DNA of 64,000 bases from Uliginosibacterium aquaticum (GTDB lineage Bacteria > Pseudomonadota > Gammaproteobacteria > Burkholderiales > Rhodocyclaceae). Under the pieces are notes generated by a model. That model saw only the letters and a list, made by a program, of their open reading frames with translations. It made no database searches and was not told the origin of the DNA. Positions 1 through 64,000 of this stretch are shown in pieces. Each line of letters starts with the position of its first letter. Positions within the stretch are counted from its first letter, which is position 1. The translations under genes and the position numbers were made by a program. The DNA lies in the NCBI RefSeq assembly GCF_012972705.2, contig NZ_JABCSC020000001.1, forward strand, positions 558,001-622,000, read 5' to 3'.

Positions 1-606
1 GACGCGATTCCTGGCGAAGAGCTCGGGGAAGAGCCGCATCATCATCTTGCGGTTCTCGACCATATAGGAGACGCCGGAGGGCACGCGCAGGTTGTCTTCC
101 AGCACGTAGAACTCACCGGCGCCGGCCCGCACGATATCCACCCCGGCAATCGCTGCGTAGATGTTGTTGGGCACGTCCACGCCCTGCATCTCGGGGCGGT
201 ACTGGGCATTGGAGATGACCTGCTCGGCCGGGATGCGTCCGGCCTTGAGGATTTCCTGGCCGTGGTAGATGTCGTGAATGAAGGCGTTGAGCGCCTTGAC
301 GCGCTGACGCAGGCCGTCGGCGAGGGCCAGCCATTCGTGCGAAGGGATGATGCGCGGGATCACGTCGAAGGGGATCAGGCGCTCGGCGCCGGCCTCATCG
401 CCATACACCGCAAAGGTGATGCCGGAGCGGCGGAACAGTGCATCGGCTTCCTGGCGCTTGCGCGTCATGCGTTCCGCACTCATCCCGTCAAACCAGTCCA
501 CATAGCCCTGGTAGTGCGCGCGCAGCTCTCCACTGGCGCTGTTCATTTCATCGTAAAACCGGGCTTGCGCCGGGCTTGCTTGGGTTTGAGCCTGAATCGG
601 GGCCAC
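1..606 (-). CDS. Circularly permuted ATP-grasp protein, N-terminal part (cut by window edge)
   Basis: About 202 N-terminal residues are visible; the 3' part lies outside the window. The start is a GTG at 606, chosen because AGGAG sits six bases upstream and the family-typical N-terminus follows (FYDEMNSASGELRAHYQGY). Family hallmarks in order are RLIPFDVIPRIIPSHEW, YHGQEILKAGRIPAEQV, RPEMQGVDVP and FYVLEDNLRVPSGVSYM, which match the circularly permuted ATP-grasp (DUF404/DUF407) family. These proteins are thought to ligate an amino-acid or peptide-like substrate and are commonly encoded next to alpha-E and transglutaminase-like genes, which would lie beyond the left edge. The exact substrate is unknown. 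A sigma54-type promoter lies just upstream, so nitrogen control is likely. Confidence 0.88.
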   Translation of the reverse strand, partial: MAPIQAQTQASPAQARFYDEMNSASGELRAHYQGYVDWFDGMSAERMTRKRQEADALFRRSGITFAVYGDEAGAERLIPFDVIPRIIPSHEWLALADGLRQRVKALNAFIHDIYHGQEILKAGRIPAEQVISNAQYRPEMQGVDVPNNIYAAIAGVDIVRAGAGEFYVLEDNLRVPSGVSYMVENRKMMMRLFPELFARNRV

Positions 607-1049
607 GCGTGTCTCCTGCTGGAGCTGTTATGTCGGCACCATTGCCATTGCGAGAAGCGTGCCATGCGTGCAAAGCGCCTGTTTGCGTAAGCAGACATAT
701 AGCCATGTCCCAGATTGGTGCATGCAATCCGGGCCGTGTTCAGGCTGGTGCGCCGCAGCATGCCGGAGTGTGCCCAGAGGGTGTTGCGGCGTTGTGAAGC
801 CGGGCCGGTGGTGCAGAGCGGGAGCTTGGCGGGGTGATGGCTGCGTCGGCCTGCCGTGTCGCTGGCGCTGAAAAAAACCGCGCCGCCAGCGAGGATGTTG
901 TACCCCGTTGGGAGGTGCTTGCCGTCTGGCGCGCGGGGCGGTTCATGCAGGTAAATCCTGCTTGAAGAGATCTATCACTTTGGATTAGGGTGGCCAGTCG
1001 AATTGGCGGGATCCTGCAGCACCCGCATCACCCCTCACGCGAGTCTGAA
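607..1049. other. Intergenic region, divergent promoters
   Basis: No convincing gene is seen in these 443 bases. The left end carries the sigma54-like promoter of the ATP-grasp gene (648-664). The rest is the upstream region of the EAL gene. Short open frames here have no recognisable family motif and differ between strands without codon bias. Confidence 0.6.
648..664 (-). promoter_or_regulatory. Putative sigma54 (-24/-12) promoter of the ATP-grasp gene
   Basis: Read on the minus strand the site is TGGCACGCTTCTCGCAA. The -24 GG and -12 GC are separated by exactly ten bases, and TGGCACG is the consensus -24 element. It lies about 40 bases upstream of the GTG start, leaving a short leader. The -12 element has TCGCA rather than TTGCA. 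Confidence 0.6.
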
Positions 1050-2390
1050 ATGATGCTCAATGCTGCCAGCGACACCGATCTGCGCAAATCCCTGCTCGAC
1101 GAAGCGCCACGGGCTTTTGCACCCAACCCCGCCGGGGTGCCCAGCCTGCCGGATCGCGAGGCCTTTCTGCGCCGCCTCGACATGTCGATCCGCATGGCTG
1201 AGCGCCAGCGCTCCAGTTTTGCCGTCATGCTGCTGGACCTTGGGCCCACCGAAGACCCGCTCTCCGGCCTGGCTGCCGCGGCCGCCGCGCTGCGCATCAC
1301 GGTACGCCTGACAGACACCGTGGCCTGGCTGGAAGGGCGCCAGTTCGCAGTGCTGCTCAATGTGGCCAATGAAGAAGGCGCGACGCGTGTCGGCGGCAAG
1401 ATTTTCGAGGCTCTGGGCGAGGCGCTGGGCGAGGCCGCCGGGCGCGAGGTGCGTGCCGGCATGGCGCTCTACCCCGACCATGGCAAGAGCGGCGATCAAC
1501 TTCTGAGGGCGGTGAATGGCGCCTTGTATCAGGCCAGTCGTGGCCACAAAGGCATCGTCATGGCGGTGCTGGCCGAGGGCGTGTTACCCGAGGTGCGCGA
1601 AACGCTGGGGCAGCGCTTCGGCATGGCCATCGAGCAGAACGAGTTCGTACTGCGCTTCCAGCCGGTGGTGAATCTTGTGAGCGGTTTGCCGGTGGGGGCC
1701 GAGGCGCTGGCGCGTTGGCGCCATCCTGAGCTGGGCCTGTTGCCGCCGGCGGAATTCATGCATCTGGCCACCCATGAGTCGGCTCTTGAAGGCCTCAGCC
1801 TGCGCCTGCTCGATCAGGCCTTGCGGCAGATCCGCAACTGGCGTGAGCGGGGCGTGGCACTCAGTCTGTCCTTGAACTTCGCGCCGGTTCTGCTGGCGCG
1901 CGAGGGCCTCGATCAGCTGATTCTGGCCCGCCTGCAGGCGCAGGGCCTGTCGCCGGAATGCCTGACGCTGGAGCTGCGGGACGAAGGCTTGGCGGCGCTA
2001 TCGGCCAGCGCGCTGCGCGTGCTCTTCAGCCTGGCCTCGGCCGGGGTGTGTCTGGCGATCGATGATTTCGGGCGCGGTACCGGCTCCCTGCTGGCGCTGC
2101 GGGATCTGCCGGTGCAGGAATTCAAGATCGATGCGGCGTTCGTGAGTAAGGTCTGCCACAGCGAAGCGGATGCCGCCATTGTCGCCACCCTGGTCAGCCT
2201 TGGGCGGCGCCTGGGCAAAACGGTGATCGCCAAGGGAATCGAAACCGAAGAAGTGCGCCAGAAACTGCGCAGCCTCGGCTGCGAGTATGGCCAGGGCTTC
2301 TGTTTCGCCCAGGCCTTGCCGGCTCAGGAGCTGGAGGACTGGCGCGATCAGCGCATGGCCGCGGACGGTGCGCGCCAGACCTTGATCTGA
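1050..2390 (+). CDS. Degenerate GGDEF + EAL domain protein, probably inactive
   Basis: Encodes 446 residues from ATG 1050; a GTG at 990 would add 20 residues, and neither start has a strong ribosome site. Residues about 30-185 are a GGDEF-like domain whose active-site loop reads EGRQF (95-99), so diguanylate cyclase activity is not expected. Residues about 205-440 are an EAL domain with no transmembrane segment. It keeps EAL (Glu218), the Asn of SLNFA, DDFG (Asp338-Asp339), KID (Lys359) and the late QGF motif. The glutamate expected in the AEGVE motif is a lysine (AKGIE, Lys395). In characterised EAL phosphodiesterases that glutamate helps bind metal or water, so this is more likely a c-di-GMP receptor or protein-interaction module than an enzyme. 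Confidence 0.85.
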   Translation: MMLNAASDTDLRKSLLDEAPRAFAPNPAGVPSLPDREAFLRRLDMSIRMAERQRSSFAVMLLDLGPTEDPLSGLAAAAAALRITVRLTDTVAWLEGRQFAVLLNVANEEGATRVGGKIFEALGEALGEAAGREVRAGMALYPDHGKSGDQLLRAVNGALYQASRGHKGIVMAVLAEGVLPEVRETLGQRFGMAIEQNEFVLRFQPVVNLVSGLPVGAEALARWRHPELGLLPPAEFMHLATHESALEGLSLRLLDQALRQIRNWRERGVALSLSLNFAPVLLAREGLDQLILARLQAQGLSPECLTLELRDEGLAALSASALRVLFSLASAGVCLAIDDFGRGTGSLLALRDLPVQEFKIDAAFVSKVCHSEADAAIVATLVSLGRRLGKTVIAKGIETEEVRQKLRSLGCEYGQGFCFAQALPAQELEDWRDQRMAADGARQTLI

Positions 2391-2446
2391 GCGGGACGAG
2401 CTAGGCTCGACCGCGCTATGCTGCAGGAAATACTTGCGAGGATTGC

Positions 2447-2863
2447 ATGAAATTTCCAGCCCATGGTTCGGCGCATATTCACAGGGAAGGGCAATTCTTG
2501 ATCGCCGAAATCGGTGGTCCCTGGAATGCCGAACTGATTCATTACTATCGCGAACTGATGGCCGAGCAGGTGCCGGCCGTGGCCGCGCAAGGCCCGTGGG
2601 CGCTGATCCTCGAGATCCGCGGTGCAGCCCTGTGTCCGCCTGAGGCGGTGGAGGGCATCCGGCGCGGTGTGGTGGAGCATGCCAGCAGCTGGCGGCGGAT
2701 CTGCACGGCCTACGTAATCGCCTCGGATGTTGAAGGCTATGGCGTGACCGATCGCGTCTGGCGTGGCATTTACGCCGGCATCATGCCTTTCGAGATTTTC
2801 GAACACATGGCAGACGCTCGCGCGTGGACCCAGCGTCATCTGGACGCACCGCCGCCCGCATGA
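2447..2863 (+). CDS. Hypothetical protein, possibly STAS-like
   Basis: A 138-residue soluble protein without signal peptide; GAGG lies about six bases before the ATG. The pattern of a short beta strand (FLIAEIGGPWN), a helix, another strand (ALILEIRGAAL) and paired helices resembles SpoIIAA/STAS-like folds found in small proteins near signalling genes, but I cannot assign a family with certainty. It starts 56 bases after the EAL gene on the same strand and may be co-transcribed with it. Confidence 0.65.
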   Translation: MKFPAHGSAHIHREGQFLIAEIGGPWNAELIHYYRELMAEQVPAVAAQGPWALILEIRGAALCPPEAVEGIRRGVVEHASSWRRICTAYVIASDVEGYGVTDRVWRGIYAGIMPFEIFEHMADARAWTQRHLDAPPPA

Positions 2864-2888
2864 AAAAGTCTGCTTGCCTCTGGTGCAA

Positions 2889-3031
2889 CGGGACGCGGCT
2901 GAGCGCAGCCACGCCACGCCAAGCGCATACCGCCCGACTAGCGTTTGCGTCAGATTGGCGAGATCACCGGCCTGGATCTCGAGAAGACCGACGACCGTTT
3001 CCTGCGCTACGTGGTCTTGCGGCTGGAGTAG
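2889..3031 (+). pseudogene. Remnant of a PucR-type regulator C-terminus
   Basis: The frame ending at the TAG at 3029-3031 encodes LRQIGEITGLDL followed by DDRF and LRL, matching the end of the PucR C-terminal helix-turn-helix (family pattern YRLRRIEELTG...DLxDPEDRFALQLALRL). The start of the same domain (RDAAERSHA, AYR) appears just upstream but in another frame, and a TAG directly precedes the clean segment. No N-terminal part exists. I read this as a decayed gene fragment with at least one frameshift. Confidence 0.55.
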
Positions 3032-3041
3032 TCCGCAAGCG

Positions 3042-3467
3042 CTATTCCACGGACGCCTGCGTGGCTTGCCTGGCCTGGCGGGCACTAAGGATTTCGCCCA
3101 GGTTCAGTTCGATCCAGTCGGCCAGCGCCTCGACCCGTTGGCCGACTTCCTGCCCCAGCGGGGTGAGGCGGTATTCCACATGCGGTGGCACCACCGGGTA
3201 GGCGATCCGGTCGACGAAACCATCTCCTTCGAGCGATTGCAGGGTTTGCGCCAGCATTTTTTCGCTGATGCCGCGTACTTTGCGGCGCAGTTCGCTGAAG
3301 CGGTGGGTGCCGCCCAGCAGGGCGACCAGCAACAGCACGCCCCAGCGGCTGGTTACATGATTGAGCACTTCGCGCGAAGGACACAGATCGGCGAACACGT
3401 CGCCGCGCTGCATGGCCTCGGCGAGCCGGCCGCCCGCGCTGGCTGGCGATGGATCCTGTTGGCGCAT
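3042..3467 (-). CDS. ytfH: HxlR-family transcriptional regulator YtfH
   Basis: A 141-residue winged-helix regulator of the HxlR/DUF24 family. The run CPSREVLNHVTSRWGVLLLV, then HRFSELRRKVRGISEKMLAQ and YPVVPPHVEYRLTPLG, closely follows E. coli YtfH. The cysteine in the CPSREVL motif is the usual redox-sensing residue of the family (QorR in Corynebacterium). The ATG at 3467 was chosen because AAGG lies upstream and the family N-terminus begins there; the longer open frame overlaps qorB on the other strand. It is divergent from qorB with 87 bases between, the same arrangement as ytfH/ytfG in enterobacteria, so it very likely represses qorB and itself. Confidence 0.92.
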   Translation of the reverse strand: MRQQDPSPASAGGRLAEAMQRGDVFADLCPSREVLNHVTSRWGVLLLVALLGGTHRFSELRRKVRGISEKMLAQTLQSLEGDGFVDRIAYPVVPPHVEYRLTPLGQEVGQRVEALADWIELNLGEILSARQARQATQASVE

Positions 3468-3554
3468 CTTGCACTTACCTTTCTGTGCGTACTTACAAAT
3501 AGTTAGTGTGTTGGCTATTCTGCCGCTTCCCTTCAACAAAAGGAAGTAAAGATC
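3468..3554. promoter_or_regulatory. Divergent ytfH/qorB control region
   Basis: The 87 bases between the divergent starts contain two ACTTAC copies about 17 bases apart, flanking CTTTCTGTGCGT. This is a plausible binding arrangement for the HxlR-type dimer. A quinone- or thiol-reactive signal is expected by analogy with QorR. Confidence 0.5.
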
Positions 3555-4406
3555 ATGATTGCCATTACCGGAGCCTCCGGCCAGCTTGGCCGCCTCGTCA
3601 TCGAATCCCTGCTGGGCAAGCTGCCGGCCAGCCAGATCATCGCGCTGGTGCGTGATCCGGCCAAGGTGGCGGATTTCGCTGCGCGCGGCGTGGTGGTACG
3701 CCAGGCTGATTACACTCGCCCGGAAAGCTTGCTGCCGGCGCTGAGCGGCGTGGAGCGACTGCTGCTGATTTCCGGCAACGAGATCGGTCAGCGTGTGCCG
3801 CAGCACCGTGCCGTGATCGAAGCCGCCAAACAGACTGGCATCCAGTTGCTGGTCTATACCAGCATCCTGCACGCGGATGTGTCGCCGCTGACGCTGGCCG
3901 CCGAGCACAAGGAAACCGAAGCCCTGATTCGCCATTCCGGCCTGCCTTATGCGTTCTTGCGCAATGGCTGGTACACCGAGAACTATCTCGCCAGCGCGCC
4001 GGCGGCGATCGAGCATGGGGTACTGCTGGGCAGCGCCGGTGAGGGCCGCATTTCTTCCGCGGCGCGTGCCGACTATGCAGAGGCGGCAGCGGAAGTTCTA
4101 ACGCGTGAGCATCAGGCCGGACGTATCTATGAACTGGCGGGGGATGAGGCCTATACCCTGGGTCAGCTGGCGGCCGAGCTGGCGCGGCAGTCGGGCAAGC
4201 CGGTGGTGTATCTGAATCAGTCCGAAGCGGACTTCAAGGCGGCGCTGACCGGCTTTGGTTTGCCCGAGGGCCTGGCCCAGCTGCTCGCCGAATCGGATAC
4301 CGGTGCCTCGCGTAATGGCCTGTTCGATGGCGGCAAGCAGCTGAGCCGGCTGATCGGCCGGCCGACCACGGCCTGGACCGAGCAGGTCAAGGCGCTCGTG
4401 AGCTGA
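3555..4406 (+). CDS. qorB: NAD(P)H:quinone oxidoreductase, NmrA-like SDR
   Basis: A 283-residue atypical short-chain dehydrogenase. The N-terminal MIAITGASGQLGRLV is the GxxGxxG dinucleotide-binding loop, followed by the strand LVRDPAKV typical of NADPH-binding NmrA-like proteins. GLPYAFLRNGWYTENYL is the family core motif. Length and sequence match QorB/YtfG, which reduces quinones by one-electron transfer from NADPH in the cytoplasm. AAGGA lies upstream of the ATG. The divergent YtfH neighbour supports the assignment. A strong hairpin follows the gene. Confidence 0.92.
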   Translation: MIAITGASGQLGRLVIESLLGKLPASQIIALVRDPAKVADFAARGVVVRQADYTRPESLLPALSGVERLLLISGNEIGQRVPQHRAVIEAAKQTGIQLLVYTSILHADVSPLTLAAEHKETEALIRHSGLPYAFLRNGWYTENYLASAPAAIEHGVLLGSAGEGRISSAARADYAEAAAEVLTREHQAGRIYELAGDEAYTLGQLAAELARQSGKPVVYLNQSEADFKAALTGFGLPEGLAQLLAESDTGASRNGLFDGGKQLSRLIGRPTTAWTEQVKALVS

Positions 4407-4419
4407 AGGCCGGATCTCT

Positions 4420-4442
4420 CCCACCCTGGGCTCCAGGGTGGG
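4420..4442. terminator. Perfect 10-bp hairpin after qorB
   Basis: CCCACCCTGG and CCAGGGTGGG pair perfectly around a GCT loop, 14 bases after the qorB stop. There is no U-run, so it may slow transcription or protect the transcript rather than act as a classic terminator. The chemoreceptor gene ends convergently at 4533. Confidence 0.55.
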
Positions 4443-4532
4443 GGGGCGGAGAAACAGAGAAGGCCGGCCTCAGCTGGGCATGTGTGACCAGATCCTTTCT
4501 TCAGGCATGCCTTGCATGGCCTCCGCCGGGGT

Positions 4533-6146
4533 TCAGGTGCTGAAGCGCGCTGCCGCTGTGTTTAGCTCGGTGGCGAGCGCGGCGAGCTGGCGGGCTGTGT
4601 CGCTGGCGCTGCGGACGGCGGTGTCAGAGTCCTCCACCATGCGGGCTATGCGCTCCACATTGGTGGCAATGCTGTTGCTGGCCGCCGTCTGCTCGGAAGT
4701 AGCGTGAGCCACATCGTGGATCTTGGCCAAGGTCTCGCCGGTTTCGCGGTTGATGCCGTTGAGCGCCTCGGCCGCTTCAGTTGCAAGCGTCACGCCCTTC
4801 TCGACCAGAGGGCGCACGGTGTTCATGCTGTGCACCACAGAGTCGGTGTCAGCCTGCACCGCCGCGATAGTCTGGGTGATTTCGGCTGTAGCCTTGGTGG
4901 TGCGCTCGGCCAGCTTGCGCACCTCATCGGCCACTACCGCAAAGCCTCGTCCTTGCTCGCCGGCGCGGGCCGCTTCGATGGCGGCATTGAGGGCCAGCAG
5001 ATTGGTCTGCTCGGCGATTTCCTTGATGGTGTTGGCGATGCCGTCGATCTGCCGAGTGCGATCCGCCAGGCCAACGATCTTGTCCGAGGCGTCGGCCACG
5101 GTACCTGACACTGCGTGGATCGCTTCGGCGGCGGCCGCTACACGCTGGCTGCCGCTTGCAGCCAGCTCGGCCGAGCGGCCGGAGCTGCGTTCGGTTTCGT
5201 GAGCGCTGTCTGCGATCTGCCCCACGCTGACGGTCATTTCCTCGATGGCGGCTGCTGTGGCGGAGGTCGCTTCAGAAGAGTGACCGGAGGACTCACGGAT
5301 CACATCCATGCGTGAAGCGATGTCATTGGCCGCCGAGTTGAGCGACTGAGCGCTGTGCTTGATGCTGGCAATCATGCTTTGCAGATTGGTCTGCATGCGC
5401 TTGAGCGCATTGAGCAGGCTGCCCTCATGGCTGTCGGGCAGGTGCTGCCCAAGGTGGCCGGTCGCGATCTGATTGGCCGCTTCCGTCGCCATCGCCGGCT
5501 CGCCACCGAGCTGGCGGTAGATGCTGCGCGCCATCACGACGGCCAGGCTGGCGCTCACAGCAATGATGACCAGGCCTGCCAACAGCAGCAGCAAGGCATA
5601 GCGGCGGAAGGCCGCATCAATGTCATCGGTGAAGAAGCCGGTGCCCACCGTCCAGCTCCACGGGGCGAAGCGCGTGACGCCATTCAGCTTGGGCAGGGTC
5701 TCCTTGCTGTCGCTGCCCGGGCGGGTGGTGTAAATGGTGACGAAAGCGGGGTCTGCCTTGGCGAGGGCTTCACGATAGACCTCTACCGTGGTGCGGCCAT
5801 CCGGCACCTTGGAGCCGACATCCACCTTGCCGATGCGGGCTGTGTTGGCGTGTGCCACGAGGACATTGTCGTCATTGCGCGCAAACACATAATCGTTCTC
5901 GTGCTTGAGACCCTGCAGGGCCTGGCCGGCACGGGCCTGGGCCTCTTCGCGCGAGAGCTTGCCGCTGGTTTCCATCTCATGGAAGTGCTTGAGGATCCCG
6001 ACCGAGAGATGGAGCAGGGTGCGTGTCTGGTTCTCGCGCTCTGCCGTCATGGTGCTGCGGATGGCCTGCAAGGCGATGGCTGCAATCAGGAGCAGGCCGA
6101 TGAGGGCGCTGCCGATGATCAGCATCAGTCGGGAGGATAGTTTCAT
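4533..6146 (-). CDS. Methyl-accepting chemotaxis protein with single-Cache sensor
   Basis: A 537-residue chemoreceptor. TM1 is at about 9-28 and TM2 at about 187-208. Between them, about 150 periplasmic residues match the sCache_2 type ([41 protein letters not shown]). A HAMP region follows, then the signalling domain with the conserved tip [20 protein letters not shown] and [20 protein letters not shown]. It would control CheA from the inner membrane; sCache_2 receptors often sense small carboxylates, but the ligand here is unknown. No CheR/CheB docking pentapeptide is present at the C-terminus. It stands alone, without other che genes in the window. Confidence 0.93.
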
Positions 6147-6204
6147 ATGATTTTCTGAGGCGACGGTTTAGGGGGCATAGGCCGGACGCATGCTTCTATG
6201 CCTC

Positions 6205-6233
6205 TTAGCGTCGCAAACAGCGTGAAACTTAAG
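6205..6233 (-). promoter_or_regulatory. Possible sigma28 (FliA) promoter of the chemoreceptor
   Basis: On the minus strand TTAAGTTT is followed after 12 bases by GACGCTAA, resembling TAAAGTTT-N11-GCCGATAA with spacing off by one. The site lies about 60 bases upstream of the ATG, as expected for a motility-class gene. Confidence 0.35.
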
Positions 6234-6261
6234 CGCTACCACCCTTTTTAGGGTTTTCCCA

Positions 6262-6993
6262 TTACATCCCAAGCATGCGAGCGAGGCTGTTGTCTTCGGC
6301 CTCGGGCTGCACGCAGACATTGGCTTCGAGCGTGCGCAGGTGCTCATCCATCAGTTTGACTGCACGTTCCGCATCGCCCTTTTCGATGTAATCCACCACG
6401 CGGGCATGCTCATCGTGCTCGCAGGCGGCGTTGCCCGGTGGTTCGTAGAGCGCCACGATCAGTGAGCAGCGCGAGACGAGCTCCATCAGGTATTGCTGCA
6501 GGATGGTGTTGCCGGCCACTTCGGCCAGACGCAGGTGAAAGGCACTCGCCAGCCGGGCCCATTCCGGCTGGGCGAAGCGGTGCATGGCATCGTGTTCCTG
6601 CTTGAGTTGGGCGCGCAGGCTGGCGATGTCGGCCCGGCTGGCCGTGCTGGCGGCCAGCCGCACGATGCAGGCTTCGAGATGGCGCCTCGCTTCGAAGATC
6701 TGGCGGGTTTCCTCCGGGCTCGGTGCGGCTACGACCGCGCCGCGATTCACACGCAGCTCCACGATGTGGTCATGTGCAAGCTTCTGCAGCACCTTGCGCA
6801 CGGTGGCGCGGCTGACGTCGAAGAGTTCGCACAGCGAGGCCTCGGGCAGCTTGGTGCCGGGCTTGAGGCGCTGGGTCATGACACTCTCGAAAACCGTGTT
6901 GTAGATGCGGGTCTCGATATCGTCTCCCGGCTTGAGGCCAGGCAGTTCGGTCACGGGCAGGGCGGTTTTGCTGCGGGAGCTTCGGGTGGCCAT
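6262..6993 (-). CDS. GntR/FadR-subfamily transcriptional regulator
   Basis: A 243-residue regulator. The N-terminal winged helix (ETRIYNTVFESVMTQRLKPG, then LCELFDVSRATVRKVLQKLA) and the all-helical FCD ligand-binding domain (FEARRHLEACIVRLAA, FHLRLAEVAGN, LMDEHL) give the family; FCD histidines usually bind a metal and an organic acid. The start at 6993 is preferred over 7044 because a perfect operator palindrome (7005-7020) lies just upstream and would otherwise be inside the coding region. It is the last gene of the run 9811 to 6262, and the same operator core recurs at the head of that run. It probably controls both that operon and the divergent importer. Confidence 0.9.
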   Translation of the reverse strand: MATRSSRSKTALPVTELPGLKPGDDIETRIYNTVFESVMTQRLKPGTKLPEASLCELFDVSRATVRKVLQKLAHDHIVELRVNRGAVVAAPSPEETRQIFEARRHLEACIVRLAASTASRADIASLRAQLKQEHDAMHRFAQPEWARLASAFHLRLAEVAGNTILQQYLMELVSRCSLIVALYEPPGNAACEHDEHARVVDYIEKGDAERAVKLMDEHLRTLEANVCVQPEAEDNSLARMLGM

Positions 6994-7004
6994 ATTGAGT
7001 GATT

Positions 7005-7020
7005 GGATTGTCGACAATCC
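7005..7020. promoter_or_regulatory. GntR-type operator, 16-bp perfect palindrome
   Basis: GGATTGTCGACAATCC is its own reverse complement. It lies 12 bases upstream of the regulator start at 6993. The TTGTCGACAA core recurs at 9896-9907, which points to autoregulation plus control of the divergent promoters. Confidence 0.75.
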
Positions 7021-7081
7021 GGCTGTGTCTGATTGAACAAGCATGCCACAGCTCTGTGTCGCAGAGCGTGTGGCGTCTTGC

Positions 7082-8284
7082 TCAGGCGGCCAGTTGTTGG
7101 TGGATCTGGCGTGCCAGGCGGATCAGGGCCAAGTCGCTGCCGGCCGGCCCGAGCAGGGAAATGCCGATCGGCAGGCCGGCCGCACTGCGTAGCGGAATGC
7201 TTACCTGGGGCAGCCCGGCGAGGCCGGCGATGCAGCCGATGCGCAGGGTGCGCAGGCGGATTTCGTCGATCTCGGCGCCGCCTGCCGTGCGCAGCGGCGC
7301 TACGCTGGCAGCTGAGGGCAGGAGGGCGATGCCGTCTGTGCCGAGGCTGGCGCGCACCCTGGCGCGGATCGCGGCACGCTGGGCGAAGGCTTCCTCGGCC
7401 TGATCCTGGCTGACGCTGGCGGCCTGCTGCCAACGTGCGGCGATGGCCGGGGCGAAACCCGGCACATGCTGGCTGATCCAGTCGCCATGGGTCAGCCAGC
7501 CCTCGAAAGCGCCTGCCGTGACATAGGTCTGGCGCCAGTGCTCGAGGCTCTGCGGGGCGGCAAGGTCGAGCTCTTCGGTGTGGGGGCAGAGGTCGGCCAG
7601 GGCGCTGCGGACGGCCTGCAGGGCGGGCTGGAAGGTCTCTTCGGCCAGGCCGCAGGCGTCGCGCAGCACCAGCAGGCGAGCTGCAGAGAAAGTGCTGGGG
7701 GGCAGCAGTACCTGGCCGACGCGTTCGAAAGTGCCCGCATCGTGCGCGAACCAGGTGGCAGTGTCGAAACCCGGGTGCAGCGGCACCAAGCCGTCGCGCG
7801 AGAGCAGGCCATGTGTCGTGCGCAGACCCCACACGCCGCAGTAGCTGGCTGGCACGCGGGTGGAACCGCCGGTATCGGTGCCCAGCGCGAAGTCCACCAG
7901 ATGCGCGGCCACCGCCGCCACCGAACCGCTTGAGGAGCCACCGGGGATGCGCTCGGGTGCCGCGCTGTTGAGTGGCATGCCGTAGTGCAGGTTGTCGCCG
8001 TGGATGCTGTAGGCCAGCTCGTCGGTCAGCGTCTTGCCGTGCAGCGTGGCGCCGGCGGCCAGCAGTTGGGCGACGACCGGGCTATGTCGTTCGGGTATCG
8101 GGTGGGTCGCTAGCCAGTGTGGGTTGCCGGCGCCGGTGGGATGGCCGGCTACGTCGAAGACGTCTTTCACAGCAAATGAGAGGCCGGTCAGCGGACCGCT
8201 GGCGGTGGGCGGCAGGCTGAATTTGCCGTGCGGTACCCAGGCGCCGATGCTGTCTTCGAAGGGGAGGGGGGCGGGTGTTGTCAT
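7082..8284 (-). CDS. Amidase-signature hydrolase
   Basis: A 400-residue amidase. The Ser-cisSer-Lys catalytic set is visible: Lys in SFAVKDVFDVAG, Ser in PGGSSSGSVAAVA, and the nucleophile region GTDTGGSTRVPASYCG. It hydrolyses a carboxamide to acid and ammonia in the cytoplasm. The family includes AtzE/HpxY and AtzF-like enzymes of s-triazine and ureide metabolism, fitting the HpxW- and HpxZ-like genes in this island, but the substrate cannot be read from sequence. The start at 8284 (MTTPAPLPFED) is preferred to 8320, because the latter lies inside an intergenic repeat. It follows the deacetylase gene by 160 bases. Confidence 0.9.
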   Translation of the reverse strand: MTTPAPLPFEDSIGAWVPHGKFSLPPTASGPLTGLSFAVKDVFDVAGHPTGAGNPHWLATHPIPERHSPVVAQLLAAGATLHGKTLTDELAYSIHGDNLHYGMPLNSAAPERIPGGSSSGSVAAVAAHLVDFALGTDTGGSTRVPASYCGVWGLRTTHGLLSRDGLVPLHPGFDTATWFAHDAGTFERVGQVLLPPSTFSAARLLVLRDACGLAEETFQPALQAVRSALADLCPHTEELDLAAPQSLEHWRQTYVTAGAFEGWLTHGDWISQHVPGFAPAIAARWQQAASVSQDQAEEAFAQRAAIRARVRASLGTDGIALLPSAASVAPLRTAGGAEIDEIRLRTLRIGCIAGLAGLPQVSIPLRSAAGLPIGISLLGPAGSDLALIRLARQIHQQLAA

Positions 8285-8315
8285 GAGTGTCAGCAAGGAA
8301 GTTGAGGTGAAGGCC

Positions 8316-8414
8316 GTCATTCCTGCGCAGGCAGGAATCCAGCGTCTTGCGACGCGGTTCGCAAGTTAGAAAGAAGCGCAAAGCCCCTGGGCTCCTGCCT
8401 GCGCAGGAGCGACG
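8316..8414. repeat. Cluster of three intergenic hairpins (dispersed repeat type)
   Basis: Three inverted repeats follow each other: ATTCCTGC/GCAGGAAT (8319-8338), CTTGCGA/TCGCAAG (8346-8365) and CTCCTGC/GCAGGAG (8392-8409). The GTCATTCCTGCGCAGGCAGG wording is the widespread proteobacterial dispersed repeat. It lies between the deacetylase and amidase genes and may stabilise the upstream mRNA or attenuate read-through. Confidence 0.7.
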
Positions 8415-8444
8415 GGTTTGTGGCGGTGGCTGCGCGCATTGGAC

Positions 8445-9344
8445 TCAGGCCGGGAACAACTCATCCACATGGCGGCAGATGGCGCCGGGAGTGGTGAGCC
8501 AGATTTCGCCCGCATCGCGGGCCGCGGCGATGCGCTGCAGGGCACGCCGCAGATGGCGCAGGCGGTAGGGCTGGCCGATGATGTAGGGATGCAGCGCGAT
8601 GCCCATCACCAGCGGCTGGTGGTGGGCTTGCAGCAGCATTTCCTCGAAGTTGTCGACGATCAGCTGGGCGAAGTCCTTGCCGTCCATCTGGCGTGCCACG
8701 ATCATCGGAATGTCATTTACCTCCTGCGGATAGGGAATGGCCCACAGCCTTTTCCCGCTGCGTGTCGTCATCGCCACCGGCTGATCGTCGTGACACCAGT
8801 TGAGCGTGTAGTTGTAGCCGGTCTCGGTGAGCAGATCGGGCGTGGCGCGGCTCTCCGAAATCCATGGCGAGAGCCAGCCGGTGGGTGCGGCGCCGCTGCG
8901 CTCCGCCATGCGCGCGTGGCAGGCGGCGAGCAGGGCGGCCTCGCCGGTTTCGTCGAGTTCGCCCTGGCGCATGGTGTTGCTGTGGCCGTGGCCGATCAGT
9001 TCGTCGCCGCGCGCGGCGAAGGCCGCCACCAATTCCGGGCAGTGATCGTAGAGCGCGGTATTGATCAGCGCGCCCGTAGGCAGCGCCAGCTCATCAAAGA
9101 GTTCCAGGCAGCGCCAGGCTCCCACCCGGTTGCCGTACTCGCGCCAGCTGTAATTGAGCACATCGGGTTGCGGCGAGACCGGGCCAATGCAGGCCCCCAG
9201 GCCTTCACCAAAGGCGAAGTGCTCCAGATTGAAGCCGATGTAGACCGCCAGCTTGGCGCCATTGGGCCAGCGGTAGTCCGGCCGCTGGGTGATCGGGCTG
9301 TAGTCGAAGCGGCCGCTGTCGGGCAGCGGTGACAGCTCGCTCAT
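8445..9344 (-). CDS. Polysaccharide-deacetylase-fold hydrolase, PuuE-like
   Basis: A 299-residue NodB/polysaccharide-deacetylase-fold protein without signal peptide. PDYRWPNGAKLAVYIGFNLE, the metal-site-like ELIGHGHSNT and the GWLSPWISES motif resemble the cytoplasmic PuuE (HpxB) allantoinase branch rather than secreted sugar deacetylases. PuuE opens the hydantoin ring of allantoin. This copy is divergent, so a related cyclic ureide or imide is possible. The start at 9344 overlaps the stop of the upstream NTF2-like gene (ATGA), showing translational coupling. Confidence 0.82.
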   Translation of the reverse strand: MSELSPLPDSGRFDYSPITQRPDYRWPNGAKLAVYIGFNLEHFAFGEGLGACIGPVSPQPDVLNYSWREYGNRVGAWRCLELFDELALPTGALINTALYDHCPELVAAFAARGDELIGHGHSNTMRQGELDETGEAALLAACHARMAERSGAAPTGWLSPWISESRATPDLLTETGYNYTLNWCHDDQPVAMTTRSGKRLWAIPYPQEVNDIPMIVARQMDGKDFAQLIVDNFEEMLLQAHHQPLVMGIALHPYIIGQPYRLRHLRRALQRIAAARDAGEIWLTTPGAICRHVDELFPA

Positions 9345-9811
9345 GCCGTGCCTCCCATCGGCGAGGGCCAGGCCGGGGCGAGGCCGGCGCGCACCAGCAG
9401 CCATTCCGCGCTGTCGTTCCACACCTGCATCTCGACGATCTTGCCCTGGCTCACCACATAGCGATCGACATAGCGGTTGCCTTCGAAGGGTGTGCCGTCC
9501 GGCCAGGCACCGTAGAGCGTGCCGATGTTGTAGACGATGGCTTCCTCGGCGGTGGCTCCGGCGACCACATCGGTGCGCTCGAAGCGCTTCTTGACCCAGG
9601 CGTAGCGGCCTGCATTGAAGGCGCTGCAGTCTGCCGGCTCCTTCATGTCACGGCCGCCGGTGAAGCGGATACGCATATCCGGCGCGGTGAAGGCGCGTGC
9701 ACCCTCCGGGTCCGGAATCATGATGATGCGCAGGAATTCTTCGACCAGCTCGCCGGCCTGGCGGCCGATCTCTGCGGAGGGCTGTGTGCCCGGTTTTGAG
9801 GCGGAATTCAT
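9341..9811 (-). CDS. NTF2/SnoaL-like protein
   Basis: A 156-residue protein of the NTF2-like (SnoaL) cone fold. The order of helix ELVEEFLRIIMIPDPEGARAF, strand PDMRIRFTGGRDM, then IVYNIGTLYGAWPDGTPFEGNRYVDRYVV, is typical of single-domain isomerase or accessory proteins. The ATG at 9811 has GGAG eight bases upstream. It is the first gene of the leftward operon (NTF2-like, deacetylase, amidase, GntR), read from a sigma54-type promoter at 9880-9894. Its role is unknown; an isomerase or binding role in the ureide pathway is inference. Confidence 0.82.
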   Translation of the reverse strand: MNSASKPGTQPSAEIGRQAGELVEEFLRIIMIPDPEGARAFTAPDMRIRFTGGRDMKEPADCSAFNAGRYAWVKKRFERTDVVAGATAEEAIVYNIGTLYGAWPDGTPFEGNRYVDRYVVSQGKIVEMQVWNDSAEWLLVRAGLAPAWPSPMGGTA

Positions 9812-9879
9812 TTTCGATCTCCATTTTTTGCACTTAATTTGTGCGGCTAATCGCCAATCAGGCGCTTGGTGGAGTGTGA

Positions 9880-9894
9880 GCATGTGCCGTGCCA
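9880..9894 (-). promoter_or_regulatory. Putative sigma54 promoter of the leftward catabolic operon
   Basis: On the minus strand TGGCACGGCACATGC gives GG and GC separated by exactly ten bases, with the perfect -24 element TGGCACG. The transcript would start near 9869, about 58 bases before the ATG at 9811. The GntR-type palindrome abuts its upstream edge. Confidence 0.7.
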
Positions 9895-9895
9895 G

Positions 9896-9907
9896 ATTGT
9901 CGACAAT
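9896..9907. promoter_or_regulatory. GntR-type operator between divergent sigma54 promoters
   Basis: ATTGTCGACAAT is a perfect 12-bp palindrome and shares its core with the site at 7005-7020. It sits directly behind the -24 element of the leftward promoter and about 48 bases upstream of the -24 element of the rightward promoter, so one bound dimer could influence both. Confidence 0.72.
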
Positions 9908-9953
9908 TACGTTTGTGTTGTGTTTTCAATGCTTGTTTATGATTGGCTGCAAT

Positions 9954-9970
9954 AGGCACGCTTCGTGCAT
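9954..9970 (+). promoter_or_regulatory. Putative sigma54 promoter of the branched-chain-type ABC operon
   Basis: AGGCACGCTTCGTGCAT has GG (9955-9956) and GC (9967-9968) ten bases apart, close to TGGCACG-N4-TTGCA. Transcription would begin near 9980, leaving a leader of about 45 bases to the ATG at 10026. Confidence 0.68.
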
Positions 9971-10025
9971 TCAGTGTCGGCGAGGCCCGCAGGCCTGTCC
10001 ATGTCCCGATCACAGGAGAATCTTC

Positions 10026-11213
10026 ATGACCCGCATCACCCGACGTAGCGTTCTGACCGCCGCCCTGGCGACCGCAAGCTGTTTCATGTTGCCGCTGGCC
10101 CACGCGGCCGATCCGATCAAGATCGGCCTAGTGACGGCCCTGTCCGGCCAGTCCGCGCTGGCAGGTGAGGCCATCACGCGTGGCCTCACCGTGGCCATCG
10201 AAGAGATCAATGCCAAGGGCGGCCTGCTCGGCGGGCGCAAGATCGAACTGGTGCGTCGCGACGACGAAGGTAATCCGGCCAAGGGCGTGACCGCTGCACG
10301 CGAACTGATCTACAAGGAGAAGGTGGCTGTGCTGTTCGGCGGCCTGGATACGCCGGTTTCGGTGGCGATCGTGCAGATGGCCAATCAGGAGAAGGTGCCC
10401 TTCATGGGGCCGTGGGCCGCCGGCACACCGATCACCAAGAATGGCGCCAACCCGAACTTCGCTTTCCGCGTGTCGGCGGTGGACGAGATCGTTGATCGCG
10501 GCATGCTGGCCTATGCGCAGAAGACCTTCAAGGCGAGCAAGCCCGGCATGATCCTGGTGAACAACGCCTGGGGTGAGTCCAACGAGAAGGGCCTCAACGC
10601 CGCGTTGGCCGCCAAGGGCATGAAGGCGGTCGGTAGCGAGAAGTTCGAAGCCAATGATGTGGACGTGGTGCCGCAACTCTCCCGCCTCAAGGCCGCTGGC
10701 GCCGACGTGCTGTTCATGGTGGGCAATGTGGGCCCTTCGGCCCAGGTGGTGAAGTCGCTCGATCGCATGGGCTGGAAGGTGCCGGTGGTGTCGCACTGGG
10801 GCCCGGCCGGTGGCCGCTTCACCGAACTGGCAGGCCCGAATGCGAAGAACGTGCACTTCGTGCAGACCTACAGCTTCTTCGGCAAGCAGAACCCGGTCGG
10901 CGAGAAGCTGATCAAGACCCTGATGGCCAAGTACCCGGACATCAAGGGCGTGGATGACATCACCCCGGCGGTGGGTGTGGCCAATGCCTACGACGGCATG
11001 CAGCTGGCCGCGCTGGCGATTGCCAAGGCCGGTTCCACCGAGGGCGACGCGGTGCGCCAGGGCTTCTACAAGATCGACCGCTACGAAGGCCTGATCAAGA
11101 CCTATGTAAAGCCCTTCACGCCCGATGTGCATGACGCGCTCTCCGAGAACGACTATGTGTGGGCCTACTTCATTGATGACTTCATCCTGCCGGTCGGCAT
11201 GACGAGCAAGTAA
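10026..11213 (+). CDS. ABC importer periplasmic binding protein, branched-chain/amide type
   Basis: A 395-residue type I periplasmic binding protein. Residues 1-27 form a signal peptide (two Arg pairs, hydrophobic core, cleavage after AHA). The mature start DPIKIGLVTALSGQSALAGEA and the block INAKGGLLGGRKIELVRRDDE are classic for LivJ/AmiC/urea-type binding proteins. AGGAG lies seven bases before the ATG at 10026; the frame stays open further upstream but crosses the promoter. It is the first gene of the rightward operon and should capture the nitrogenous substrate in the periplasm. Confidence 0.94.
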   Translation: MTRITRRSVLTAALATASCFMLPLAHAADPIKIGLVTALSGQSALAGEAITRGLTVAIEEINAKGGLLGGRKIELVRRDDEGNPAKGVTAARELIYKEKVAVLFGGLDTPVSVAIVQMANQEKVPFMGPWAAGTPITKNGANPNFAFRVSAVDEIVDRGMLAYAQKTFKASKPGMILVNNAWGESNEKGLNAALAAKGMKAVGSEKFEANDVDVVPQLSRLKAAGADVLFMVGNVGPSAQVVKSLDRMGWKVPVVSHWGPAGGRFTELAGPNAKNVHFVQTYSFFGKQNPVGEKLIKTLMAKYPDIKGVDDITPAVGVANAYDGMQLAALAIAKAGSTEGDAVRQGFYKIDRYEGLIKTYVKPFTPDVHDALSENDYVWAYFIDDFILPVGMTSK

Positions 11214-11219
11214 CAGCGT

Positions 11220-11249
11220 CCGTCGTCCCTGCCCACGCGGGGACGACGG
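11220..11249 (+). repeat. Hairpin between binding protein and permease genes
   Basis: CCGTCGTCCC and GGGACGACGG pair over 10 bp around a 10-base loop, directly after the binding-protein stop. Such hairpins commonly keep binding-protein mRNA levels above those of the permease genes. Confidence 0.65.
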
Positions 11250-11289
11250 GCCCCCGATTGATTTCAACGACATCCACCAAAGGCAGCCG

Positions 11290-12168
11290 ATGCTTCTCCT
11301 CTCCGCCCTCATCTCCGGCCTTGGCCTGGGTGCCATGTATGGCCTCATGGCGCTGGGTTTCCATGTCACCTATGCCGTCTCCGGCACGGTCAATTTCGCC
11401 CAAGGCAGCTCGATGATGCTGGGTGCGGTGCTGACCTTTGGTTTCGCCCAGGCGCTGGGCTGGCCGATGCCGCTGGCGATCCTGCTGGCGCTGGCCTTGT
11501 GCGCGCTGTACGGCCTGCTGGTCGAGTTCGTGGCGGTGCGGCCCTTCGCCAGCCGCGGCTCGGATGCCTGGCTGATGTCCACCGTGGCGCTGGGCATCGT
11601 GCTGGATAACCTGGTGATGTTCTCCTTCGGCAAGGAGCCGCGTTCCCTGCCTTCGGTGCTGGCGCAGACACCGATCGAGCTGGGCGGTCTGGGGCTGGGC
11701 GTGTATCCCTTGCAGGTCTTGATTCCTGTCATCGGCTTGCTGCTTGCCGCCGTGCTGCATTTCGTGGCCCGCCGCACGCGCTGGGGCATCGCCATGCTGG
11801 CGGTGGTGCAGAACCGCGATGCAGCGCGCCTGATGGGTATTCCGATCCGCCGCGTGGTGGCGGCCGCGTTTGCGCTGTCCACCCTGTTCGCTGGCATTGC
11901 CGGGGTGTTGATCGCGCCGCTGATGAATGTGCATGCCGACATGGGCACCTTGTTCGGCCTCAAGGCTTTCGCGGTCGCCATCCTCGGTGGCATCTCCAGC
12001 GCCTGGGGGGTGATGCTGGCCGGGCTGATCTTCGGCGGCGTGGAGGCCATCGTCACCGCCACCCTGGGCTCCGGCTACACCCAGATCATCAGTTTCTCGC
12101 TGGTGATTGCCGCACTGGCTCTGCGTCCCAACGGCCTGTTCGGCCGCGCCGAGGTGCGCAAGGTATGA
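11290..12168 (+). CDS. ABC importer permease, LivH type
   Basis: A 292-residue inner-membrane permease with about eight hydrophobic segments. ALISGLGLGAMYGLMALGFH and GTVNFAQGSSMMLGAV are the LivH-family entrance motifs, and GMPIRR-like GIPIRRVVAAAFALST plus LGGISSAWGVMLAGLIFGGVE form the EAA-type loop region. It pairs with the LivM domain of the next gene. The stop overlaps the next start by four bases. Confidence 0.93.
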   Translation: MLLLSALISGLGLGAMYGLMALGFHVTYAVSGTVNFAQGSSMMLGAVLTFGFAQALGWPMPLAILLALALCALYGLLVEFVAVRPFASRGSDAWLMSTVALGIVLDNLVMFSFGKEPRSLPSVLAQTPIELGGLGLGVYPLQVLIPVIGLLLAAVLHFVARRTRWGIAMLAVVQNRDAARLMGIPIRRVVAAAFALSTLFAGIAGVLIAPLMNVHADMGTLFGLKAFAVAILGGISSAWGVMLAGLIFGGVEAIVTATLGSGYTQIISFSLVIAALALRPNGLFGRAEVRKV

Positions 12169-14735
12169 GCCCTCTGAATCCGACCCTTTCTGTGCCCGCC
12201 ATGTCACTCCACCCTAACGTCATTACCGGCCGCAATGATCGCGGTCTCTCCCGCCTCGTGTTCACCCTCTTGTGCGTGATGGGGGCGCTCTTGCTGGCCT
12301 GCACGCTGAATGGCTACTACGTCTTCGTGCTGGCCAATGTGGCCTTGCTGGCCATCGTGGGTATCGGCCTCAACGTGCTGATGGGCATGAGTGGCCAGGT
12401 ATCCTTCGGCCATGTCGGCTTTTACGCGCTGGGCGCTTACGTGGTGGCGGTACTCACCACCAAGGCCGGCTGGAGCTTCTGGGCCGCCTGGCCGATGGCG
12501 GCCTTGTTGAGCAGCGCCATCGGAGCGCTGCTGGCGCTACCGGCCCTGCGTGCCAAGGGGCCTTATCTGGCGATGATCACGATTGCTTTCGGTTTCATCG
12601 TGGAGCACAGCATGGTCGAGATGCGTGGGCTCACCGGTGGCCAGAACGGCATCATGGGCATCGTTGCTCCGGCGCTCGGCGCGGCCCTGCGCGGCGAGCG
12701 CGCGGTGGCGGTGCTGGCGGTGATCACGGCGGCGCTGGCGCTTGGCGCCTACCTGCTACTGGCGCGTGGCAGCTGGGGCGCGGCCCTGCGTGCGGTGCGC
12801 GACAGCGAGACGGCCGCCGAATCCATCGGTCTCAACCCGCTTGTCATCAAGACCGTGGCCTTTGCCGTGTCGGCCCTGCTGGCCGGGCTGGCTGGCGGTC
12901 TGTATGCGCCGCTGTCTGGTTTTGTCACGCCGAGCAGTTTCGGTTTCATCCAGTCCATCCTGTTCGTGCTGTTAGTCATGATCGGCGGCTCGGGTACCCT
13001 GGCCGGGCCCATCGTCGGCGCCATCGTGGTGGGGGTCTTGCCTGAGCTTCTGTCCAGCCTGGAGGAATACCGCCTGCTGTTCTTCGGTCTGCTCCTGCTG
13101 CTGGTGCTGTGGGCCGCCCCCGAGGGCATGGCGGGGCTTCTGCGCCAACTGTCGGCTGCCGTGATGCGGCGCCTGGGGCGCGCCGCAAGCCTGCCCGAAG
13201 ACGGGCCGGCGCCGGCGCTGGAAATGTCGGCGCGCAGTCGCGGTGTGTTGCGCGCCGAGCAGCTGTCGATGGTTTTCGGTGGGGTGCGAGCGGTGAGCGA
13301 CCTCTCCTTCGAGGTGCAGCCGGGCCAGGTCACCAGCCTGATCGGCCCCAACGGCGCCGGCAAGAGTACGGCGCTGAACATGCTGAGTGGTTTCTACACT
13401 CCCAGTGCCGGGCGCTTCCTGCTGCATGACGCCTCCCTTCAGGGGCAGGGGGCTTGCAAGGTGGCGCGCGAAGGTGTGGCGCGCAGTTACCAGACCTCAC
13501 AGCTCTTCGGCAGCCTCAGCGTGCTGGACAACGTGGCCCTGGCCTTGCCGCGCGGCCGCCTCGGCGCCTTGCTCGGGCGGCAGGCGGTGTGTGCGCCTGC
13601 GGCACGCGAGCGGGCAGCCAGCCTGCTGCGCTGGTGCGGTTACCAGGGCGCGTTGAGCCTCAAGGCTGGTGGCCTGGCGCATGTGGACCGGCGCCTGGTG
13701 GAGATCGCCCGTGCGCTGGCCACCGACCCCGAGGTGCTGCTGCTCGACGAACCGGCGGCCGGCCTGTCGCGCGAGGACAAAGCACTGTTGGCGGCGCTGC
13801 TGCGGCGCATCGCTGCGGCCGGCATCGGCGTGCTGCTGGTCGAGCACGATATGGCGCTGGTCATGGAGATCTCGGATCACATCGTGGTGCTGGATGCAGG
13901 CCAGTTACTGGCACGCGGCACGCCCGCCGAGATTCAGGGCAATGCCGCCGTGCGCCGTGCCTATCTGGGCGAGGCCGACGCGCTGCAGATCGCGCCGGTA
14001 GCGCTGCGCCGCATGAGCGCCGAGAGTCCGGAACTGCTCGGCGTGGGCGGACTCACTACCGGTTACGGCGCCGAGCCGGTGCTGCACGCGGTGGATCTGC
14101 AGGTGCGCGAGGGCGAGATGGTGGCGCTGCTGGGGGCCAACGGGGCGGGCAAGTCCACCCTGATGCGCAGCCTCAGCGGCCTGCACAAACCCCTGCAGGG
14201 CGGCATCCATCTAGGCGGCGTGGAGCTCTCCGGCTTGCCGGCCGAGCAGATCGTGCGTCTGGGCCTGGTGCTGGTGCCGGAAGGGCGCCAGGTCTTTCCG
14301 GAGCTCTCCGTGCTGGACAACATCCGCCTCGGCGCGTTCCTGCATCCAGAAGGCCGCGAGCAACGCGTGGAGGAGATGCTGACGCGCTTCCCGCGCCTGC
14401 GCGAGCGCCTGCACCAGCGCGCCGGCCTGCTCTCCGGCGGCGAGCAGCAGATGCTGGCGATTGCCCGTGCGCTGATGAGCCGGCCACGCGTGTTGTTGCT
14501 TGATGAGCCCTCGCTGGGCCTCGCGCCAAAGGTAATAGCCGAGCTTTTCGCGGCGCTGGATCGCCTGCGCGGCGAAAACATGACCCTGCTGCTGGTCGAC
14601 CAGATGGCGGCGCTGGCGCTGGCACTCGCCGATCGCGCCTATGTGCTGGAGAACGGGCAAGTCGTGGCGCGCGGCACGGCCGCCGAGATCGCCGCCGACC
14701 CGGCGCTGGCCAAGGCCTATCTGGGGGCGCACTGA
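12165..14735 (+). CDS. LivM-LivG-LivF triple fusion ABC importer protein
   Basis: An 856-residue fusion. Residues about 30-330 are a LivM-type permease ([32 protein letters not shown]). Residues about 360-600 are a LivG-type ATPase with Walker [10 protein letters not shown] and Walker [11 protein letters not shown]. Residues about 625-856 are a LivF-type ATPase with GANGAGKST, signature [16 protein letters not shown] and [10 protein letters not shown]. In the first ATPase the signature helix reads [17 protein letters not shown], so the usual SGGQ/PYGQ residues are missing; one of the two composite ATP sites is probably non-hydrolytic. The fusion leaves the operon with two polypeptides in place of the usual four membrane and ATPase proteins. 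Confidence 0.93.
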
Positions 14736-15124
14736 TGACAGTGAAGAACAGTGCCATCAACCTCCCGCATGTTCTGGCCGAAGTCCAGGCGGCCTTTGCG
14801 CGTTACGAGGCGGCGCTCACCGGCAACGTGGTGGCGGTGCTGGACGAGCTTTTCTGGCACAGCCCGCACACTTTGCGCTATGGGGCGAGCGAAAACCTCT
14901 ACGGCTATGCCGCGATCCAGGCCTTCCGCGCTGCACGCCCGGCCCAGGGCCTCGAGCGCTGCTTGCGCAACACCGTGATCACGACCTACGGCGAAGACTT
15001 CGCGACAGCTTCCACCGAGTTCACGCGCGAAGGCGTGGCCCGGTGTGGGCGCCAGACCCAGACCTGGGTGCGCATGAGTGAGGGCTGGCGGATCGTGGCC
15101 GCCCATGTTTCCTTGATGAACTGA
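14735..15124 (+). CDS. hpxZ: HpxZ/AtzH-like (DUF3225) protein
   Basis: A 129-residue NTF2-fold protein. [36 protein letters not shown] and the C-terminal [20 protein letters not shown] are characteristic of the AtzH/HpxZ (DUF3225) family. AtzH is an amidase associated with AtzE and AtzG in cyanuric-acid degradation, and HpxZ belongs to the oxalurate branch of purine use in Klebsiella. The ATG shares a base with the stop of the ABC fusion gene. Together with the amidase and the HpxW-like gene this is the strongest pointer to ureide or oxamate breakdown. Confidence 0.85.
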
Positions 15125-15143
15125 ATCTGCTGCTGAAAACTTC

Positions 15144-15974
15144 ATGACAATCGACTTCACCCATCTCGCGCTGTTTGCCGCCGCGCTCCTGCTCACCGGC
15201 TGCGTCTCCGGTTTCCTCGCCGGCCTGTTGGGCGTGGGCGGCGGCATCATCGTGGTGCCTATTCTCTACATGCTGTTCCCGGCCCTCGATGTGCCGGAGG
15301 CGATCCGCATGCATCTGGCGGTCGGCACCTCGCTGGCCACCATCATCCCTACCGCCATCACCTCGGCGCGCGCGCATTACGCCAAGGGCGGGCTGGACCC
15401 CAAGTTGCTGCGTGCGCTGGCACCGAGCATCCTGGTTGGCGTGGTGGCCGGCAGCATCTTTGGCGGCAAGGCCAGCGGCACGACCCTGATCCTGATCTTC
15501 GCCATCATCGCGCTGCTGGTGTCCATCTACATGGCATTTCGCCGCGACAGCTGGGTGCTGGCGCCGGCGCTGCCGACCTCGCCGCTGCTGCGTGCGCCGA
15601 TCGGGCTGTTCATCGGCTGGTTCTCGGTGCTGATGGGGATTGGTGGCGGCACCCTGTCGGTGCCCATCCTGAGTGCCTTCAGCGTCGAGATGCGGCGCGC
15701 CGTGGGTACCGCCTCGGCGGTGGGCATTTTGATTGGCGTGCCGGGTGCGCTGGGGTTCATTGCAACAGGCTGGGGCAATCCGTTGCTGCCGCCGTTCAGT
15801 CTGGGCTATTGCAGCCTGATTGGCTGCGCGCTGATCGTGCCGGCCTCCATGCTGACCGCGCCTTATGGCGTGCGCACCGCGCATGCCATCTCGCCAGCGC
15901 TGCTGCGGCGCGCCTTCGCAGTTTTTCTCTTGATCACTTCGATCAAGATGTTCATGAGCGCAGTCGGGAGCTGA
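15144..15974 (+). CDS. TSUP (TauE/SafE) family membrane permease
   Basis: A 276-residue protein with about eight transmembrane segments. The duplicated GxxxGxGGG motifs, GLLGVGGGIIVVPIL near residue 30 and LMGIGGGTLSVPIL near 165, define the TauE/SafE family. Known members move small anions such as sulfite, sulfoacetate or organic acids, usually outward. Within this operon it may export an acidic end product such as oxalate or oxamate; this is inference. Confidence 0.9.
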   Translation: MTIDFTHLALFAAALLLTGCVSGFLAGLLGVGGGIIVVPILYMLFPALDVPEAIRMHLAVGTSLATIIPTAITSARAHYAKGGLDPKLLRALAPSILVGVVAGSIFGGKASGTTLILIFAIIALLVSIYMAFRRDSWVLAPALPTSPLLRAPIGLFIGWFSVLMGIGGGTLSVPILSAFSVEMRRAVGTASAVGILIGVPGALGFIATGWGNPLLPPFSLGYCSLIGCALIVPASMLTAPYGVRTAHAISPALLRRAFAVFLLITSIKMFMSAVGS

Positions 15975-15975
15975 C

Positions 15976-17553
15976 ATGCTGAAGGCAACCATGACGCGCG
16001 GTGGCATGCTCAGTGCGCCACATCATCTGGCGGCACAGAGCGGCGCGGCCGTGCTGCGCGAGGGCGGCAATGCGGTGGAGGCGATGCTGGCCGCCGCCGC
16101 CACCATTGCCGTGAGCTACCCGCACATGAATGGCATCGGTGGCGATGGCTTCTGGCTGATCGCACTGCCGGGCAAACCGCCGCTGGCGATCCGCGCCTGC
16201 GGCCCGGCCGCGCAACTGGCCGAGCGCAGCTTCTACGCCCAGGACAAGAGCATTCCCACGCGTGGCCCACGCGCCGCGCTGACGGTGGCCGGCGCTATCG
16301 GTGGCTGGGCGCAGGCGCTGGAAGTCGCGGCGCGCCTGGGCGGCAGGCTGCCGCTGGCGCGTCTGCTGGCGGACGCCATTCATCATGCGCGAGTTGGTGT
16401 GCCGGTGACGCGCTCGCAGGCCCAGCTCACCGCCGCCAAATGGTCCGAGCTGGAACTGGTGCCTGGCTTTGCCGAGACCTTCGCCGGCCAGGGGCTGCCA
16501 ACTGTGGGCGACACGCAGGCCCAGCCGCGCCTCGCCGCCACCCTGGAGCAGCTCGCGCGGGCCGGGCTGGAGGATTTCTATCGCGGTGATGTGGCACGCA
16601 GTCTGGCACGCGATCTGGAGGCGTTGGGCAGCCCGTTGCGCCTGGCCGATCTGGAAAGTTACCGCGCCGAACAGGTCACTCCGCTGTGCGTCGAACTGGG
16701 TGTGGGCCGCAGCTACAACCTGCCGCCGCCCACCCAGGGCGTCAGCGCCCTGGCAATCCTCGGCATCTTCGACAAGCTGGGGGTGAGGGAGGGCGAGTCC
16801 TTCGCCCATGTGCACGGCCTGGTCGAGGCCACCAAGCGCGCCTTCCGCTGGCGCAATGCACACTGTGGCGACCCGCGCTACATGCGCGTCGATGCGCAGG
16901 CCTTTCTGGCTGCGGATTCACTGCGGCACGAGGCGAGTCAGATCGATCTGCAGCGCGCCGCGCCCTGGCCCGAGCTTGCCAAACCCGGCGACACCATCTG
17001 GATGGGCGCAGCCGATCGTCACGGCTGCGTGGTGAGCTATATCCAGAGCGTGTACTGGGAATTCGGCAGCGGCGTGGTGCTGCCCGAAAGCGGCGTGCAG
17101 TGGCAGAACCGCGGCGCCAGTTTCAGCCTGCACGACGGGCCGAACGCGCTCATGCCGGGGCGTCTGCCCTTCCACACCCTGAACCCCTCGCTGGCGCACT
17201 TGAAGGATGGCCGCGTGATGGCCTACGGCACCATGGGTGGCGAAGGCCAACCGCAGACTCAGGCTGCGGTGTTTTCGCGTCACGTGTTGTTCGGGCAGGA
17301 CCTGCAGGCCGCGGTAACGGCGCCGCGCTGGTTGCTGGGGCGCACCTGGGGCGAGGAATCGACCAACCTGAAGCTGGAGTCGCGCTTTGCGCCGGCGCTG
17401 TATGAGGCGCTGGGCGCGGCGGGTCACGACATCCAGATCGTCGGCGAATTCGAGGACATGATGGGCCATGCCGGTGCGGTGTCCGTGCATCCCGGCGGGC
17501 TGATCGAGGGGGCGAGCGACCCGCGTGCCGATGGCCTGTGTGCGGCGCTGTGA
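15976..17553 (+). CDS. hpxW: Gamma-glutamyltransferase-family amidohydrolase, HpxW-like
   Basis: A 525-residue Ntn-hydrolase of the gamma-glutamyltranspeptidase family, lacking a signal peptide and therefore cytoplasmic. The N-terminal SAPHHLAAQSGAAVLREGGNAVEA is the family opening. The autoprocessing/catalytic threonine is Thr340 in PGDTIWMGAADRHG, the equivalent of TTHxSVVD in GGT. LNPSLAHLKDGRVMAYGTMGG is the oxyanion and GG-loop region. HpxW-type members hydrolyse oxamate to oxalate and ammonia; GGAG lies upstream of the ATG. The neighbouring hpxZ-like gene favours this role over glutathione metabolism. Confidence 0.87.
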   Translation: MLKATMTRGGMLSAPHHLAAQSGAAVLREGGNAVEAMLAAAATIAVSYPHMNGIGGDGFWLIALPGKPPLAIRACGPAAQLAERSFYAQDKSIPTRGPRAALTVAGAIGGWAQALEVAARLGGRLPLARLLADAIHHARVGVPVTRSQAQLTAAKWSELELVPGFAETFAGQGLPTVGDTQAQPRLAATLEQLARAGLEDFYRGDVARSLARDLEALGSPLRLADLESYRAEQVTPLCVELGVGRSYNLPPPTQGVSALAILGIFDKLGVREGESFAHVHGLVEATKRAFRWRNAHCGDPRYMRVDAQAFLAADSLRHEASQIDLQRAAPWPELAKPGDTIWMGAADRHGCVVSYIQSVYWEFGSGVVLPESGVQWQNRGASFSLHDGPNALMPGRLPFHTLNPSLAHLKDGRVMAYGTMGGEGQPQTQAAVFSRHVLFGQDLQAAVTAPRWLLGRTWGEESTNLKLESRFAPALYEALGAAGHDIQIVGEFEDMMGHAGAVSVHPGGLIEGASDPRADGLCAAL

Positions 17554-17640
17554 GCAGCGCCTGAGCCTGGTGCGCCTGAGCCGGTCAGGGCACCGCCAGC
17601 GTGCATGCCGCCAGACGTTTTGTATGCAAAAAAATCAGCG

Positions 17641-17665
17641 TGTTTTTGTAAGCTACTGAAAAACA
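17641..17665. promoter_or_regulatory. Inverted repeat upstream of the polyamine-type ABC operon
   Basis: TGTTTTT and AAAAACA are separated by 11 bases, about 16 bases upstream of the sigma54 -24 element. This is a candidate operator, possibly for the second GntR protein. It does not share the TTGTCGACAA core of the first system. Confidence 0.45.
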
Positions 17666-17679
17666 AGTATTTTTGTTTT

Positions 17680-17695
17680 TGGCATGCGCCGTGCT
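17680..17695 (+). promoter_or_regulatory. Putative sigma54 promoter of the polyamine-type ABC operon
   Basis: TGGCATGCGCCGTGCT has GG at 17681-17682 and GC at 17693-17694, ten bases apart. The start would lie near 17706, giving a leader of about 17 bases that still contains the ribosome site AAAGGGAG before ATG 17723. Confidence 0.68.
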
Positions 17696-17722
17696 TAGTG
17701 TTTTCCAGCAGAAAGGGAGCGC

Positions 17723-18715
17723 ATGGCACACAAGGCATCTGAACTCGAGCTGATCAAACTCAGCAAACGCTATGGCCAGGTCACGGCGGTGGACGCCATC
17801 GACCTGAGCATTCCTTCCGGCAGCTATTGCTGCCTGTTGGGGCCCTCCGGCTGTGGCAAGACTTCCACCCTGCGGATGATCGCCGGCCACGAAACGGCCA
17901 GCGATGGTGACATCCTGCTGGGCGACCGGAACATCACGCTGCTGCCGGCCGCCGAGCGCGGCACGGCCATGATGTTCCAGAGCTACGCCCTGTTCCCGCA
18001 CCTGTCGGTGCTGGATAACGTGGCCTTCAGTCTCAAGATGAAGGGTGTGCCCACTGCCGAGCGCCATGGCCGTGCCCAGGCCCTGCTCGAGCGGGTGGCG
18101 ATGGGGCAATACGCCCGGCGCAAACCCAGCGAACTCTCCGGCGGCCAGCAGCAGCGCGTGGCCCTGGCGCGCGCCCTGATCACCGAGCCGCGCGTGCTGC
18201 TGCTCGATGAGCCGCTGTCGGCGCTGGACCCCTTCCTGCGCATCCGCATGCGCGCCGAGCTCAAGCGCTGGCAGAGCGAGCTGGGCTTCAGCTTCGTGCA
18301 TGTCACCCACTCGCAGGAAGAGGCGATGGCGCTGGCCGATCAGGTGGTGGTCATGAATGCCGGCCGCATCGAGCAGGTGGCCACCCCGCACACCCTTTTC
18401 AATGCCCCGGCCAGCGAGTTCGTGGCGCGCTTCATCGGTGGTCACAACGTGCTCGAAGCCGGTGGCCAGAAAATTTCGGTGCGTGCCGACCGCATGCGTC
18501 TTGCGCGTACCGCACCCACCGAGGGGGCGAGCGTAGCGGCGCAGGTGGCGGCCGTCGAATACCAGGGCACTTATGTGCTGGTTGAGCTCGCTCACGCGGC
18601 GATCAGCGAGTTTTCGGTGGTGGTGCCTGAGCAGGAATTCTTTGCCGCGCCCTGGCAGGCCGGGGAATCGGTACATGTGAGCTGGGCGAGCGCTGACGCG
18701 CACGCACTGGCCTGA
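17723..18715 (+). CDS. ABC importer ATP-binding protein, PotA type
   Basis: A 330-residue ATPase with Walker A GPSGCGKTST, Q-loop MMFQSYALFPHLSV, signature LSGGQQQRVALARAL, Walker B LLLDEPLSALDP and the switch His in HVTHSQEEAMALAD. A C-terminal TOBE-like domain (about 240-330) places it with polyamine/opine/iron-type importers (PotA/CysA group). First gene of a six-gene run that includes binding protein, two permeases, a GntR regulator and a racemase-family gene. Confidence 0.94.
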   Translation: MAHKASELELIKLSKRYGQVTAVDAIDLSIPSGSYCCLLGPSGCGKTSTLRMIAGHETASDGDILLGDRNITLLPAAERGTAMMFQSYALFPHLSVLDNVAFSLKMKGVPTAERHGRAQALLERVAMGQYARRKPSELSGGQQQRVALARALITEPRVLLLDEPLSALDPFLRIRMRAELKRWQSELGFSFVHVTHSQEEAMALADQVVVMNAGRIEQVATPHTLFNAPASEFVARFIGGHNVLEAGGQKISVRADRMRLARTAPTEGASVAAQVAAVEYQGTYVLVELAHAAISEFSVVVPEQEFFAAPWQAGESVHVSWASADAHALA

Positions 18716-18770
18716 GTTTTTTCTGCCGGCATCGGCCGGCACCCTTGCGTAGCCTTGAATGGAGATGATG

Positions 18771-20087
18771 ATGGCGAAGATCGATTCCGGCAGTACCGAG
18801 CACGTATCCAGCACGCCCGAAACCCTGGAGGCAACAGAGGCCACCAACCCGATGCGCCGCCTGCTGCTCAAGGGCACCGCCGGCATCCTGGCCGCCGGAG
18901 TGTTTCCGGCCATTCACGCGCAGGAAAAACTGGTGCTGCGCTACCTCGGCACTGCCGTGAATCAGGACAAGGCGATTGCCGACCGTTTCAAGGCCGATAC
19001 CGGCATCGAGATCCAGTACATCCCGGTGACGACCGATGAAGTCACCAAGCGCGCGGTGACCGCACCGAACAGCTTCGATCTGATTGACACCGAGTATTTC
19101 TCGCTCAAGAAGATCATTCCCACCGGCAATCTGCTCGCCATTGATGCCAAGCGAATCAAGAATGCGGACAAGATCACGCCGCTGTTCACCAAGGGCGAGA
19201 TCGGTGGCAAGAAGGTGGGTGACCAGGGCACCGCGCCGAAGAAGGTGATGTTCCTCGAAGGGGCCGACTCGAAGAAATTCTCGGCCACCCCGACCCAGTT
19301 CATGACCCTGATTCCCACGGTCTACAACGCTGACACTCTGGGCATCCGGCCGGATCTGATCAAGCGCCCGATCGATTCCTGGAAGGAGCTGTTGAACCCC
19401 GAGTTCAAGGGCAAGGCGGCGATTCTGAACATCCCTTCGATCGGCATCATGGATGCGGCAATGGTGGTGGAGGCCATGGGGCTGCACAAGTATGCGGACA
19501 AGGGCAACATGACCCGCGCCGAGATCGACCTCACCATCAAGACCCTCATCGAAGCCAAGAAGGCTGGCCAGTTCCGCGCCCTGTGGAAGGATTTCAACGA
19601 GAGCGTGAACCTCATGGCTTCCGGCGAAGTGGTGATCCAGTCGATGTGGTCGCCGGCCGTCACCGCCGTGCGCACCAAGGGCATCGCCTGTAATTTCCAG
19701 CCGCTCAAGGAAGGCTATCGTGCCTGGGCGGCAGGCTTCGGCGTGCCCAAGAGCGTCAAGGGCAGGAAGGCTGATGCGGTGTATGAATTCATCAACTGGT
19801 TCCTTGATGGCTGGGCCGGCGCCTATCTCAATCGCCAGGGCTATTACAGCGCCGTGCTCGATACCGCCAAGGCCAAGATGGAAGCCTATGAGTGGGCCTA
19901 CTGGATGGAAGGCAAGCCGGCCGCGAAGGACATCAAGTCGCCTAACGGCGATGTGCTGGCCAAGGCCGGTGCGCTGCGCGATGGTGGCTCCTACGAGCAG
20001 CGCCTGGGCAGCATCGCCTGCTGGAATGCGGTGATGGATGAGAACGAGTACATGGTCCGCAAGTGGAACGAGTTCGTCGCTGCCTGA
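18771..20087 (+). CDS. ABC importer periplasmic binding protein, polyamine type
   Basis: A 438-residue PotD/PotF-like binding protein. The ATG at 18771 fits best because GGAG sits six bases upstream among four clustered ATGs. The leader is unusual: about 25 polar residues precede the signal core MRRLLLKGTAGILAAGVFPAIHA, which is Tat/Sec ambiguous. Motifs include TTDEVTKRAVTAPNSFDLIDT, YNADTLGIRPDLI, SWKELLNPEFKGKAAI and YEFINWFLDGWAGAYLNRQGYYS. A nitrogenous solute is expected from the family and context. Confidence 0.92.
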   Translation: MAKIDSGSTEHVSSTPETLEATEATNPMRRLLLKGTAGILAAGVFPAIHAQEKLVLRYLGTAVNQDKAIADRFKADTGIEIQYIPVTTDEVTKRAVTAPNSFDLIDTEYFSLKKIIPTGNLLAIDAKRIKNADKITPLFTKGEIGGKKVGDQGTAPKKVMFLEGADSKKFSATPTQFMTLIPTVYNADTLGIRPDLIKRPIDSWKELLNPEFKGKAAILNIPSIGIMDAAMVVEAMGLHKYADKGNMTRAEIDLTIKTLIEAKKAGQFRALWKDFNESVNLMASGEVVIQSMWSPAVTAVRTKGIACNFQPLKEGYRAWAAGFGVPKSVKGRKADAVYEFINWFLDGWAGAYLNRQGYYSAVLDTAKAKMEAYEWAYWMEGKPAAKDIKSPNGDVLAKAGALRDGGSYEQRLGSIACWNAVMDENEYMVRKWNEFVAA

Positions 20088-20149
20088 TGTGCGCTCTGCG
20101 CCCGGCTCCGGCCGGGCGCCTGCCCGACCTTTAATTCCAGGTATCAAAG

Positions 20150-21070
20150 ATGGAAAACAGCTACATGAAAACCGCTGCCAGTCCGATGCGCGCGCGCTGG
20201 CGCACACACGGTCTGCCCGGGTGGGTTCAGGCCACGCCTTACAGTCTGGTCTTCCTGCTGTTCTTCATCCTGCCGCTGGGCCTGATTCTCGCGGTGAGCT
20301 TCTGGGATGCCACCGAATACGAAATGATCCCGGCCTTCACGGCCAAGAACTATCTCGCCATCTTTGAAGGCTGCAGCAATACCGCGGAGCTGTGTGTCAG
20401 CTTCAAGACCTATCTGTCCACGCTGAAGTTCAGCTTCCTGGCCTGGGCCTGCACCCTGGGCATCGGCTTCATCGTGTCCTACTTTCTGGCCTTCCATGTG
20501 CGCAGCAGTGGGATGCAGACCCTGCTGTTCGTGTTGTGCACCATCCCGTTCTGGACGTCCAATGTCATCCGCATGATCTCGTGGATGCCTCTGCTGGGCC
20601 GCAACGGCCTGGTCAATGATTTCCTGCTCAGCACCGGGCTGGTTGCCCAGCCGGTCGAATGGCTGCTCTACTCGCCCTTCTCGGTGGTGCTGGCTTTTGT
20701 GCATCTCTACACCGTGTTCATGATCGTGCCGATCTTCAATTCGATGATGCGCATCGATCGCTCCCTGATTGAGGCCGCGCTGGATGCCGGGGCGAACACC
20801 TGGCAGATCCTGTGGAACGTGATCGTGCCGCTCTCGCGTACCGGCATCATCATCGGCTCGATCTTCGTGATCACCATCGTGATGGGCGATTTCGTGACCA
20901 TCGGCGTGATGGGCGGGCAGCAGATCGCCTCGGTGGGCAAGATCATCCAGGTGCAGACCAGCTATCTGCAATTCCCGCTCGCTGCCGCCAATGCCGTGAT
21001 CTTGCTGGTGGTGGTGCTGATGATCATCTGGGGGCTTACGCGCCTCGTCGATATCCGCAAGGAGCTCTGA
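20150..21070 (+). CDS. ABC importer permease, PotB type
   Basis: A 306-residue permease with about six transmembrane segments. The EAA loop is EAALDAGANTWQILWNVIVPLS. The N-terminus has a short cytoplasmic tail followed by PYSLVFLLFFILPLGLILAVSFW. An alternative in-frame ATG lies five codons later. Two bases separate its stop from the next start. Confidence 0.92.
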   Translation: MENSYMKTAASPMRARWRTHGLPGWVQATPYSLVFLLFFILPLGLILAVSFWDATEYEMIPAFTAKNYLAIFEGCSNTAELCVSFKTYLSTLKFSFLAWACTLGIGFIVSYFLAFHVRSSGMQTLLFVLCTIPFWTSNVIRMISWMPLLGRNGLVNDFLLSTGLVAQPVEWLLYSPFSVVLAFVHLYTVFMIVPIFNSMMRIDRSLIEAALDAGANTWQILWNVIVPLSRTGIIIGSIFVITIVMGDFVTIGVMGGQQIASVGKIIQVQTSYLQFPLAAANAVILLVVVLMIIWGLTRLVDIRKEL

Positions 21071-21071
21071 T

Positions 21072-21950
21072 ATGGACGGCAAACGCAGCCCCGGTTTCTA
21101 CGCGCTGGCCGCCTTTTTCGGCCTGTTCCTGCTGTTTCTCTACGGGCCGACGATTACCATTTTCGTGCTGAGCTTCCAGGGCCCGGAGGGGGGCCTCACC
21201 TTCCCGCTCAATGGCCTGTCGCTGCACTGGTTTCATGAGCTGTTCAAGGGCATCGGCGTGATCGATATCGGCTCGGCCCTGCTGCGCTCCTTCAAGCTGG
21301 GTCTGCTGGTCACCACCCTTACGGTGCTGCTCGCAGTGAGTGCCGCGCTGGCCTTCCGCAAATCGCTGCGCGGCGGCGGAGCCTTGTTCTATGTGACGGT
21401 GGCGAGCCTGATCATGCCTTCGATCATCGTGTCGCTGGGCATCGGTCTGTCCTTCCGCCTGCTCGATGGCGCCTTCAAGCATTTCTTCGAGTGGGCAGGC
21501 TGGCTCGATCTGCTGGATAGCTTCAACACCAGCATGGGGCTCTATACCTCCGCACTGGGGGCCCAGCTGACCTGGACCCTGCCTTTCGGCCTGCTGATCA
21601 TGTTTGCCGTGTTCAACCGTTTCAACGCTGCCTATGAAGAGGCAGCCCGCGATCTCGGCGCTACGCCCTGGCAGACCCTGCGCCATGTGGTGCTGCCCCT
21701 GATCGGGCCGGCAGTGGTCGGCGTGGCGATGTTCGGCTTCACCCTGTCGTGGGACGAGATTGCGCGTTCCTCGCAGGCCATCGGCGATCTCAATACCTTG
21801 CCGCTGGAGTTGCAGGGCCTCACCACCACGGTGACCACCCCGGTGATCTACGCTCTCGGTACGATTACCACCCTGGTTTCCTTTGTGGTCGTGGCGCTGG
21901 CGCTTGGCCTCGCGGCTCTGGGCCGGCGGCGCACCGGGAGGCGCGGATGA
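21072..21950 (+). CDS. ABC importer permease, PotC type
   Basis: A 292-residue permease with about six transmembrane segments, EAA loop EEAARDLGATPWQTLRHVVLPLI, and the N-terminal FGLFLLFLYGPTITIFVLSFQ. AAGGAGCT lies upstream of the ATG inside the preceding gene. It forms the membrane channel with the PotB-type subunit. The stop overlaps the GntR start (ATGA). Confidence 0.92.
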   Translation: MDGKRSPGFYALAAFFGLFLLFLYGPTITIFVLSFQGPEGGLTFPLNGLSLHWFHELFKGIGVIDIGSALLRSFKLGLLVTTLTVLLAVSAALAFRKSLRGGGALFYVTVASLIMPSIIVSLGIGLSFRLLDGAFKHFFEWAGWLDLLDSFNTSMGLYTSALGAQLTWTLPFGLLIMFAVFNRFNAAYEEAARDLGATPWQTLRHVVLPLIGPAVVGVAMFGFTLSWDEIARSSQAIGDLNTLPLELQGLTTTVTTPVIYALGTITTLVSFVVVALALGLAALGRRRTGRRG

Positions 21951-22687
21951 ACACACCGCAACAGCGCGTTCCGGCGCCCGCTCATCTGAGTGATGCGGAC
22001 ATCTACGAGCAGCTTATCGGGGCGGTGCTCGATCATCGCCTGGCGCCGGGCACCCGCCTGACCGAGGAAAAGCTCGGGCGGGCCTTCGGTGTGTCGCGTA
22101 CGCGCATCCGCCAGGTACTGGTGCGCCTGGCGGCCGAGCAAGTGGTGGTGCAGACCCACAACTGTGGCGCCACCGTCGCCAGCCCCACGCCAGCCGATGC
22201 GCGTGAAGTGTTCGAGGCGCGGATGCTGATCGAGCCTTCCCTGATCGCTGGCTTCATCCGCCAGGCGCACACGCATGAGCTTGAGTGCCTGATCGCCTTG
22301 CTGGCAGAGGAAGAGGCTGCCAACCACCGCGGTGACCGGCGCGCCGCGATCCGCCTGTCCGGCGAATTCCACATGAAGATCGCGCAGGGCGCAGGCAATG
22401 CGACTCTGGAGAAGATCCTGCACGAACTCATCTCCCGTACCTCGCTGATCCTGATGACCTTCGGCCAGCGCTCGCCAGGGCGCCGCAGCAAAGCGCCGCT
22501 GCGGGTGCATGAACACAGCTGCGGTTGCGACGAGCATCAGGCCCTGGTCGAGGCGATCCGGGCGCGAGATGTGCGTGAGGCGGCCAGCCTCATGAAGAGA
22601 CACCTGAAGCATCTGCTCGAACACATTTCCTTCGAACGCGAGCCGGTGCCGGGGCCGGACATCGAATTCATGTTCCGTCAGGGCTGA
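21947..22687 (+). CDS. GntR/FadR-subfamily transcriptional regulator (second)
   Basis: A 246-residue regulator. The winged helix carries EEKLGRAFGVSRTRIRQVLVRLAAEQ, and the FCD domain carries FEARMLIEPSLIAGF, SGEFHMKIAQGAGN and EHQALVEAIRARD. The start at 21947 overlaps the permease stop, indicating translational coupling; the frame is open further upstream but overlaps the permease gene. It likely senses the imported substrate or a breakdown product and controls this operon. It is distinct in sequence from the regulator at 6262-6993. Confidence 0.92.
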   Translation: MNTPQQRVPAPAHLSDADIYEQLIGAVLDHRLAPGTRLTEEKLGRAFGVSRTRIRQVLVRLAAEQVVVQTHNCGATVASPTPADAREVFEARMLIEPSLIAGFIRQAHTHELECLIALLAEEEAANHRGDRRAAIRLSGEFHMKIAQGAGNATLEKILHELISRTSLILMTFGQRSPGRRSKAPLRVHEHSCGCDEHQALVEAIRARDVREAASLMKRHLKHLLEHISFEREPVPGPDIEFMFRQG

Positions 22688-22692
22688 ACATC

Positions 22693-23409
22693 GTGCGCCT
22701 CCTGATCATCAATCCGAATACCAGCGCACACGTCACCCGGGCGCTGGGTGAGCACATTGCACCGATGCTGGGGCAGGGCTGGCAGCTCGATTGCGTGACG
22801 GCCCGCTTCGGCGCCGCCTACATCGCCTCCGAAGCGGCCTATGCGATTGCTGCGCATGCCGTGCTGGATGCCTGGAGCAGTCAGGGCGGGTCTTATGACG
22901 CGATCCTGATTGGCTGCTTTGGTGATCCCGGCCTCGAGGCGCTGCGCGAGCTGGCCGGCTGTCCGGTGATCGGGCTGGCTGAAGCGGCCATGCAGGAGGC
23001 AGCCAAGGCTGGGCGTTTTGCCATCGTCACCGGGGGCGCGCGCTGGGCGCCGATCCTGCAGCGGCGGGCGGCGGCGGCGGGGCTGCAGGATCAGCTCGCT
23101 GGCTTGCTGGTGCTCAGCGAGTCGGGGGCCGAGCTGCTGGCTGATCCGGCGCGTGCCCTCACACGCCTGGAGGGCGCTGCGCGCCAGGTGCGCAGCGAGT
23201 CCGGTGCCGAGTCCGTCATCATCGGTGGTGCCGCGCTGGCCGGCATGGGCGAGGCGCTGGCGCGGCGCCTGCCTTTCGCGGTGATCGACAATGTGTCGGC
23301 TGCGGCCCGCGCCATCCGCACTGCGGCCTCGCGCCCGGCTCCGGCCGGGCCGGACGGGGCCGGTTATCACGGACTCAGCCCCGAACTGCTGGCCCGCCTG
23401 CAAGCCTGA
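22693..23409 (+). CDS. Asp/Glu/hydantoin racemase-family protein, HpxA-like
   Basis: A 238-residue protein beginning at GTG 22693, six bases after the GntR stop. INPNTSAHVT is the family-specific opening of hydantoin and allantoin racemases. The first catalytic cysteine is present (IGCFGDPGLEALRE, Cys75). At the position of the second cysteine the sequence reads IIGGAALAG, with Gly179 where LGCAGM is usual. Two-base racemisation may therefore be lost. The protein may use a single cysteine for isomerisation or decarboxylation-type chemistry, or be inactive. Its place at the end of the importer operon supports a role in ureide or hydantoin use. Confidence 0.86.
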   Translation: MRLLIINPNTSAHVTRALGEHIAPMLGQGWQLDCVTARFGAAYIASEAAYAIAAHAVLDAWSSQGGSYDAILIGCFGDPGLEALRELAGCPVIGLAEAAMQEAAKAGRFAIVTGGARWAPILQRRAAAAGLQDQLAGLLVLSESGAELLADPARALTRLEGAARQVRSESGAESVIIGGAALAGMGEALARRLPFAVIDNVSAAARAIRTAASRPAPAGPDGAGYHGLSPELLARLQA

Positions 23410-23450
23410 TCATTCTTCTTCGGCCTCACCCGGCACGCGTTCGGGTTGCC

Positions 23451-23480
23451 TTGACAGGCCTTCCCCGCGGCGACTAGATT
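23451..23480 (+). promoter_or_regulatory. Sigma70-type promoter of the PL9-like gene
   Basis: TTGACA (23451-23456) and TAGATT (23475-23480) are separated by 18 bases, about 95 bases upstream of the ATG. Confidence 0.55.
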
Positions 23481-23499
23481 CCGCCTTAATTACCGATTC

Positions 23500-23516
23500 G
23501 TAGCAAATTTGCCTAC
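23500..23516. promoter_or_regulatory. Near-palindromic operator candidate
   Basis: GTAGCAAATTTGCCTAC is an imperfect palindrome around CAAATTTG, placed just downstream of the predicted transcription start, a position suited to repression of the pectate lyase gene. Confidence 0.4.
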
Positions 23517-23573
23517 GACGATAGTCATAGCCCTGCGGCCCCGGCGGCAGACATAAAAAGACGAGGAGACAGA

Positions 23574-25202
23574 ATGTTCGGCAAATTTCTGATCGGCGCA
23601 GCCGCCCTGATGCTGGGGGCCAATGCACACGCTGCGGCGGACTATCCCAGCGGCTACACGAAGTGTGCCCAGGTTGGCAGCAGTTGCAGCATGAGCGGCA
23701 GCCACACGGTGGCGCTGGGCAAGTCCGGCAGCTTTGTGTACGCCACGCTGACGGGCAATTTCACCTGTGCCCAGTCGCTGTTCACCGGCGGCAGCGCCTA
23801 CACCACCTCGGCCTGGTGCTCGGTGGGGCCGCTGGTGACGGCCGCTTCGTCCTCCTCATCGTCTGTCGCGGCGTCGTCGGTCGCCGCCTCCAGTGCGGCC
23901 CGTTCCAGCGTGGCCGCCAGTGTGGCATCGAGCGCGGCTTCGAGCGCTGCGCTGTCCAGCAGTGCCGCAGTCTCCAGCAGCGCCAGCAGCCATCCCTATG
24001 TCACTGGCTGTGGCACCGAGACCAGCAATCTGGTGGCCTCCAGGGTCTATTACGTTACGCCGACGGCCGCCAGCACCGGCGCCGGCACCAGCTTCTCGGC
24101 ACCGATGAGCTTCACTGCCGCACTGTCGGCGGTCAGCGCCGGGCAGATGATCCTGCTGCAACCCGGCACCTACAGCGTGCCCTATACCGCAGGGGCCAAA
24201 AACACCCTCACCCTGGCGAAGTCTGGCAGCGCCAGCGCCCGCATCTACATGGTGGCGGCCAACTGCGGCAAGGCCGTGATCGACTTTTCCTTCCCTGAAA
24301 ACACCTATGTCCAGGACTCCTACGGTTTCTACCTGACCGGCAGCTACTGGTACTTCAAGGGCATCGAGATCACCCGGGCCGGCTACCAGGGCGTCTATGT
24401 GACCGGTGGCTACAACACCTTCGAGAACGTGGCCTTCCACAACAACCGGAACAGTGGTCTCGAAATCAACAAGGGCGGCCATCACACCACCGTGATCAAC
24501 TCGGATGCCTACCGTAACTACGACCCGAAGAAGAACGGCAGCATGGCCGATGGCTTTGCCTCCAAGCAGACCCAGGGGGCGGGCAATTTCTTCTACGGCT
24601 GCCGTGCCTGGGAGAACTCGGATGATGGCTGGGACACCTTTGACAGTGCCGAAACAGTGATCATCGAGAACAGCTGGACCTTCCGCAATGGCGTGGATGT
24701 GTGGGGCTATGGCAACTTTGCGGGTAACGGCAACGGCTTCAAGCTGGGTGGCAACTACAAGCTGCAGCGCAACCGGATCATCAACTCGGTTTCCTTTGGC
24801 CATCCCAACAAGGGCTTTGATCAGAACAACAATGTTGGTGGCATCACGGTCATCAACAACACGTCCTTCCAGAACGGCATCAACTACGGCTTTGGTGGTG
24901 CGCTGACGGCGGGTGAGCAGAATGTCTTCACCAACAATGTGTCGCTCTCCGGCAAGGCTGCTGACAGCATCGCCAACGCGACTTCAAAGACCAATACCTG
25001 GAATGGTATTGCAGTGAGCAGCGCAGACTTCCTGAGCGTGGATACCAACCTCGCCAGCCGCAGCCGCAATCCGGATGGCTCGCTGGTCTACACCACCCTG
25101 TTCCGCCTTGTTGCCGGCAGCAAGCTGATCAATGCCGGGAGCAATGCGGGCCTGCCTTATCTGGGCGGCGCACCGGATCTGGGGGCTTTCGAGCGCGAGT
25201 GA
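23574..25202 (+). CDS. Secreted pectate lyase-like beta-helix protein (PL9-type) with serine-rich linker
   Basis: A 542-residue secreted protein. Residues 1-22 are a signal peptide (cleavage near HAAA). Residues about 23-82 form a small Cys-rich, beta-rich module (GYTKCAQVGSSCSMSG, GSFVYATLTGNFTC). Residues about 85-140 are a Ser/Ala linker of the sort used by polysaccharide-degrading enzymes. Residues about 145-540 are a right-handed beta-helix with YVTPTAASTGAGTSFSAPMS, MADGFASKQTQGAGNFFYGC and AWENSDDGWDTFDSAE, as in PL9 pectate lyases such as PelL. Ca2+-dependent cleavage of polygalacturonate is expected. GAGGAGAC precedes the ATG. Confidence 0.88.
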   Translation: MFGKFLIGAAALMLGANAHAAADYPSGYTKCAQVGSSCSMSGSHTVALGKSGSFVYATLTGNFTCAQSLFTGGSAYTTSAWCSVGPLVTAASSSSSSVAASSVAASSAARSSVAASVASSAASSAALSSSAAVSSSASSHPYVTGCGTETSNLVASRVYYVTPTAASTGAGTSFSAPMSFTAALSAVSAGQMILLQPGTYSVPYTAGAKNTLTLAKSGSASARIYMVAANCGKAVIDFSFPENTYVQDSYGFYLTGSYWYFKGIEITRAGYQGVYVTGGYNTFENVAFHNNRNSGLEINKGGHHTTVINSDAYRNYDPKKNGSMADGFASKQTQGAGNFFYGCRAWENSDDGWDTFDSAETVIIENSWTFRNGVDVWGYGNFAGNGNGFKLGGNYKLQRNRIINSVSFGHPNKGFDQNNNVGGITVINNTSFQNGINYGFGGALTAGEQNVFTNNVSLSGKAADSIANATSKTNTWNGIAVSSADFLSVDTNLASRSRNPDGSLVYTTLFRLVAGSKLINAGSNAGLPYLGGAPDLGAFERE

Positions 25203-25241
25203 TCTGCCGGCTCCGGGCGAGTCACCCGCCCTGTGGCAGAG

Positions 25242-25271
25242 AAAAGCCCACGGTTTTCCGTGGGCTTTTTT
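25242..25271. terminator. Rho-independent terminator after the PL9-like gene
   Basis: AAAAGCCCACGG and CCGTGGGCTTTT pair around TTTT, followed by a T-run. The AAAGCCCACG core recurs in the terminators near 38175, 44351 and 45889. Confidence 0.88.
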
Positions 25272-25342
25272 GTTCTGGCGCCCTCGGGCCGCGCTGAAGG
25301 CGCGGCGTAGAATCCCTCCGCCTGCTTTCGTATCTCCCACCC

Positions 25343-25945
25343 ATGCCTTTCAGCATTGCCGCCCCGGTTCATAGCGAACTCCTGATCAAGAAGAGCCGTT
25401 TCATCGCCTGCGTGCAGCCGGTGGTTGATCGTGCGGCAGCGCAGAAGATCGTGGCGGCCTTGTGGGCCGAGCATCCGGGCGCTTCGCATGTGTGCTGGGC
25501 GTTGATGGCGGGCGGGCAGTCCGCCGCGGTGGATGATGGCGAACCCAGCGGCACGGCCGGGCGGCCGATGCTCGATGTGCTGCGGCATCAGGACCTGGAA
25601 GGCGTGCTGGCGACTACCGTGCGCTATTACGGCGGCATCATGCTGGGCGCGGGTGGCCTGGTGCGAGCCTATACCGATAGCGTGGCGCAGGCCCTGCGTG
25701 GCGCGCAGAAGACGCCCATCATCCGCGTGCGCACCCTGCGCTGTGTGGCGCCCTATGCGTTGGAAGGCCTGGTGCGGCGCGCGATCGAAGCGGGTGGCGC
25801 GCAGCTGGGCGAGGTGCGCCACGGCGCGCTGGTGGAGTTCCTGATCCGCTTGCCCGAAGCGCAGGCCGAGGGCTTTGTTGCCGCGCTTGGCGAATCCGGC
25901 CAGGGGAAGATCGGCTGGTTCAAGGACGATGCTTCAGAGCTGTGA
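25343..25945 (+). CDS. yigZ: YigZ/IMPACT family protein
   Basis: A 200-residue cytoplasmic protein. ELLIKKSRFIACVQPV, ASHVCWALMAGG, DDGEPSGTAGRPML, TTVRYYGGIMLGAGGLVRAY identify the UPF0029/IMPACT (YigZ) family, with a C-terminal DUF1949-like ferredoxin-fold half (about 135-200). The biochemical role is unsettled. Its last 12 bases overlap the end of the convergent gene at 25934. Confidence 0.95.
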   Translation: MPFSIAAPVHSELLIKKSRFIACVQPVVDRAAAQKIVAALWAEHPGASHVCWALMAGGQSAAVDDGEPSGTAGRPMLDVLRHQDLEGVLATTVRYYGGIMLGAGGLVRAYTDSVAQALRGAQKTPIIRVRTLRCVAPYALEGLVRRAIEAGGAQLGEVRHGALVEFLIRLPEAQAEGFVAALGESGQGKIGWFKDDASEL

Positions 25946-26299
25946 ATCTTTCAGCAGGCGCACGCACTCATCCATGATGGAGGCGCCGAGTTCGGAGACA
26001 TGGCGCGGATCGAGCGACTCCATCAGCTCATGGGCGGTGTATAGCCCGGCCTCGCGCGACAGGCTGTCCCGGATCTGGCTGGCGAGCTGATCGCTCAGAT
26101 CTGCCAGCCGCTTGCGTTCGGACAGCGGCAGACTCTGCTGTGCACGCCCGAGCCAGTCGCTGCACAGCGCAGCGGCCTGAGCCTGGGTGATCCAGTACTG
26201 GTGATCGTAGAAAGCGGCGAGGCGATGGGCGACCAGCGCGTAAATGGCGGCGGCGCGGGCGCCGGTGTCTGGCTCGCGGCGCGTGTCTGTTGCGGTCAT
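25934..26299 (-). CDS. Hypothetical small helical protein
   Basis: A 121-residue, mostly helical protein without signal peptide or recognised motif (AAIYALVAHRLAAFYDHQYW, LCSDWLGRAQQSLPLSERKR). The start at 26299 has AGGAACC upstream. It is transcribed away from the sensor kinase gene region end at 26353 and tail-to-tail with yigZ. No function assigned. Confidence 0.7.
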   Translation of the reverse strand: MTATDTRREPDTGARAAAIYALVAHRLAAFYDHQYWITQAQAAALCSDWLGRAQQSLPLSERKRLADLSDQLASQIRDSLSREAGLYTAHELMESLDPRHVSELGASIMDECVRLLKDSQL

Positions 26300-26352
26300 G
26301 GTGGTTCCTGAAATGCCGGGAGCAGCTTTCGCCCGGCCGCCAGCATACCGAA

Positions 26353-27771
26353 TCAAGCCGCGCGCCGGGGCAGGTGGATGCAGGCCGTGACGCCCTCGCC
26401 GGGCTTCGACTGGAGGCTCAGGCTGCCGCCGTGGGCCTCGGCAATGGCCTTGGCGATCGGCAGGCCCAGACCAGTGCCGCCGGTATGCCGGGCACGCGAG
26501 GACTCGAGGCGGAAGTAGGGCTCGAAGACTTTCTCCAGCTCGCTCTCGGGAATCCCCGGGCCCTGATCGGTGATGCGGATGCGCACCTCCGTGCCAGTTT
26601 CTTCCACGCTCACCCGGATGCTGTCACCGCCGTAGAAGCGTGCGTTATCGAGCAGGTTGGCGATGCAGCGGCGCAGGCCGTGCGGGCGGGCCTTGAGCGG
26701 CTGGTTGCAGCGGCCCTCGCGCGTGATGCGGGCACCCAGCTCTTCCATGTCCTCGATCACGCTGTCGAGCAGGGCGTCGAGATTCACCGCTACCAGGGCT
26801 TCGGTGTCGGAGCCGGCGCGCAGGAAATCCAGGGTGTGGCCGATCATGGCATCCATTTCACCCAGATCGCGCTGCATCTTCTCGCGCAGCTCGGGCGCGA
26901 CGTCGCCTTCCAGGCGCAGACGCATCCGCGTGATTGGCAGGCGCAGGTCGTGCGACACGGCGGAGAGGGCCTGGGCGCGCGTATCGACGAGTCGCCGGAC
27001 GTCACGCTGCATGGTGTTGAAGGCCTGCACCGCCTGACGCACATCCTGCGGGCCGACTTCCGGCATGGGCGCCTGGTTGAGGTTCTTGGCCAGGCCCGAG
27101 GCGGCCTGTGTGAAGCGGGCCAGCGGGCGGGTGAGGCGGCGCACGGCCCAGATCGAGAGGCCGGTGGTGGCGCCCCCGAGCAGCACCAGAAGCGCGATCA
27201 GGCGATAAGGCAGATCGCCGGAGGGCATCGGCAGCAGGTGATGGAAGGTGACTACGACGCCGTCATGTAGCCGGATCTGTGCGATGTAGGTGCGCGCAAA
27301 GAATTTGCCGCGAGCGGGCTTGCTCTCATCCTTGTCATCGTCATCATGGTCTCGCTTGTCGCGGTGGGCGAGCGGAGGCGGATGCAGGCCCAGCAGCAGC
27401 GGGTCGACGCGCTCCAGCGCCAGCATCTGCACCTGCAGGCCTGCTGCCAGTTGGCGCCGGGCCTCGCTGGCAAAGTTCTGCGCATCGATCGAGCCATCGA
27501 TATTTTCGGTGGCCCATGGCAGGCTCAAGGTGAGCATGGTGGGCTGCACGCTGAGCGCCTTCACCAACAGGGGGCGTTCGGCCGGCTCGGCCAGATCCAG
27601 CACGGTGGCGATGCCGGCCATGCGCTGGGCGGAATACTCGGCGAGCAGCTTGTAGTTGAGGCGGCCGCGGTCATCCAGCAACAGCCACAGCCCGAGCATC
27701 TGCACCACGACCAGCACCACGAAGAGCGCCAGCGCGATCTGGCCGAAGAGGGTGCGCGGCAGCCACTTCAT
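26353..27771 (-). CDS. Sensor histidine kinase of an OmpR/EnvZ-type system
   Basis: A 472-residue inner-membrane kinase. TM1 is at about 12-32 and TM2 at about 190-210. The periplasmic domain of about 155 residues contains an Asp/His patch (about residues 130-149: HRDKRDHDDDDKDES). HAMP follows, then HisKA with ALSAVSHDLRLPITRMRLR (phospho-His), the N box NLLDNARFYGG, DQGPGIPESELEKVFEPY and GGTGLGLPIAKAIAEAHGG. The acidic/His stretch would suit cation sensing. It overlaps the end of the response regulator gene by four bases and is co-transcribed with it. Confidence 0.93.
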   Translation of the reverse strand: MKWLPRTLFGQIALALFVVLVVVQMLGLWLLLDDRGRLNYKLLAEYSAQRMAGIATVLDLAEPAERPLLVKALSVQPTMLTLSLPWATENIDGSIDAQNFASEARRQLAAGLQVQMLALERVDPLLLGLHPPPLAHRDKRDHDDDDKDESKPARGKFFARTYIAQIRLHDGVVVTFHHLLPMPSGDLPYRLIALLVLLGGATTGLSIWAVRRLTRPLARFTQAASGLAKNLNQAPMPEVGPQDVRQAVQAFNTMQRDVRRLVDTRAQALSAVSHDLRLPITRMRLRLEGDVAPELREKMQRDLGEMDAMIGHTLDFLRAGSDTEALVAVNLDALLDSVIEDMEELGARITREGRCNQPLKARPHGLRRCIANLLDNARFYGGDSIRVSVEETGTEVRIRITDQGPGIPESELEKVFEPYFRLESSRARHTGGTGLGLPIAKAIAEAHGGSLSLQSKPGEGVTACIHLPRRAA

Positions 27772-28478
27772 GCGCGCGCTTCCACTTTTGTGGCGAGTAT
27801 GTAGCCTTCGCTGCGCACGGTCTTGATCAGCTGCGGATCGCGCGCATCGTCGTTGAGGCGGCGGCGCAGGCGCGAAATCATCACATCGATGGTGCGGTCA
27901 AAGGGGCCAGCATCGCGTCCGGCGATGGCATCGGTGAGCTGATCGCGCGAGAACACGCAGTTGGGTGTTTCGGCCAGCATGTGCAGGAGGCGGAATTCGC
28001 CGGTTGATAGAGCGATGACAATGCCATCCTTGTCGAGCAGGTTGTGGGCCGATAGATCCAGTGTCCAGCCTGCAAAATGCAGGGTTCTGGCCGGGCGTTC
28101 CGCCGGGCCATGCTCCTCGGCTCGGCGCATGATGCTGCGGATGCGGGCGAGCAGCTCACGCGGATTGAAGGGCTTGGGCAGGTAGTCGTCCGCGCCCATC
28201 TCCAGGCCGATGATGCGATCCATGTCGTCGCCGCGCGCGGTGAGCATCAGGATCGGCAGGCGCGAGCCGGCGCGCAGCTTGCGGCACAGGCTCAGGCCAT
28301 CTTCGCCGGGCAGCATCAGATCGAGGATCAGCAGGTCGGGCGAGAATGCCGGAAGCATGGCGTGCATGGCTTTGCCGTCGTGGGCTGTCTCGACCTGGAA
28401 GCTGTTGTTGCCCAGATAGCTGCGTAGAAGTTCGGTGAGTTCCGGGTCGTCGTCGACCACCAGAATTTTCTTGCTCAT
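27768..28478 (-). CDS. OmpR-family response regulator
   Basis: A 236-residue regulator. The receiver domain has KILVVDDDPELTELL, phospho-Asp in LLILDLMLPGEDG and the Lys in DYLPKPFNPREL. The C-terminal winged helix has RLLHMLAETPNCVFSRDQLTD and DVMISRLRRRLNDDA. The ATG at 28478 starts the conserved domain directly. It is divergent from the PepSY/DUF2271/ApbE operon, and the 188-base gap holds OmpR-type direct repeats, so that operon is its likely target. Confidence 0.94.
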   Translation of the reverse strand: MSKKILVVDDDPELTELLRSYLGNNSFQVETAHDGKAMHAMLPAFSPDLLILDLMLPGEDGLSLCRKLRAGSRLPILMLTARGDDMDRIIGLEMGADDYLPKPFNPRELLARIRSIMRRAEEHGPAERPARTLHFAGWTLDLSAHNLLDKDGIVIALSTGEFRLLHMLAETPNCVFSRDQLTDAIAGRDAGPFDRTIDVMISRLRRRLNDDARDPQLIKTVRSEGYILATKVEARA

Positions 28479-28561
28479 GTCGGTCTGGATGAAATTCGTG
28501 CTTTTCAGCATAGCCCGGAAGCGTGTTTGGGCGTGCGGCTTTTTTGCATACGGAACATGCA

Positions 28562-28588
28562 GTTACAGGCATTTACACGCCATTTACA
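28562..28588. promoter_or_regulatory. OmpR-type direct repeats between regulator and flavin operon
   Basis: GTTACA, TTTACA and TTTACA begin at 28562, 28572 and 28583, one helical turn apart. This spacing is what tandem OmpR-family dimers recognise. The array lies about 80 bases upstream of the first PepSY gene and about the same distance from the regulator gene. Confidence 0.6.
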
Positions 28589-28666
28589 AAACCCCGCGAA
28601 AAGCCCATATCCGGTTCACACGCCGGTCGTTCAATGCAGGCATTCCCAAACCCCGGATGCTTCGAC

Positions 28667-29563
28667 ATGCGCTCCCTGATTCCATTTCTCACCCAAGCTC
28701 ACCGCTGGCTGGCCCTGCTCACCGCACCCGTGCTGTTGCTGATCATCCTCTCCGGCCTGGTGCTGGCTTTCAAGCCCGTGGTGGAGGCCGGGGCGCGGGC
28801 GCCGGTGGATGTGGCCAGCCTGAGCCGCGCACTCGAGCAGGCCGATCCGGGCCACAAGGCTGGCGTGATGAGTCTCTCCAGCGATGGCACGCGCTTCGTG
28901 CTGAGCTCGCGCGGCACCGGCGCCATGGGGGAGTTCGATGCGCAAAGCGGTGCACGGGTGGGCGCGGCCGGTTTCGATCTCTTCGGCCTGGCGCGCAATC
29001 TGCACACCAATCTGCTGGTGGGCGCAGGCTGGCTGGTGACGCTGACCACCAGCGTCACGGTGATCCTCTTCCTCTCGGGTTTCCTGCTCGGCTGGCGGCG
29101 CCTGCGCAACACCCTCAGTGGCTGGCATGCAGGGCTGGGCTGGCTCGCCTGGCCGCTGGCGGCACTCACACCGGTGACCGGCCTGATGATGGCCTTCCAT
29201 CTGGGTACCGCCTCCCTGCCGTACTACGAAGCGGGCCGCCCCTTGCCGCTGGTGAAGGTGATCGAGATCGCGAGTCAGCAGGTGGATCTCTCCAAGCTCG
29301 CGCAAGTGCGCACCTTCCGCGGCGGTGCCGTGATGCTGACGGTGCAGGATGAGCCGCGCGCCGCCCTCTATCTCGTGACCAGTGCCGGTGAGCTGCTGCG
29401 TAGCGGCGGGCCGGGCTGGGTGCGCATGCTCCACGAAGGCACCTGGGCCGGCGCTTTCTCCGGGCTGTTCACCTTCGTGTCGACGCTGCCGCTGCTGGGC
29501 TTGCTGCTCACCGGGCTGCTGACCTGGTGGCGTCGCCATCGCCTGCTCAACGCCGCACTGTGA
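28667..29563 (+). CDS. PepSY-type transmembrane protein, candidate membrane electron carrier
   Basis: A 298-residue protein with four predicted transmembrane segments (about 10-32, 118-142, 158-180, 265-288). Histidines cluster at membrane edges: QAHRWLALL, NLHTNLLVG, SGWHAGLGW and MLHEGTWAG, the pattern of PepSY-TM proteins thought to bind heme or pass electrons. The start at 28667 (MRSLIPFLTQAHRW) fits the family; earlier in-frame ATGs lie within the promoter region. It opens an operon that continues with a second PepSY-like protein, a DUF2271 protein, ApbE and a flavodoxin/FNR reductase. Confidence 0.85.
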   Translation: MRSLIPFLTQAHRWLALLTAPVLLLIILSGLVLAFKPVVEAGARAPVDVASLSRALEQADPGHKAGVMSLSSDGTRFVLSSRGTGAMGEFDAQSGARVGAAGFDLFGLARNLHTNLLVGAGWLVTLTTSVTVILFLSGFLLGWRRLRNTLSGWHAGLGWLAWPLAALTPVTGLMMAFHLGTASLPYYEAGRPLPLVKVIEIASQQVDLSKLAQVRTFRGGAVMLTVQDEPRAALYLVTSAGELLRSGGPGWVRMLHEGTWAGAFSGLFTFVSTLPLLGLLLTGLLTWWRRHRLLNAAL

Positions 29564-29593
29564 GCCTTTTCCAAGCATGACAGGAGCCTGAGC

Positions 29594-30268
29594 ATGAACG
29601 CACGCAGCGAATTTCTGGATCAGCAAGCGCCGGCCGCGAGCAGCGAAATCAAGGCCGCAAGCCGCCGTGCGGCATGGCTGAAAGTGTTGATGCAATGGCA
29701 CTGGATCAGCTCGGCGGTGAGCCTGATCGGCATGCTGTTCTTTGCCGCCAGTGGCATCACGCTCAACAACGCCGATGTGTTCGAAAGTGCCAGCGCCCAA
29801 GTCACCCGGCATGCTGCCGTGCTGCCGCCTGCGCTACTCGCGGAGCTCAACGCGCAACCGGGCGCCGCCGAAGATCCGCCGCCCGCCGCGCTCAAGCGCT
29901 GGCTGAGTGAGAACTGGCAACTGGCAATCTATCCGAAGGCCAGCGAATGGTCGGCGGATGAAATCTTCATCGACCTGAAGAGCCCCGGTGTGGAGGCCTG
30001 GCTGAGCGTGGATCGCCACAGCGGCGCAATCCAGTACGAAGCCAGTGATCGCGGCTGGGTGGCCTATTTCAACGATCTGCACAAGGGCAAGAACGCCGGC
30101 CGCGTGTGGGGCGGTTTCATCACCGTGTTCGGCGTGGCTTGCGTGATCTTCAGCATCACCGGCCTGCTGATCCTGCAGGTGCATGCCCGCTCGCGCTGGA
30201 AGGTGTGGCCGCTGACCGGCCTGGGGCTGGTGATCCCCTTGCTGCTGATGCTGCTCTTTGTGCACTAG
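29594..30268 (+). CDS. PepSY-associated transmembrane protein (PepSY_TM-like)
   Basis: A 224-residue protein with three transmembrane segments (about 36-56, 168-193, 203-222). WHWISSAVSLIGMLFFAASGITLNN and FNDLHKGKNAGRVWGGFITVFGV match PepSY_TM-like proteins (pfam16357 type). A periplasmic domain of about 105 residues lies between TM1 and TM2. His residues at the membrane edges may bind heme. It follows the first PepSY gene by 30 bases. Confidence 0.85.
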   Translation: MNARSEFLDQQAPAASSEIKAASRRAAWLKVLMQWHWISSAVSLIGMLFFAASGITLNNADVFESASAQVTRHAAVLPPALLAELNAQPGAAEDPPPAALKRWLSENWQLAIYPKASEWSADEIFIDLKSPGVEAWLSVDRHSGAIQYEASDRGWVAYFNDLHKGKNAGRVWGGFITVFGVACVIFSITGLLILQVHARSRWKVWPLTGLGLVIPLLLMLLFVH

Positions 30269-30298
30269 AAGCCCTGACCCATTTTGAAAGGAAGCAAC

Positions 30299-30826
30299 AT
30301 GAAAACTCGTCTCCTCACTTCCGCACTCTCCCTCCTCGGCCTGGGCATGAGCTTGCCGGCCCAGGCCGTGGAGGCCCAGCTCGACATCACCCTGCCAGTC
30401 ATCGAGGGCGCAAAGGTGCGCCGCCCGTATGTTGCGGTGTGGCTCGAGAAGGCCGCCAGTCATGACTTCGCCGGCAATATCGCGGTCTGGTATGACATGA
30501 AGAAACCCAACAACGTGGGCGCCACCAAATGGCTGCCGGATCTGCGCAGCTGGTGGAAGGCCAGCGGCAGCCAGGCGAGCTTCCCGATTGATGGGGTATC
30601 GGGGGCGACGCGTCCGGCCGGTGAGCATGTGATCAACCTCGGTGCGAGCGAGGCAGTGAAGAAACTCGCCGCAGGCGAGTATGAGGTGGTGGTGGAGGTG
30701 GCGCGCGAGCACGGCGGCCGCGAGCTGCTGCGCCTGCCGCTGCAATGGCCGCCGCGCAGCGCTGCCAAGGCCGAAGCTTCGGGGACGAGCGAGGTCGGGC
30801 TGGTGCGCCTGACGAGCAAGCCCTGA
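30299..30826 (+). CDS. DUF2271 periplasmic protein with ApbE flavinylation motif
   Basis: A 175-residue protein. The ATG at 30299 has AAAGGAAG upstream; a second ATG five codons earlier is less suitable. Residues 1-23 are a Sec signal peptide ending AQA. The DUF2271 domain follows (RRPYVAVWLEKAASHDFAGNIA, LRSWWKASG). Residues 98-104 read DGVSGAT, matching the ApbE target pattern Dxx(S/T)GA(T/S), so covalent FMN on Thr104 is predicted. Published surveys of flavinylated proteins list DUF2271 with PepSY and ApbE genes. It would be the extracytoplasmic electron acceptor or donor of this operon. Confidence 0.88.
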   Translation: MKTRLLTSALSLLGLGMSLPAQAVEAQLDITLPVIEGAKVRRPYVAVWLEKAASHDFAGNIAVWYDMKKPNNVGATKWLPDLRSWWKASGSQASFPIDGVSGATRPAGEHVINLGASEAVKKLAAGEYEVVVEVAREHGGRELLRLPLQWPPRSAAKAEASGTSEVGLVRLTSKP

Positions 30827-30836
30827 GCGTGCGGCC

Positions 30837-31844
30837 ATGAATGCACCTGCCTTCCGTGCCCTGATTCCGGCTCGCATCGATCAGGCCGCAGGCCTGCCCG
30901 AGGGCGATGTCTACAAGCTCGCCGGCAACTGCATGGGTACCACCTGGAGCGTGCGCGTGGTGGTGCGCGATCGCCTCTCGCCTCGCCAGCTGCAGGCCGA
31001 TATCGCGGCTTTGCTGGAAGGGCTAGAAGCGCAGATGAGCCACTTTCGCGCCAGCTCGCCGCTGCGCCGCTTTGCCACGCTGCCGCCGGGCTGCTGGATG
31101 GATCTGCCGGCGGAGTTTGCGCAGGTCATGCGTACCGCATTGAAAGTGGCGCATCTCAGCGAAGGCGCTTTCGATCCCGCGCTGGGCTCGGCCATCGATG
31201 CCTGGGGCTTTGGCGCCGCGCGGCGCTTCAGCGAGGCCGGCTTCGAGCCGCCCGCTGCGCCGCTGCTGCCGGGCAGGCGCTGGCAGGCTTTGGAGCTGGA
31301 CGACGCCGGTCGCCTGCGCCAGCCGGGCGGTATTGCGCTGAACCTGGCGGCCATCGCCAAGGGCTTTGCGGTGGACGCGGTGGCGGCTTTCCTGACAGGT
31401 CGGGGGCTTGAGCATCATCTGGTCGAAGTCGGAGGCGAGCTGCGCGGCAGTGGCATCAAGCCCGATGGCCAGCCCTGGTGGGTGGCACTGGAGTCTCCGG
31501 CGCAGGATTGCCCCTTGCCCGCTACGCGGGTGGCCTTGCATGGGCTGGCGGTGGCGACCTCCGGTAACTACCGGCGCTGCTATCTGCTGGATGAACGCCT
31601 GATCCAGCACACCCTCGATCCGCGCAGCGGTGAGCCGGTGGCGCATGGCCTCGCCTCAGTGACGGTAATTCATGATGAATGCATGCTGGCGGATGCCTGG
31701 GCCACGGCGCTGATGGTGCTGGGCCCGCAGGCCGGCTTGCAGCGGGCCGCAGCTCAGGGCCTGCGGGCCTTGCTGCAGTGGCGGGATGAGCGTGGCGCGT
31801 GGCACGAGGCGGCGAGCCCGGCGTTCGAGGCTTTGCTTGTCTGA
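30837..31844 (+). CDS. apbE: FAD:protein FMN transferase ApbE
   Basis: A 335-residue ApbE. GNCMGTTWSVRV, LSEGAFDPALGSAIDAWGFG, LNLAAIAKGFAVDAV, VEVGGELRGSG, VATSGNYRR and DECMLADAWATALMVLG are the family landmarks including the Mg2+/FAD site. It would attach FMN to Thr104 of the DUF2271 protein encoded just upstream. Odd point: no signal peptide is visible, and an in-frame stop at 30810-30812 prevents a longer N-terminus, although the predicted target is periplasmic. Confidence 0.92.
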   Translation: MNAPAFRALIPARIDQAAGLPEGDVYKLAGNCMGTTWSVRVVVRDRLSPRQLQADIAALLEGLEAQMSHFRASSPLRRFATLPPGCWMDLPAEFAQVMRTALKVAHLSEGAFDPALGSAIDAWGFGAARRFSEAGFEPPAAPLLPGRRWQALELDDAGRLRQPGGIALNLAAIAKGFAVDAVAAFLTGRGLEHHLVEVGGELRGSGIKPDGQPWWVALESPAQDCPLPATRVALHGLAVATSGNYRRCYLLDERLIQHTLDPRSGEPVAHGLASVTVIHDECMLADAWATALMVLGPQAGLQRAAAQGLRALLQWRDERGAWHEAASPAFEALLV

Positions 31845-31870
31845 AAATGATCTGATCCGGAAATCACAAA

Positions 31871-33286
31871 ATGATGGACAACCTTTCCCCGGAAATCTGG
31901 CGCTTGCAGGCCGCTGTGGGCCTGATCCTGGCCTATGCGCTGATGTGCTGGCGCATGTATCGCAAGGCCGCACTGGCAGGCTTGCCGGCCCCTAGGCCGC
32001 AGCCCGCTGCAGCGCTGGCAGCGGTGCGGGGAAAGCCGGTGTGGATCATTCATGCCAGCCAGACCGGGCAGGCCGAAGCGCTGGCCCGCCAGGCGGCGCG
32101 GGCGCTCGAAAAGGAGGGCGTGGAGGTGATCCAGCGGCGTATCGATCAGCCCTGGCTGGACGAGGTGAGCGCCGCCCGGCATGTGCTGTTCGTGGTCAGT
32201 ACCTATGGCGAGGGCAATCCGCCCGATCATGCCATCAGCTTCGCGCGGACCCAGTTGGCGGCTGGCCCCTGCGCGGCCTTGCGCGGCCTGAGCTATGGTG
32301 TGCTGGCGCTGGGCGATCGCAGCTATCCGCAGTTCTGCGCCTTTGGCCGCCAGCTCGATCAGTGGCTGCAGCAATCGGGCGCCAGCGCCTGCTTTCCGCG
32401 CATTGATGCGGATCGCCTCGATGCGCTCAGCCTCAAGCGCTGGCAGCAGGCCTTGCAGGGGCTTGGCGTGCACACCCCGCTGCTCACGCCGCCGCTGGAT
32501 GCCGGCTATACCGAGTGGCGTTTCATCCGCCGTCGCTGCCTCAACAGCGGCAGCCCCGGTGCGCCCTTGTTCAAGCTTGAACTGCAACCTCAGGCTGGCC
32601 TGCCGCCGCACTGGCAGGCGGGTGACCTGATTGATCTGACTCCCCCGGGGGGCGATGGCCGGCCGCGCAGCTATTCGATTGCCAACCTGCCGGAGGACGG
32701 TCATCTGGAGCTCATCGTGCGCAGCGTGCGCCGCGCCGATGGGCAGCCCGGCTTAGCCTCAGGTTGGCTCAACGAAACGGCCTGGGCCAATGACCGGGTG
32801 TCGCTGCGGATCCGCCGCAACCCTGGCTTCAATCTGGAGTGTGGTGTGGATACGCCGCTGATCCTGATCGGTGCCGGTAGCGGCCTCGCCGGTTTGCGCA
32901 GTCACCTGCAGGCGCGCGCCCGGGCCATTGCCGATTCGGGGCAGCCGGCGCCCGAGCGCAGTGCCTGGCTGATCTTCGGTGAGCGCTCGGAGCGCCATGA
33001 CCGGCCCTGCCACAGCGAGCTCGAGGCCTGGCGCCGCAGCCGCGTGCTGAGCCGTCTCGACCTGACTTTTTCGCGCGACGATCCGATCCGCGCCTATGTT
33101 CAGCACGCCCTGCTGGAAGAAGCCCAGGCTTTCCGGCAGTGGATTGCTGCCGGCGCCCAGCTCCTCATCTGCGGCAGTGCGCAGGGCATGGCGCAGGGCG
33201 TGGAGCAGGCCATGCGCGAGATCCTGGGAGACGAAGGCCTGGAGCAGCTGAGGGCCGCCGGGCGCATCCGGCGTGATGTGTATTGA
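31871..33286 (+). CDS. Membrane-anchored flavodoxin/FNR reductase (sulfite-reductase flavoprotein type)
   Basis: A 471-residue diflavin reductase. One N-terminal transmembrane segment (about 11-29) is followed by a flavodoxin domain (VWIIHASQTGQAEALARQAA, FVVSTYGEGNPPDHA, VLALGDRSYPQFCAFG) to about residue 180. An FNR half follows, with RPRSYSIANLPEDG (FAD), IGAGSGLAGLRSHLQ and the C-terminal NADPH part ending in the aromatic Tyr of RRDVY. It should take electrons from NADPH in the cytoplasm and pass them through FAD and FMN to the membrane PepSY proteins. Confidence 0.9.
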   Translation: MMDNLSPEIWRLQAAVGLILAYALMCWRMYRKAALAGLPAPRPQPAAALAAVRGKPVWIIHASQTGQAEALARQAARALEKEGVEVIQRRIDQPWLDEVSAARHVLFVVSTYGEGNPPDHAISFARTQLAAGPCAALRGLSYGVLALGDRSYPQFCAFGRQLDQWLQQSGASACFPRIDADRLDALSLKRWQQALQGLGVHTPLLTPPLDAGYTEWRFIRRRCLNSGSPGAPLFKLELQPQAGLPPHWQAGDLIDLTPPGGDGRPRSYSIANLPEDGHLELIVRSVRRADGQPGLASGWLNETAWANDRVSLRIRRNPGFNLECGVDTPLILIGAGSGLAGLRSHLQARARAIADSGQPAPERSAWLIFGERSERHDRPCHSELEAWRRSRVLSRLDLTFSRDDPIRAYVQHALLEEAQAFRQWIAAGAQLLICGSAQGMAQGVEQAMREILGDEGLEQLRAAGRIRRDVY

Positions 33287-33332
33287 GCCATGAAGCCATC
33301 GCGGACGGCGTCATGGCGCTGTGGCCTGCGTT

Positions 33333-33686
33333 TCAGTTAACCGCCCGGATCGACAGCACCTTGATCTTGGAGTAACCGAGGATCTCGCGGTCGTATTTTC
33401 CGGCGATCTCGACGCGGGTCTTGTCGTCGATTTTCAGACCGAGCGGCCAGTGCTTGTGATCGATCTTCACCAGTACCGTGGCGCTGCCATCGGTGAATTG
33501 ATAAAGATCGTCATAGGCGACGCGGCTGGTGATATGCCCCTGCAGAACGACGTGGTCATGGTCGTAGGCCTGATCAAGCAGTTGTTTGACTGTCGCGGGG
33601 GCGCCATTCGGGCCGAGGTACTGGGCCGAGGCGGCTGTGCAGGCAAGGGTAAGGGCGGTGGCGAGAAAGAGGGATTTCATTTTCAT
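33333..33686 (-). CDS. YgiW/YdeI-type bacterial OB-fold protein
   Basis: A 117-residue exported protein. Residues 1-22 are a signal peptide (cleavage ASA-QYLGP). The rest matches BOF-family proteins (TVKQLLDQAYDHDHVVLQGHITSRV, YQFTDGSATVLVKIDHKHW, VEIAGKYDRE). Homologues are periplasmic stress proteins often next to qseBC/pmrAB-like systems, as here. Divergent from the small PepSY gene. Confidence 0.92.
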   Translation of the reverse strand: MKMKSLFLATALTLACTAASAQYLGPNGAPATVKQLLDQAYDHDHVVLQGHITSRVAYDDLYQFTDGSATVLVKIDHKHWPLGLKIDDKTRVEIAGKYDREILGYSKIKVLSIRAVN

Positions 33687-33755
33687 TCCTTTGTGATTAA
33701 AACGATGAAGGTGTCGCTCGTTTGATGCTGTGAGAAGGAGCGATGGAATGCAGTC

Positions 33756-33835
33756 TGAACCTAGCTGGGTGAACGGTGGCTGAACGCCCGTGGGCCGGTG
33801 CTTCGAAGTGTGCGGCCTTGTTCATCTGGCGTTCA
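33756..33835. promoter_or_regulatory. Paired OmpR-type direct repeats in a divergent promoter region
   Basis: TGAAC occurs at 33756, 33770 and 33781 on the plus strand, and GTTCA (the same word on the minus strand) at 33820 and 33831. The inner copies of each set are 11 bases apart. The arrangement gives each of the divergent genes (OB-fold at 33686, PepSY at 33908) its own tandem site, suited to the response regulator at 34254. Confidence 0.6.
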
Positions 33836-33907
33836 GACAGGGCTTGCCACACTGCGCAGCGCATTCTCTGCAGCGCCGCTGCAATGGATTTCAGGAAATG
33901 GTTCCGC

Positions 33908-34240
33908 ATGAAAACCTGGTGTGTCCGGCCCGCTCTTCTCACTGCCGCACTGGCCCTTGGCTGGCCGGCCGGGGCCAGTGCGGGCGACAAGTTCGAGCAG
34001 GATCGCGCGCGTGCGGCCCTGCAGTCCGGTCAGGCGATGTCTTTTGCCGCCGTGCAGGAGCGTTTGCACAAGGCCTGCGACTGCCAGGTGCTGGAGGCCA
34101 AGCTGCATCCGGAGAAGGACAGCAGCGGGCTGATCTACGAGATCAAGGCGCTGCGGCCGGACGGGCAGATCCTCAAGCTCGAGATGAATGCTGCTTCCGG
34201 CGAAATCCTGCGCATGAAGAACAAGGGCTGGAAAGACTGA
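33908..34240 (+). CDS. Small periplasmic PepSY-domain protein
   Basis: A 110-residue protein. Residues 1-26 are a signal peptide (AGASAG). The mature part is a single PepSY domain (SGQAMSFAAVQERLHKACDC, LIYEIKALRPDGQILKLEMNAASGEI). Such proteins are encoded with QseB/PmrA-like systems and are thought to modulate signals or bind metal. Thirteen bases separate it from the response regulator gene. Confidence 0.88.
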   Translation: MKTWCVRPALLTAALALGWPAGASAGDKFEQDRARAALQSGQAMSFAAVQERLHKACDCQVLEAKLHPEKDSSGLIYEIKALRPDGQILKLEMNAASGEILRMKNKGWKD

Positions 34241-34253
34241 GCGGAGAGCACTG

Positions 34254-34925
34254 ATGCGGATCCTGATTGCGGAAGATGAACCCCGGCTGCAACAGCAGCT
34301 CGTGAGCCTCGTCGAGGAGGCTGGCTATGTGGCCGAGGCCAGCAGCGACGGGCAGGACGCCCACTATCGCGGCAGCACCGAGGTCTTTGATGCGGTGGTG
34401 CTGGATCTGGGCCTGCCCTTGCTGGACGGGCTCAGCGTGCTCAAGCGCTGGCGCGAGGCCGGCCTCAGCCTGCCGGTGCTGGTGCTCACTGCGCGCGGGA
34501 ACTGGCACGAAAAGGTCATCGGCATCGATGCCGGTGCCGATGATTACCTCGCCAAGCCCTTCCACGGGCCGGAGCTGGTGGCACGCCTGCGCGCACTGAT
34601 CCGGCGCAGCGCCGGCCTGGCCTCGGCAATCCTGCGTAGCGGCGCGCTGAGCCTGGATACCCGCAATGCCACGGTCAGTTTCGGGGGCGCGCCGGTCGCG
34701 CTGACCAGCCATGAGTACAAGCTGCTCGAATACCTGATGCACCGGCAGGGCGTTATCGTGTCGCGGGCCGAACTCACCGAGCATATTTACGCGCAGGACT
34801 TCGATCGCGATTCAAACACCATCGAAGTCTTTGTCGGCCGCCTGCGCAAGAAACTCGAACCCGGCGTGATCCAGACCGTGCGTGGCCTCGGCTACCGCAT
34901 CGCGAGCCATGAGCAAGTCAGCTGA
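34254..34925 (+). CDS. OmpR-family response regulator, QseB/PmrA-like
   Basis: A 223-residue regulator. MRILIAEDEPRLQQQL, phospho-Asp in VVLDLGLPLLDG, and DYLAKPFHGPELVARLRALIRR form the receiver; VALTSHEYKLLEYLMHRQGVI and EVFVGRLRKKLEPG form the DNA-binding wing. It overlaps the kinase gene by 17 bases. The 11-base-spaced TGAAC repeats upstream suggest autoregulation together with the PepSY and OB-fold genes. Confidence 0.94.
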   Translation: MRILIAEDEPRLQQQLVSLVEEAGYVAEASSDGQDAHYRGSTEVFDAVVLDLGLPLLDGLSVLKRWREAGLSLPVLVLTARGNWHEKVIGIDAGADDYLAKPFHGPELVARLRALIRRSAGLASAILRSGALSLDTRNATVSFGGAPVALTSHEYKLLEYLMHRQGVIVSRAELTEHIYAQDFDRDSNTIEVFVGRLRKKLEPGVIQTVRGLGYRIASHEQVS

Positions 34926-36339
34926 GCACGCCCAACCGCCCACCCGGGCGCCGCGCTCCTTGCGGGTGCGCCTGCTGTGGGGCACCCTGGGCGGACTCAC
35001 CCTGGCCCTGCTGCTCACTGGGGTTGCGCTGACGACCCTGTTCAAGGATCACGTGGTCAACCAGTTCCAGGCCGCACTGGAGCGCCAGCTCGATCAGTTG
35101 ATCGTCGAGCTCGAGTTCGGGTCGGATGGCCAGCTCACGGTGGATGACGCTGCCATGCTCGACCCGCGTCTGCAGAAGCCGTACTCCGGCCTCTACTGGC
35201 AGATCGACGAACTCGCGGCCGGCAAACCGATCACCCTCGGGCTGCTGCGTTCGCGCTCCCTGTGGGATCAGAATCTGGCGCTGAGCGGCGCCGTGGCGGC
35301 GAATCCCGGCGCCTTGCAGGTCAGCGAGCTGCGCGGGCCGGCCCAGGAGTCCCTGCTGGTGCTGCAAAGAATCGTGAGCTCGGCGGATGCGCCCGGGCGC
35401 AGCTTCCGCCTCACGGTGGCGGGCGATCTGCGTTTCAATCTCGAAGCCACGCATCGTTTCGGCCGCGCCCTGGCGCTGGCCTTGCTGCTCCTGCTGGGGC
35501 TGCTGGCGCTGGCTGCCTGGGCCCAGGTCAGTGTCGGCCTGCGTCCGCTGCGTGATCTGCAGCAGGCGCTCAAGGCCGTGCGTGAAGGGCGCAGCGCGCA
35601 GCTTGCCGGCGCCTTTCCACAGGAAGTGCAGCCGCTGGTGGATGACTTCAATCAGGTCTTGCTGGCCAATGCCAGCGTCGTGGAGCGGGCACGCACCCAG
35701 GCCGGTAACCTGGCCCATGCCCTCAAGACGCCGCTGGCCGTGCTGGAGAACGAGGCCGAGCAGGCGCGTGCACACGATGCCGCCCTTCCGGTGGCGCTGG
35801 TGAAAGAGCAGCTGGCCCAGGTGCGCCGCCATGTGGATTGGCATCTGCTGCGCGCACGCGCCGCGGCCGCACACCGCCTGCCCGGCCGGCATACCGAGGT
35901 GAATGCCGCGGTGGCGGGCCTGCTGCGGGTGATGGCGCGGGTGTTTGCCGACAAGCCGCTGACGACGCACATCGAAGCGCCGGAACAAGCGCTGCTGTTT
36001 GCCGGTGAAGAACAGGATCTGCAGGAAATCCTCGGCAATTTGCTGGAGAACGCATTCAAGTGGGCCACTTCCAGTGTGCAGGTGCGGCTGGAGGCGCAGC
36101 CGGGTGGCTTGTGCGTGCACATCGAAGATGACGGGCCGGGCATTGCCGCCTCACAGCTCCAGCTGGTTCGCCAGCGCGGTGTGCGCCTTGACGAGAGCAC
36201 GCCGGGTTCTGGCCTGGGGCTCGCTATCGTGCAGGATCTGGTGCTGCTCTATGGTGGCCACCTGGAGTTGGAAAACCTGCCGCAAGGGCACGGCCTGCGT
36301 GCCAGCGTATCCCTGCCGGGAGGCCATGCCGCCGCCTGA
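34909..36339 (+). CDS. Sensor histidine kinase, PhoQ/QseC-like
   Basis: A 476-residue kinase beginning at ATG 34909 within the end of the regulator gene. TM1 is at about 26-47 and TM2 at about 182-205, with a periplasmic domain of about 135 residues between them. The HAMP-like linker leads to the phospho-His in AGNLAHALKTPLAVLENEAE, the variant seen in PhoQ-like kinases. NLLENAFKWA, DDGPGIAASQ and GSGLGLAIVQDLVLLYGG complete the ATP domain. The signal is unknown; the PepSY neighbour suggests envelope or metal stress. Confidence 0.93.
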   Translation: MSKSAEHAQPPTRAPRSLRVRLLWGTLGGLTLALLLTGVALTTLFKDHVVNQFQAALERQLDQLIVELEFGSDGQLTVDDAAMLDPRLQKPYSGLYWQIDELAAGKPITLGLLRSRSLWDQNLALSGAVAANPGALQVSELRGPAQESLLVLQRIVSSADAPGRSFRLTVAGDLRFNLEATHRFGRALALALLLLLGLLALAAWAQVSVGLRPLRDLQQALKAVREGRSAQLAGAFPQEVQPLVDDFNQVLLANASVVERARTQAGNLAHALKTPLAVLENEAEQARAHDAALPVALVKEQLAQVRRHVDWHLLRARAAAAHRLPGRHTEVNAAVAGLLRVMARVFADKPLTTHIEAPEQALLFAGEEQDLQEILGNLLENAFKWATSSVQVRLEAQPGGLCVHIEDDGPGIAASQLQLVRQRGVRLDESTPGSGLGLAIVQDLVLLYGGHLELENLPQGHGLRASVSLPGGHAAA

Positions 36340-36463
36340 GCCCAGGCGCGGGCGGGCGTCTTTACCTGCGCAGATTTTCCTGTACGAGAACTTACCTTGT
36401 AGCCACTTGATGCTGCTGCGTGAGCAGCCAGAATCAGGTCTGTGCAATCAAAAAGGAAATTCC

Positions 36464-38149
36464 ATGCGCAAGCGAGATGCCCTGAGAGTGCTGCTGGCAT
36501 TGGCAGCCAGTCTTCTGCTGTGCCCCGGGGTGCAGGCCGCTACGCCGGAGGTGGTGAAACCGGTCCAGTCCTGCACCGGATTACTGGCTACCGCGCTGAG
36601 CGATATCGGTGGCGAGGGCAGTCAGGTGCTCAGCGCCCGTGAAAGCGTGAAGGATGGTGTGACGATGTGTGTGCTGGAAGGCCGCCTCGCACCCGCCATC
36701 GGTTTCCGGGTCAGCCTGCCCGTTGAGGGCTGGACTCAGCGCTACCTGCAGATCGGTTGTGGCGGCCTGTGTGGCCGTATCCCCGAAGAGGTCGGTGCCG
36801 CCGAGGGCTGCGTGCCGCTCAAGGCGGGGGGCTTCGTCATCGCTTCCACCGACATGGGGCATCAGGGTATGGGCGGCGAGTTCGGTCGCGACGAAGCCTT
36901 GCGCATCGATTTTGCCCATCGCGCCGTGCATCTGACTGCCGTGGCCGCGAAGAAGCTCATCCGCGCCTATTACGGCCGTGCCGAGGCTTTTGCCTATTTC
37001 ACCGGGTGCTCGGATGGCGGGCGCGAAGCCCTGATGGAAGCTCAGCGCTACCCGGAGGATTTCGACGGAATCATTGCGGGTGCGGCGGCCATGAATTTCC
37101 AGGTCCAGAACGGCCTCTACCATGCCTGGCAGGCCAGTGCGAATACCGGAGCGGATGGCCAGGCCATCCTGCAGGCGGCGCGCCTGCCCTTGCTGCATCA
37201 GGCCGTGCTCGCGCAGTGCGATGGACTCGACGGGCTGCAGGACGGCCTGCTCAGCGATCCGCGCTTGTGCCATTTTGATTCGGCCAGCCTGCAGTGCCCG
37301 GTCGGAGCCACATCGCCCCGCAGCGATTGCCTGAGTGCTGCCGAAGTTGATGCGGTGCGCAAGCTCTATGCCGGCCCGCGCGATCCGCGCAGCGGCGAGC
37401 GGCTGATCATCGGTGGCCCGCAATATGGTTCCGAACTCGCCTGGGCCGGCGTATTCGTGCCGCGTGCAGCGGGCCAGCCGATCTTCAGCGGCCAGATCGC
37501 GCTGGATGCGCTGCGCAACCTGAGCTTCGAGCGCAATCCGCCGGAAAGCTTTTCCCTGGCCGACATCCACTTCGATCAGGCCATGCTTGAGCAGCTCAAG
37601 CCCCTGCATCCGCTTTACGACGCGACCAACCCCGATCTGCGCGCCTTCGCCGCGGCGGGCGGCAAACTGATCCTGTGGCATGGCTGGGCCGATCCGCATA
37701 TCTCCCCCCTCAATACCCTCGCCTATCACGAGGCCCTCGAGCAGTTCATGGGCAAACAGGAAGCCGCCGCGTTCGAGCGCCTCTATCTGTTACCCGGCGT
37801 CTATCACTGCGCTGACGGAGAAGGCCCGAGCCTGGTCGATTTCCTCACCCCGATGCTGGCCTGGGTAGAGCAGGGGCAGGTGTCGCAGGCTGTCCTGGCC
37901 AAGCAGGCCGCCAGTCGCCCGCGCAGCAGCTTTGGCCAGCCCGGCGCACTGTCGCCGGCGGTGGAGGCTTCACCGGCTCCGGCCAAAACCAGGGCCCGAC
38001 CGCTCTATCCCTACCCGGCGCTGGCTGCACTCAAGCCCGGCGCCGATCCGGATCAGGCTGCCAGTTACACTGCTGCGCCGGCCCGGTTCACGGCATCGAC
38101 GCCGGCTTGGGCCGGCAGCAGTTTATTTACGCCTTATCGCGCCAAATAA
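36464..38149 (+). CDS. Tannase/feruloyl esterase family protein, secreted
   Basis: A 561-residue secreted esterase. AAAAGGAA precedes the ATG at 36464, and residues 1-24 are a signal peptide ending VQA. The catalytic set is visible: Ser183 in YFTGCSDGGREAL, Asp in ILWHGWADPHISP, His in LPGVYHCADGEGP, with the adjacent cysteines of the CS-D-HC motif. WTQRYLQIGCGGLCG and STDMGHQG are family motifs. It should release hydroxycinnamate or gallate esters from plant polymers, matching the pectate lyases nearby. The Pro/Ala-rich stretch at about 485-505 separates the catalytic part from a short tail. Confidence 0.92.
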   Translation: MRKRDALRVLLALAASLLLCPGVQAATPEVVKPVQSCTGLLATALSDIGGEGSQVLSARESVKDGVTMCVLEGRLAPAIGFRVSLPVEGWTQRYLQIGCGGLCGRIPEEVGAAEGCVPLKAGGFVIASTDMGHQGMGGEFGRDEALRIDFAHRAVHLTAVAAKKLIRAYYGRAEAFAYFTGCSDGGREALMEAQRYPEDFDGIIAGAAAMNFQVQNGLYHAWQASANTGADGQAILQAARLPLLHQAVLAQCDGLDGLQDGLLSDPRLCHFDSASLQCPVGATSPRSDCLSAAEVDAVRKLYAGPRDPRSGERLIIGGPQYGSELAWAGVFVPRAAGQPIFSGQIALDALRNLSFERNPPESFSLADIHFDQAMLEQLKPLHPLYDATNPDLRAFAAAGGKLILWHGWADPHISPLNTLAYHEALEQFMGKQEAAAFERLYLLPGVYHCADGEGPSLVDFLTPMLAWVEQGQVSQAVLAKQAASRPRSSFGQPGALSPAVEASPAPAKTRARPLYPYPALAALKPGADPDQAASYTAAPARFTASTPAWAGSSLFTPYRAK

Positions 38150-38174
38150 ATCCGCCGAAAGTTTTGCTCCTAAA

Positions 38175-38205
38175 AAAAGCCCACGGAAATCGTGGGCTTT
38201 TTGCT
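38175..38205. terminator. Rho-independent terminator after the tannase-family gene
   Basis: AAAAGCCCACG and CGTGGGCTTTTT pair around GAAAT, ending in a T-run. It shares its core with other terminators in this window. Confidence 0.88.
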
Positions 38206-38365
38206 GTCTTGCAGCAATTCTGATAAATCCTTGTTTTGATTGTTGATGTTTATAAAAACAAAAAAATCTGTCGGCTGGTCGAAGTTCGATTGCGTCTTGT
38301 ACATGCGGATGATTGCTCTGACGCGCAAAAACGCGGGTCTGGATGGTTACTACTTTAGTGGTGTG

Positions 38366-38400
38366 TGACAAATTTCTCGGATATCACTAAGTATTTGTCA
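38366..38400. promoter_or_regulatory. Spaced inverted repeat upstream of the PL3 gene
   Basis: TGACAAAT and ATTTGTCA are perfect complements 19 bases apart. This is a candidate regulator site, about 350 bases upstream of the pectate lyase start. Confidence 0.35.
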
Positions 38401-38746
38401 AAACAAATAAATTGTATGTTTTCGAACTAATTTAGTGTTTTGATTTTAAAGGAATTGTTTGCTCTCCTATGGAGGTGTATTGGGGTTTACCTAAGTGTCG
38501 CCGTTCCGGCTTTTGTAGTTTTATTGCCTCGCCGGCTGTGGTTGAGAGTAAAGCTTGTGTCCGACACGATCAGTGGCATTCGTCGTGGTGTGAGTGGAGT
38601 GATTTGTCATCTCCGAATAGGACACAATTTTTTACGGACAACGATCCTCGAGCGAGGTCGCTGGCTGGTTGTATATAGGATGTATTTCGGAGACGCAGTC
38701 ATATATTTTTATTGTTAAATCAATAAAAAACAAAAAGGAGTCGTTT

Positions 38747-39583
38747 ATGAACAAGTTCAGCCGGTTGTTTTTGGTTCTTTCCGCAGCAATGGCATTTAGT
38801 GCAGGCGCTCAGGCAGCAGGTAGCTGCACCGCAGGCAGCACCATCAGCGACGCAACGGTAGATTGCGGCGGCGCGGAAATCGGTCTTTCGTGCGATGGTG
38901 ATAGCGACAAGCAGTCGCCGGTGCTGATTCTCAAGAACGCCACCGTCAAGAACGTGACGATCTCCGCAAAGGGCGGCTCTGATGGCATCCACTGCGCGGG
39001 TGGTACCTGCAACCTGATCAACGTGACCTGGAAGGAAGTCTGCGAAGACGCCGCCTCCGTCATCGCTGACAACGCCAAGCTGGTGGTTTCCGGTGGTTCG
39101 GCCACCAACACCAACTCGAGCACGGCCAGCCTCGGCGGCAAGCCGGACAAGTTCTTCCAGGTGAACAACAAGAACACCTCGCTCACCGTGAAGGACAACT
39201 TCACCGCCATCATCGCCAAGGGCAACCTGAGCGCTTCTGCTGGCAAGCTGGCCCGTACCTGCGGCAACTGCACCACCAACATCGGCCCGCGTACCATCGT
39301 GGTGAATAACGTCACCACCAAGGGCGCGCTGCTGACCGTTGTCGGCGTGAACTCCAGCTATCTGGATGCCAACAGCAAGACGGTTTCTGGCGTGTATGAC
39401 ACGGCCACCATCACCAACCTGACGGTTGAGGGCTACAAGCTCAGCGGCACCAAGAGCACCCCGGTGATCTGTGAAGAATTCACCGGCCTGCCCAAGAGCC
39501 TCGGCAAGGAAAGCCCGAGCCAGGGCCAGAAGTGGGGCACCAAGTCCTGCGTGGTCAGCACGAGCAATGTGAAGGCGCTGTAA
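38747..39583 (+). CDS. Secreted pectate lyase, PL3 family
   Basis: A 278-residue secreted enzyme. AAGGAG lies seven bases before the ATG at 38747. Residues 1-23 are a signal peptide ending AQA. The PL3 core is clear: LKNATVKNVTISAKGGSDGI, HCAGGTCNLINVTWKEVCEDA, DKFFQVNNKNTSLTVKDNF, ARTCGNCTTN and the Cys-rich end. PL3 enzymes cleave pectate with Ca2+ by beta-elimination. Codon use is normal for the genome although the upstream region is A/T-rich. Confidence 0.92.
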   Translation: MNKFSRLFLVLSAAMAFSAGAQAAGSCTAGSTISDATVDCGGAEIGLSCDGDSDKQSPVLILKNATVKNVTISAKGGSDGIHCAGGTCNLINVTWKEVCEDAASVIADNAKLVVSGGSATNTNSSTASLGGKPDKFFQVNNKNTSLTVKDNFTAIIAKGNLSASAGKLARTCGNCTTNIGPRTIVVNNVTTKGALLTVVGVNSSYLDANSKTVSGVYDTATITNLTVEGYKLSGTKSTPVICEEFTGLPKSLGKESPSQGQKWGTKSCVVSTSNVKAL

Positions 39584-39610
39584 TTCCTTCCTGCTGGATG
39601 CAGTTCAAGA

Positions 39611-39634
39611 CCCCGGGCATGGCCCGGGGTTTTT
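39611..39634 (+). terminator. Rho-independent terminator after the PL3 gene
   Basis: CCCCGGGC and GCCCGGGG form an 8-bp GC stem with a 3-base loop, followed by five T residues. Confidence 0.9.
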
Positions 39635-39674
39635 CATTGTCCTTCCCGATTCGCCGCGTAACTGGAGTCTGAGC

Positions 39675-41795
39675 ATGCGACTGACGCTTTGTCGTGCTGC
39701 CGAAAAATGTGTTGGCTTTATTGCCCTGTGTCTTGTCTGTGTGCCGGCGCTGGCTGGCCAGGTTTCCAATCCGGACTGGATTTTCGGTGCGCAATCCGCC
39801 GGCCTTGAAATCCTGACGGGGGGCGATGGTCTGTTGCGCTGGCGCAGCAGCGCCGAATCTGGCTGGCACGAAGAGAAACTGGGCGACGCGACGGTGGACA
39901 TGGCTGTGGCCGACCCTTCCGGCCAGCGGTTTCTGGCGCTGAGCGATGGCCGCGCCTGGCACGGCGAACGCAGCCCTGCGGGCATGCGCTGGACGCCCGC
40001 CCTGGAAGGCTGGAAGCTCAGCAAGCTCGGCTTCGATGGCCAGCAGTCGGCCTGGCTGGCCTGGGCCTGCCGCAGCGAACGGAGCAGCGAATGCGCCGTG
40101 CTGACGGCAGCGCTTGCCGAGCCGGCTGGCCAGGGCTGGCATGTGATCGGGCAGGGCGCCACGCCTGAGCTGCGCTTGCTGGGCGTGGACAGTGATAATC
40201 GGGCGATTGCCTCGGCCATGAATGGCAGCCTGTGGGTCAGCGAAACCGGGCCCGGCGTGTGGCAGGCCGTGCGCGTGCCGCAAAAATTCATGATCAGCGA
40301 AATCGTCTACTGGAAGCGCGCCGGGCCCTGGTGGGCCGGCATGACGCGTGACCAGCGCGTCCTGCTGGTTGATGCCGCCCGCGCCAGGGCTTTTGCGGTG
40401 GCGATGCCCAGCGGAAAGCCGGGCGGCCAGGGCAGCGGGTGGACCTCTGCGGCCTACGACGAGCAGACCGCAACACTGATGCTGGGCGGTGCGGACGGAC
40501 GCATCGCCTTGCTGGCCGCTGCCGGGCGCAGCAGCAAACCCGCGTTCAGCCTGCGCGCAGCAAGCTTGCCCTATGTCGAGCAGCTGGCTTTCGACGCCGT
40601 GCGCCGGCAATGGCTGGCGCTCAGCAATGACGGGCAGCTGTTTGCTTCCACCAATGCCGGCCTTGAATGGACGCTCGAAAAGCGCTTCGGCCAGGTGCGC
40701 TCGAATGGCCTCGCGCAGGCCGCCGACGGGCGCCTGCTGATGTGGGGCGATGGCGGCTTCATCGCACACCGCAGCCCCGCCGAGGGTTGGGTGCTCGAGC
40801 AACCGGACCTGAGCCGCTACATCAACCATATTCTCGTGAGCCCGTCCGGCAGCCTGCTGGCGGTTGGTGTTCAGGGGCTGATCGCGCGCGCGGCCGCCCC
40901 CTCGGGCGGGCCTGCGGACTGGTGCGTGATCGACGCCGGCCTTGGCTATGGTCAGTACCTGACCCATGCGCTCGCCTATCCCGGCAGCCAGACCCTGCTG
41001 GCGGCGGGCGCCAGCGCCACCATCGTCCGCTCCACGGATGACGGCGCGAGCTGGCAAACCGTGTTCAAACATGCGGACGGCGCCCTCGGCAACTTCCAGC
41101 GCATCGCCATTCATCCGCAAAGCCGGGTGGCTCTGGTGGTGGCCAATCCGGGCTGGGTGATGCGCTCCGCAGACGAGGGCGCGAGCTGGCAAAACGCCGC
41201 CGAGGGCGCCGTACTGCAGCTCAAGGATGTGCTCGCCGTGCCCGGGGCCGGTTTCGTGGCCGTCGGCGAGGGCGGCGCCGTGCTTTTCTTTGACGCCCAG
41301 GGCCGCCTCCAGCGCCAGCTGGCGATCGCTGCCAGCCCGGTCTGGTATCAGATCCGCGAAGCGGCGGGCGCCCTGTGGGTCATGGGCGATGGCAACAAGC
41401 TGCTGCGGATCAGCCTGGATGCTCAGCAGGTGGAAGAGGTCGGGCTCGGCCAGCACTTCCTGGCGCGAGACATCATCAGCCCCGCCCCGGATGTGCTGAT
41501 CGTTGCCGGCGCCCGGGGCTCCCTGCTGCGCTCGGCCGATGGCGGCCAGCACTGGCAGGTGATCAATGCCGGCGTGCAGGCCAATCTTCGCCGCCTCCTG
41601 CAGGATGAAAAGGGCCGTCTGTGGGTCGCCGGGCGGGATGGCGTGCTGCTGCGCTCGCAGGATGCCGGCCTCAGCTGGCAGGCCGTGCCTTCCGGCACGA
41701 TTCGCCACTTCAAGGACGGGCTCCTGCTGCCCGGCACGCACACCATGCTGCTCTACGGCGAGCGCCTGCTGGCTCTGCCTGCCGCGATCCGGTGA
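39675..41795 (+). CDS. Secreted BNR/YCF48-type beta-propeller protein
   Basis: A 706-residue protein with an N-terminal hydrophobic signal (FIALCLVCVPALAG). It contains repeated BNR/Asp-box motifs: STDDGASWQTVF, SADEGASWQNA, SADGGQHWQVI and SQDAGLSWQAV, plus weaker ones such as STNAGLEWTLEK. The repeats belong to the YCF48/sortilin-like propeller group found in photosystem II assembly factors, but in heterotrophic bacteria such proteins are exported with unknown or polymer-binding roles. A full-length antisense open frame is a shadow. It stands alone between terminators. Confidence 0.85.
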   Translation: MRLTLCRAAEKCVGFIALCLVCVPALAGQVSNPDWIFGAQSAGLEILTGGDGLLRWRSSAESGWHEEKLGDATVDMAVADPSGQRFLALSDGRAWHGERSPAGMRWTPALEGWKLSKLGFDGQQSAWLAWACRSERSSECAVLTAALAEPAGQGWHVIGQGATPELRLLGVDSDNRAIASAMNGSLWVSETGPGVWQAVRVPQKFMISEIVYWKRAGPWWAGMTRDQRVLLVDAARARAFAVAMPSGKPGGQGSGWTSAAYDEQTATLMLGGADGRIALLAAAGRSSKPAFSLRAASLPYVEQLAFDAVRRQWLALSNDGQLFASTNAGLEWTLEKRFGQVRSNGLAQAADGRLLMWGDGGFIAHRSPAEGWVLEQPDLSRYINHILVSPSGSLLAVGVQGLIARAAAPSGGPADWCVIDAGLGYGQYLTHALAYPGSQTLLAAGASATIVRSTDDGASWQTVFKHADGALGNFQRIAIHPQSRVALVVANPGWVMRSADEGASWQNAAEGAVLQLKDVLAVPGAGFVAVGEGGAVLFFDAQGRLQRQLAIAASPVWYQIREAAGALWVMGDGNKLLRISLDAQQVEEVGLGQHFLARDIISPAPDVLIVAGARGSLLRSADGGQHWQVINAGVQANLRRLLQDEKGRLWVAGRDGVLLRSQDAGLSWQAVPSGTIRHFKDGLLLPGTHTMLLYGERLLALPAAIR

Positions 41796-41827
41796 GGCCG
41801 CGAGCAAGGCCAGGATCTGCGTTGTGA

Positions 41828-42034
41828 TGGCCCAGGCCGGCGAGCGCGCCGGTTTGGGCTCGCCTCTCGGCGCCTGAGCTGGCCGAGGCCTTTCAGGCCG
41901 CCTCGCGGAAGCGCCCCGACACCCCTTTTCTCGACATGCCCAGCCGGCTGGAGATCGTCACCCTCAGGAGACGCTACCTGAGCGCCGGTCCGAGAGCCTT
42001 GCTCGACCTGTGCGGCATCCATTCTGAAGCCTAG
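41828..42034 (+). pseudogene. Possible gene remnant, unidentified
   Basis: A 68-codon frame without start codon that reads like a protein C-terminus (SAPELAEAFQAASRKRP, LEIVTLRRRYLSAGPRAL, then CGIHSEA and stop). Composition and residue pattern look coding. An overlapping frame upstream could be its disrupted beginning. Family not recognised. Confidence 0.3.
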
Positions 42035-42105
42035 GGCCTGTAGCGGTGTGGCGATGGCCGCCGTCGCTTGGCTGCAACACCCTGAGCTTTGGCTACCCCA
42101 CACAA

Positions 42106-42121
42106 TGTGATCAAGATCACG
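42106..42121. promoter_or_regulatory. CRP-like palindrome
   Basis: TGTGATCAAGATCACG matches TGTGA-N6-TCACA at nine of ten positions. No clear target gene follows within 300 bases, so it may be a leftover of a deleted gene. Confidence 0.4.
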
Positions 42122-42387
42122 GCGGAGTGTCATTGGCATATCCCGGGGCGCGAGGACGGGTTAGCGTTGTTGCTGTGGAGCGGTTGGGCGGTTGACGGCC
42201 AGAAGCAGACGTTCAGGCAAGTGGCGTCAAAGAAGTCATACGGAGCTTCAAAGCTGAAATCTGCAAAGTGAGGTTTTTGTCGATTCTGTTAATGGTATTC
42301 ATCCATACAGCAGAATCGTGAAGATTCAAGCTGGAAGCCAATCTTCGCTGGTCGGTCGCGCCATGCTAGGGAGCACGCGCCGATGAT

Positions 42388-42421
42388 AGGCAGCAAAACT
42401 GATCCCTATAACAAGTTATGC
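42388..42421 (+). other. attI-like stretch and 5' cassette crossover point
   Basis: The sequence reads AGGCAGCAAAACTG, then ATCCCTATAACAAG, then TTATGC, with the crossover between G42415 and T42416. Layout and wording resemble integron attI sites, which end in ...CCCTAAAACAAAG|TTAGGC. The TTATGC after the crossover is the exact complement of the GCATAA at the cassette's 3' end, as required for one cassette. Confidence 0.55.
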
Positions 42422-44103
42422 ACCTAAGGATGGTCCCATGGCAGATAAACCTTACCGCCATTTAAATTTGTTCATGGCAAAGCCTGACGCTACAACAAAA
42501 ACATTTGCTGAGCTGCTGGCTCCAGAAAGCAACGTATCTTTATATAATTTAGACCCTAAATTTGAATTTGATGGCGCTCTCTACGTTAAGCGCTCCTCTG
42601 AAAAACGACCCAAATGGAGCGAGGTCGTAGATCTGATCACGGGAGTTGAGATCCCTTATATCGGTACTAAATCAAGTTCTGCAGTACTTTTCTTGCGCAC
42701 TGAGAATGCACTTTTTGCATTCACATTTGGATATGGCCGGTATTTAATTGAAACCACGTTCTTCATTCAAGATTTTGGGCTAAAAACGGCCCTGAACATC
42801 CTTAATCACGAAAGCCTTAGAAGCGTGGATCTTCACACTCTTGAAGACCAGCCCGTACAGAAAAAATCACAGGCCACACGTGAATCGGAGGCAAGCATAT
42901 TTGGGATTGATATCTCAAGAGATGTATTAAGGGCAGTAACAGGATCACCAAAACCAGGAATAAATCTAAGAAATATATCTGGCGGCGATGCCATGCTTTC
43001 ATTTGGAGCGGAGTTGGATATAGAGGAAATACCCGGTTTGGCTGCGCAGATATATGGCTACTACACAAACGATGACTACAAATCTGGGTTTTCTTGGGTA
43101 GATAATGTCAGACGCATAAAAGAAAAGGGGCTGATAGATAGACTAGACGCCACGCTAGTTGAAGCCATCAAAGAAAAAGATCAAAGCCTTGTAATTACTT
43201 TGCCAGAAATAGGGAAATGGGATTCGATCACTGGATTTAGTTTTACTCGCTCCAAAAGCACAGTATCACCAACAATCCAAATTGATTCTTATTATTCAGG
43301 AATTGATGTAGATTCCGTTTCAATAGAATCAGTTAAGCGAGACCGCCTTTTTGTCTTTGATATTCATGAAGACGAGTCCGACCACTCTATATATAAGTGC
43401 ATTTATTTCGAAAAATCTGAAGCAGAAAAGACATACGTATTATTCTGCGGCATTTGGTACGAAATAGACAACACGTTCATGGGCAGAATAAATTCCACAT
43501 TAGATCAGATTGAAATCTCTGATCTAGACTTTCCCGCCATAGAAATATGGGATGAAGCAGGCGATAAAAAAATAGAAACGGAAGGGGATTATAATATCCG
43601 CGCAGCTAATGCACACGGCTACCACCTTCTTGATAAGAAATTAATTAAGAGCAATAAAACAACAAGCTCAATTGAACTCTGCGACTTGCTAACGCCAAAC
43701 AAGCAATTGATTCATGTAAAGCACAGAAAAGGCGGCTCAGCCGGCTTAAGCCATCTTTTTGCACAAGGCAGTGTTTCTGCCGAGATCATGCTCGGCGATA
43801 AGGCGTTTAGAAAAGCCGCCAGAACAGTTCTAGCCCGCATTAATGCTACAGCCAGGGACATTATCCCCTTAGACAATCCCAGAAGCGTTGACTACGAAGT
43901 CGTCTTTTTGATTCTTGGAGATGAGAAAGCCACGGTGAAAGGCAACCTTCCATTTTTTAGTAAGGTTAATTTGTCACGCGCATATGAAAATCTTTCTCAA
44001 AGAGGGTTTCCCGTTAAAATCTCTGCGGCACCTAAGGTTGATAGGCCCGTTGCATAACAAGTCCATCAAGCGGACACCGTACCGGTGCCGCTTATGTCCA
44101 ACG
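42416..44103 (+). mobile_element. Integron gene cassette carrying the TIGR04141-type gene
   Basis: The 1,688-base unit runs from T42416 (start of TTATGC) to G44103 (before TTGAGC). It holds one gene, tightly framed: 22 bases before the ATG and a stop codon embedded in the attC R'' box. When circularised, GCATAAC (44052-44058) and GTTATGC become perfectly complementary outer boxes. The A/T-rich composition contrasts with the GC-rich neighbourhood. No integrase is present in the window, so it may be a lone integrated cassette or part of an integrase-less cluster. Confidence 0.72.
42438..44057 (+). CDS. TIGR04141/DUF6119-type sporadically distributed protein
   Basis: A 539-residue cytoplasmic protein with no signal or membrane segment. 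YRHLNLFMAKPDATTKTFAE at the N-terminus, the SSSAVLFLRTENALFAFTFGYGRYLI block (about 95-120) and the C-terminal DYEVVFLILGDEKA are landmarks of the TIGR04141 (DUF6119) family. AAGGA lies upstream of the ATG at 42438. Codon use is markedly A/T-rich, unlike all neighbours, consistent with recent transfer as a cassette. The family's biochemical function is not established to my knowledge; patchy distribution suggests a conflict or defence role, which is inference. Confidence 0.82.
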   Translation: MADKPYRHLNLFMAKPDATTKTFAELLAPESNVSLYNLDPKFEFDGALYVKRSSEKRPKWSEVVDLITGVEIPYIGTKSSSAVLFLRTENALFAFTFGYGRYLIETTFFIQDFGLKTALNILNHESLRSVDLHTLEDQPVQKKSQATRESEASIFGIDISRDVLRAVTGSPKPGINLRNISGGDAMLSFGAELDIEEIPGLAAQIYGYYTNDDYKSGFSWVDNVRRIKEKGLIDRLDATLVEAIKEKDQSLVITLPEIGKWDSITGFSFTRSKSTVSPTIQIDSYYSGIDVDSVSIESVKRDRLFVFDIHEDESDHSIYKCIYFEKSEAEKTYVLFCGIWYEIDNTFMGRINSTLDQIEISDLDFPAIEIWDEAGDKKIETEGDYNIRAANAHGYHLLDKKLIKSNKTTSSIELCDLLTPNKQLIHVKHRKGGSAGLSHLFAQGSVSAEIMLGDKAFRKAARTVLARINATARDIIPLDNPRSVDYEVVFLILGDEKATVKGNLPFFSKVNLSRAYENLSQRGFPVKISAAPKVDRPVA

Positions 44104-44109
44104 TTGAGC
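44052..44109 (+). other. attC recombination site
   Basis: R'' GCATAAC (overlapping the stop TAA at 44055-44057), L'' region CATCAAGCGG, a central hairpin CACCG/CGGTG, L' region CCGCTTATG, and R' GTTGAGC with the crossover after G44103. GCGG-A-CACCG against CGGTG-CCGC leaves one unpaired A, and CATCAAGCGG against CCGCTTATG leaves one unpaired C; unpaired bases of this kind direct strand choice in attC sites. Confidence 0.75.
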
Positions 44110-44320
44110 GTCAGCTTTCCAGTCTCCTGACCGTCGCCTTTGGGTCGTAAACGGCCCCGTACCTAGCCTTTTAGGGCGGGGCATTGACCCGCGCCGATGA
44201 GTCCTTTCTCTGGCGAATCGAACCAATTCCGCACGGGTTACGCCTGCGGCTAATCCGCCCTACGCCTGAACGCCCGCTTTTCATTCTCCCGACCGACTGC
44301 GACTGGCCGTATACGGCCCC

Positions 44321-44422
44321 GCGCCTGGCGATCGTTTCATTGAGACCGTAAAAAAGCCCACGAAGAATGCCATGGGCTTTTTGCTGAGCCGGCCAGAGGG
44401 TCTGCGGGTTTCATTCAAGCGG
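44321..44422 (+). repeat. Diverged direct repeat, left copy
   Basis: Shares GCGCCTG, ATCGTTTCATTGAGACCGTA and AAGCCCACGAAGAATG, then GGGCTTTTT and GGCCAG, with 45854-45962. The two copies flank the nuclease gene in the same orientation. A further short match (GGGTTACGCCTGCGGCTAAT) extends upstream at 44235, with extra DNA inserted in this copy. Confidence 0.7.
44351..44382. terminator. Terminator hairpin in left repeat
   Basis: AAAAAGCCCA and TGGGCTTTTT flank an imperfect apex, with T/A runs on both sides, so it can act on either strand. Confidence 0.75.
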
Positions 44423-44727
44423 AACGATTACGAGGAATGAAGTCTGTTGGACTTTGAGTGTCGAAGTCCTGGGCGTTACATGCATGCACTTTTGAAAAAA
44501 ATTTCAAGGTCTGTCGGATTGATCCGCGCTAAAAAGTGAAAACCGGGCGGTCTTATGCAAGTGCCCGGCGCTCGTGCCGCCGATTGCCTTACAAAACAAA
44601 GCGCATGTCGAGCACGGCAGGGATAATTTTTTCTGCCTGGCGTTGAGCCGGCGGTGAGTAATTCTTGCAGGGTGCAACGATGCACCCCCGCCAGGGGGCA
44701 GGGGCGATCGTCTCTGGTTACGCGGAC

Positions 44728-45462
44728 TCAGCTCAGGTCGCAACCGCTCGGTAGGGTCCAGGTGGTGGTGGGTTTCTGTGCTTTCACCGCTGCGGTTGCC
44801 GTGATGCCGACCCGGCTGGCGCCGAGAATGGTTTCGAGTTCCGCGATGCTTACGATGTAGCTGTTAAGCGTAGACAAACCCTCGCGGTTCGGGATGTACC
44901 AGCTGATGGCCTTCTTTGCTCCGGTGGAAGGGTCCGTTGTAATGATCGTTTTCCAGAAGTACTCAGGGGTGCGGATGCCGTGCGAGGAAAGGAAGTAGTC
45001 GTTGGACGTATCGCTATACACGAGGCCTCCATAGACGGTGAGCGGCGCTACATCGCGATAGCATTCAGCCACGTTCTCTGCCTGAACCCAGATGCCCTGA
45101 TTGAATGTTGAAATCTGGGGGACGATGTTGGTCATGTAATTGGCGCGCTTGATGTACGTACTCGTGGCATCCATGTGATTGGACGTCACCAGGTGGCCAC
45201 GGTCGTAGCCCGTTTTCACGCTCGCATACGAAGCCGTCGAGGTCTGCTGGAGGCAGCCGCTCGGCAGATCCGGATCGGTGTAGAACGAGGAGGGTCTTGC
45301 GGCGCTGCCGGTGTCCGTCGTCAGCGAATACTCGTAGCGCAGCGCGGTACGGTTGGTGCAGTCGTAGGTCAACTTGAAGCCCCCTTTATCGAGAGTGACT
45401 TCCTCTGCACGAGCAACGCCCACACAAGCGACCAACGCAATAATATAAAGCATGTACTTCAT
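44728..45462 (-). CDS. Secreted DNA/RNA non-specific endonuclease (NucA/NUC1 type)
   Basis: A 244-residue nuclease. The ATG at 45462 has CAGGAG upstream, and residues 1-19 are a signal peptide (VARA). The DRGH active site is at residues 87-90 (KTGYDRGHLVTSNHMD, general base His90), and the metal-ligand Asn lies in NYMTNIVPQ. Four or more cysteines suggest disulfides in an exported enzyme. It would degrade nucleic acids outside the cell or in the periplasm for nutrients or competition. It sits between two copies of a direct repeat, separate from the integron cassette. Confidence 0.92.
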   Translation of the reverse strand: MKYMLYIIALVACVGVARAEEVTLDKGGFKLTYDCTNRTALRYEYSLTTDTGSAARPSSFYTDPDLPSGCLQQTSTASYASVKTGYDRGHLVTSNHMDATSTYIKRANYMTNIVPQISTFNQGIWVQAENVAECYRDVAPLTVYGGLVYSDTSNDYFLSSHGIRTPEYFWKTIITTDPSTGAKKAISWYIPNREGLSTLNSYIVSIAELETILGASRVGITATAAVKAQKPTTTWTLPSGCDLS

Positions 45463-45823
45463 GACTAACTCCTGTGAATTGAGGTTGATAACGCGAACGC
45501 ATAACAACTCCCGTCAGGTTCTGGCGATCAATGGAAATGAAATCGCCATGGCCGGACGGCACAGGGTAGGGTCTTTCTGGTGCTGCTTTTTTGTGTATCT
45601 TAATTGTGATTCACTAAGACTAAAGAATTATTGCAACGTCAAATCGTAATAACTGTTATCTCGTTTTGATTATGGGTTGCAATTGAACTTCGGGTCCATG
45701 AAATCATGGATGGTTAAGTTGAACGGGGTGGGATGATCGCGAGATCGTGAGTCGGTTTAATCAGCCAAGAGATGCGTTTGCGCAAATCGCGTAAGAAGCT
45801 GTTTGCGATCTGTCGCCTTGTAA

Positions 45824-45851
45824 GGCGGGTTACGGCTGCGCCTAACCCGCC
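45824..45851. repeat. Perfect 9-bp hairpin (REP-like)
   Basis: GGCGGGTTA and TAACCCGCC enclose CGGCTGCGCC. The same wording, imperfect, occurs at about 44235-44260. Confidence 0.65.
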
Positions 45852-45853
45852 CT

Positions 45854-45962
45854 GCGCCTGACGACCGTTTCATTGAGACCGTAAAAACAAAAAGCCCACG
45901 AAGAATGTCGTGGGCTTTTTGTTTGGTACGGCCAGCGGGCCGGCTGACTTCATTTCAAGCTG
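45854..45962 (+). repeat. Diverged direct repeat, right copy
   Basis: Second copy of the unit at 44321-44422: GCGCCTGACGACCGTTTCAT, TGAGACCGTAAAAA, AAAGCCCACGAAGAATG, GGGCTTTTTG, GGCCAGCGGG and a final TTCAAGC. It ends at the amtB stop codon. Confidence 0.7.
45889..45921. terminator. Bidirectional terminator of amtB
   Basis: AAAAAGCCCACG and CGTGGGCTTTTT pair around AAGAATGT with A/T runs on both sides. It lies about 45 bases beyond the amtB stop on the minus strand. Confidence 0.87.
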
Positions 45963-45966
45963 AATA

Positions 45967-47169
45967 TCACCAGTTGGTTTCGCGTTCCGGTGTGGCTGAA
46001 ATTTTATGGATGGACAAGTCTGCGCCATTAAATTCTTCTTCGGCGTCCAGGCGCAGGCCGGCGATTTTCTTGATCGTGCCGTACACGATGCCGCCGCCGA
46101 TCACGGCGACTGCGATTCCGGCCAGGGTGCCGATCAGCTGGGCCCAGAAGCTCACGCCGCCTGCACCGCCCAGCGCTTGCTGGCCGAAGATGCCGGCGGC
46201 GATGCCGCCCCAGGCGCCACACAGGCCGTGCAGGGGCCATACGCCGAGCACGTCGTCGATCTTCCAGCGGTTCTGAACCTGCGTGAACATGTAGACGAAT
46301 AGCGCGCCAGCCACGCCGCCCACGACCAGGGCGCCCAGCGGATGCATGATGTCCGAACCGGCACAGACGGCGACCAGGCCGGCGAGCGGGCCGTTATGCA
46401 CGAAGCCCGGGTCGTTCTTGCCCATCACCAGCGCGGTGAGCGTGCCGCCCACCAGCGCCATCAGCGAGTTCACGGCGACGAGGCCGGTGATGGCTTCGAG
46501 CTTCTGGGCACTCATCACGTTGAAGCCGAACCAGCCCACGGTGAGGATCCAGGCGCCAAGGGCGAGGAAGGGGATGCTTGAAGGCGGGTGGGCGGCGATG
46601 GCGCCATCCTTGTTGTAGCGGCCACGGCGTGCGCCGAGCAGCACCACGGCGACGAGGCCGATCCAGCCCCCCACGGCATGCACCACCACGCTGCCGGCGA
46701 AGTCGTGGAACTTGGCGCCCAGCGCGGCTTCGATGGCTGGCTGGATGCCGAACTTGTCGGCCCACACGATACCTTCGAAGAAGGGGTAGACGAAGCCCAC
46801 CAGCAGAAAGGTGGCGGCCAGTTGTGGCGAGAAGCGCGCACGCTCGGCGATGCCGCCCGAGACGATGGCCGGGATGGCGGCGGCGAAGGTGAGCAGGAAG
46901 AAGAACTTCACCAGCTCGTAGCCACTATTGACCATCAGGCTTTGAGCGCCGCTGAAGAAATGCACGCCGTAGGCGATGCCATAGCCGATGAAGAAGTAGG
47001 CGATCGTCGATACACAGAAATCGACCAGGATCTTGACCAGGGCATTGACCTGGTTCTTGCGACGCACGGTGCCAAGCTCAAGAAAGGCGAAACCAGCGTG
47101 CATGGCCAGCACCATGATGGCGCCCAGCAGCACGAAAAGCACGTTGGCGGAAGTTTGGAACTGCTCCAT
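45967..47169 (-). CDS. amtB: Ammonium transporter AmtB
   Basis: A 400-residue Amt-family channel with about eleven transmembrane segments and no cleaved signal peptide. The twin histidines are present (DFAGSVVVHAVGG and VWPLHGLCGAWGG), as are the aromatic gate WGYG-like positions and the block GAWILTVGWFGFNVMSAQ. It conducts ammonium/ammonia across the inner membrane. GAGG precedes the ATG, and a sigma54-type promoter lies about 45 bases upstream. The usual partner gene glnK is not adjacent on either side. Confidence 0.95.
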   Translation of the reverse strand: MEQFQTSANVLFVLLGAIMVLAMHAGFAFLELGTVRRKNQVNALVKILVDFCVSTIAYFFIGYGIAYGVHFFSGAQSLMVNSGYELVKFFFLLTFAAAIPAIVSGGIAERARFSPQLAATFLLVGFVYPFFEGIVWADKFGIQPAIEAALGAKFHDFAGSVVVHAVGGWIGLVAVVLLGARRGRYNKDGAIAAHPPSSIPFLALGAWILTVGWFGFNVMSAQKLEAITGLVAVNSLMALVGGTLTALVMGKNDPGFVHNGPLAGLVAVCAGSDIMHPLGALVVGGVAGALFVYMFTQVQNRWKIDDVLGVWPLHGLCGAWGGIAAGIFGQQALGGAGGVSFWAQLIGTLAGIAVAVIGGGIVYGTIKKIAGLRLDAEEEFNGADLSIHKISATPERETNW

Positions 47170-47204
47170 TTTGGACCTCGTATTGCACGGAAGCGCTGCT
47201 TAAA

Positions 47205-47219
47205 GCATGAACTGAGCCA
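47205..47219 (-). promoter_or_regulatory. Putative sigma54 promoter of amtB
   Basis: On the minus strand TGGCTCAGTTCATGC places GG and GC exactly ten bases apart, close to TGGCAC-N5-TTGC. amtB is a classic NtrC/sigma54 target, which supports the call. Confidence 0.72.
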
Positions 47220-47420
47220 GAGTTTCTTTCTTTATTAATCAATGACTTGTTTGTACATGTCGAGCGGTGGATGCGCCATATATGTGCATATGCCTTTCGT
47301 TTATGCACGCAAGCGGTGCTTGTGCATGCACCGCATGAGGTGGTGCAGAGGCATTTGATGCAAAAGGGTTTGCACCGCAGTGGGGCGTCTGTTGGCGGGG
47401 TGGGCCTGTGCTGGCGTCTG

Positions 47421-47684
47421 GGCCCCGCCGGCTGAAGCCGGCCCTACGAAAAGCCGCGCGTCTGTGCGCGTAGCCGTGCCTGCGGGGATGGTTTTGAGCT
47501 TGTAGGGCCGGCTTCAGCCGGCGGGGCCCAGGGTGGAGTGGGGCTGTGCGGCTCAAGCCGCACCTACGAAACTCTGTGGGCCTGTGGGGTCCAGGCTTGT
47601 GGCGGGTGGGGTTTTGTAGGGCCGGCTTCAGCCGGCGGAGCCCGGTGTGCTAGGTGGGATATGCGGCTAAAGCCGCAGCTACGG
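47421..47684. repeat. REP-like array of five hairpins, alternating orientation
   Basis: Units at 47421-47450 (CCGCCGGCTGAAGCCGGCCC), 47501-47530 and 47615-47643 (TGTAGGGCCGGCTTCAGCCGGCGG type), and two shorter variants at 47546-47568 (TGCGGCTCAAGCCGCACCTACG) and 47662-47684 (TGCGGCTAAAGCCGCAGCTACG). These match the GTAGG...GCCGGC...GGC repetitive extragenic palindromes common in proteobacteria. They lie beyond the stop of the ETF-QO gene. Confidence 0.88.
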
Positions 47685-47707
47685 CAAGCCGCGCTCCCCT
47701 GGCTCCG

Positions 47708-49345
47708 TTACATCCCGATGTATTGCGGGCCGCTGCCGCCTTCGGGCGGGTGCCAGAGCAGGCTGTGCTCGGGGTCGTTGAGTTCGCAGGCCTTGCAGTG
47801 CAGGCAGTTCTGGCTGGTGATGCGTACCGAGTCGCCCTCCCGCTCGTACACGCCGGCCGGGCAGTAGCGGGCTTCGGGGGCGGCAAAGCGGATCACCCGG
47901 GCCTCTTCCTGGGCCGGGGTGTTCTGGCGGCGCAGATGGGGCGGCTGGTCGTGCTCATGGCTGATGTTGGCGAGCATCAGGGAGCTGTTGCGGTCGAACG
48001 TCAGCACGCCGTCCGGCTTCAGCGGCGGGCGCGGCGGATAGTTGCCTGCGGCGGCCATCTTGCTGCGTGCCGGGGCTGGGTGGCGTAGCGTCCAGGGCAG
48101 GCGCAGGCCGAGGGCTAGCAGCCACATTTCGACGCCGCAGAAGAGCGAGCCGAGCACGGTGCCGAAGCGCGACAGCAGTGGCTTCACGTTGCGCGTGTCG
48201 CGCTGCTCGCGGCCGATCCAGGAGGCGGCCACGGCGGCCGGGAAATCCGCCAGCTCGTCATGCTCACGCCCGGCCTGCAGGGCGGCGGCGACCGCTTCGG
48301 CGGCGAGCATGCCGGACTTCATCGCGGTGTGCGTGCCCTTGATGCGCAGCACATTGAGCAGGCCTGCCGCGCAGCCCAGCAGCAGGCCGCCCGGGAAGCT
48401 GAGGCGGGGCTGCGACTGCAGGCCGCCTTCGTTAATGCTGCGGGCGCCGTAGCCGAGGCGCTCGCCACCGGCGAGCAGGGCGGCGATGCGTGGGTGAGTC
48501 TTGAGGCGCTGGAGTTCGTCAAAGGGCGAGAGCTGCGGGTTGCGGTAGCCGAAGTGGGTGACCAGGCCGAGGGCGATCCGGTCTTCACCGTACTGGTAGA
48601 GAAAGGCGCCGCCGCCTGCTTCCCTGCCCAGCGGCCAGCCCAGGAAGTGGGTGACGCTGCCGGTGCGGTGGCGCTCGGCCGGGATCCGCCACAGCTCCTT
48701 GATGCCCAGACCGTAGTGACTTTCGCCGACGCCTTCGCGCAGGCCGTAGCGGGCTTCGAGCTCGCGCGTGAGCGAGCCGCCGGCGCCTTCGGCGACCAAG
48801 GTGTAGCGGCCGCGGATTTCGATGCCGGGCGCAAAGCGGGCACTTTCTTCGCCGGCGGCATTGCGGCCCATGTCGCCGCTGAGTACGCCGATCAGCGCGC
48901 CGGCCTCGTTGTAGCAGGGCGCGGCGGCGGCGAAGCCCGGGTAGAGCTCGACGCCAAGTGCCTCGGCCTGCGTGCCGAGCCAGCTGCACAGCTCGCCGAG
49001 GCTGCCAACGTAGAGGCCGCGGTTGTCGATCTGTGGCGGCAGGCTCCAGTGCGGCGCGGGCAGGGCGTGCTGCGCGCTGAGCCAGACGACTTCATCCTCG
49101 CTGACCTGGGTCTTGAGCGGCGCGCCGAGCGTGCGCCAGTCCGGCAGGAGTTCATCCAGCGCGATGGGGTCGATCACCGCCCCGGAGAGGATGTGGGCAC
49201 CAATCTGGGCGCCTTTTTCGAGCACGCAGACGGAGATTTCCCGCCCGCTGCTGGCGGCCAGCTGACGCAGGCGGATCGCGGCGGCGAGGCCGGCGGGGCC
49301 GGCGCCGATGATGAGTACGTCGTATTCGATGAGGTCGCGGGTCAT
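47708..49345 (-). CDS. Electron transfer flavoprotein-ubiquinone oxidoreductase
   Basis: A 545-residue ETF-QO. The FAD-binding N-terminus is DVLIIGAGPAGLAAAIRLRQ; GAHILSGAVIDPIALDELLPDW and LVAEGAGGSLTRELEARYGL are family motifs. The C-terminal 4Fe-4S domain has CPAGVYE and NCLHCKACELNDP. It passes electrons from reduced ETF to ubiquinone at the inner membrane. The start at 49345 fits the family N-terminus; the frame stays open 18 codons further. It follows the LysR gene by about ten bases on the same strand and is divergent from etfBA, whose product is its substrate. Confidence 0.94.
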   Translation of the reverse strand: MTRDLIEYDVLIIGAGPAGLAAAIRLRQLAASSGREISVCVLEKGAQIGAHILSGAVIDPIALDELLPDWRTLGAPLKTQVSEDEVVWLSAQHALPAPHWSLPPQIDNRGLYVGSLGELCSWLGTQAEALGVELYPGFAAAAPCYNEAGALIGVLSGDMGRNAAGEESARFAPGIEIRGRYTLVAEGAGGSLTRELEARYGLREGVGESHYGLGIKELWRIPAERHRTGSVTHFLGWPLGREAGGGAFLYQYGEDRIALGLVTHFGYRNPQLSPFDELQRLKTHPRIAALLAGGERLGYGARSINEGGLQSQPRLSFPGGLLLGCAAGLLNVLRIKGTHTAMKSGMLAAEAVAAALQAGREHDELADFPAAVAASWIGREQRDTRNVKPLLSRFGTVLGSLFCGVEMWLLALGLRLPWTLRHPAPARSKMAAAGNYPPRPPLKPDGVLTFDRNSSLMLANISHEHDQPPHLRRQNTPAQEEARVIRFAAPEARYCPAGVYEREGDSVRITSQNCLHCKACELNDPEHSLLWHPPEGGSGPQYIGM

Positions 49346-49355
49346 GGCTTGTTTT

Positions 49356-50282
49356 TCAGAGAACGGGCGCGAGCGCGATGTCGTCGGTAGAGGTGGCATC
49401 GCCGGTGAAGGCGCGGATATGTTCGATCAGGGTGGCGAGGCCGCCGCTGATGTATTTGTGACGGTGGCGAACCAGGTAGAAGGCGCGGCGCAGGTCCAGA
49501 TCCTGCACCGCCAGCTCGACCAGACTGCCGCGGCGGAAGGCGTCACGCAGCGCGAGACGTGAGATGCAGCCGAGGCCCAGCCCTGCTTCTACCGCACGCT
49601 TGATGGCTTCGGTGTGTTCCAGCTCAAGTCGCACCCGCAAGTGCTGGCGATCTCCGCCGAAGGCATGCTCCACGGTGCTGCGGGTGCCCGAGCCGGGTTC
49701 GCGCAGGATCCAGTCGCAGGCCAGCACCTCCTGCCGGCTGAGGCGTTTCTTGCCCGCCAGCGGATGGCCGGGGGCGGCGAAGACCACCAGCTCGTCGCGC
49801 AGCCAGGGTTCGGCGACAACGTCCGGATGCTGGATGTCACCCTCGACCAGGCCGAGGTCCAGCTCGAAGCGCGCCACGGCGGCCACGATGTCGCTGGAGT
49901 TATGGACTGCGAGCTGCACGCGGGAGTCTTCATGGCGCTTGAGGAAGTCCGCCACGAAGAGCGTCGCCAGATAGTTGCCGATCGTCAGGCTGGCGCCCAG
50001 GCGCAGCGGGCCCATCGCGCGCTGGCTGCTCAGTGAGTCTTCCAGCTCCTGTGCCCGGTCCAGCAGTTCCGCGGCGCGGGCGAGCAGCCATTGGCCGGTG
50101 TCGTTCAGGCGCAGGGTTTTGCCGACGCGATCGAAGAGCATCTGCGAATAGGCCTTTTCAAGCTCGGCCAGCGCCGTGCTGGTGGCTGACTGCGACAGCG
50201 CCAGGCGCTCCGCTGCACGGCTCGCTGAGCCGCTCTGGGCCACTGCCACGAAGATTTCGAGTTGTCTGAGGGTGAATCTCAT
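49356..50282 (-). CDS. LysR-family transcriptional regulator
   Basis: A 308-residue LysR protein. MRFTLRQLEIFVAVAQSGSA and AAERLALSQSATSTALAELE are the helix-turn-helix; residues about 90-295 are the effector domain (LGASLTIGNYL, GLVEGDI, WILREPGSGTRSTVE). It resembles the CysB/YeiE/CbbR group. It is divergent from etfB with a 100-base gap holding LysR-type repeats, so it very likely regulates the ETF genes. Confidence 0.93.
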   Translation of the reverse strand: MRFTLRQLEIFVAVAQSGSASRAAERLALSQSATSTALAELEKAYSQMLFDRVGKTLRLNDTGQWLLARAAELLDRAQELEDSLSSQRAMGPLRLGASLTIGNYLATLFVADFLKRHEDSRVQLAVHNSSDIVAAVARFELDLGLVEGDIQHPDVVAEPWLRDELVVFAAPGHPLAGKKRLSRQEVLACDWILREPGSGTRSTVEHAFGGDRQHLRVRLELEHTEAIKRAVEAGLGLGCISRLALRDAFRRGSLVELAVQDLDLRRAFYLVRHRHKYISGGLATLIEHIRAFTGDATSTDDIALAPVL

Positions 50283-50295
50283 GCCTGCCTTGTAT

Positions 50296-50342
50296 ATCTA
50301 TTTTGTAGATAACTGTATTCATAACAATCCGCTTTGTAGATA
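50296..50342. promoter_or_regulatory. LysR binding region between the LysR gene and etfB
   Basis: TTTGTAGATA occurs at 50302-50311 and again at 50333-50342, 31 bases (three helical turns) apart. The first copy is part of the dyad ATCTA-N5-TAGAT (50296-50310). This is the expected recognition-plus-activation layout for a LysR tetramer. Confidence 0.65.
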
Positions 50343-50382
50343 GTTTATCCGTCCCTAAAATGCATCGCAACAAGGAGAACTT

Positions 50383-51144
50383 ATGAAGATCATCGTTTCC
50401 ATCAAACGTGTTGTGGATCACAACGTTCAGGTTCGGCCCAGCAGCGATCACAGTGCGGTGGAGCTGGCCGGTGCGCGCATGAGCATCAACCCCTTCGACG
50501 AAAACGCGCTTGAAGAGGCTGTGCGGCTCAAGGAGCGTGGCATCGCCAGCGAGGTGATCGTGGTTTCGTTTGGCGACAGCGGGGTGCAGGAATCCCTGCG
50601 TCAGGCGCTGGCGCTGGGTGCCACGCGGGCCATCTGGGGCCAGCTGCCGGCAGGGTTGGAGCAGCCGGATCAGCTGGCAGTGGCCAAGCTGCTACGCGAG
50701 GTGGTGCAGGCAGAACAGGCATCCCTGGTGCTGCTCGGCAAGCAGGCTATCGACGAGGATGCCGGCCAGACCGCGCAGATGCTCGCCGCCTTGCTGGACT
50801 GGCCGCAGGCCACCGCCGTGTCGGCGCTCGAAATCGAAGGTGAAAAACTCAAGTTGCAGCGCGAAGTCGAGGGCGGCACCGAGTCGCTCGAAGTGCAGCT
50901 GCCGGCGGTGCTGTCCGCCGATCTGCGCCTGAACGCGCCGCGTTTCGCGAAGCTGCCCGATCTGATGAAGGCCAAGCGCCTGCCGATCGAGCCCTTCGAT
51001 TGCGCCGCCGCAGGGCTGGCGCTGGGCCCGCGCCTGCGCACCCTGCGGGTGGAGAGCCCGGCGCCGCGCGCCGGTGGCATCGTGGTCAGCTCGGTTGCCG
51101 AGCTGGTTGAAAAACTCCGTCATGAAGCACAGGTGATCGCATGA
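50383..51144 (+). CDS. etfB: Electron transfer flavoprotein beta subunit
   Basis: A 253-residue EtfB. MKIIVSIKRVVDHNVQVR and the block MSINPFDENALEEAVRLKE are conserved in ETF beta subunits; DLRLNAPRFAKLPDLMKAKR is the family's C-terminal motif. AAGGAG lies upstream of the ATG. It binds AMP and pairs with EtfA. Its stop overlaps the etfA start. Confidence 0.96.
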   Translation: MKIIVSIKRVVDHNVQVRPSSDHSAVELAGARMSINPFDENALEEAVRLKERGIASEVIVVSFGDSGVQESLRQALALGATRAIWGQLPAGLEQPDQLAVAKLLREVVQAEQASLVLLGKQAIDEDAGQTAQMLAALLDWPQATAVSALEIEGEKLKLQREVEGGTESLEVQLPAVLSADLRLNAPRFAKLPDLMKAKRLPIEPFDCAAAGLALGPRLRTLRVESPAPRAGGIVVSSVAELVEKLRHEAQVIA

Positions 51145-52085
51145 GCACGCTCGTTATTGTCGAACCCGGTTCGCACCCCTCCGCCAGCGGTGTGGCCCGC
51201 GTCACGCGCCAGGCGGTGACTGCCGCCCAGCACTGGGGCCAGCCGGTCGACCTGCTGGTGCTCGGCCACACGGATGCTGCCGCCCATACGCACATCGCCG
51301 GAGTCCGCCGGGTGTTGCGGGCCGATGCGCCGCATCTGGCGCAGCCGGTCGCCGAGGATGTGGCGGCTCTGCTGGACGGCCTTGCTGACGACTACGCGGT
51401 GATCCTCTCCGCGCACACCAGTCTGGCCCGCAATGCCTTGCCGCGCCTGGCGGCCCGGCGCGATGTCGGCATGCTCAGCGAAGCCGTGGCCTTGCTGGGG
51501 CCCACTACCTATCAGCGCCCGATCTACGCCGGCAACCTGCTGGCCACGGTGGAGAACACGCCGGGCCTGCAGATCCTCACTGTGCGTGCTTCACGTTTTG
51601 CCGAGGCTGCACTCGATGGCCAGGCCGAAGTGCAGGCCATTGTGGCGCCGGCGGCCGATGGCCGCGCCCGCGTCACCGCCCGCCAGAGTGCCGGCGGCGA
51701 GCGGCCGGAGCTGGGGCTGGCGCGAGTAGTGGTGTCCGGCGGGCGCTCGCTGGGCAGTGCCGGGCAGTTCAATGCCGTGCTCAGTCCGCTGGCAGATCAG
51801 CTGGGCGCCGCGCTGGGCGCCACTCGTGCAGCGGTGGATGCGGGCTACGCACCGAATGAATGGCAGGTCGGCCAGACCGGCACCGTCGTCGCCCCCGAGC
51901 TCTACATCGCGGTGGGCATCTCGGGGGCCATCCAGCACACCGCCGGCATCAAGGATAGCCGCGTGATCGTGGCCATCAACCAGGATCCGGACGCTCCCAT
52001 CATGCAACTGGCCGACTACGCGCTGGTGGCCGATATCTTTGAAGCCGTGCCCGAACTGGTGCGGCAACTTCCTGCAAAGGTCTGA
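51141..52085 (+). CDS. etfA: Electron transfer flavoprotein alpha subunit
   Basis: A 314-residue EtfA. The C-terminal FAD domain shows [56 protein letters not shown] and [20 protein letters not shown], with full family length. It carries electrons from dehydrogenases to the ETF-QO encoded divergently. No acyl-CoA dehydrogenase gene is adjacent, so the physiological donor is unclear. Confidence 0.96.
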
Positions 52086-52088
52086 ACC

Positions 52089-52865
52089 ATGAGCAAGCTT
52101 GCTACCGAAACCGTTACCTCGGTTCATCACTGGAACGACACCCTGTTCAGCTTCAAGACCACGCGCGATCCGGGCCTGCGCTTTGCCAACGGCCAGTTCG
52201 TGATGATCGGCCTGCAGGCTGAAGAGCGCCCCTTGCTGCGCGCCTACAGCATCGCCAGCGCCAATCACGAGGAGCATCTGGAGTTCTTCAGCATCAAGGT
52301 GCCGAACGGCCCGCTGACCTCGCGCCTGCAACATCTCAAGCCTGGCGACGAGATCTTCGTCAGCCGCAAGCCCACCGGCACCCTGATCATCGACGACCTG
52401 AAGCCGGGCCGGAACCTGTTCCTGCTCAGCACCGGCACCGGGCTCGCGCCCTTCCTCTCGATCATCAAGGATCCGGAAACCTATGAGCGTTTCGACAAGG
52501 TGATCGTGACTCACGGTGTGCGCTCGGTGAGCGAGCTGGCCTATGCCGAGATGATCGAGCGCGAACTGCCTGAGCATGAGTTCCTCGGTGACTATGTGCG
52601 CGACAAGCTGCTCTACTACCCGACCGTGACGCGTGAGCCCTTCCGCAACCAGGGCCGCCTGACCCGCCTGATCGAATCCGGCCAGCTATGCAGCGATCTG
52701 GGCCTGCCGCCGCTGGACGCGGCGCATGACCGCGCCATGCTCTGCGGCAGCCCGGCCATGCTGCAGGATCTGGCCGAGATGCTGGACGCGCGTGGCTTCA
52801 AAGTGTCGCCACATATCGGCGCGGCAGGCGACTACGTGATCGAGCGGGCTTTCGTCGAGAAGTGA
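52089..52865 (+). CDS. fpr: Ferredoxin/flavodoxin-NADP+ reductase
   Basis: A 258-residue FNR of the bacterial subclass I type. RAYSIASANHEEHLEFFSIK binds FAD, LFLLSTGTGLAPFLSI binds NADP, and the C-terminus ends ERAFVEK as in Azotobacter/Pseudomonas Fpr. The start lies three bases after etfA's stop, so it is probably co-transcribed. This links the ETF module to the NADPH/ferredoxin pool, an uncommon neighbour for etfBA. Confidence 0.95.
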   Translation: MSKLATETVTSVHHWNDTLFSFKTTRDPGLRFANGQFVMIGLQAEERPLLRAYSIASANHEEHLEFFSIKVPNGPLTSRLQHLKPGDEIFVSRKPTGTLIIDDLKPGRNLFLLSTGTGLAPFLSIIKDPETYERFDKVIVTHGVRSVSELAYAEMIERELPEHEFLGDYVRDKLLYYPTVTREPFRNQGRLTRLIESGQLCSDLGLPPLDAAHDRAMLCGSPAMLQDLAEMLDARGFKVSPHIGAAGDYVIERAFVEK

Positions 52866-52924
52866 GGCTTCGCCTGGCTAGGCTGAGGGCATAATCGCGT
52901 CTCCCCGACGACGATGAAAACCCC

Positions 52925-53893
52925 ATGCGCATCCTGATCGCCGCGACCGTGCTGACCTGCCTGCTCAGCGCCTGCAAGCGCCCGGACACCGAGGCTTTTT
53001 CGACCAGCACGGAGGCCGAGGCCCTGATGCAGGTGGCCTTTCCCGGCTGGAAGAAAGACGCTCTGGTCGTCACCCAGGTCACCCAGCCCGACACGGATGC
53101 TTCGGGTGTGAAGCAGGATCTGCCGCTATGGGTGCAGGTCACGCCGGCCAAGGTTGCCACGCTGTCGGCCGACCGGGTGCTGCTGATCGTTGCCGGTACG
53201 CCCTCGGATGCACAGGGCGCCAGTCAGGCCGGCCACTCCACGCCGGGAAATCTCGGGGCCTACTGGTTCGAGCGCCGTGAGGGCCGGTGGTATCTGGCGG
53301 GCTCGCAGTCGTCGTTCGCTTGGTCCGGCTTTTTCGGTGACCCGGGCGAGCTCACGCTGACCTCGCTCGGCAATGGCCAGCAGGCGCTGGGGGTCGTGAA
53401 TGGCAGTTGCTGGCAGGGCATGTGCGGACGCTGGCTGAGCCTCTATGCGCTGGGCGCGCAGCGCGTGGATGCCCTGCTCGGCAGTGAGGAAGCGCTCATG
53501 ATCGAATCCGATGCCAGTGGCGCCACGCTGGGCTGCCCGGATCTGGTGGCGGCCAAGCCCGGTTCGCAGCATCGCCTGAGTCTGGAGGATTACTCCACCA
53601 ACTATGGCTGCTACAGCGTCAGCGGCACCTGGCAGATCCAGCCTGGCAGCAGCCAACCCGGCGATCTGGTGATCAGTTTCACTGGCAAGCAGACGAGCGC
53701 CCAGGTCGTGCCGATCCAGGCGCCGGCGGCGCCTGCGAGTGCTCCGGCCAGCGCCCCGCTGGAGGAGGGGGAAGCCCAGCCCAGCGAAGAGTATCTGGTG
53801 CAGGTCCAGGCGGTTCAGGCCCGCCTGATCTACCGCTTCAAGGACGGCCTCTACCGCCATGCGAGCGGTGACAATCCGGCGCCGGGCTTCTGA
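52925..53893 (+). CDS. Hypothetical lipoprotein
   Basis: A 322-residue lipoprotein. The lipobox is LLSAC (Cys at residue 17) after a short hydrophobic leader. The mature protein has an alternating beta pattern with paired cysteines (GSCWQGMCGRW, LGCPDL, NYGCYSVSG) and a Pro/Ala-rich stretch near residues 258-280. No family is recognised. Its stop is one base before the next gene's start. Confidence 0.75.
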   Translation: MRILIAATVLTCLLSACKRPDTEAFSTSTEAEALMQVAFPGWKKDALVVTQVTQPDTDASGVKQDLPLWVQVTPAKVATLSADRVLLIVAGTPSDAQGASQAGHSTPGNLGAYWFERREGRWYLAGSQSSFAWSGFFGDPGELTLTSLGNGQQALGVVNGSCWQGMCGRWLSLYALGAQRVDALLGSEEALMIESDASGATLGCPDLVAAKPGSQHRLSLEDYSTNYGCYSVSGTWQIQPGSSQPGDLVISFTGKQTSAQVVPIQAPAAPASAPASAPLEEGEAQPSEEYLVQVQAVQARLIYRFKDGLYRHASGDNPAPGF

Positions 53894-53894
53894 C

Positions 53895-54587
53895 ATGAAG
53901 GACTGGCCGGCTCCGCAGGTGTTCGCCGCCGCGCTGCGTGAGCAGCTGGCCGCGCAGGCCGAGCCTTCGCGGGCTGCGCCGATGGCCGCCTACATGCAGC
54001 AGCGCTTCGCATTTTTCGGGCTGCCGACACCGGCCCGGCGGGCGGCCGTCAAGCCGCTGCTGGCGAGCCTGGGCAAGGCGCCCGACCCGGACTGGCTGCT
54101 TGCCGTGGCGCAAGCCTTGTGGGCTTTTGATGAGCGCGAATGCCAGTATGTGGCGGTCGATCTGCTGGTGAAGTTCGCCGCCCAGCTGGAGGCGCGGCAT
54201 GAGCCGCAACTGGCGGCACTGGTGCGGGCGAAGGCCTGGTGGGACTCGGTCGATCTGCTCGCGGCGCATGTGTATGGCGGGCTGTGCCGCCGGGCTCCGG
54301 CCTTGCGCGCGAGGCTGGATGGGTATGCCACGCATGAGGACCGGTGGCTGCGCCGGGTGGCGATCCTGCATCAGCTCAACTACGCCGCAGACACCGAGCG
54401 GGCGCGTCTGGCCGCGATCCTGAGTGCCAATCTCGGGCAGACCGATTTCTTCATCCGCAAGGCCATGGGCTGGGCCCTGCGCCAGTTTGCGCGCACCGAT
54501 CCGGCCTGGGTGCGGGCCTGGCTCGAGGCGCATGGCGGGCAGGTTTCCGGCCTCACCCGGCGGGAAGCGCTCAAGCGTCTGGGGTGA
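53895..54587 (+). CDS. DNA alkylation repair protein, AlkD-like
   Basis: A 230-residue all-helical HEAT-like repeat protein. FFGLPTPARRAAVKPLLASL, ALWAFDERECQYVAVDLL, WWDSVDLLAAHVYGGL, HEDRWLRRVAILHQLNYAA, DTERARLAAIL and DFFIRKAMGWALRQFARTDP are conserved AlkD landmarks. The Trp/Asp residues that line the AlkD lesion site (WWDSVD) are present. It would excise N3- and N7-alkylated purines. The ATG at 53895 was chosen over an upstream GTG inside the lipoprotein gene. Confidence 0.93.
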   Translation: MKDWPAPQVFAAALREQLAAQAEPSRAAPMAAYMQQRFAFFGLPTPARRAAVKPLLASLGKAPDPDWLLAVAQALWAFDERECQYVAVDLLVKFAAQLEARHEPQLAALVRAKAWWDSVDLLAAHVYGGLCRRAPALRARLDGYATHEDRWLRRVAILHQLNYAADTERARLAAILSANLGQTDFFIRKAMGWALRQFARTDPAWVRAWLEAHGGQVSGLTRREALKRLG

Positions 54588-54630
54588 GCGCGGCAGCCTG
54601 AGCGTTCGTCGAGTTCGGCGGGCCACCGGT

Positions 54631-54644
54631 CTGATCCAGATCAA
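54631..54644. promoter_or_regulatory. FNR/Anr-like box upstream of the DUF1800 gene
   Basis: CTGATCCAGATCAA matches TTGAT-N4-ATCAA at nine of ten positions, about 65 bases upstream of the ATG at 54709. It could make the DUF1800/DUF1501 operon responsive to low oxygen or cyclic nucleotides. Confidence 0.45.
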
Positions 54645-54708
54645 ATCGAGATGTTTTTAAGGAAATTTACATCTAGCCTCGCAGACGTTTTCAGACGGAG
54701 TGCGTGGC

Positions 54709-56511
54709 ATGGATCGGATCATCCGCTTGGGCGGGGCCTTGCTGCTGACGACCCTGCTGGCTGCCTGTGGCGGCGGTGGAGGCGGCGGCAGTAGTGGGGG
54801 GAGTGGCGCCGGGGGCAGCAGTGGAGGCGCAGCTTCCAGCGCTGGCGCGGCCGCAGCCTCCTCTTCCAGCAAGCCCGGTGCGAGTGTGCCGGCACCGGCG
54901 CCCCTGGCGGCGGGGGAGGCGGCGCCGAGCGAGGCGGATGCCGTCCGCTTCCTGACCCAGGCGAGCTTCGGCCCCACCGTACGTGATCTCGCCGTGGTGC
55001 GCGGCAGCGGCTTCCGCAACTGGCTGGTGGCCCAGATGATGGCTGCCGGTGACAACTATTCGGCCTATTCGACAGCGGTTCATACCACCGGGCTGAAGGA
55101 TTTCTGCGCCGAATACGGCGCCTTCCCGAGCGAGTACTACCGCAAGAACTGCTGGCAGGAGTACTACTCGGCCGAACCCTTGTCGCGCGAGTTCTATGTC
55201 AGCGCGCTGAGCGGGGCCGACCAGCTGCGCCAGCGCGTGGCGCTCGCCCTGGGGCAAATCTTCGTCGTCTCGAATTCGGAGGTCAGTGGCACCTACGGTC
55301 TGCGCGATTATCACCAGATGCTGCTCGATCAGTCCTTCGGCAATGTGCGCGAGCTGCTCGGGGCGGTGAGCCGTAACCCGGCGATGGCGGACTACCTGAA
55401 CCTGGTCAACAACGAGAAGGCCGCGCCCAACGAGAACTTCGCCCGCGAGCTGATGCAGCTGTTCTCGATCGGCCTGTGCGAGCTTACGGCTGACGGGCGT
55501 CTGGCGGGGGGCAGCTGCCGGCCGACTTACGACAACAACATCGTGCGCGAGGTGGCCTTTGCGCTCACCGGCTGGACTTATCCGGCCGGCGGTGTGAGCG
55601 CCTGGGGCAGTTCCGGCTGGAAGAACCCGACCTACTACCGCGGCCAGCTGCTGGCGGTGCCGGCCCAGCACGACACGGCCGAGCGCAGCCTGCCCGGCGG
55701 CGGCAAACTGGGGGGCGGGCACACACCGGCCCAGGCCATGGACGCGGTGCTCAATGCCTTGTTCCAGCATCCCAACATCGCGCCCTTCATTGGCAAGCAG
55801 CTGATCCAGCATCTGGTGACCAGCAATCCTTCGCCCGCCTATGTCGGCCGGGTATCGCAGGCTTTTGCGAGCGGCACCGCCTTCGGTATCGGCAGCGGCC
55901 AGCGTGGTGACATGAAGGCCATCATCGCCGCCATCCTGCTCGACAGCGAGGCGCGCGGCGATAGCAAGAGCGCCACCGACTATGGTCGCCTGCGCGAGCC
56001 GGCACAGTTCATCGCCGGCCTGCTGCGGGCCATGAATACCAGCTCGGACGGCGCCGGTTTCTACTACTGGTGGGGCGAGGAGTTTGGCCAGGCCATCTTC
56101 AATGCCAACTCCGTCTTCAACTTCTATCCGCCGGATTTCCCGCTGGCCGGTACCAGTCTCGTCGGCCCGGCTTTTGCCATCGAGAACCCCAACAGCACGC
56201 TGGCCCGCTACAACCTCTCGAACCGCATGCTGTACTGGAACGGCCTGGCGGCGGGCGGCTTTCCGGGCGCGAGCGGCAGCACTGCGGACATCAGCAGCTG
56301 GTTGCCGCTGGCTGATAACGCCAGCAGCCTGGTCAGCGAGATCGAGCGCCTGCTCGTCACCGGCGGCCTGCCGGCCGATATCCGCAGCGGAATCGTGGAT
56401 GCCGTGGCCGCCTGGCCGGTCAGCTCCACCAGCAGCAGCTGGCGCACCGAGCGGGTGCGCACGGCCTTCTACCTGATCCTTGCCAGCCCCGAATACCAGG
56501 TGCAGAGATGA
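54709..56511 (+). CDS. DUF1800-family exported protein
   Basis: A 600-residue protein. GGAG lies eight bases before the ATG at 54709. The N-terminus carries a lipobox-like LLAAC followed by a Gly/Ser-rich linker (to about residue 65). The DUF1800 core shows DAVRFLTQASFGPT, NEKAAPNENFARELMQLFSIG, VREVAFALTGWTYPAGG and AQAMDAVLNALFQHPNIAPFIG KQLIQHLV. DUF1800 proteins of unknown function are usually encoded with a DUF1501 partner, as here (four-base overlap). Confidence 0.9.
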   Translation: MDRIIRLGGALLLTTLLAACGGGGGGGSSGGSGAGGSSGGAASSAGAAAASSSSKPGASVPAPAPLAAGEAAPSEADAVRFLTQASFGPTVRDLAVVRGSGFRNWLVAQMMAAGDNYSAYSTAVHTTGLKDFCAEYGAFPSEYYRKNCWQEYYSAEPLSREFYVSALSGADQLRQRVALALGQIFVVSNSEVSGTYGLRDYHQMLLDQSFGNVRELLGAVSRNPAMADYLNLVNNEKAAPNENFARELMQLFSIGLCELTADGRLAGGSCRPTYDNNIVREVAFALTGWTYPAGGVSAWGSSGWKNPTYYRGQLLAVPAQHDTAERSLPGGGKLGGGHTPAQAMDAVLNALFQHPNIAPFIGKQLIQHLVTSNPSPAYVGRVSQAFASGTAFGIGSGQRGDMKAIIAAILLDSEARGDSKSATDYGRLREPAQFIAGLLRAMNTSSDGAGFYYWWGEEFGQAIFNANSVFNFYPPDFPLAGTSLVGPAFAIENPNSTLARYNLSNRMLYWNGLAAGGFPGASGSTADISSWLPLADNASSLVSEIERLLVTGGLPADIRSGIVDAVAAWPVSSTSSSWRTERVRTAFYLILASPEYQVQR

Positions 56512-57866
56512 ATCGACGCCAGATCCTCAAAACCATGCTCGGCGGCGGTGCCCTGAGTGCCCTTGGTGGCCTTGAGCTGCTGCTTGCCACGCCGGCTCAG
56601 GCCCAGACCAGCAGCGGCTATCGTGCGCTGGTGTGCATCGCGCTGTATGGCGGCAACGATGGCGCCAACATGATCGTGCCGCTCGATACGGCGGGCTACA
56701 ACAGCTATGCCGCGGTGCGTGGCGCCCTGGCCATTCCCAAGGCCAGTCTGGTGCCGATCGGCAGCAGCTACGGCCTGCATCCGGCGCTGTCGGCGCTGGC
56801 GCCGTACTGGGCACAAGCCAAGCTGGCGCCGGTGTTCAATGTCGGCCCGCTGGCCAGACCGACGACGCGTGCCCAGCTGGTGGCCAAGACGGCGGTGCTG
56901 CCGGACAACCTCTTCTCCCATTCCGACCAGCAGAACCTGTGGGAGTCCGGCGGCGCCTCGGTGCTCGGGCGCACCGGCTGGGGCGGGCGCCTGATGGAGA
57001 GCCTGGGCAGCGATCCGGTGTTTGCGCTGGGCGATGCCGGGCGTTTGGGGATCGGCGCGGCGCGCAGCACTCTCGCACTGCCTGGCCCGGGGGCGGCGTT
57101 TGCGCCGGATGGAAGCTTTAGTGGCAATCACGCCAAGCGCCGTGCGATGCTCGACACGCTGGCCAATACCGCGCGCAGCAATCAGCTCGTGGCAGCCTTT
57201 GCCAATATCCAGAAGACGGCCCTCACGCGCAGCGCCAGCCTCGGCCCGGTGCTCAAGATCACCCCGGCCAACACCCCGTCGGACCCGCTCAACGCAGCCT
57301 TCGGCAATCTGCAGGGGATCTACAACAGCAGCATCGCCAAGCAGCTCTACCAGGTTGCCAAGCTCCTGCGCGAGCGCGCCTCGGTGGGTGGTTCGCGGCA
57401 TGTGTATGTGGTGTCACAGAGCGGCTATGACACCCACAACAGCCAGCTGGAGCGCCAGAACACCCTCTTCGCGCAACTTGCACCGGCGCTGGTCGCTTTT
57501 CAGACGGCGCTGGCCCAGCTGGGGCTGGAGAACAATGTGACGAGTTTCACCCTGTCGGACTTCGGCCGTACCCTCAAGCCCAATTCAAGTGGCGGTACCG
57601 ATCATGGCTGGGGCAATCATCATCTGGTGCTGGGCGGGGCCGTGAAGGGCGGCGTGAGCTATGGCAGTTTCCCCGATCTGGCGCTGGGCGGGGCCGACGA
57701 TTACGGCGTGAACAGCTGGGAGTGGCAGGGGCGCTGGATCCCCGGCACCTCGGTGGATCAGTATGTGGCTACGCTGGCGAGCTGGATGGGCCTGAGCACG
57801 ACGCAGGTGAGCAGCATGCTGCCCAATCTGGCGCAGTTCGCCAGCAGCAACCTGGGGTTCGTCTGA
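56508..57866 (+). CDS. DUF1501-family exported protein
   Basis: A 452-residue protein with a Tat-like N-terminus (MNRRQILKTMLGGGALSALG, hydrophobic core, cleavage near AQAQ). ALVCIALYGGNDGANMIVPLD, RHVYVVSQSGYDTHNSQLERQ, TSFTLSDFGRTLKPNSSGGTDHGWGN and VLGGAVKGG define DUF1501, a sulfatase-like alkaline-phosphatase fold group. The DUF1800/DUF1501 pair probably acts together in the periplasm; substrate unknown. Confidence 0.92.
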   Translation: MNRRQILKTMLGGGALSALGGLELLLATPAQAQTSSGYRALVCIALYGGNDGANMIVPLDTAGYNSYAAVRGALAIPKASLVPIGSSYGLHPALSALAPYWAQAKLAPVFNVGPLARPTTRAQLVAKTAVLPDNLFSHSDQQNLWESGGASVLGRTGWGGRLMESLGSDPVFALGDAGRLGIGAARSTLALPGPGAAFAPDGSFSGNHAKRRAMLDTLANTARSNQLVAAFANIQKTALTRSASLGPVLKITPANTPSDPLNAAFGNLQGIYNSSIAKQLYQVAKLLRERASVGGSRHVYVVSQSGYDTHNSQLERQNTLFAQLAPALVAFQTALAQLGLENNVTSFTLSDFGRTLKPNSSGGTDHGWGNHHLVLGGAVKGGVSYGSFPDLALGGADDYGVNSWEWQGRWIPGTSVDQYVATLASWMGLSTTQVSSMLPNLAQFASSNLGFV

Positions 57867-57908
57867 GCCCCCGCCTGCAGCCTGCGAGCAAGGCTTTGCC
57901 GAGGGCGT

Positions 57909-59714
57909 TCAGCCCTCGGCGCGCTCCTGCAACTGCAGGCGCCACATTCCGGCGTAAGCGCCATCGAGCGCCAGCAACTCGGTGTGGCTACCGCGCTCGA
58001 TGACCCGGCCGCCTTCCAGCACAACGATCTGGTCGGCATTCATCACGGTGGACAGACGGTGCGCGATGATCAGCGCGGTGCGCCCCTGCGCGGCGGCTTC
58101 GAGCTGGGTCTGGATGGCCTGTTCGGTGCGTGAATCGAGCGCTGAGGTGGCTTCGTCGAAGATCAGGATCGAGGGGTTCTTGAGGAGCGTGCGGGCAATT
58201 GCCACGCGCTGCTTTTCGCCGCCGGAGAGCTTGAGGCCGCGCTCGCCCACCTTGGTGTCGTAGCCATCGGGCAGGGCGCTGATGAAGTCGTGCAGCTGGG
58301 CCGCACGGGCGGCTGCAATCACTTCTTCGCGGCGGGCGTCTGGGCGGCCGTACTGGATGTTGTAAAGGATGGTGTCGTTGAACAGCACCGTATCCTGCGG
58401 CACGATGCCGATTGCCTGGCGCAGGCTGGCCTGGCGGATTTGGCGCAGGTCCATACCGTTGATGGTGATGGCGCCGACGGTGACATCGTAGAAGCGGAAC
58501 AGCAGACGTGCGAGGGTGGATTTGCCGCCGCCGGAGTGGCCAACCACGGCCAGGGTATGGCCGGCCGGCACCTCCAGCGAGACTTCATGCAGCACCGGGC
58601 GACGCGCATCGTAGGCAAAGCCGACCGCCTCGAATCGCAGCGTGTGCGGCCCGGCCGGCATGTCGATGGCGTCAGCGCGATCACGGATTTCGCGTTCGGT
58701 CCCGAGCAGGCCGAACATGCGTTCGATATCGGTGAGCGCCTGGCGGATCTCGCGGTACAGCACGCCAAGGAAGTTCAGCGGGGCATAGAGCTGGATCAGG
58801 AAGGCATTGACCAGCACGATGTCGCCGATACTCATGTGGCCGGCGGCCACGCCACCTGCGGCCCGCCACATCATGGCGGTGACGCCGCAGGCGATGATCG
58901 CGGCCTGGCCCATGTTCAGGAATGACAGCGAGATCTGGTTGCGCACTGCCGCACGGCTCCAGGCCGAGAGCTGGCCGTCGTAGCGGCCGGCCTCCCAGTC
59001 TTCATTGTTGAAGTACTTCACCGTCTCATAGTTGAGCAGGCTGTCGATGGCGCGGGCGCTGGCGGCCGAATCGAGCTCGTTGGCCTCGCGCCTGAGGGCG
59101 GTGCGCCAGTTGGTGACCTTGATGGTGTACAGGATGTAGGCGGTGAGCGTGGCCGCCGCAATCAGGGCGTAGGCCGCTTCGTACTTGTAGAGCAGGATGC
59201 CGATGACGAGCGCCACTTCGACCAGGGTCGGCAGGATGCTGTAGATCGCGAAGTTGATCAGGCTGCTGATCGAACGGTTGCCGCGCTCGATATCGCGCGT
59301 GAGTCCGCCGGTCTGGCGCTCCAGATGAAAGCGCAGGGACAGTGCATGGAGATGGCGGAACACCGTCAGCGCCACTGCTTGAACCGCGCCCTGGGTGACC
59401 CGCGCGAAGAGGATTTCACGCAGTTCGGTGAACAGCGAGGTCGAGAAGCGCAGCAGGCCGTAGGCCAGCAGCAGGGCCGCAGGAACCACGATGAAGGCTT
59501 GTGCGGGCGTGATCGCCAGGCTGTCGATGATGCGTTTGAGCACCAGCGGCACCCATACGTTGGAGAGCTTGGCGGCAATCAGGCAGATCAGGGCCGCCCC
59601 CACCCGGTAGCGCCATTGCCACAGGTAGGGCAGGAGCTTGGCAAGGGTGGCGAGGGGGCGGAATTCGCCGGGCCTGGCGGGTTCGGGCAGAGCAGAGTTG
59701 GGAGGGCGGCGCAT
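57909..59714 (-). CDS. ATM1-type ABC exporter (fused TM and ATPase)
   Basis: A 601-residue half-transporter starting at ATG 59714; an upstream in-frame ATG would add 20 basic residues. Six transmembrane segments occupy residues about 35-300, with SNVWVPLVLKRIIDSL, the ERGNRSISSLINF loop and YEAVKYFNNE-like NYETVKYFNNEDWE typical of Atm1/HMT1. The ATPase has GHSGGGKSTLARLLFRFYD, signature LSGGEKQRVAIARTLL and Walker B ILIFDEATSALD. Such exporters move glutathione-linked or metal-thiol compounds. Confidence 0.94.
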   Translation of the reverse strand: MRRPPNSALPEPARPGEFRPLATLAKLLPYLWQWRYRVGAALICLIAAKLSNVWVPLVLKRIIDSLAITPAQAFIVVPAALLLAYGLLRFSTSLFTELREILFARVTQGAVQAVALTVFRHLHALSLRFHLERQTGGLTRDIERGNRSISSLINFAIYSILPTLVEVALVIGILLYKYEAAYALIAAATLTAYILYTIKVTNWRTALRREANELDSAASARAIDSLLNYETVKYFNNEDWEAGRYDGQLSAWSRAAVRNQISLSFLNMGQAAIIACGVTAMMWRAAGGVAAGHMSIGDIVLVNAFLIQLYAPLNFLGVLYREIRQALTDIERMFGLLGTEREIRDRADAIDMPAGPHTLRFEAVGFAYDARRPVLHEVSLEVPAGHTLAVVGHSGGGKSTLARLLFRFYDVTVGAITINGMDLRQIRQASLRQAIGIVPQDTVLFNDTILYNIQYGRPDARREEVIAAARAAQLHDFISALPDGYDTKVGERGLKLSGGEKQRVAIARTLLKNPSILIFDEATSALDSRTEQAIQTQLEAAAQGRTALIIAHRLSTVMNADQIVVLEGGRVIERGSHTELLALDGAYAGMWRLQLQERAEG

Positions 59715-59803
59715 GGGCCGATTGTAGGGCAAAGCTGCGTAAAGCCGTTTCGTCCCGGGCGCCTGCTGCGGCACACTGCTGCTTTTGGCCGGGGCTGTCT
59801 GCC

Positions 59804-61207
59804 GTGTTGCGCATTCCGAAACACATCCTGGTGCCGATGATCGTTGCCTGTGCCCTGTTCATGGAGAACATGGACTCGACGGTGATTGCCACCTGCCTGC
59901 CCACCATTGCGCGGGATCTGCAGGAAGATCCGATCGCCCTGAAGCTGGCGCTGACCTCCTACCTGCTGAGCCTGGCGGTGTTTATCCCGATCAGTGGCTG
60001 GATGGCCGATCGCTTCGGCGCGCGTACGGTGTTCCGGGCGGCCATCGGCGTGTTCATGGGCGGTTCGGTGTGCTGTGCCTTGTCCGCTTCGCTGGAAGGA
60101 TTTGTGGCCGCGCGCTTCCTGCAGGGCATGGGCGGCGCGATGATGGTGCCGGTGGGGCGGCTGGTGGTGCTGCGCAGCACCAGCAAGGCCGAACTGGTGC
60201 AGGCCATGGCCTATCTGACCATGCCGGCCCTGCTCGGGCCGGTGATCGGCCCGCCGCTGGGCGGCTTCATCGCCACCTACTTTCATTGGCGCTGGATCTT
60301 CTTCATCAATATTCCGATCAGTATCCTGGGCCTCTACATGGCCGGGCGGCATATCGAGAACCTGCGCGAAGACGTACCCCGGCCGCTCGACTGGAGTGGT
60401 TTCCTGCTTTCGGCGCTGGGCCTTTCCGCCTTGATGCTGGGCCTGGCCACGGCCGGGCGGCATCTGGTGTCGCTGCCCGTTTCGCTGGCCAGCATGGCTG
60501 CCGGAGCTGCGCTGATGGTGATCTATGTATGGCAGGCGCGTGCCAAGGCGTATCCGCTGCTGAGTCTGGATCTGCTGCGCATCGAGACTTTCCGCGCCGG
60601 GGTGGTCGGTGGCTTTTTCTTCCGCATCGGTATCGGCGCGATTCCCTTCCTGCTGCCCTTGTTCCTGCAACTGGGTTTCGGCCTGAATTCCTTTGAATCG
60701 GGTCTGCTGACCTGTGCTTCGGCGGCCGGGGCGCTGTCGATGAAAACCATTGCAGCGAAGATCCTGCAGCGCTTCGGCTTTCGCCGTGTGCTGATCGTCA
60801 ACACCGCGCTGGCCTCTGTCTCATTACTCCTGATCGGGGCCTTCACGGCGCATACGCCACATGCCTTGATCATGGTGGTACTGCTGGTCGGCGGCTGTTT
60901 CCGCTCGCTGCAGTTCACCAGCCTGAATGCGCTGTCCTATGCCGATGTGGAGACTGCGCAGATGAGCCAGGCCACCAGCCTCGCCAGCGTGGTGCAGCAA
61001 CTGGCGGCGGGCATGGGGGTGACGGTGGGGGCATTTGCCCTGCAGGGGGCAATGAGTCTGCAGGGGCATCAGGCCACACAGGCGGCGGACTTCCCGCCAG
61101 CCTTCGCTGTGGTGGCACTGGTATCGCTGACGGCACTGCTGTGGCTTACGCGTTTGCCCGCCAGCGCCGGGGCGGTGCTGTCGGGGCACCGCCACGCGGA
61201 CAACTGA
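59804..61207 (+). CDS. MFS transporter, DHA2-like (EmrB/QacA group)
   Basis: A 467-residue transporter starting with GTG at 59804. MENMDSTVIATCLPTIARDL is the DHA2 motif in TM1, SGWMADRFGARTVFRAA is motif A, and LGPVIGPPLGGFIATYFHWRWIFFINIP is the antiporter motif C region. About fourteen hydrophobic segments fit a proton-driven exporter of lipophilic compounds. It stands alone, divergent from the ATM1-type gene. Confidence 0.93.
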   Translation: MLRIPKHILVPMIVACALFMENMDSTVIATCLPTIARDLQEDPIALKLALTSYLLSLAVFIPISGWMADRFGARTVFRAAIGVFMGGSVCCALSASLEGFVAARFLQGMGGAMMVPVGRLVVLRSTSKAELVQAMAYLTMPALLGPVIGPPLGGFIATYFHWRWIFFINIPISILGLYMAGRHIENLREDVPRPLDWSGFLLSALGLSALMLGLATAGRHLVSLPVSLASMAAGAALMVIYVWQARAKAYPLLSLDLLRIETFRAGVVGGFFFRIGIGAIPFLLPLFLQLGFGLNSFESGLLTCASAAGALSMKTIAAKILQRFGFRRVLIVNTALASVSLLLIGAFTAHTPHALIMVVLLVGGCFRSLQFTSLNALSYADVETAQMSQATSLASVVQQLAAGMGVTVGAFALQGAMSLQGHQATQAADFPPAFAVVALVSLTALLWLTRLPASAGAVLSGHRHADN

Positions 61208-61219
61208 AAACCAGAATGC

Positions 61220-62215
61220 TTACTCGGTAGCGGCCTTGCGCGAGCCGGTCATGATCTTGACCATCAGGGCGGTGGTGCGCTGGCTGGCCACGACCGGGGC
61301 GTAGGCATCCTTCATCAGCGAGATGGTGGTGGCCGAACCGCGGAACGGCGCGAACTTCACACCGGCCTTTTCGAGCTTGGACTTGAGCGCAGAGTCGGCC
61401 TGGGCACGCACCTTGGCGGCGTAGGCTGCGGACTCGATGGCGGACTGCTGCACGATGCCCTTTTCAGCGGTCGACAGGCTGCTCCAGCGCTGCTTGGAGA
61501 TCAGCATCACGATCGGCTGCACCAGGTGGTAGCTGAAGGTGTAATAAGGCGCGATCTTGTAGTGCTCTGAAGTGTAGTAGGAGGTGAGGTCGTTCTCGGC
61601 CACGTCCAGCTCGCCTGCCTTGAAGGCTGCCGGTACCTTGTCGAAACCGATGGTGGATGCTTCGGCGCCCAGGGCGGTGGCCATGGCGATCAGGTCCTGG
61701 CGCTTGGGCAGGCGGATCTTGAGGCCCTTGAAGTCCGATGCGTAGGAGAGCGACTTCTTGTTCGAGTAGAAGGAGCGGGCTCCGCCGTCATACCAGGTCA
61801 GCGCGATATAACCCTTCTCTTCCATCAGCACCTGCAGCTCCTTGCCGACTTCGCCATTGAGCGCGCTCATCATGTGCTCGGGGTCACGGAACAGGAAGGG
61901 CAGGTTCAGGATGCGCATTTCAGGCACATCGTCCTGCAGGGCGGAGGAGGTGAACAGCACCACATCGACTTCGCCCTTGCTGAATTTCGGAATCACATCC
62001 TTCTGCTGGCCCATCTCTTCGCAGCAGATCACCTTGCCGCTGTGCTTGCCTTGCGAGTTCAGCTTGAGGCGATCGAAGAAGTACTGCAGGCCTTGGTGCT
62101 GCGGATAGTCGTCAGCTTCGCGCACCCAACCCTTGAGTTCGGCAGCGCCGGCGGCGAGCGAGCTGCAGGCGAGGGCTGCGGCGATCAGGATGCGGCGAAG
62201 AGGTGCTGAGGTCAT
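61220..62215 (-). CDS. TRAP transporter periplasmic binding protein (DctP type)
   Basis: A 331-residue DctP-family protein with an N-terminal signal peptide (residues 1-24, AAGA). FDRLKLNSQGKHSGKVI, MRILNLPFLFRD, WYDGGARSFYSNKKSL, LKGLKIRLPK-like FKGLKIRLPKRQDL and ENDLTSYYTSEHYK are family landmarks. It would capture a carboxylate for a Na+-driven permease. No DctQ/DctM permease genes are adjacent, so it is an orphan binding protein. Confidence 0.93.
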   Translation of the reverse strand: MTSAPLRRILIAAALACSSLAAGAAELKGWVREADDYPQHQGLQYFFDRLKLNSQGKHSGKVICCEEMGQQKDVIPKFSKGEVDVVLFTSSALQDDVPEMRILNLPFLFRDPEHMMSALNGEVGKELQVLMEEKGYIALTWYDGGARSFYSNKKSLSYASDFKGLKIRLPKRQDLIAMATALGAEASTIGFDKVPAAFKAGELDVAENDLTSYYTSEHYKIAPYYTFSYHLVQPIVMLISKQRWSSLSTAEKGIVQQSAIESAAYAAKVRAQADSALKSKLEKAGVKFAPFRGSATTISLMKDAYAPVVASQRTTALMVKIMTGSRKAATE

Positions 62216-62340
62216 GCGGGACTCCTGGAGTCGTTGTGGTTCAGGCCTGCCCGGATGGGCGGACGCAGATATCCCGGAAGGATGCCGCTGCTAGCGCCGG
62301 AGGGCAAGTCCGAGCGTCGTACGAATGCAACAAAATAGAG

Positions 62341-63165
62341 CTATTCGCCGCTCTGGAGCTGACGAATGCCATCTTGCAGAAGGCGTGCGGCGATGCTCAC
62401 CGGGGCTGGCAGCTGGGGTAGGCGGTCCAGCGAAAACCATTGTGCATCCTCGATTTCATCGGCCTGGGGGGTGATTTCGCCACCGGCATAGTCGGCATGA
62501 AACGCCAGCATCAGCGATTGTGGGAAGGGCCAGGGTTGGCTGGCGAACCAGCGGATGTTGGTGATGTAAATGCCGGTTTCTTCGAATACTTCACGGCTCA
62601 GGCAGCCCTCCACACTCTCGCCTGCCTCAACGAAACCGGCCAGTGCGCTGTACATGCCGGGGCGAAAATGCGGCGAACGCGCCAGTAGCAGCTCCTTGCC
62701 CTTGCGCACCAGGCACATCACGGCCGGTGCGATCTGCGGGTAGCTGCGGTGGGTGCATACCGTGCACAGCTTGGCAGGCTCGGCCGGATCGATCCGGGTG
62801 GGCGCACCGCAGGCGCCGCAGAAGCGGCTGGCCCGATCCCAGCCGAGCAGGTGCTTGGCTCTTGCGGCCAGCATCCAGGTTTCATCGGCGATGAGGCCGA
62901 AGGCAGCGCGCGGATTGACCGCCTGGACATCTTCCGGCAGCGCCAGCTCGGCCGGCCAGCGGCGTGCGCGACACGGCCGCCCGCCTAGCTGGCCGAGCAG
63001 AAAGTCGCTCTCTGGCGGAGGCAGAGCGGCCAGGGCGGCTGAAGCGGGCAGGGCGTGCTGGTGGCTCAGGAGCAGGTCCTCGCCGGCAAAGGCGAACTCG
63101 AAGGCTTCGCTGATTTCGCTCGGCGCGGCACTCAGATGGGGCAGGAAATCAGCGGGCCAATTCAC
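62341..63165 (-). CDS. nudC: NAD+ diphosphatase / NADH pyrophosphatase
   Basis: A 274-residue NudC. The zinc ribbon is FCGACGAPT...LCTVCTHRSYPQIAPAV, and the Nudix box is GFVEAGESVEGCLSREVFEETG with the NADH-specific follow-on SQPWPFPQSLMLAF. It hydrolyses NADH/NAD+ and removes NAD caps from RNA. Single gene, divergent from the patatin-like gene. Confidence 0.96.
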   Translation of the reverse strand: MNWPADFLPHLSAAPSEISEAFEFAFAGEDLLLSHQHALPASAALAALPPPESDFLLGQLGGRPCRARRWPAELALPEDVQAVNPRAAFGLIADETWMLAARAKHLLGWDRASRFCGACGAPTRIDPAEPAKLCTVCTHRSYPQIAPAVMCLVRKGKELLLARSPHFRPGMYSALAGFVEAGESVEGCLSREVFEETGIYITNIRWFASQPWPFPQSLMLAFHADYAGGEITPQADEIEDAQWFSLDRLPQLPAPVSIAARLLQDGIRQLQSGE

Positions 63166-63265
63166 GCAGGGACTCCGGGAGGGCCGACATCGGGGCAGCT
63201 GTCAGCATGCTGCAATGGGGGCTCATTATGCTGCATCGACCCCCGCCTCTGCCCGGAGAAACAGC

Positions 63266-64000
63266 ATGGCCAACTCTCGCCGCACTCCTTCCCCCGCGTC
63301 TGCCGATACCGCCCGCACTGCACTGATCATCAGTGGCGGCGCGCCGAATGCGACCCTGGTCGCCGGTGCGCTGGTGGCCTTCCACGAACTGGGGCTCAAG
63401 TTCGATGTGATCTCCACGGCGGGGGCGGGCGCCTTGCTGGGCCTGATGTACTGCGCGCCAAAGAATGGCGATCCGGTCAGCACGCTGGCCGGGCTGAAGG
63501 AGATGGGCGTGGCTGATCCGCTCTACGAGGCCTTTCCGGTGAACTTCAAGGTCTTCAATAAGCCGGGCACGCTGGCCGATCTGTACCGCCGCGCGCTGGG
63601 TCTGAATCCCTTCATCCAGAAAATGATGGATTGGCCTGCCCAGACCCCGCTGGCCCAGCTGGTGAAAGACTCCAGTGCGCTGATGCTGGCTTCAGCCTGC
63701 CCCAGCGACCTCAATCCGGAGTCGCTGGGCTTGTGCGCACATGTACCGTTTGCCGAAACGATCATCGATTTCGCCGCCGTGCCGCAGATCACGCCGGATT
63801 TCTGCGTGAATGCCTTCAACCTGCGCACGCGCCAGATGGAAAACTTCCGCAAGGACAAACTTGGCCCGCCGCATCTGCAGGCAGCGTTGTCCTTCCCCTT
63901 CCTGTATCCACCTACCGAGCTGGATGGCGGGCTCTACATCGAAGGTGCTGCGCTGGATTGCCTGAACTTTCACGAGTTGTTGAGCCGCCATCCGCAGCTC
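63266..64000 (+). CDS. Patatin-like protein with replaced nucleophile (cut by window edge)
   Basis: The first 245 residues are visible. GGAG precedes the ATG at 63266. ALIISGGAPNATLVAGALVAFHELGLKFDV matches the patatin oxyanion-loop opening. The nucleophile elbow reads ISTAGAGALLG, with Gly53 where the GxSxG serine is expected, while the Asp of the dyad is kept (ELDGGLYIEG, Asp220). It is therefore probably not a working lipase. The middle part (FKVFNKPGTLADLYRRALGL) resembles bacterial patatin-like proteins. Confidence 0.85.
   Translation, partial: MANSRRTPSPASADTARTALIISGGAPNATLVAGALVAFHELGLKFDVISTAGAGALLGLMYCAPKNGDPVSTLAGLKEMGVADPLYEAFPVNFKVFNKPGTLADLYRRALGLNPFIQKMMDWPAQTPLAQLVKDSSALMLASACPSDLNPESLGLCAHVPFAETIIDFAAVPQITPDFCVNAFNLRTRQMENFRKDKLGPPHLQAALSFPFLYPPTELDGGLYIEGAALDCLNFHELLSRHPQL

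Follow-up and report, generated by a model that had tools for sequence, protein, structure and literature searches.

Within the window, by which we mean the whole stretch of 64,000 nucleotides of Uliginosibacterium aquaticum DNA that was analysed, five plus-strand genes separated by intergenic gaps of 10–30 bases form an operon (28667–33286) that faces a two-component regulatory pair (Table 1). Pfam matches and coordinates bear out the five-gene set of an initial annotation (flavodoxin/FNR, two PepSY, DUF2271, ApbE), which was also right in placing the Thr of DGVSGAT at residue 104 of the 30299 product. Its description of the PepSY proteins as 'His-rich' does not hold, as they contain only seven His in 298 residues and six in 224. 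Behind the operon, at 33333–36339, lies a set of genes for BOF, small PepSY and PmrA-like proteins. Relatives of its regulator adjoin ApbE loci in L082 and L083, but the set was not found beside the operon in L048 or L107, so we leave it outside the system.

Table 1. Features of the operon and of its divergent regulatory genes (positions in the window).
Feature	Position	Strand	Evidence
EnvZ-like sensor histidine kinase, divergent from operon	26353..27771	-	Pfam HATPase_c, HAMP, HisKA
OmpR-family response regulator	27768..28511	-	Pfam Response_reg, Trans_reg_C
Promoter footprint GTTACAGGCATTTACACGCCATTTACAAAACC	28562..28593	+	three TTACA direct repeats, spacing 10-11 bases
PepSY-1	28667..29563	+	PepSY_TM PF03929, E 2.8e-24
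PepSY-2	29594..30268	+	PepSY_TM_like_2 PF16357, E 7e-70; predicted membrane protein, three conserved His
DUF2271 protein	30299..30826	+	PF10029, E 9.9e-39; motif DGVSGAT (T104); signal-sequence-like N-terminus
ApbE FMN transferase	30837..31844	+	PF02424, E 3.2e-71; no hydrophobic N-terminus, predicted cytosolic
Flavodoxin/FNR (CysJ-like) reductase	31871..33286	+	Flavodoxin_1, E 2.2e-26; NAD_binding_1, E 1.1e-8

The last product of the operon pairs a flavodoxin with an FNR-type NAD(P)H domain and aligns with CysJ (6efv, E 1.6e-38) over stretches 57–193 and 264–463, which take in RPRSYS (RxYS) and SRD..YVQ; these we take to be the sites of FAD and NADPH binding. Judging from its sequence, it is a CysJ-like diflavin reductase predicted to use FAD, FMN and NADPH. 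The initial annotation gave it a membrane anchor, in agreement with the one hydrophobic segment seen by eye before the flavodoxin domain, and this N-terminal segment presumably does tether it to the membrane.

The predicted model of PepSY-1 (pLDDT 76) matches the siderophore reductase FoxB of Pseudomonas aeruginosa (7abw) in Foldseek (E 4.4e-9) and in VIA (Z 14.2, rmsd 5.8, 279 aligned, 19% identity), where FoxB is well ahead among the matches listed (next chain Z 6.1), and on this model PepSY-1 is a FoxB-fold PepSY protein. FoxB-type proteins are characterized by two hemes, each on two His; in PepSY-1, H12, H113, H154, H178 and H256 are invariant in 11 of 11 rows, window included. The donor of FoxB is called unknown in those parts of the literature available to us, whereas the window operon has a flavodoxin/FNR gene of its own. 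The closest kin of PepSY-1 are fused PepSY_TM-flavodoxin-FNR reductases (L106 in the congeneric genome G210, and relatives), with whose membrane half it groups in the tree, so that by sequence it appears to be their unfused kin. These differ from the window's set in being one chain, in standing without DUF2271 or ApbE alongside (L106), and in their FNR half, which belongs to another clade than the window reductase. PepSY-1 would be dispensable for the remaining genes, since the operon of the congener G269 is without it. In PepSY-2, H36 is kept in 109 of 110 rows, H163 in all 110 and H197 in 102. Its AlphaFold model (pLDDT 89.7) gave FoxB as the top Foldseek row at a weak E of 0.01 (TM 0.24, not significant), and VIA-align 2 returned no chain at Z 8, with FoxB absent among the matches listed, a result that excludes nothing. 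Among solved structures, sequence searches turned up no convincing relative for PepSY-1, PepSY-2 or DUF2271; a designed helical repeat, the best row for DUF2271 (E 1.8e-5), was rejected because no stretch passed alone.

A system of this kind is already known as the PepSY/DUF2271/ApbE flavinylation cluster. For PepSY-like flavinylation clusters, the sections available to us of Meheust et al. (2021, eLife, PMC8238504) propose electron transfer to periplasmic flavin, and give DUF4198 in 1500 of 3220 clusters, making it a common companion and not a defining one. The window shares with these clusters a PF03929 or PF16357 protein (here both, beside ApbE and DUF2271), an ApbE with an [S/T]GA[S/T] substrate (DGVSGAT), and a signal peptide or lipidation site on at least one target (here a predicted signal peptide on DUF2271, by a simple heuristic); it differs in having no DUF4198, two PepSY proteins, a divergent two-component pair and an ApbE predicted to be cytosolic. 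Among 115 DUF2271 loci outside the window record (three genomes counted twice), ApbE directly follows DUF2271 in three, and the next recognised gene past a gap of at least 400 bases is ApbE in 79 and the reductase in 24 (103 of 115 loci), an arrangement far beyond chance. DUF4198 matches 99 of the 103 homologous gap ORFs and has no match in the window's own genome at E 0.001. The operon is an unusual version of its class: DUF4198 has been lost, a second predicted membrane cytochrome gained, and a two-component sensor adjoins where an iron-repressor site would be customary. The path from NADPH to a periplasmic flavin proposed by the initial annotation is supported in part, by the CysJ-like diflavin reductase, the FoxB-fold PepSY protein and the DUF2271 protein with its intact ApbE motif; it had left out the system type published in 2021, the loss of DUF4198, the kinship of PepSY-1 to fused reductases, the divergent two-component system, and the pairing of a signal-less ApbE with a signal-bearing DUF2271.

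The regulatory pair travels with reductases of more than one design. Close orthologues of the kinase (63–78% identity) occur in three of seven other genus genomes, and the response regulator is 76–83% identical beside PepSY reductases in G269, G344 and G210; of the eight genus genomes, window's included, all four with a close kinase have the pair flanking a PepSY reductase. Across these four it flanks three different architectures: a single fused chain, a flavinylated four-gene set and a five-gene hybrid. In G210 neither DUF2271 nor ApbE is alongside the pair, and therefore the signal of the regulator need not concern flavinylation. The periplasmic loop of the kinase, HRDKRDHDDDDKDE, is acidic and His-bearing, with acidic forms also in G269 and G210; the alignment shows no such loop in G344, and we dropped it as a conserved metal-sensing feature.

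To judge from its position, the OmpR-family response regulator probably controls the operon, and the TTACA repeats are probably its box, at present a candidate. In G269 and G344 the repeats are kept at the corresponding promoter position, and in G210 they are degenerate. A chromosome-wide regulon was rejected, the box (up to two mismatches) having one match in the genome, equalled by the reversed control pattern. A triple-repeat pattern, drawn up after the congeneric promoters and L112 had been seen, gave eight matches in 4,113,142 strand-bases and is rare outside these promoters in the loci compared. They fall at reductase promoters in the window, in L048, in L188 (same genome as L048), in L107 (at 9933) and, as two overlapping matches, in L112; elsewhere in L107 (at 2992); and in L109 (at 6853), some 0.9 kb upstream of a fused reductase, outside its immediate promoter. 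The G210 promoter has no triple-repeat match, only the degenerate version. The best Fur-like site in the window promoter scores 10/19, which is also the most frequent score among 200 shuffles. At least 14/19 of the Fur consensus is matched in 21 of 110 homologous upstream regions; since homologues were scored only over the 350 bases before PepSY-2, the 89 of 110 below 14/19 do not show absence.

From these features we infer that the operon probably encodes a transmembrane reductase of the PepSY/DUF2271/ApbE kind, driven by NADPH and controlled by a sensor; its membrane topology, heme content, acceptor and regulation, the flavinylation and the order of electron transfer are likewise inferences. 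Electrons would pass from NADPH to FAD and on to FMN, both bound by the flavodoxin/FNR protein, which would lie in the cytosol tethered to the membrane, and then to hemes on conserved His of PepSY-2 and/or PepSY-1. PepSY-2 would hand them to FMN on Thr104 of periplasmic DUF2271, while PepSY-1, with its FoxB fold, may also directly reduce a ligand within its periplasmic cavity. A linear order, heme before FMN, is plausible, but electrons might just as well leave the membrane by two separate outlets. The final acceptor would most likely be a metal chelate, ferric first and cupric second, and the divergent OmpR/EnvZ-type pair, acting at the TTAC repeats, would set expression in place of Fur. In favour of this model, the available portions of the sources place the same-core operon of Caulobacter among iron-responsive, Fur-regulated genes (PMC3751524) and report fitness loss of its mutants in EDTA (PMC12004947). 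This link to iron, however, comes from homologues that nearly always have DUF4198 and partly Fur-like sites, neither of which was found here.

It is quite possible, if short of probable, that this is an ordinary iron-assimilation PepSY/DUF2271 reductase in which only the regulation has changed, PepSY-1 being a redundant second ferric-chelate reductase. The core is common to Caulobacter crescentus CC_3059–CC_3063 (CCNA_03155–03159), which according to partial accounts has a membrane protein, DUF2271, ApbE and a sulfite-reductase-type flavoprotein in the same order, and differs in having DUF4198 and Fur control, with a second PepSY gene not listed in those accounts. The recurrence of the core order (103 of 115 loci) and the 21 of 110 Fur-like upstream regions point the same way. 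Against this reading, a search of the genome gave no DUF4198, and the promoter match is not above shuffle level. The scanned window proteins (23574–38146) include neither a TonB receptor nor a ferrous transporter family, and a separate sigma factor/FecR/TonB-receptor locus in the genome has its own PepSY_TM match. We think it unlikely that the kinase senses, and the reductase reduces, some other periplasmic target, be it cupric copper destined for oxidase assembly or, in envelope stress, compounds that are oxidised or cycle between redox states. Two-component control suits envelope or metal sensing, a fused reductase adjoins tripartite-efflux-type genes in L109–L111 (by eye; Pfam for L109 only), and the accessible part of PMC13038864 describes a Bordetella PepSY_TM protein, CrpH, that supports heme-copper oxidases. 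Against this stand the missing kinase loop of G344 and the lack of any copper-handling family among the scanned neighbours.

Where the flavin would be attached is a separate matter. By a simple heuristic, the N-terminus of the window DUF2271 contains a hydrophobic run of 15, and runs of at least 10 occur in 104 of 108 DUF2271 rows versus 11 of 74 scored rows of operon ApbE (the window ApbE has none); the window ApbE itself resembles the solved ApbE 5mgy (E 1.2e-54). With ApbE mostly signal-less and DUF2271 signal-bearing, flavinylation might precede export; with the one apparently cytosolic and the other apparently exported, it cannot be taken for granted that DUF2271 is flavinylated in the cell. 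It is very unlikely, in our judgement, that DUF2271 is flavin-free in the cell, being exported before ApbE can modify it and working without flavin while ApbE serves another protein. The skew in hydrophobic N-termini would fit this, as would DUF2271 homologues with a non-GA motif that still keep the operon. But each of the three Uliginosibacterium operons seen has kept the motif intact, with ApbE 8–11 bases after DUF2271, and the DUF2271 of Amantichitinum ursilacus was flavinylated by its cognate ApbE and its Thr-to-Ala variant was not, both co-expressed proteins being described as signal-peptide-truncated in the portion of PMC8238504 at hand. A further reading, which we also think unlikely, is that in much of the operon class an ApbE lacking a signal attaches the flavin to the DUF2271 precursor in the cytosol and the FMN-bearing protein is then exported; in Uliginosibacterium a hybrid relay would be added, in which one sensor governs two branches, PepSY-2/DUF2271 and an orphaned FoxB-type PepSY-1, and a reductase of one lineage serves both. 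This is made less likely by the signal-peptide truncation given for the Amantichitinum ApbE construct and by a paper cited in an ApbE review, the title of which paper speaks of localization-controlled specificity. A rule that loss of ApbE entails loss of the flavinylation motif looked true for a large part of the window's own family but failed over 112 loci: 49 have a GA motif with ApbE, 32 another motif with ApbE (in one, L116, the search pattern found no motif), 14 GA without ApbE and 17 another motif without it, some 'without ApbE' rows being cut contigs or split frames (e.g. L117; L154, with ApbE in two pieces). All 23 genomes checked encode an ApbE somewhere, even where the operon itself has none.

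For the sensor-controlled reductase that we favour, the comparison within the genus suggests that one regulator can have different reductases beside it while the sensor and the promoter box are retained, as though selection acted on the delivery of electrons across the membrane and not on one particular carrier. It also poses a question for a widespread operon: how does an exported protein obtain its covalent flavin from a transferase without an export signal?

All five genes that the initial annotation had placed in this operon, with the domains it had claimed for them, were found by Pfam at 28667-33286 (see table), and the putative flavinylation Thr of the DUF2271 protein (motif DGVSGAT) is residue 104. 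The flavodoxin and FNR parts of the reductase both align with CysJ. The operon is real and of a known kind, described in PMC8238504, though in an unusual configuration, and the proposed electron circuit from NADPH to a periplasmic flavin is reasonable but not new. The genes themselves, the motif, the fold of PepSY-1, the footprint in the promoter and the gene content are established here; heme content, flavinylation, electron direction, regulation and acceptor are predicted from homologues. The other proteins scanned across 23574-38146 comprised a beta-helix protein, UPF0029, one unknown, BOF, a small PepSY protein, a second regulator/kinase pair and a tannase-type protein. The G+C content is 0.57-0.60 across 36001-48000 versus 0.64-0.68 in the rest of the window, possibly marking a foreign stretch. 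Elsewhere in the genome, a sigma-70-type factor, FecR and a TonB receptor with another PepSY_TM match adjoining (L085, 901-5190; contig G000:C6, ~32.9-37.2 kb) form a separate siderophore-type locus.

Features of the operon and its surroundings
Feature	Position	Strand	Remark
EnvZ-like kinase	26353-27771	-	divergent gene
OmpR-family regulator	27768-28511	-	divergent gene
Promoter block	28562-28593
PepSY-1	28667-29563	+	PF03929
PepSY-2	29594-30268	+	PF16357
DUF2271 protein	30299-30826	+
ApbE	30837-31844	+
Flavodoxin/FNR reductase	31871-33286	+
BOF (YgiW-like) gene, small PepSY gene, PmrA-like regulator/kinase pair	33333-36339		directly 3' of operon

A search of 200 genomes of the order found DUF2271 in 21 (19 exceeding the family's cut-off), and the window's DUF2271 as query matched 19 of 150 genomes of the family, its own included in both counts. 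At 115 loci outside the window record, a count that includes three genomes twice (L048/L188, L069/L178 and L072/L192), the next recognised gene after DUF2271 was ApbE at a distance of at least 400 bases in 79 and the reductase at at least 400 bases in 24; ApbE followed within 100 bases in three (L048, L107 and L188, of which L048 and L188, both from G269, have the same sequence core), and nine had no recognised next gene. Because the open reading frame in the larger gap matched DUF4198 in 99 of 103 cases, these counts give a usual order of PepSY-2, DUF2271, DUF4198, ApbE and reductase, with ApbE absent in some. A listing in PMC3751524 gives the Caulobacter operon CC_3059-3063 the products of this order. 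Compared with this form, the window operon lacks DUF4198, which was not found in its genome (assembly of 4.09 Mb, 13 contigs), and has PepSY-1 as an extra gene. The DUF2271 motif varies among homologues, being DGVTGPT in many Xanthomonadaceae with ApbE and DGVTSAT-like in many genomes of the family without an operon ApbE, while its final Thr is kept, invariant across 32 aligned rows. At L082 (3217-7080) and L083 (5695-10057), where relatives of the downstream PmrA-like pair adjoin the ApbE loci, DUF2271 and ApbE occur with a different fused flavodoxin-FNR reductase that forms a separate branch of the reductase tree.

Where ApbE resides is puzzling. By a simple and generous hydrophobic-run rule that allowed all possible starts, a run of at least 10 was present in 11 of the 74 ApbE rows from operons that could be scored, versus 104 of 108 DUF2271 rows (three duplicate loci, one start-less ApbE and rows whose core pattern went unfound being set aside; the full ApbE set is 84 rows, window and duplicates included). 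In the window operon, ApbE lacks a run of this kind and DUF2271 has one of 15; the genome's second ApbE (L084, contig G000:C8), a lipoprotein-like control, has a run of 14 and a lipobox-like N-terminus. On sequence, most ApbE proteins of this operon class lack a visible signal peptide, in contrast to DUF2271. Among the operon ApbE proteins, only those of L159, L161 and L186 have an N-terminus that in our judgement resembles a genuine signal peptide. Signal-less ApbE is nonetheless not a general rule, since the Amantichitinum ApbE construct is called signal-peptide-truncated in PMC8238504, so that some members of the class do carry one. A cytosolic ApbE modifying a soluble fumarate reductase is noted in a 2025 ApbE review (PMC12052999), and our literature search, supplementary tables aside, found no account of an exported DUF2271 protein served by an ApbE that lacks a signal sequence.

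The modelled PepSY-1 (pLDDT 76) has the FoxB fold. The PepSY-2 model is confident (pLDDT 89.7) and had no significant Foldseek match, the best being FoxB at E 0.01; at its positions 129, 166 and 177, 107 of 110 rows have P, R and D, and the other three, the window's among them, have K, K and T. No PepSY-1 was found by tblastn (E 1e-4) in the 80 named loci or in loci L048-L083, within the flanks covered, and close relatives are rare, occurring in 8 of 150 genomes of the family (E 1e-10) and 3 of 399 of the order (E 1e-15), own genome included. Outside the window and G344, another Uliginosibacterium genome, these relatives are frames of 730-849 residues running on into flavodoxin and FNR, a fusion Pfam-confirmed for L106 (in G210, also of this genus) only; the three exceptions are L112 (513 residues) and L199, whose matches are confined to the flavodoxin part, and L200, a partial match within a 178-residue frame. 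Since the window and G344 proteins cluster together in the PepSY-1 tree (support 100/98), the simplest reading is that PepSY-1 arose by a single fission of a fused reductase at the domain border; the nearest branches, L106 included, have no resolved order. The window reductase is not the half lost from PepSY-1: in the reductase tree (rooted at midpoint for drawing) the three Uliginosibacterium reductases form a cluster (100/100) within the stand-alone ones, and a separate clade (100/99) holds the seven fused reductases closest to the kin of PepSY-1. At L109 (7766-13436), L110 and L111, the genes that come after a fused PepSY-flavodoxin-FNR reductase are of the outer-membrane efflux, HlyD-type and ABC transporter kinds and are not iron genes (by Pfam for L109 only, by eye for the others).

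The operon shares a promoter region of 155 bases with the divergent regulator and kinase. The block GTTACAGGCATTTACACGCCATTTACAAAACC within it also occurs in G344 and in G269, a further Uliginosibacterium genome, and is degenerate in G210; in a hand-anchored alignment, pairwise identity was 21-29 of 34 columns inside the block versus 31-50 of 78 outside. A pattern of three TTAC repeats spaced 10-11 bases apart, drawn up after these promoters had been seen, matched eight times in the 4.1 million strand-bases of loci examined, six of them in these reductase promoters. The window promoter's best match to the Fur consensus was at shuffle level, and 21 of 110 homologous upstream regions scored at least 14/19.

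A close kinase is present in four of eight genomes of the genus (63-100% identity, the next best being 43%). In these four, the neighbour of the regulator pair differs: the five-gene hybrid in G344 as in the window genome, a four-gene set without PepSY-1 in G269, and a single fused reductase of 740 residues in G210; a more distant pair in G321 (regulator 42% identical) is divergent from the PepSY-1 relative L112. By analogy with homologues, the pair probably controls the reductase genes that it adjoins. Beyond the circuit initially proposed, the more interesting features of this operon are the exchange of reductases next to a single sensor and the puzzle of where ApbE resides.
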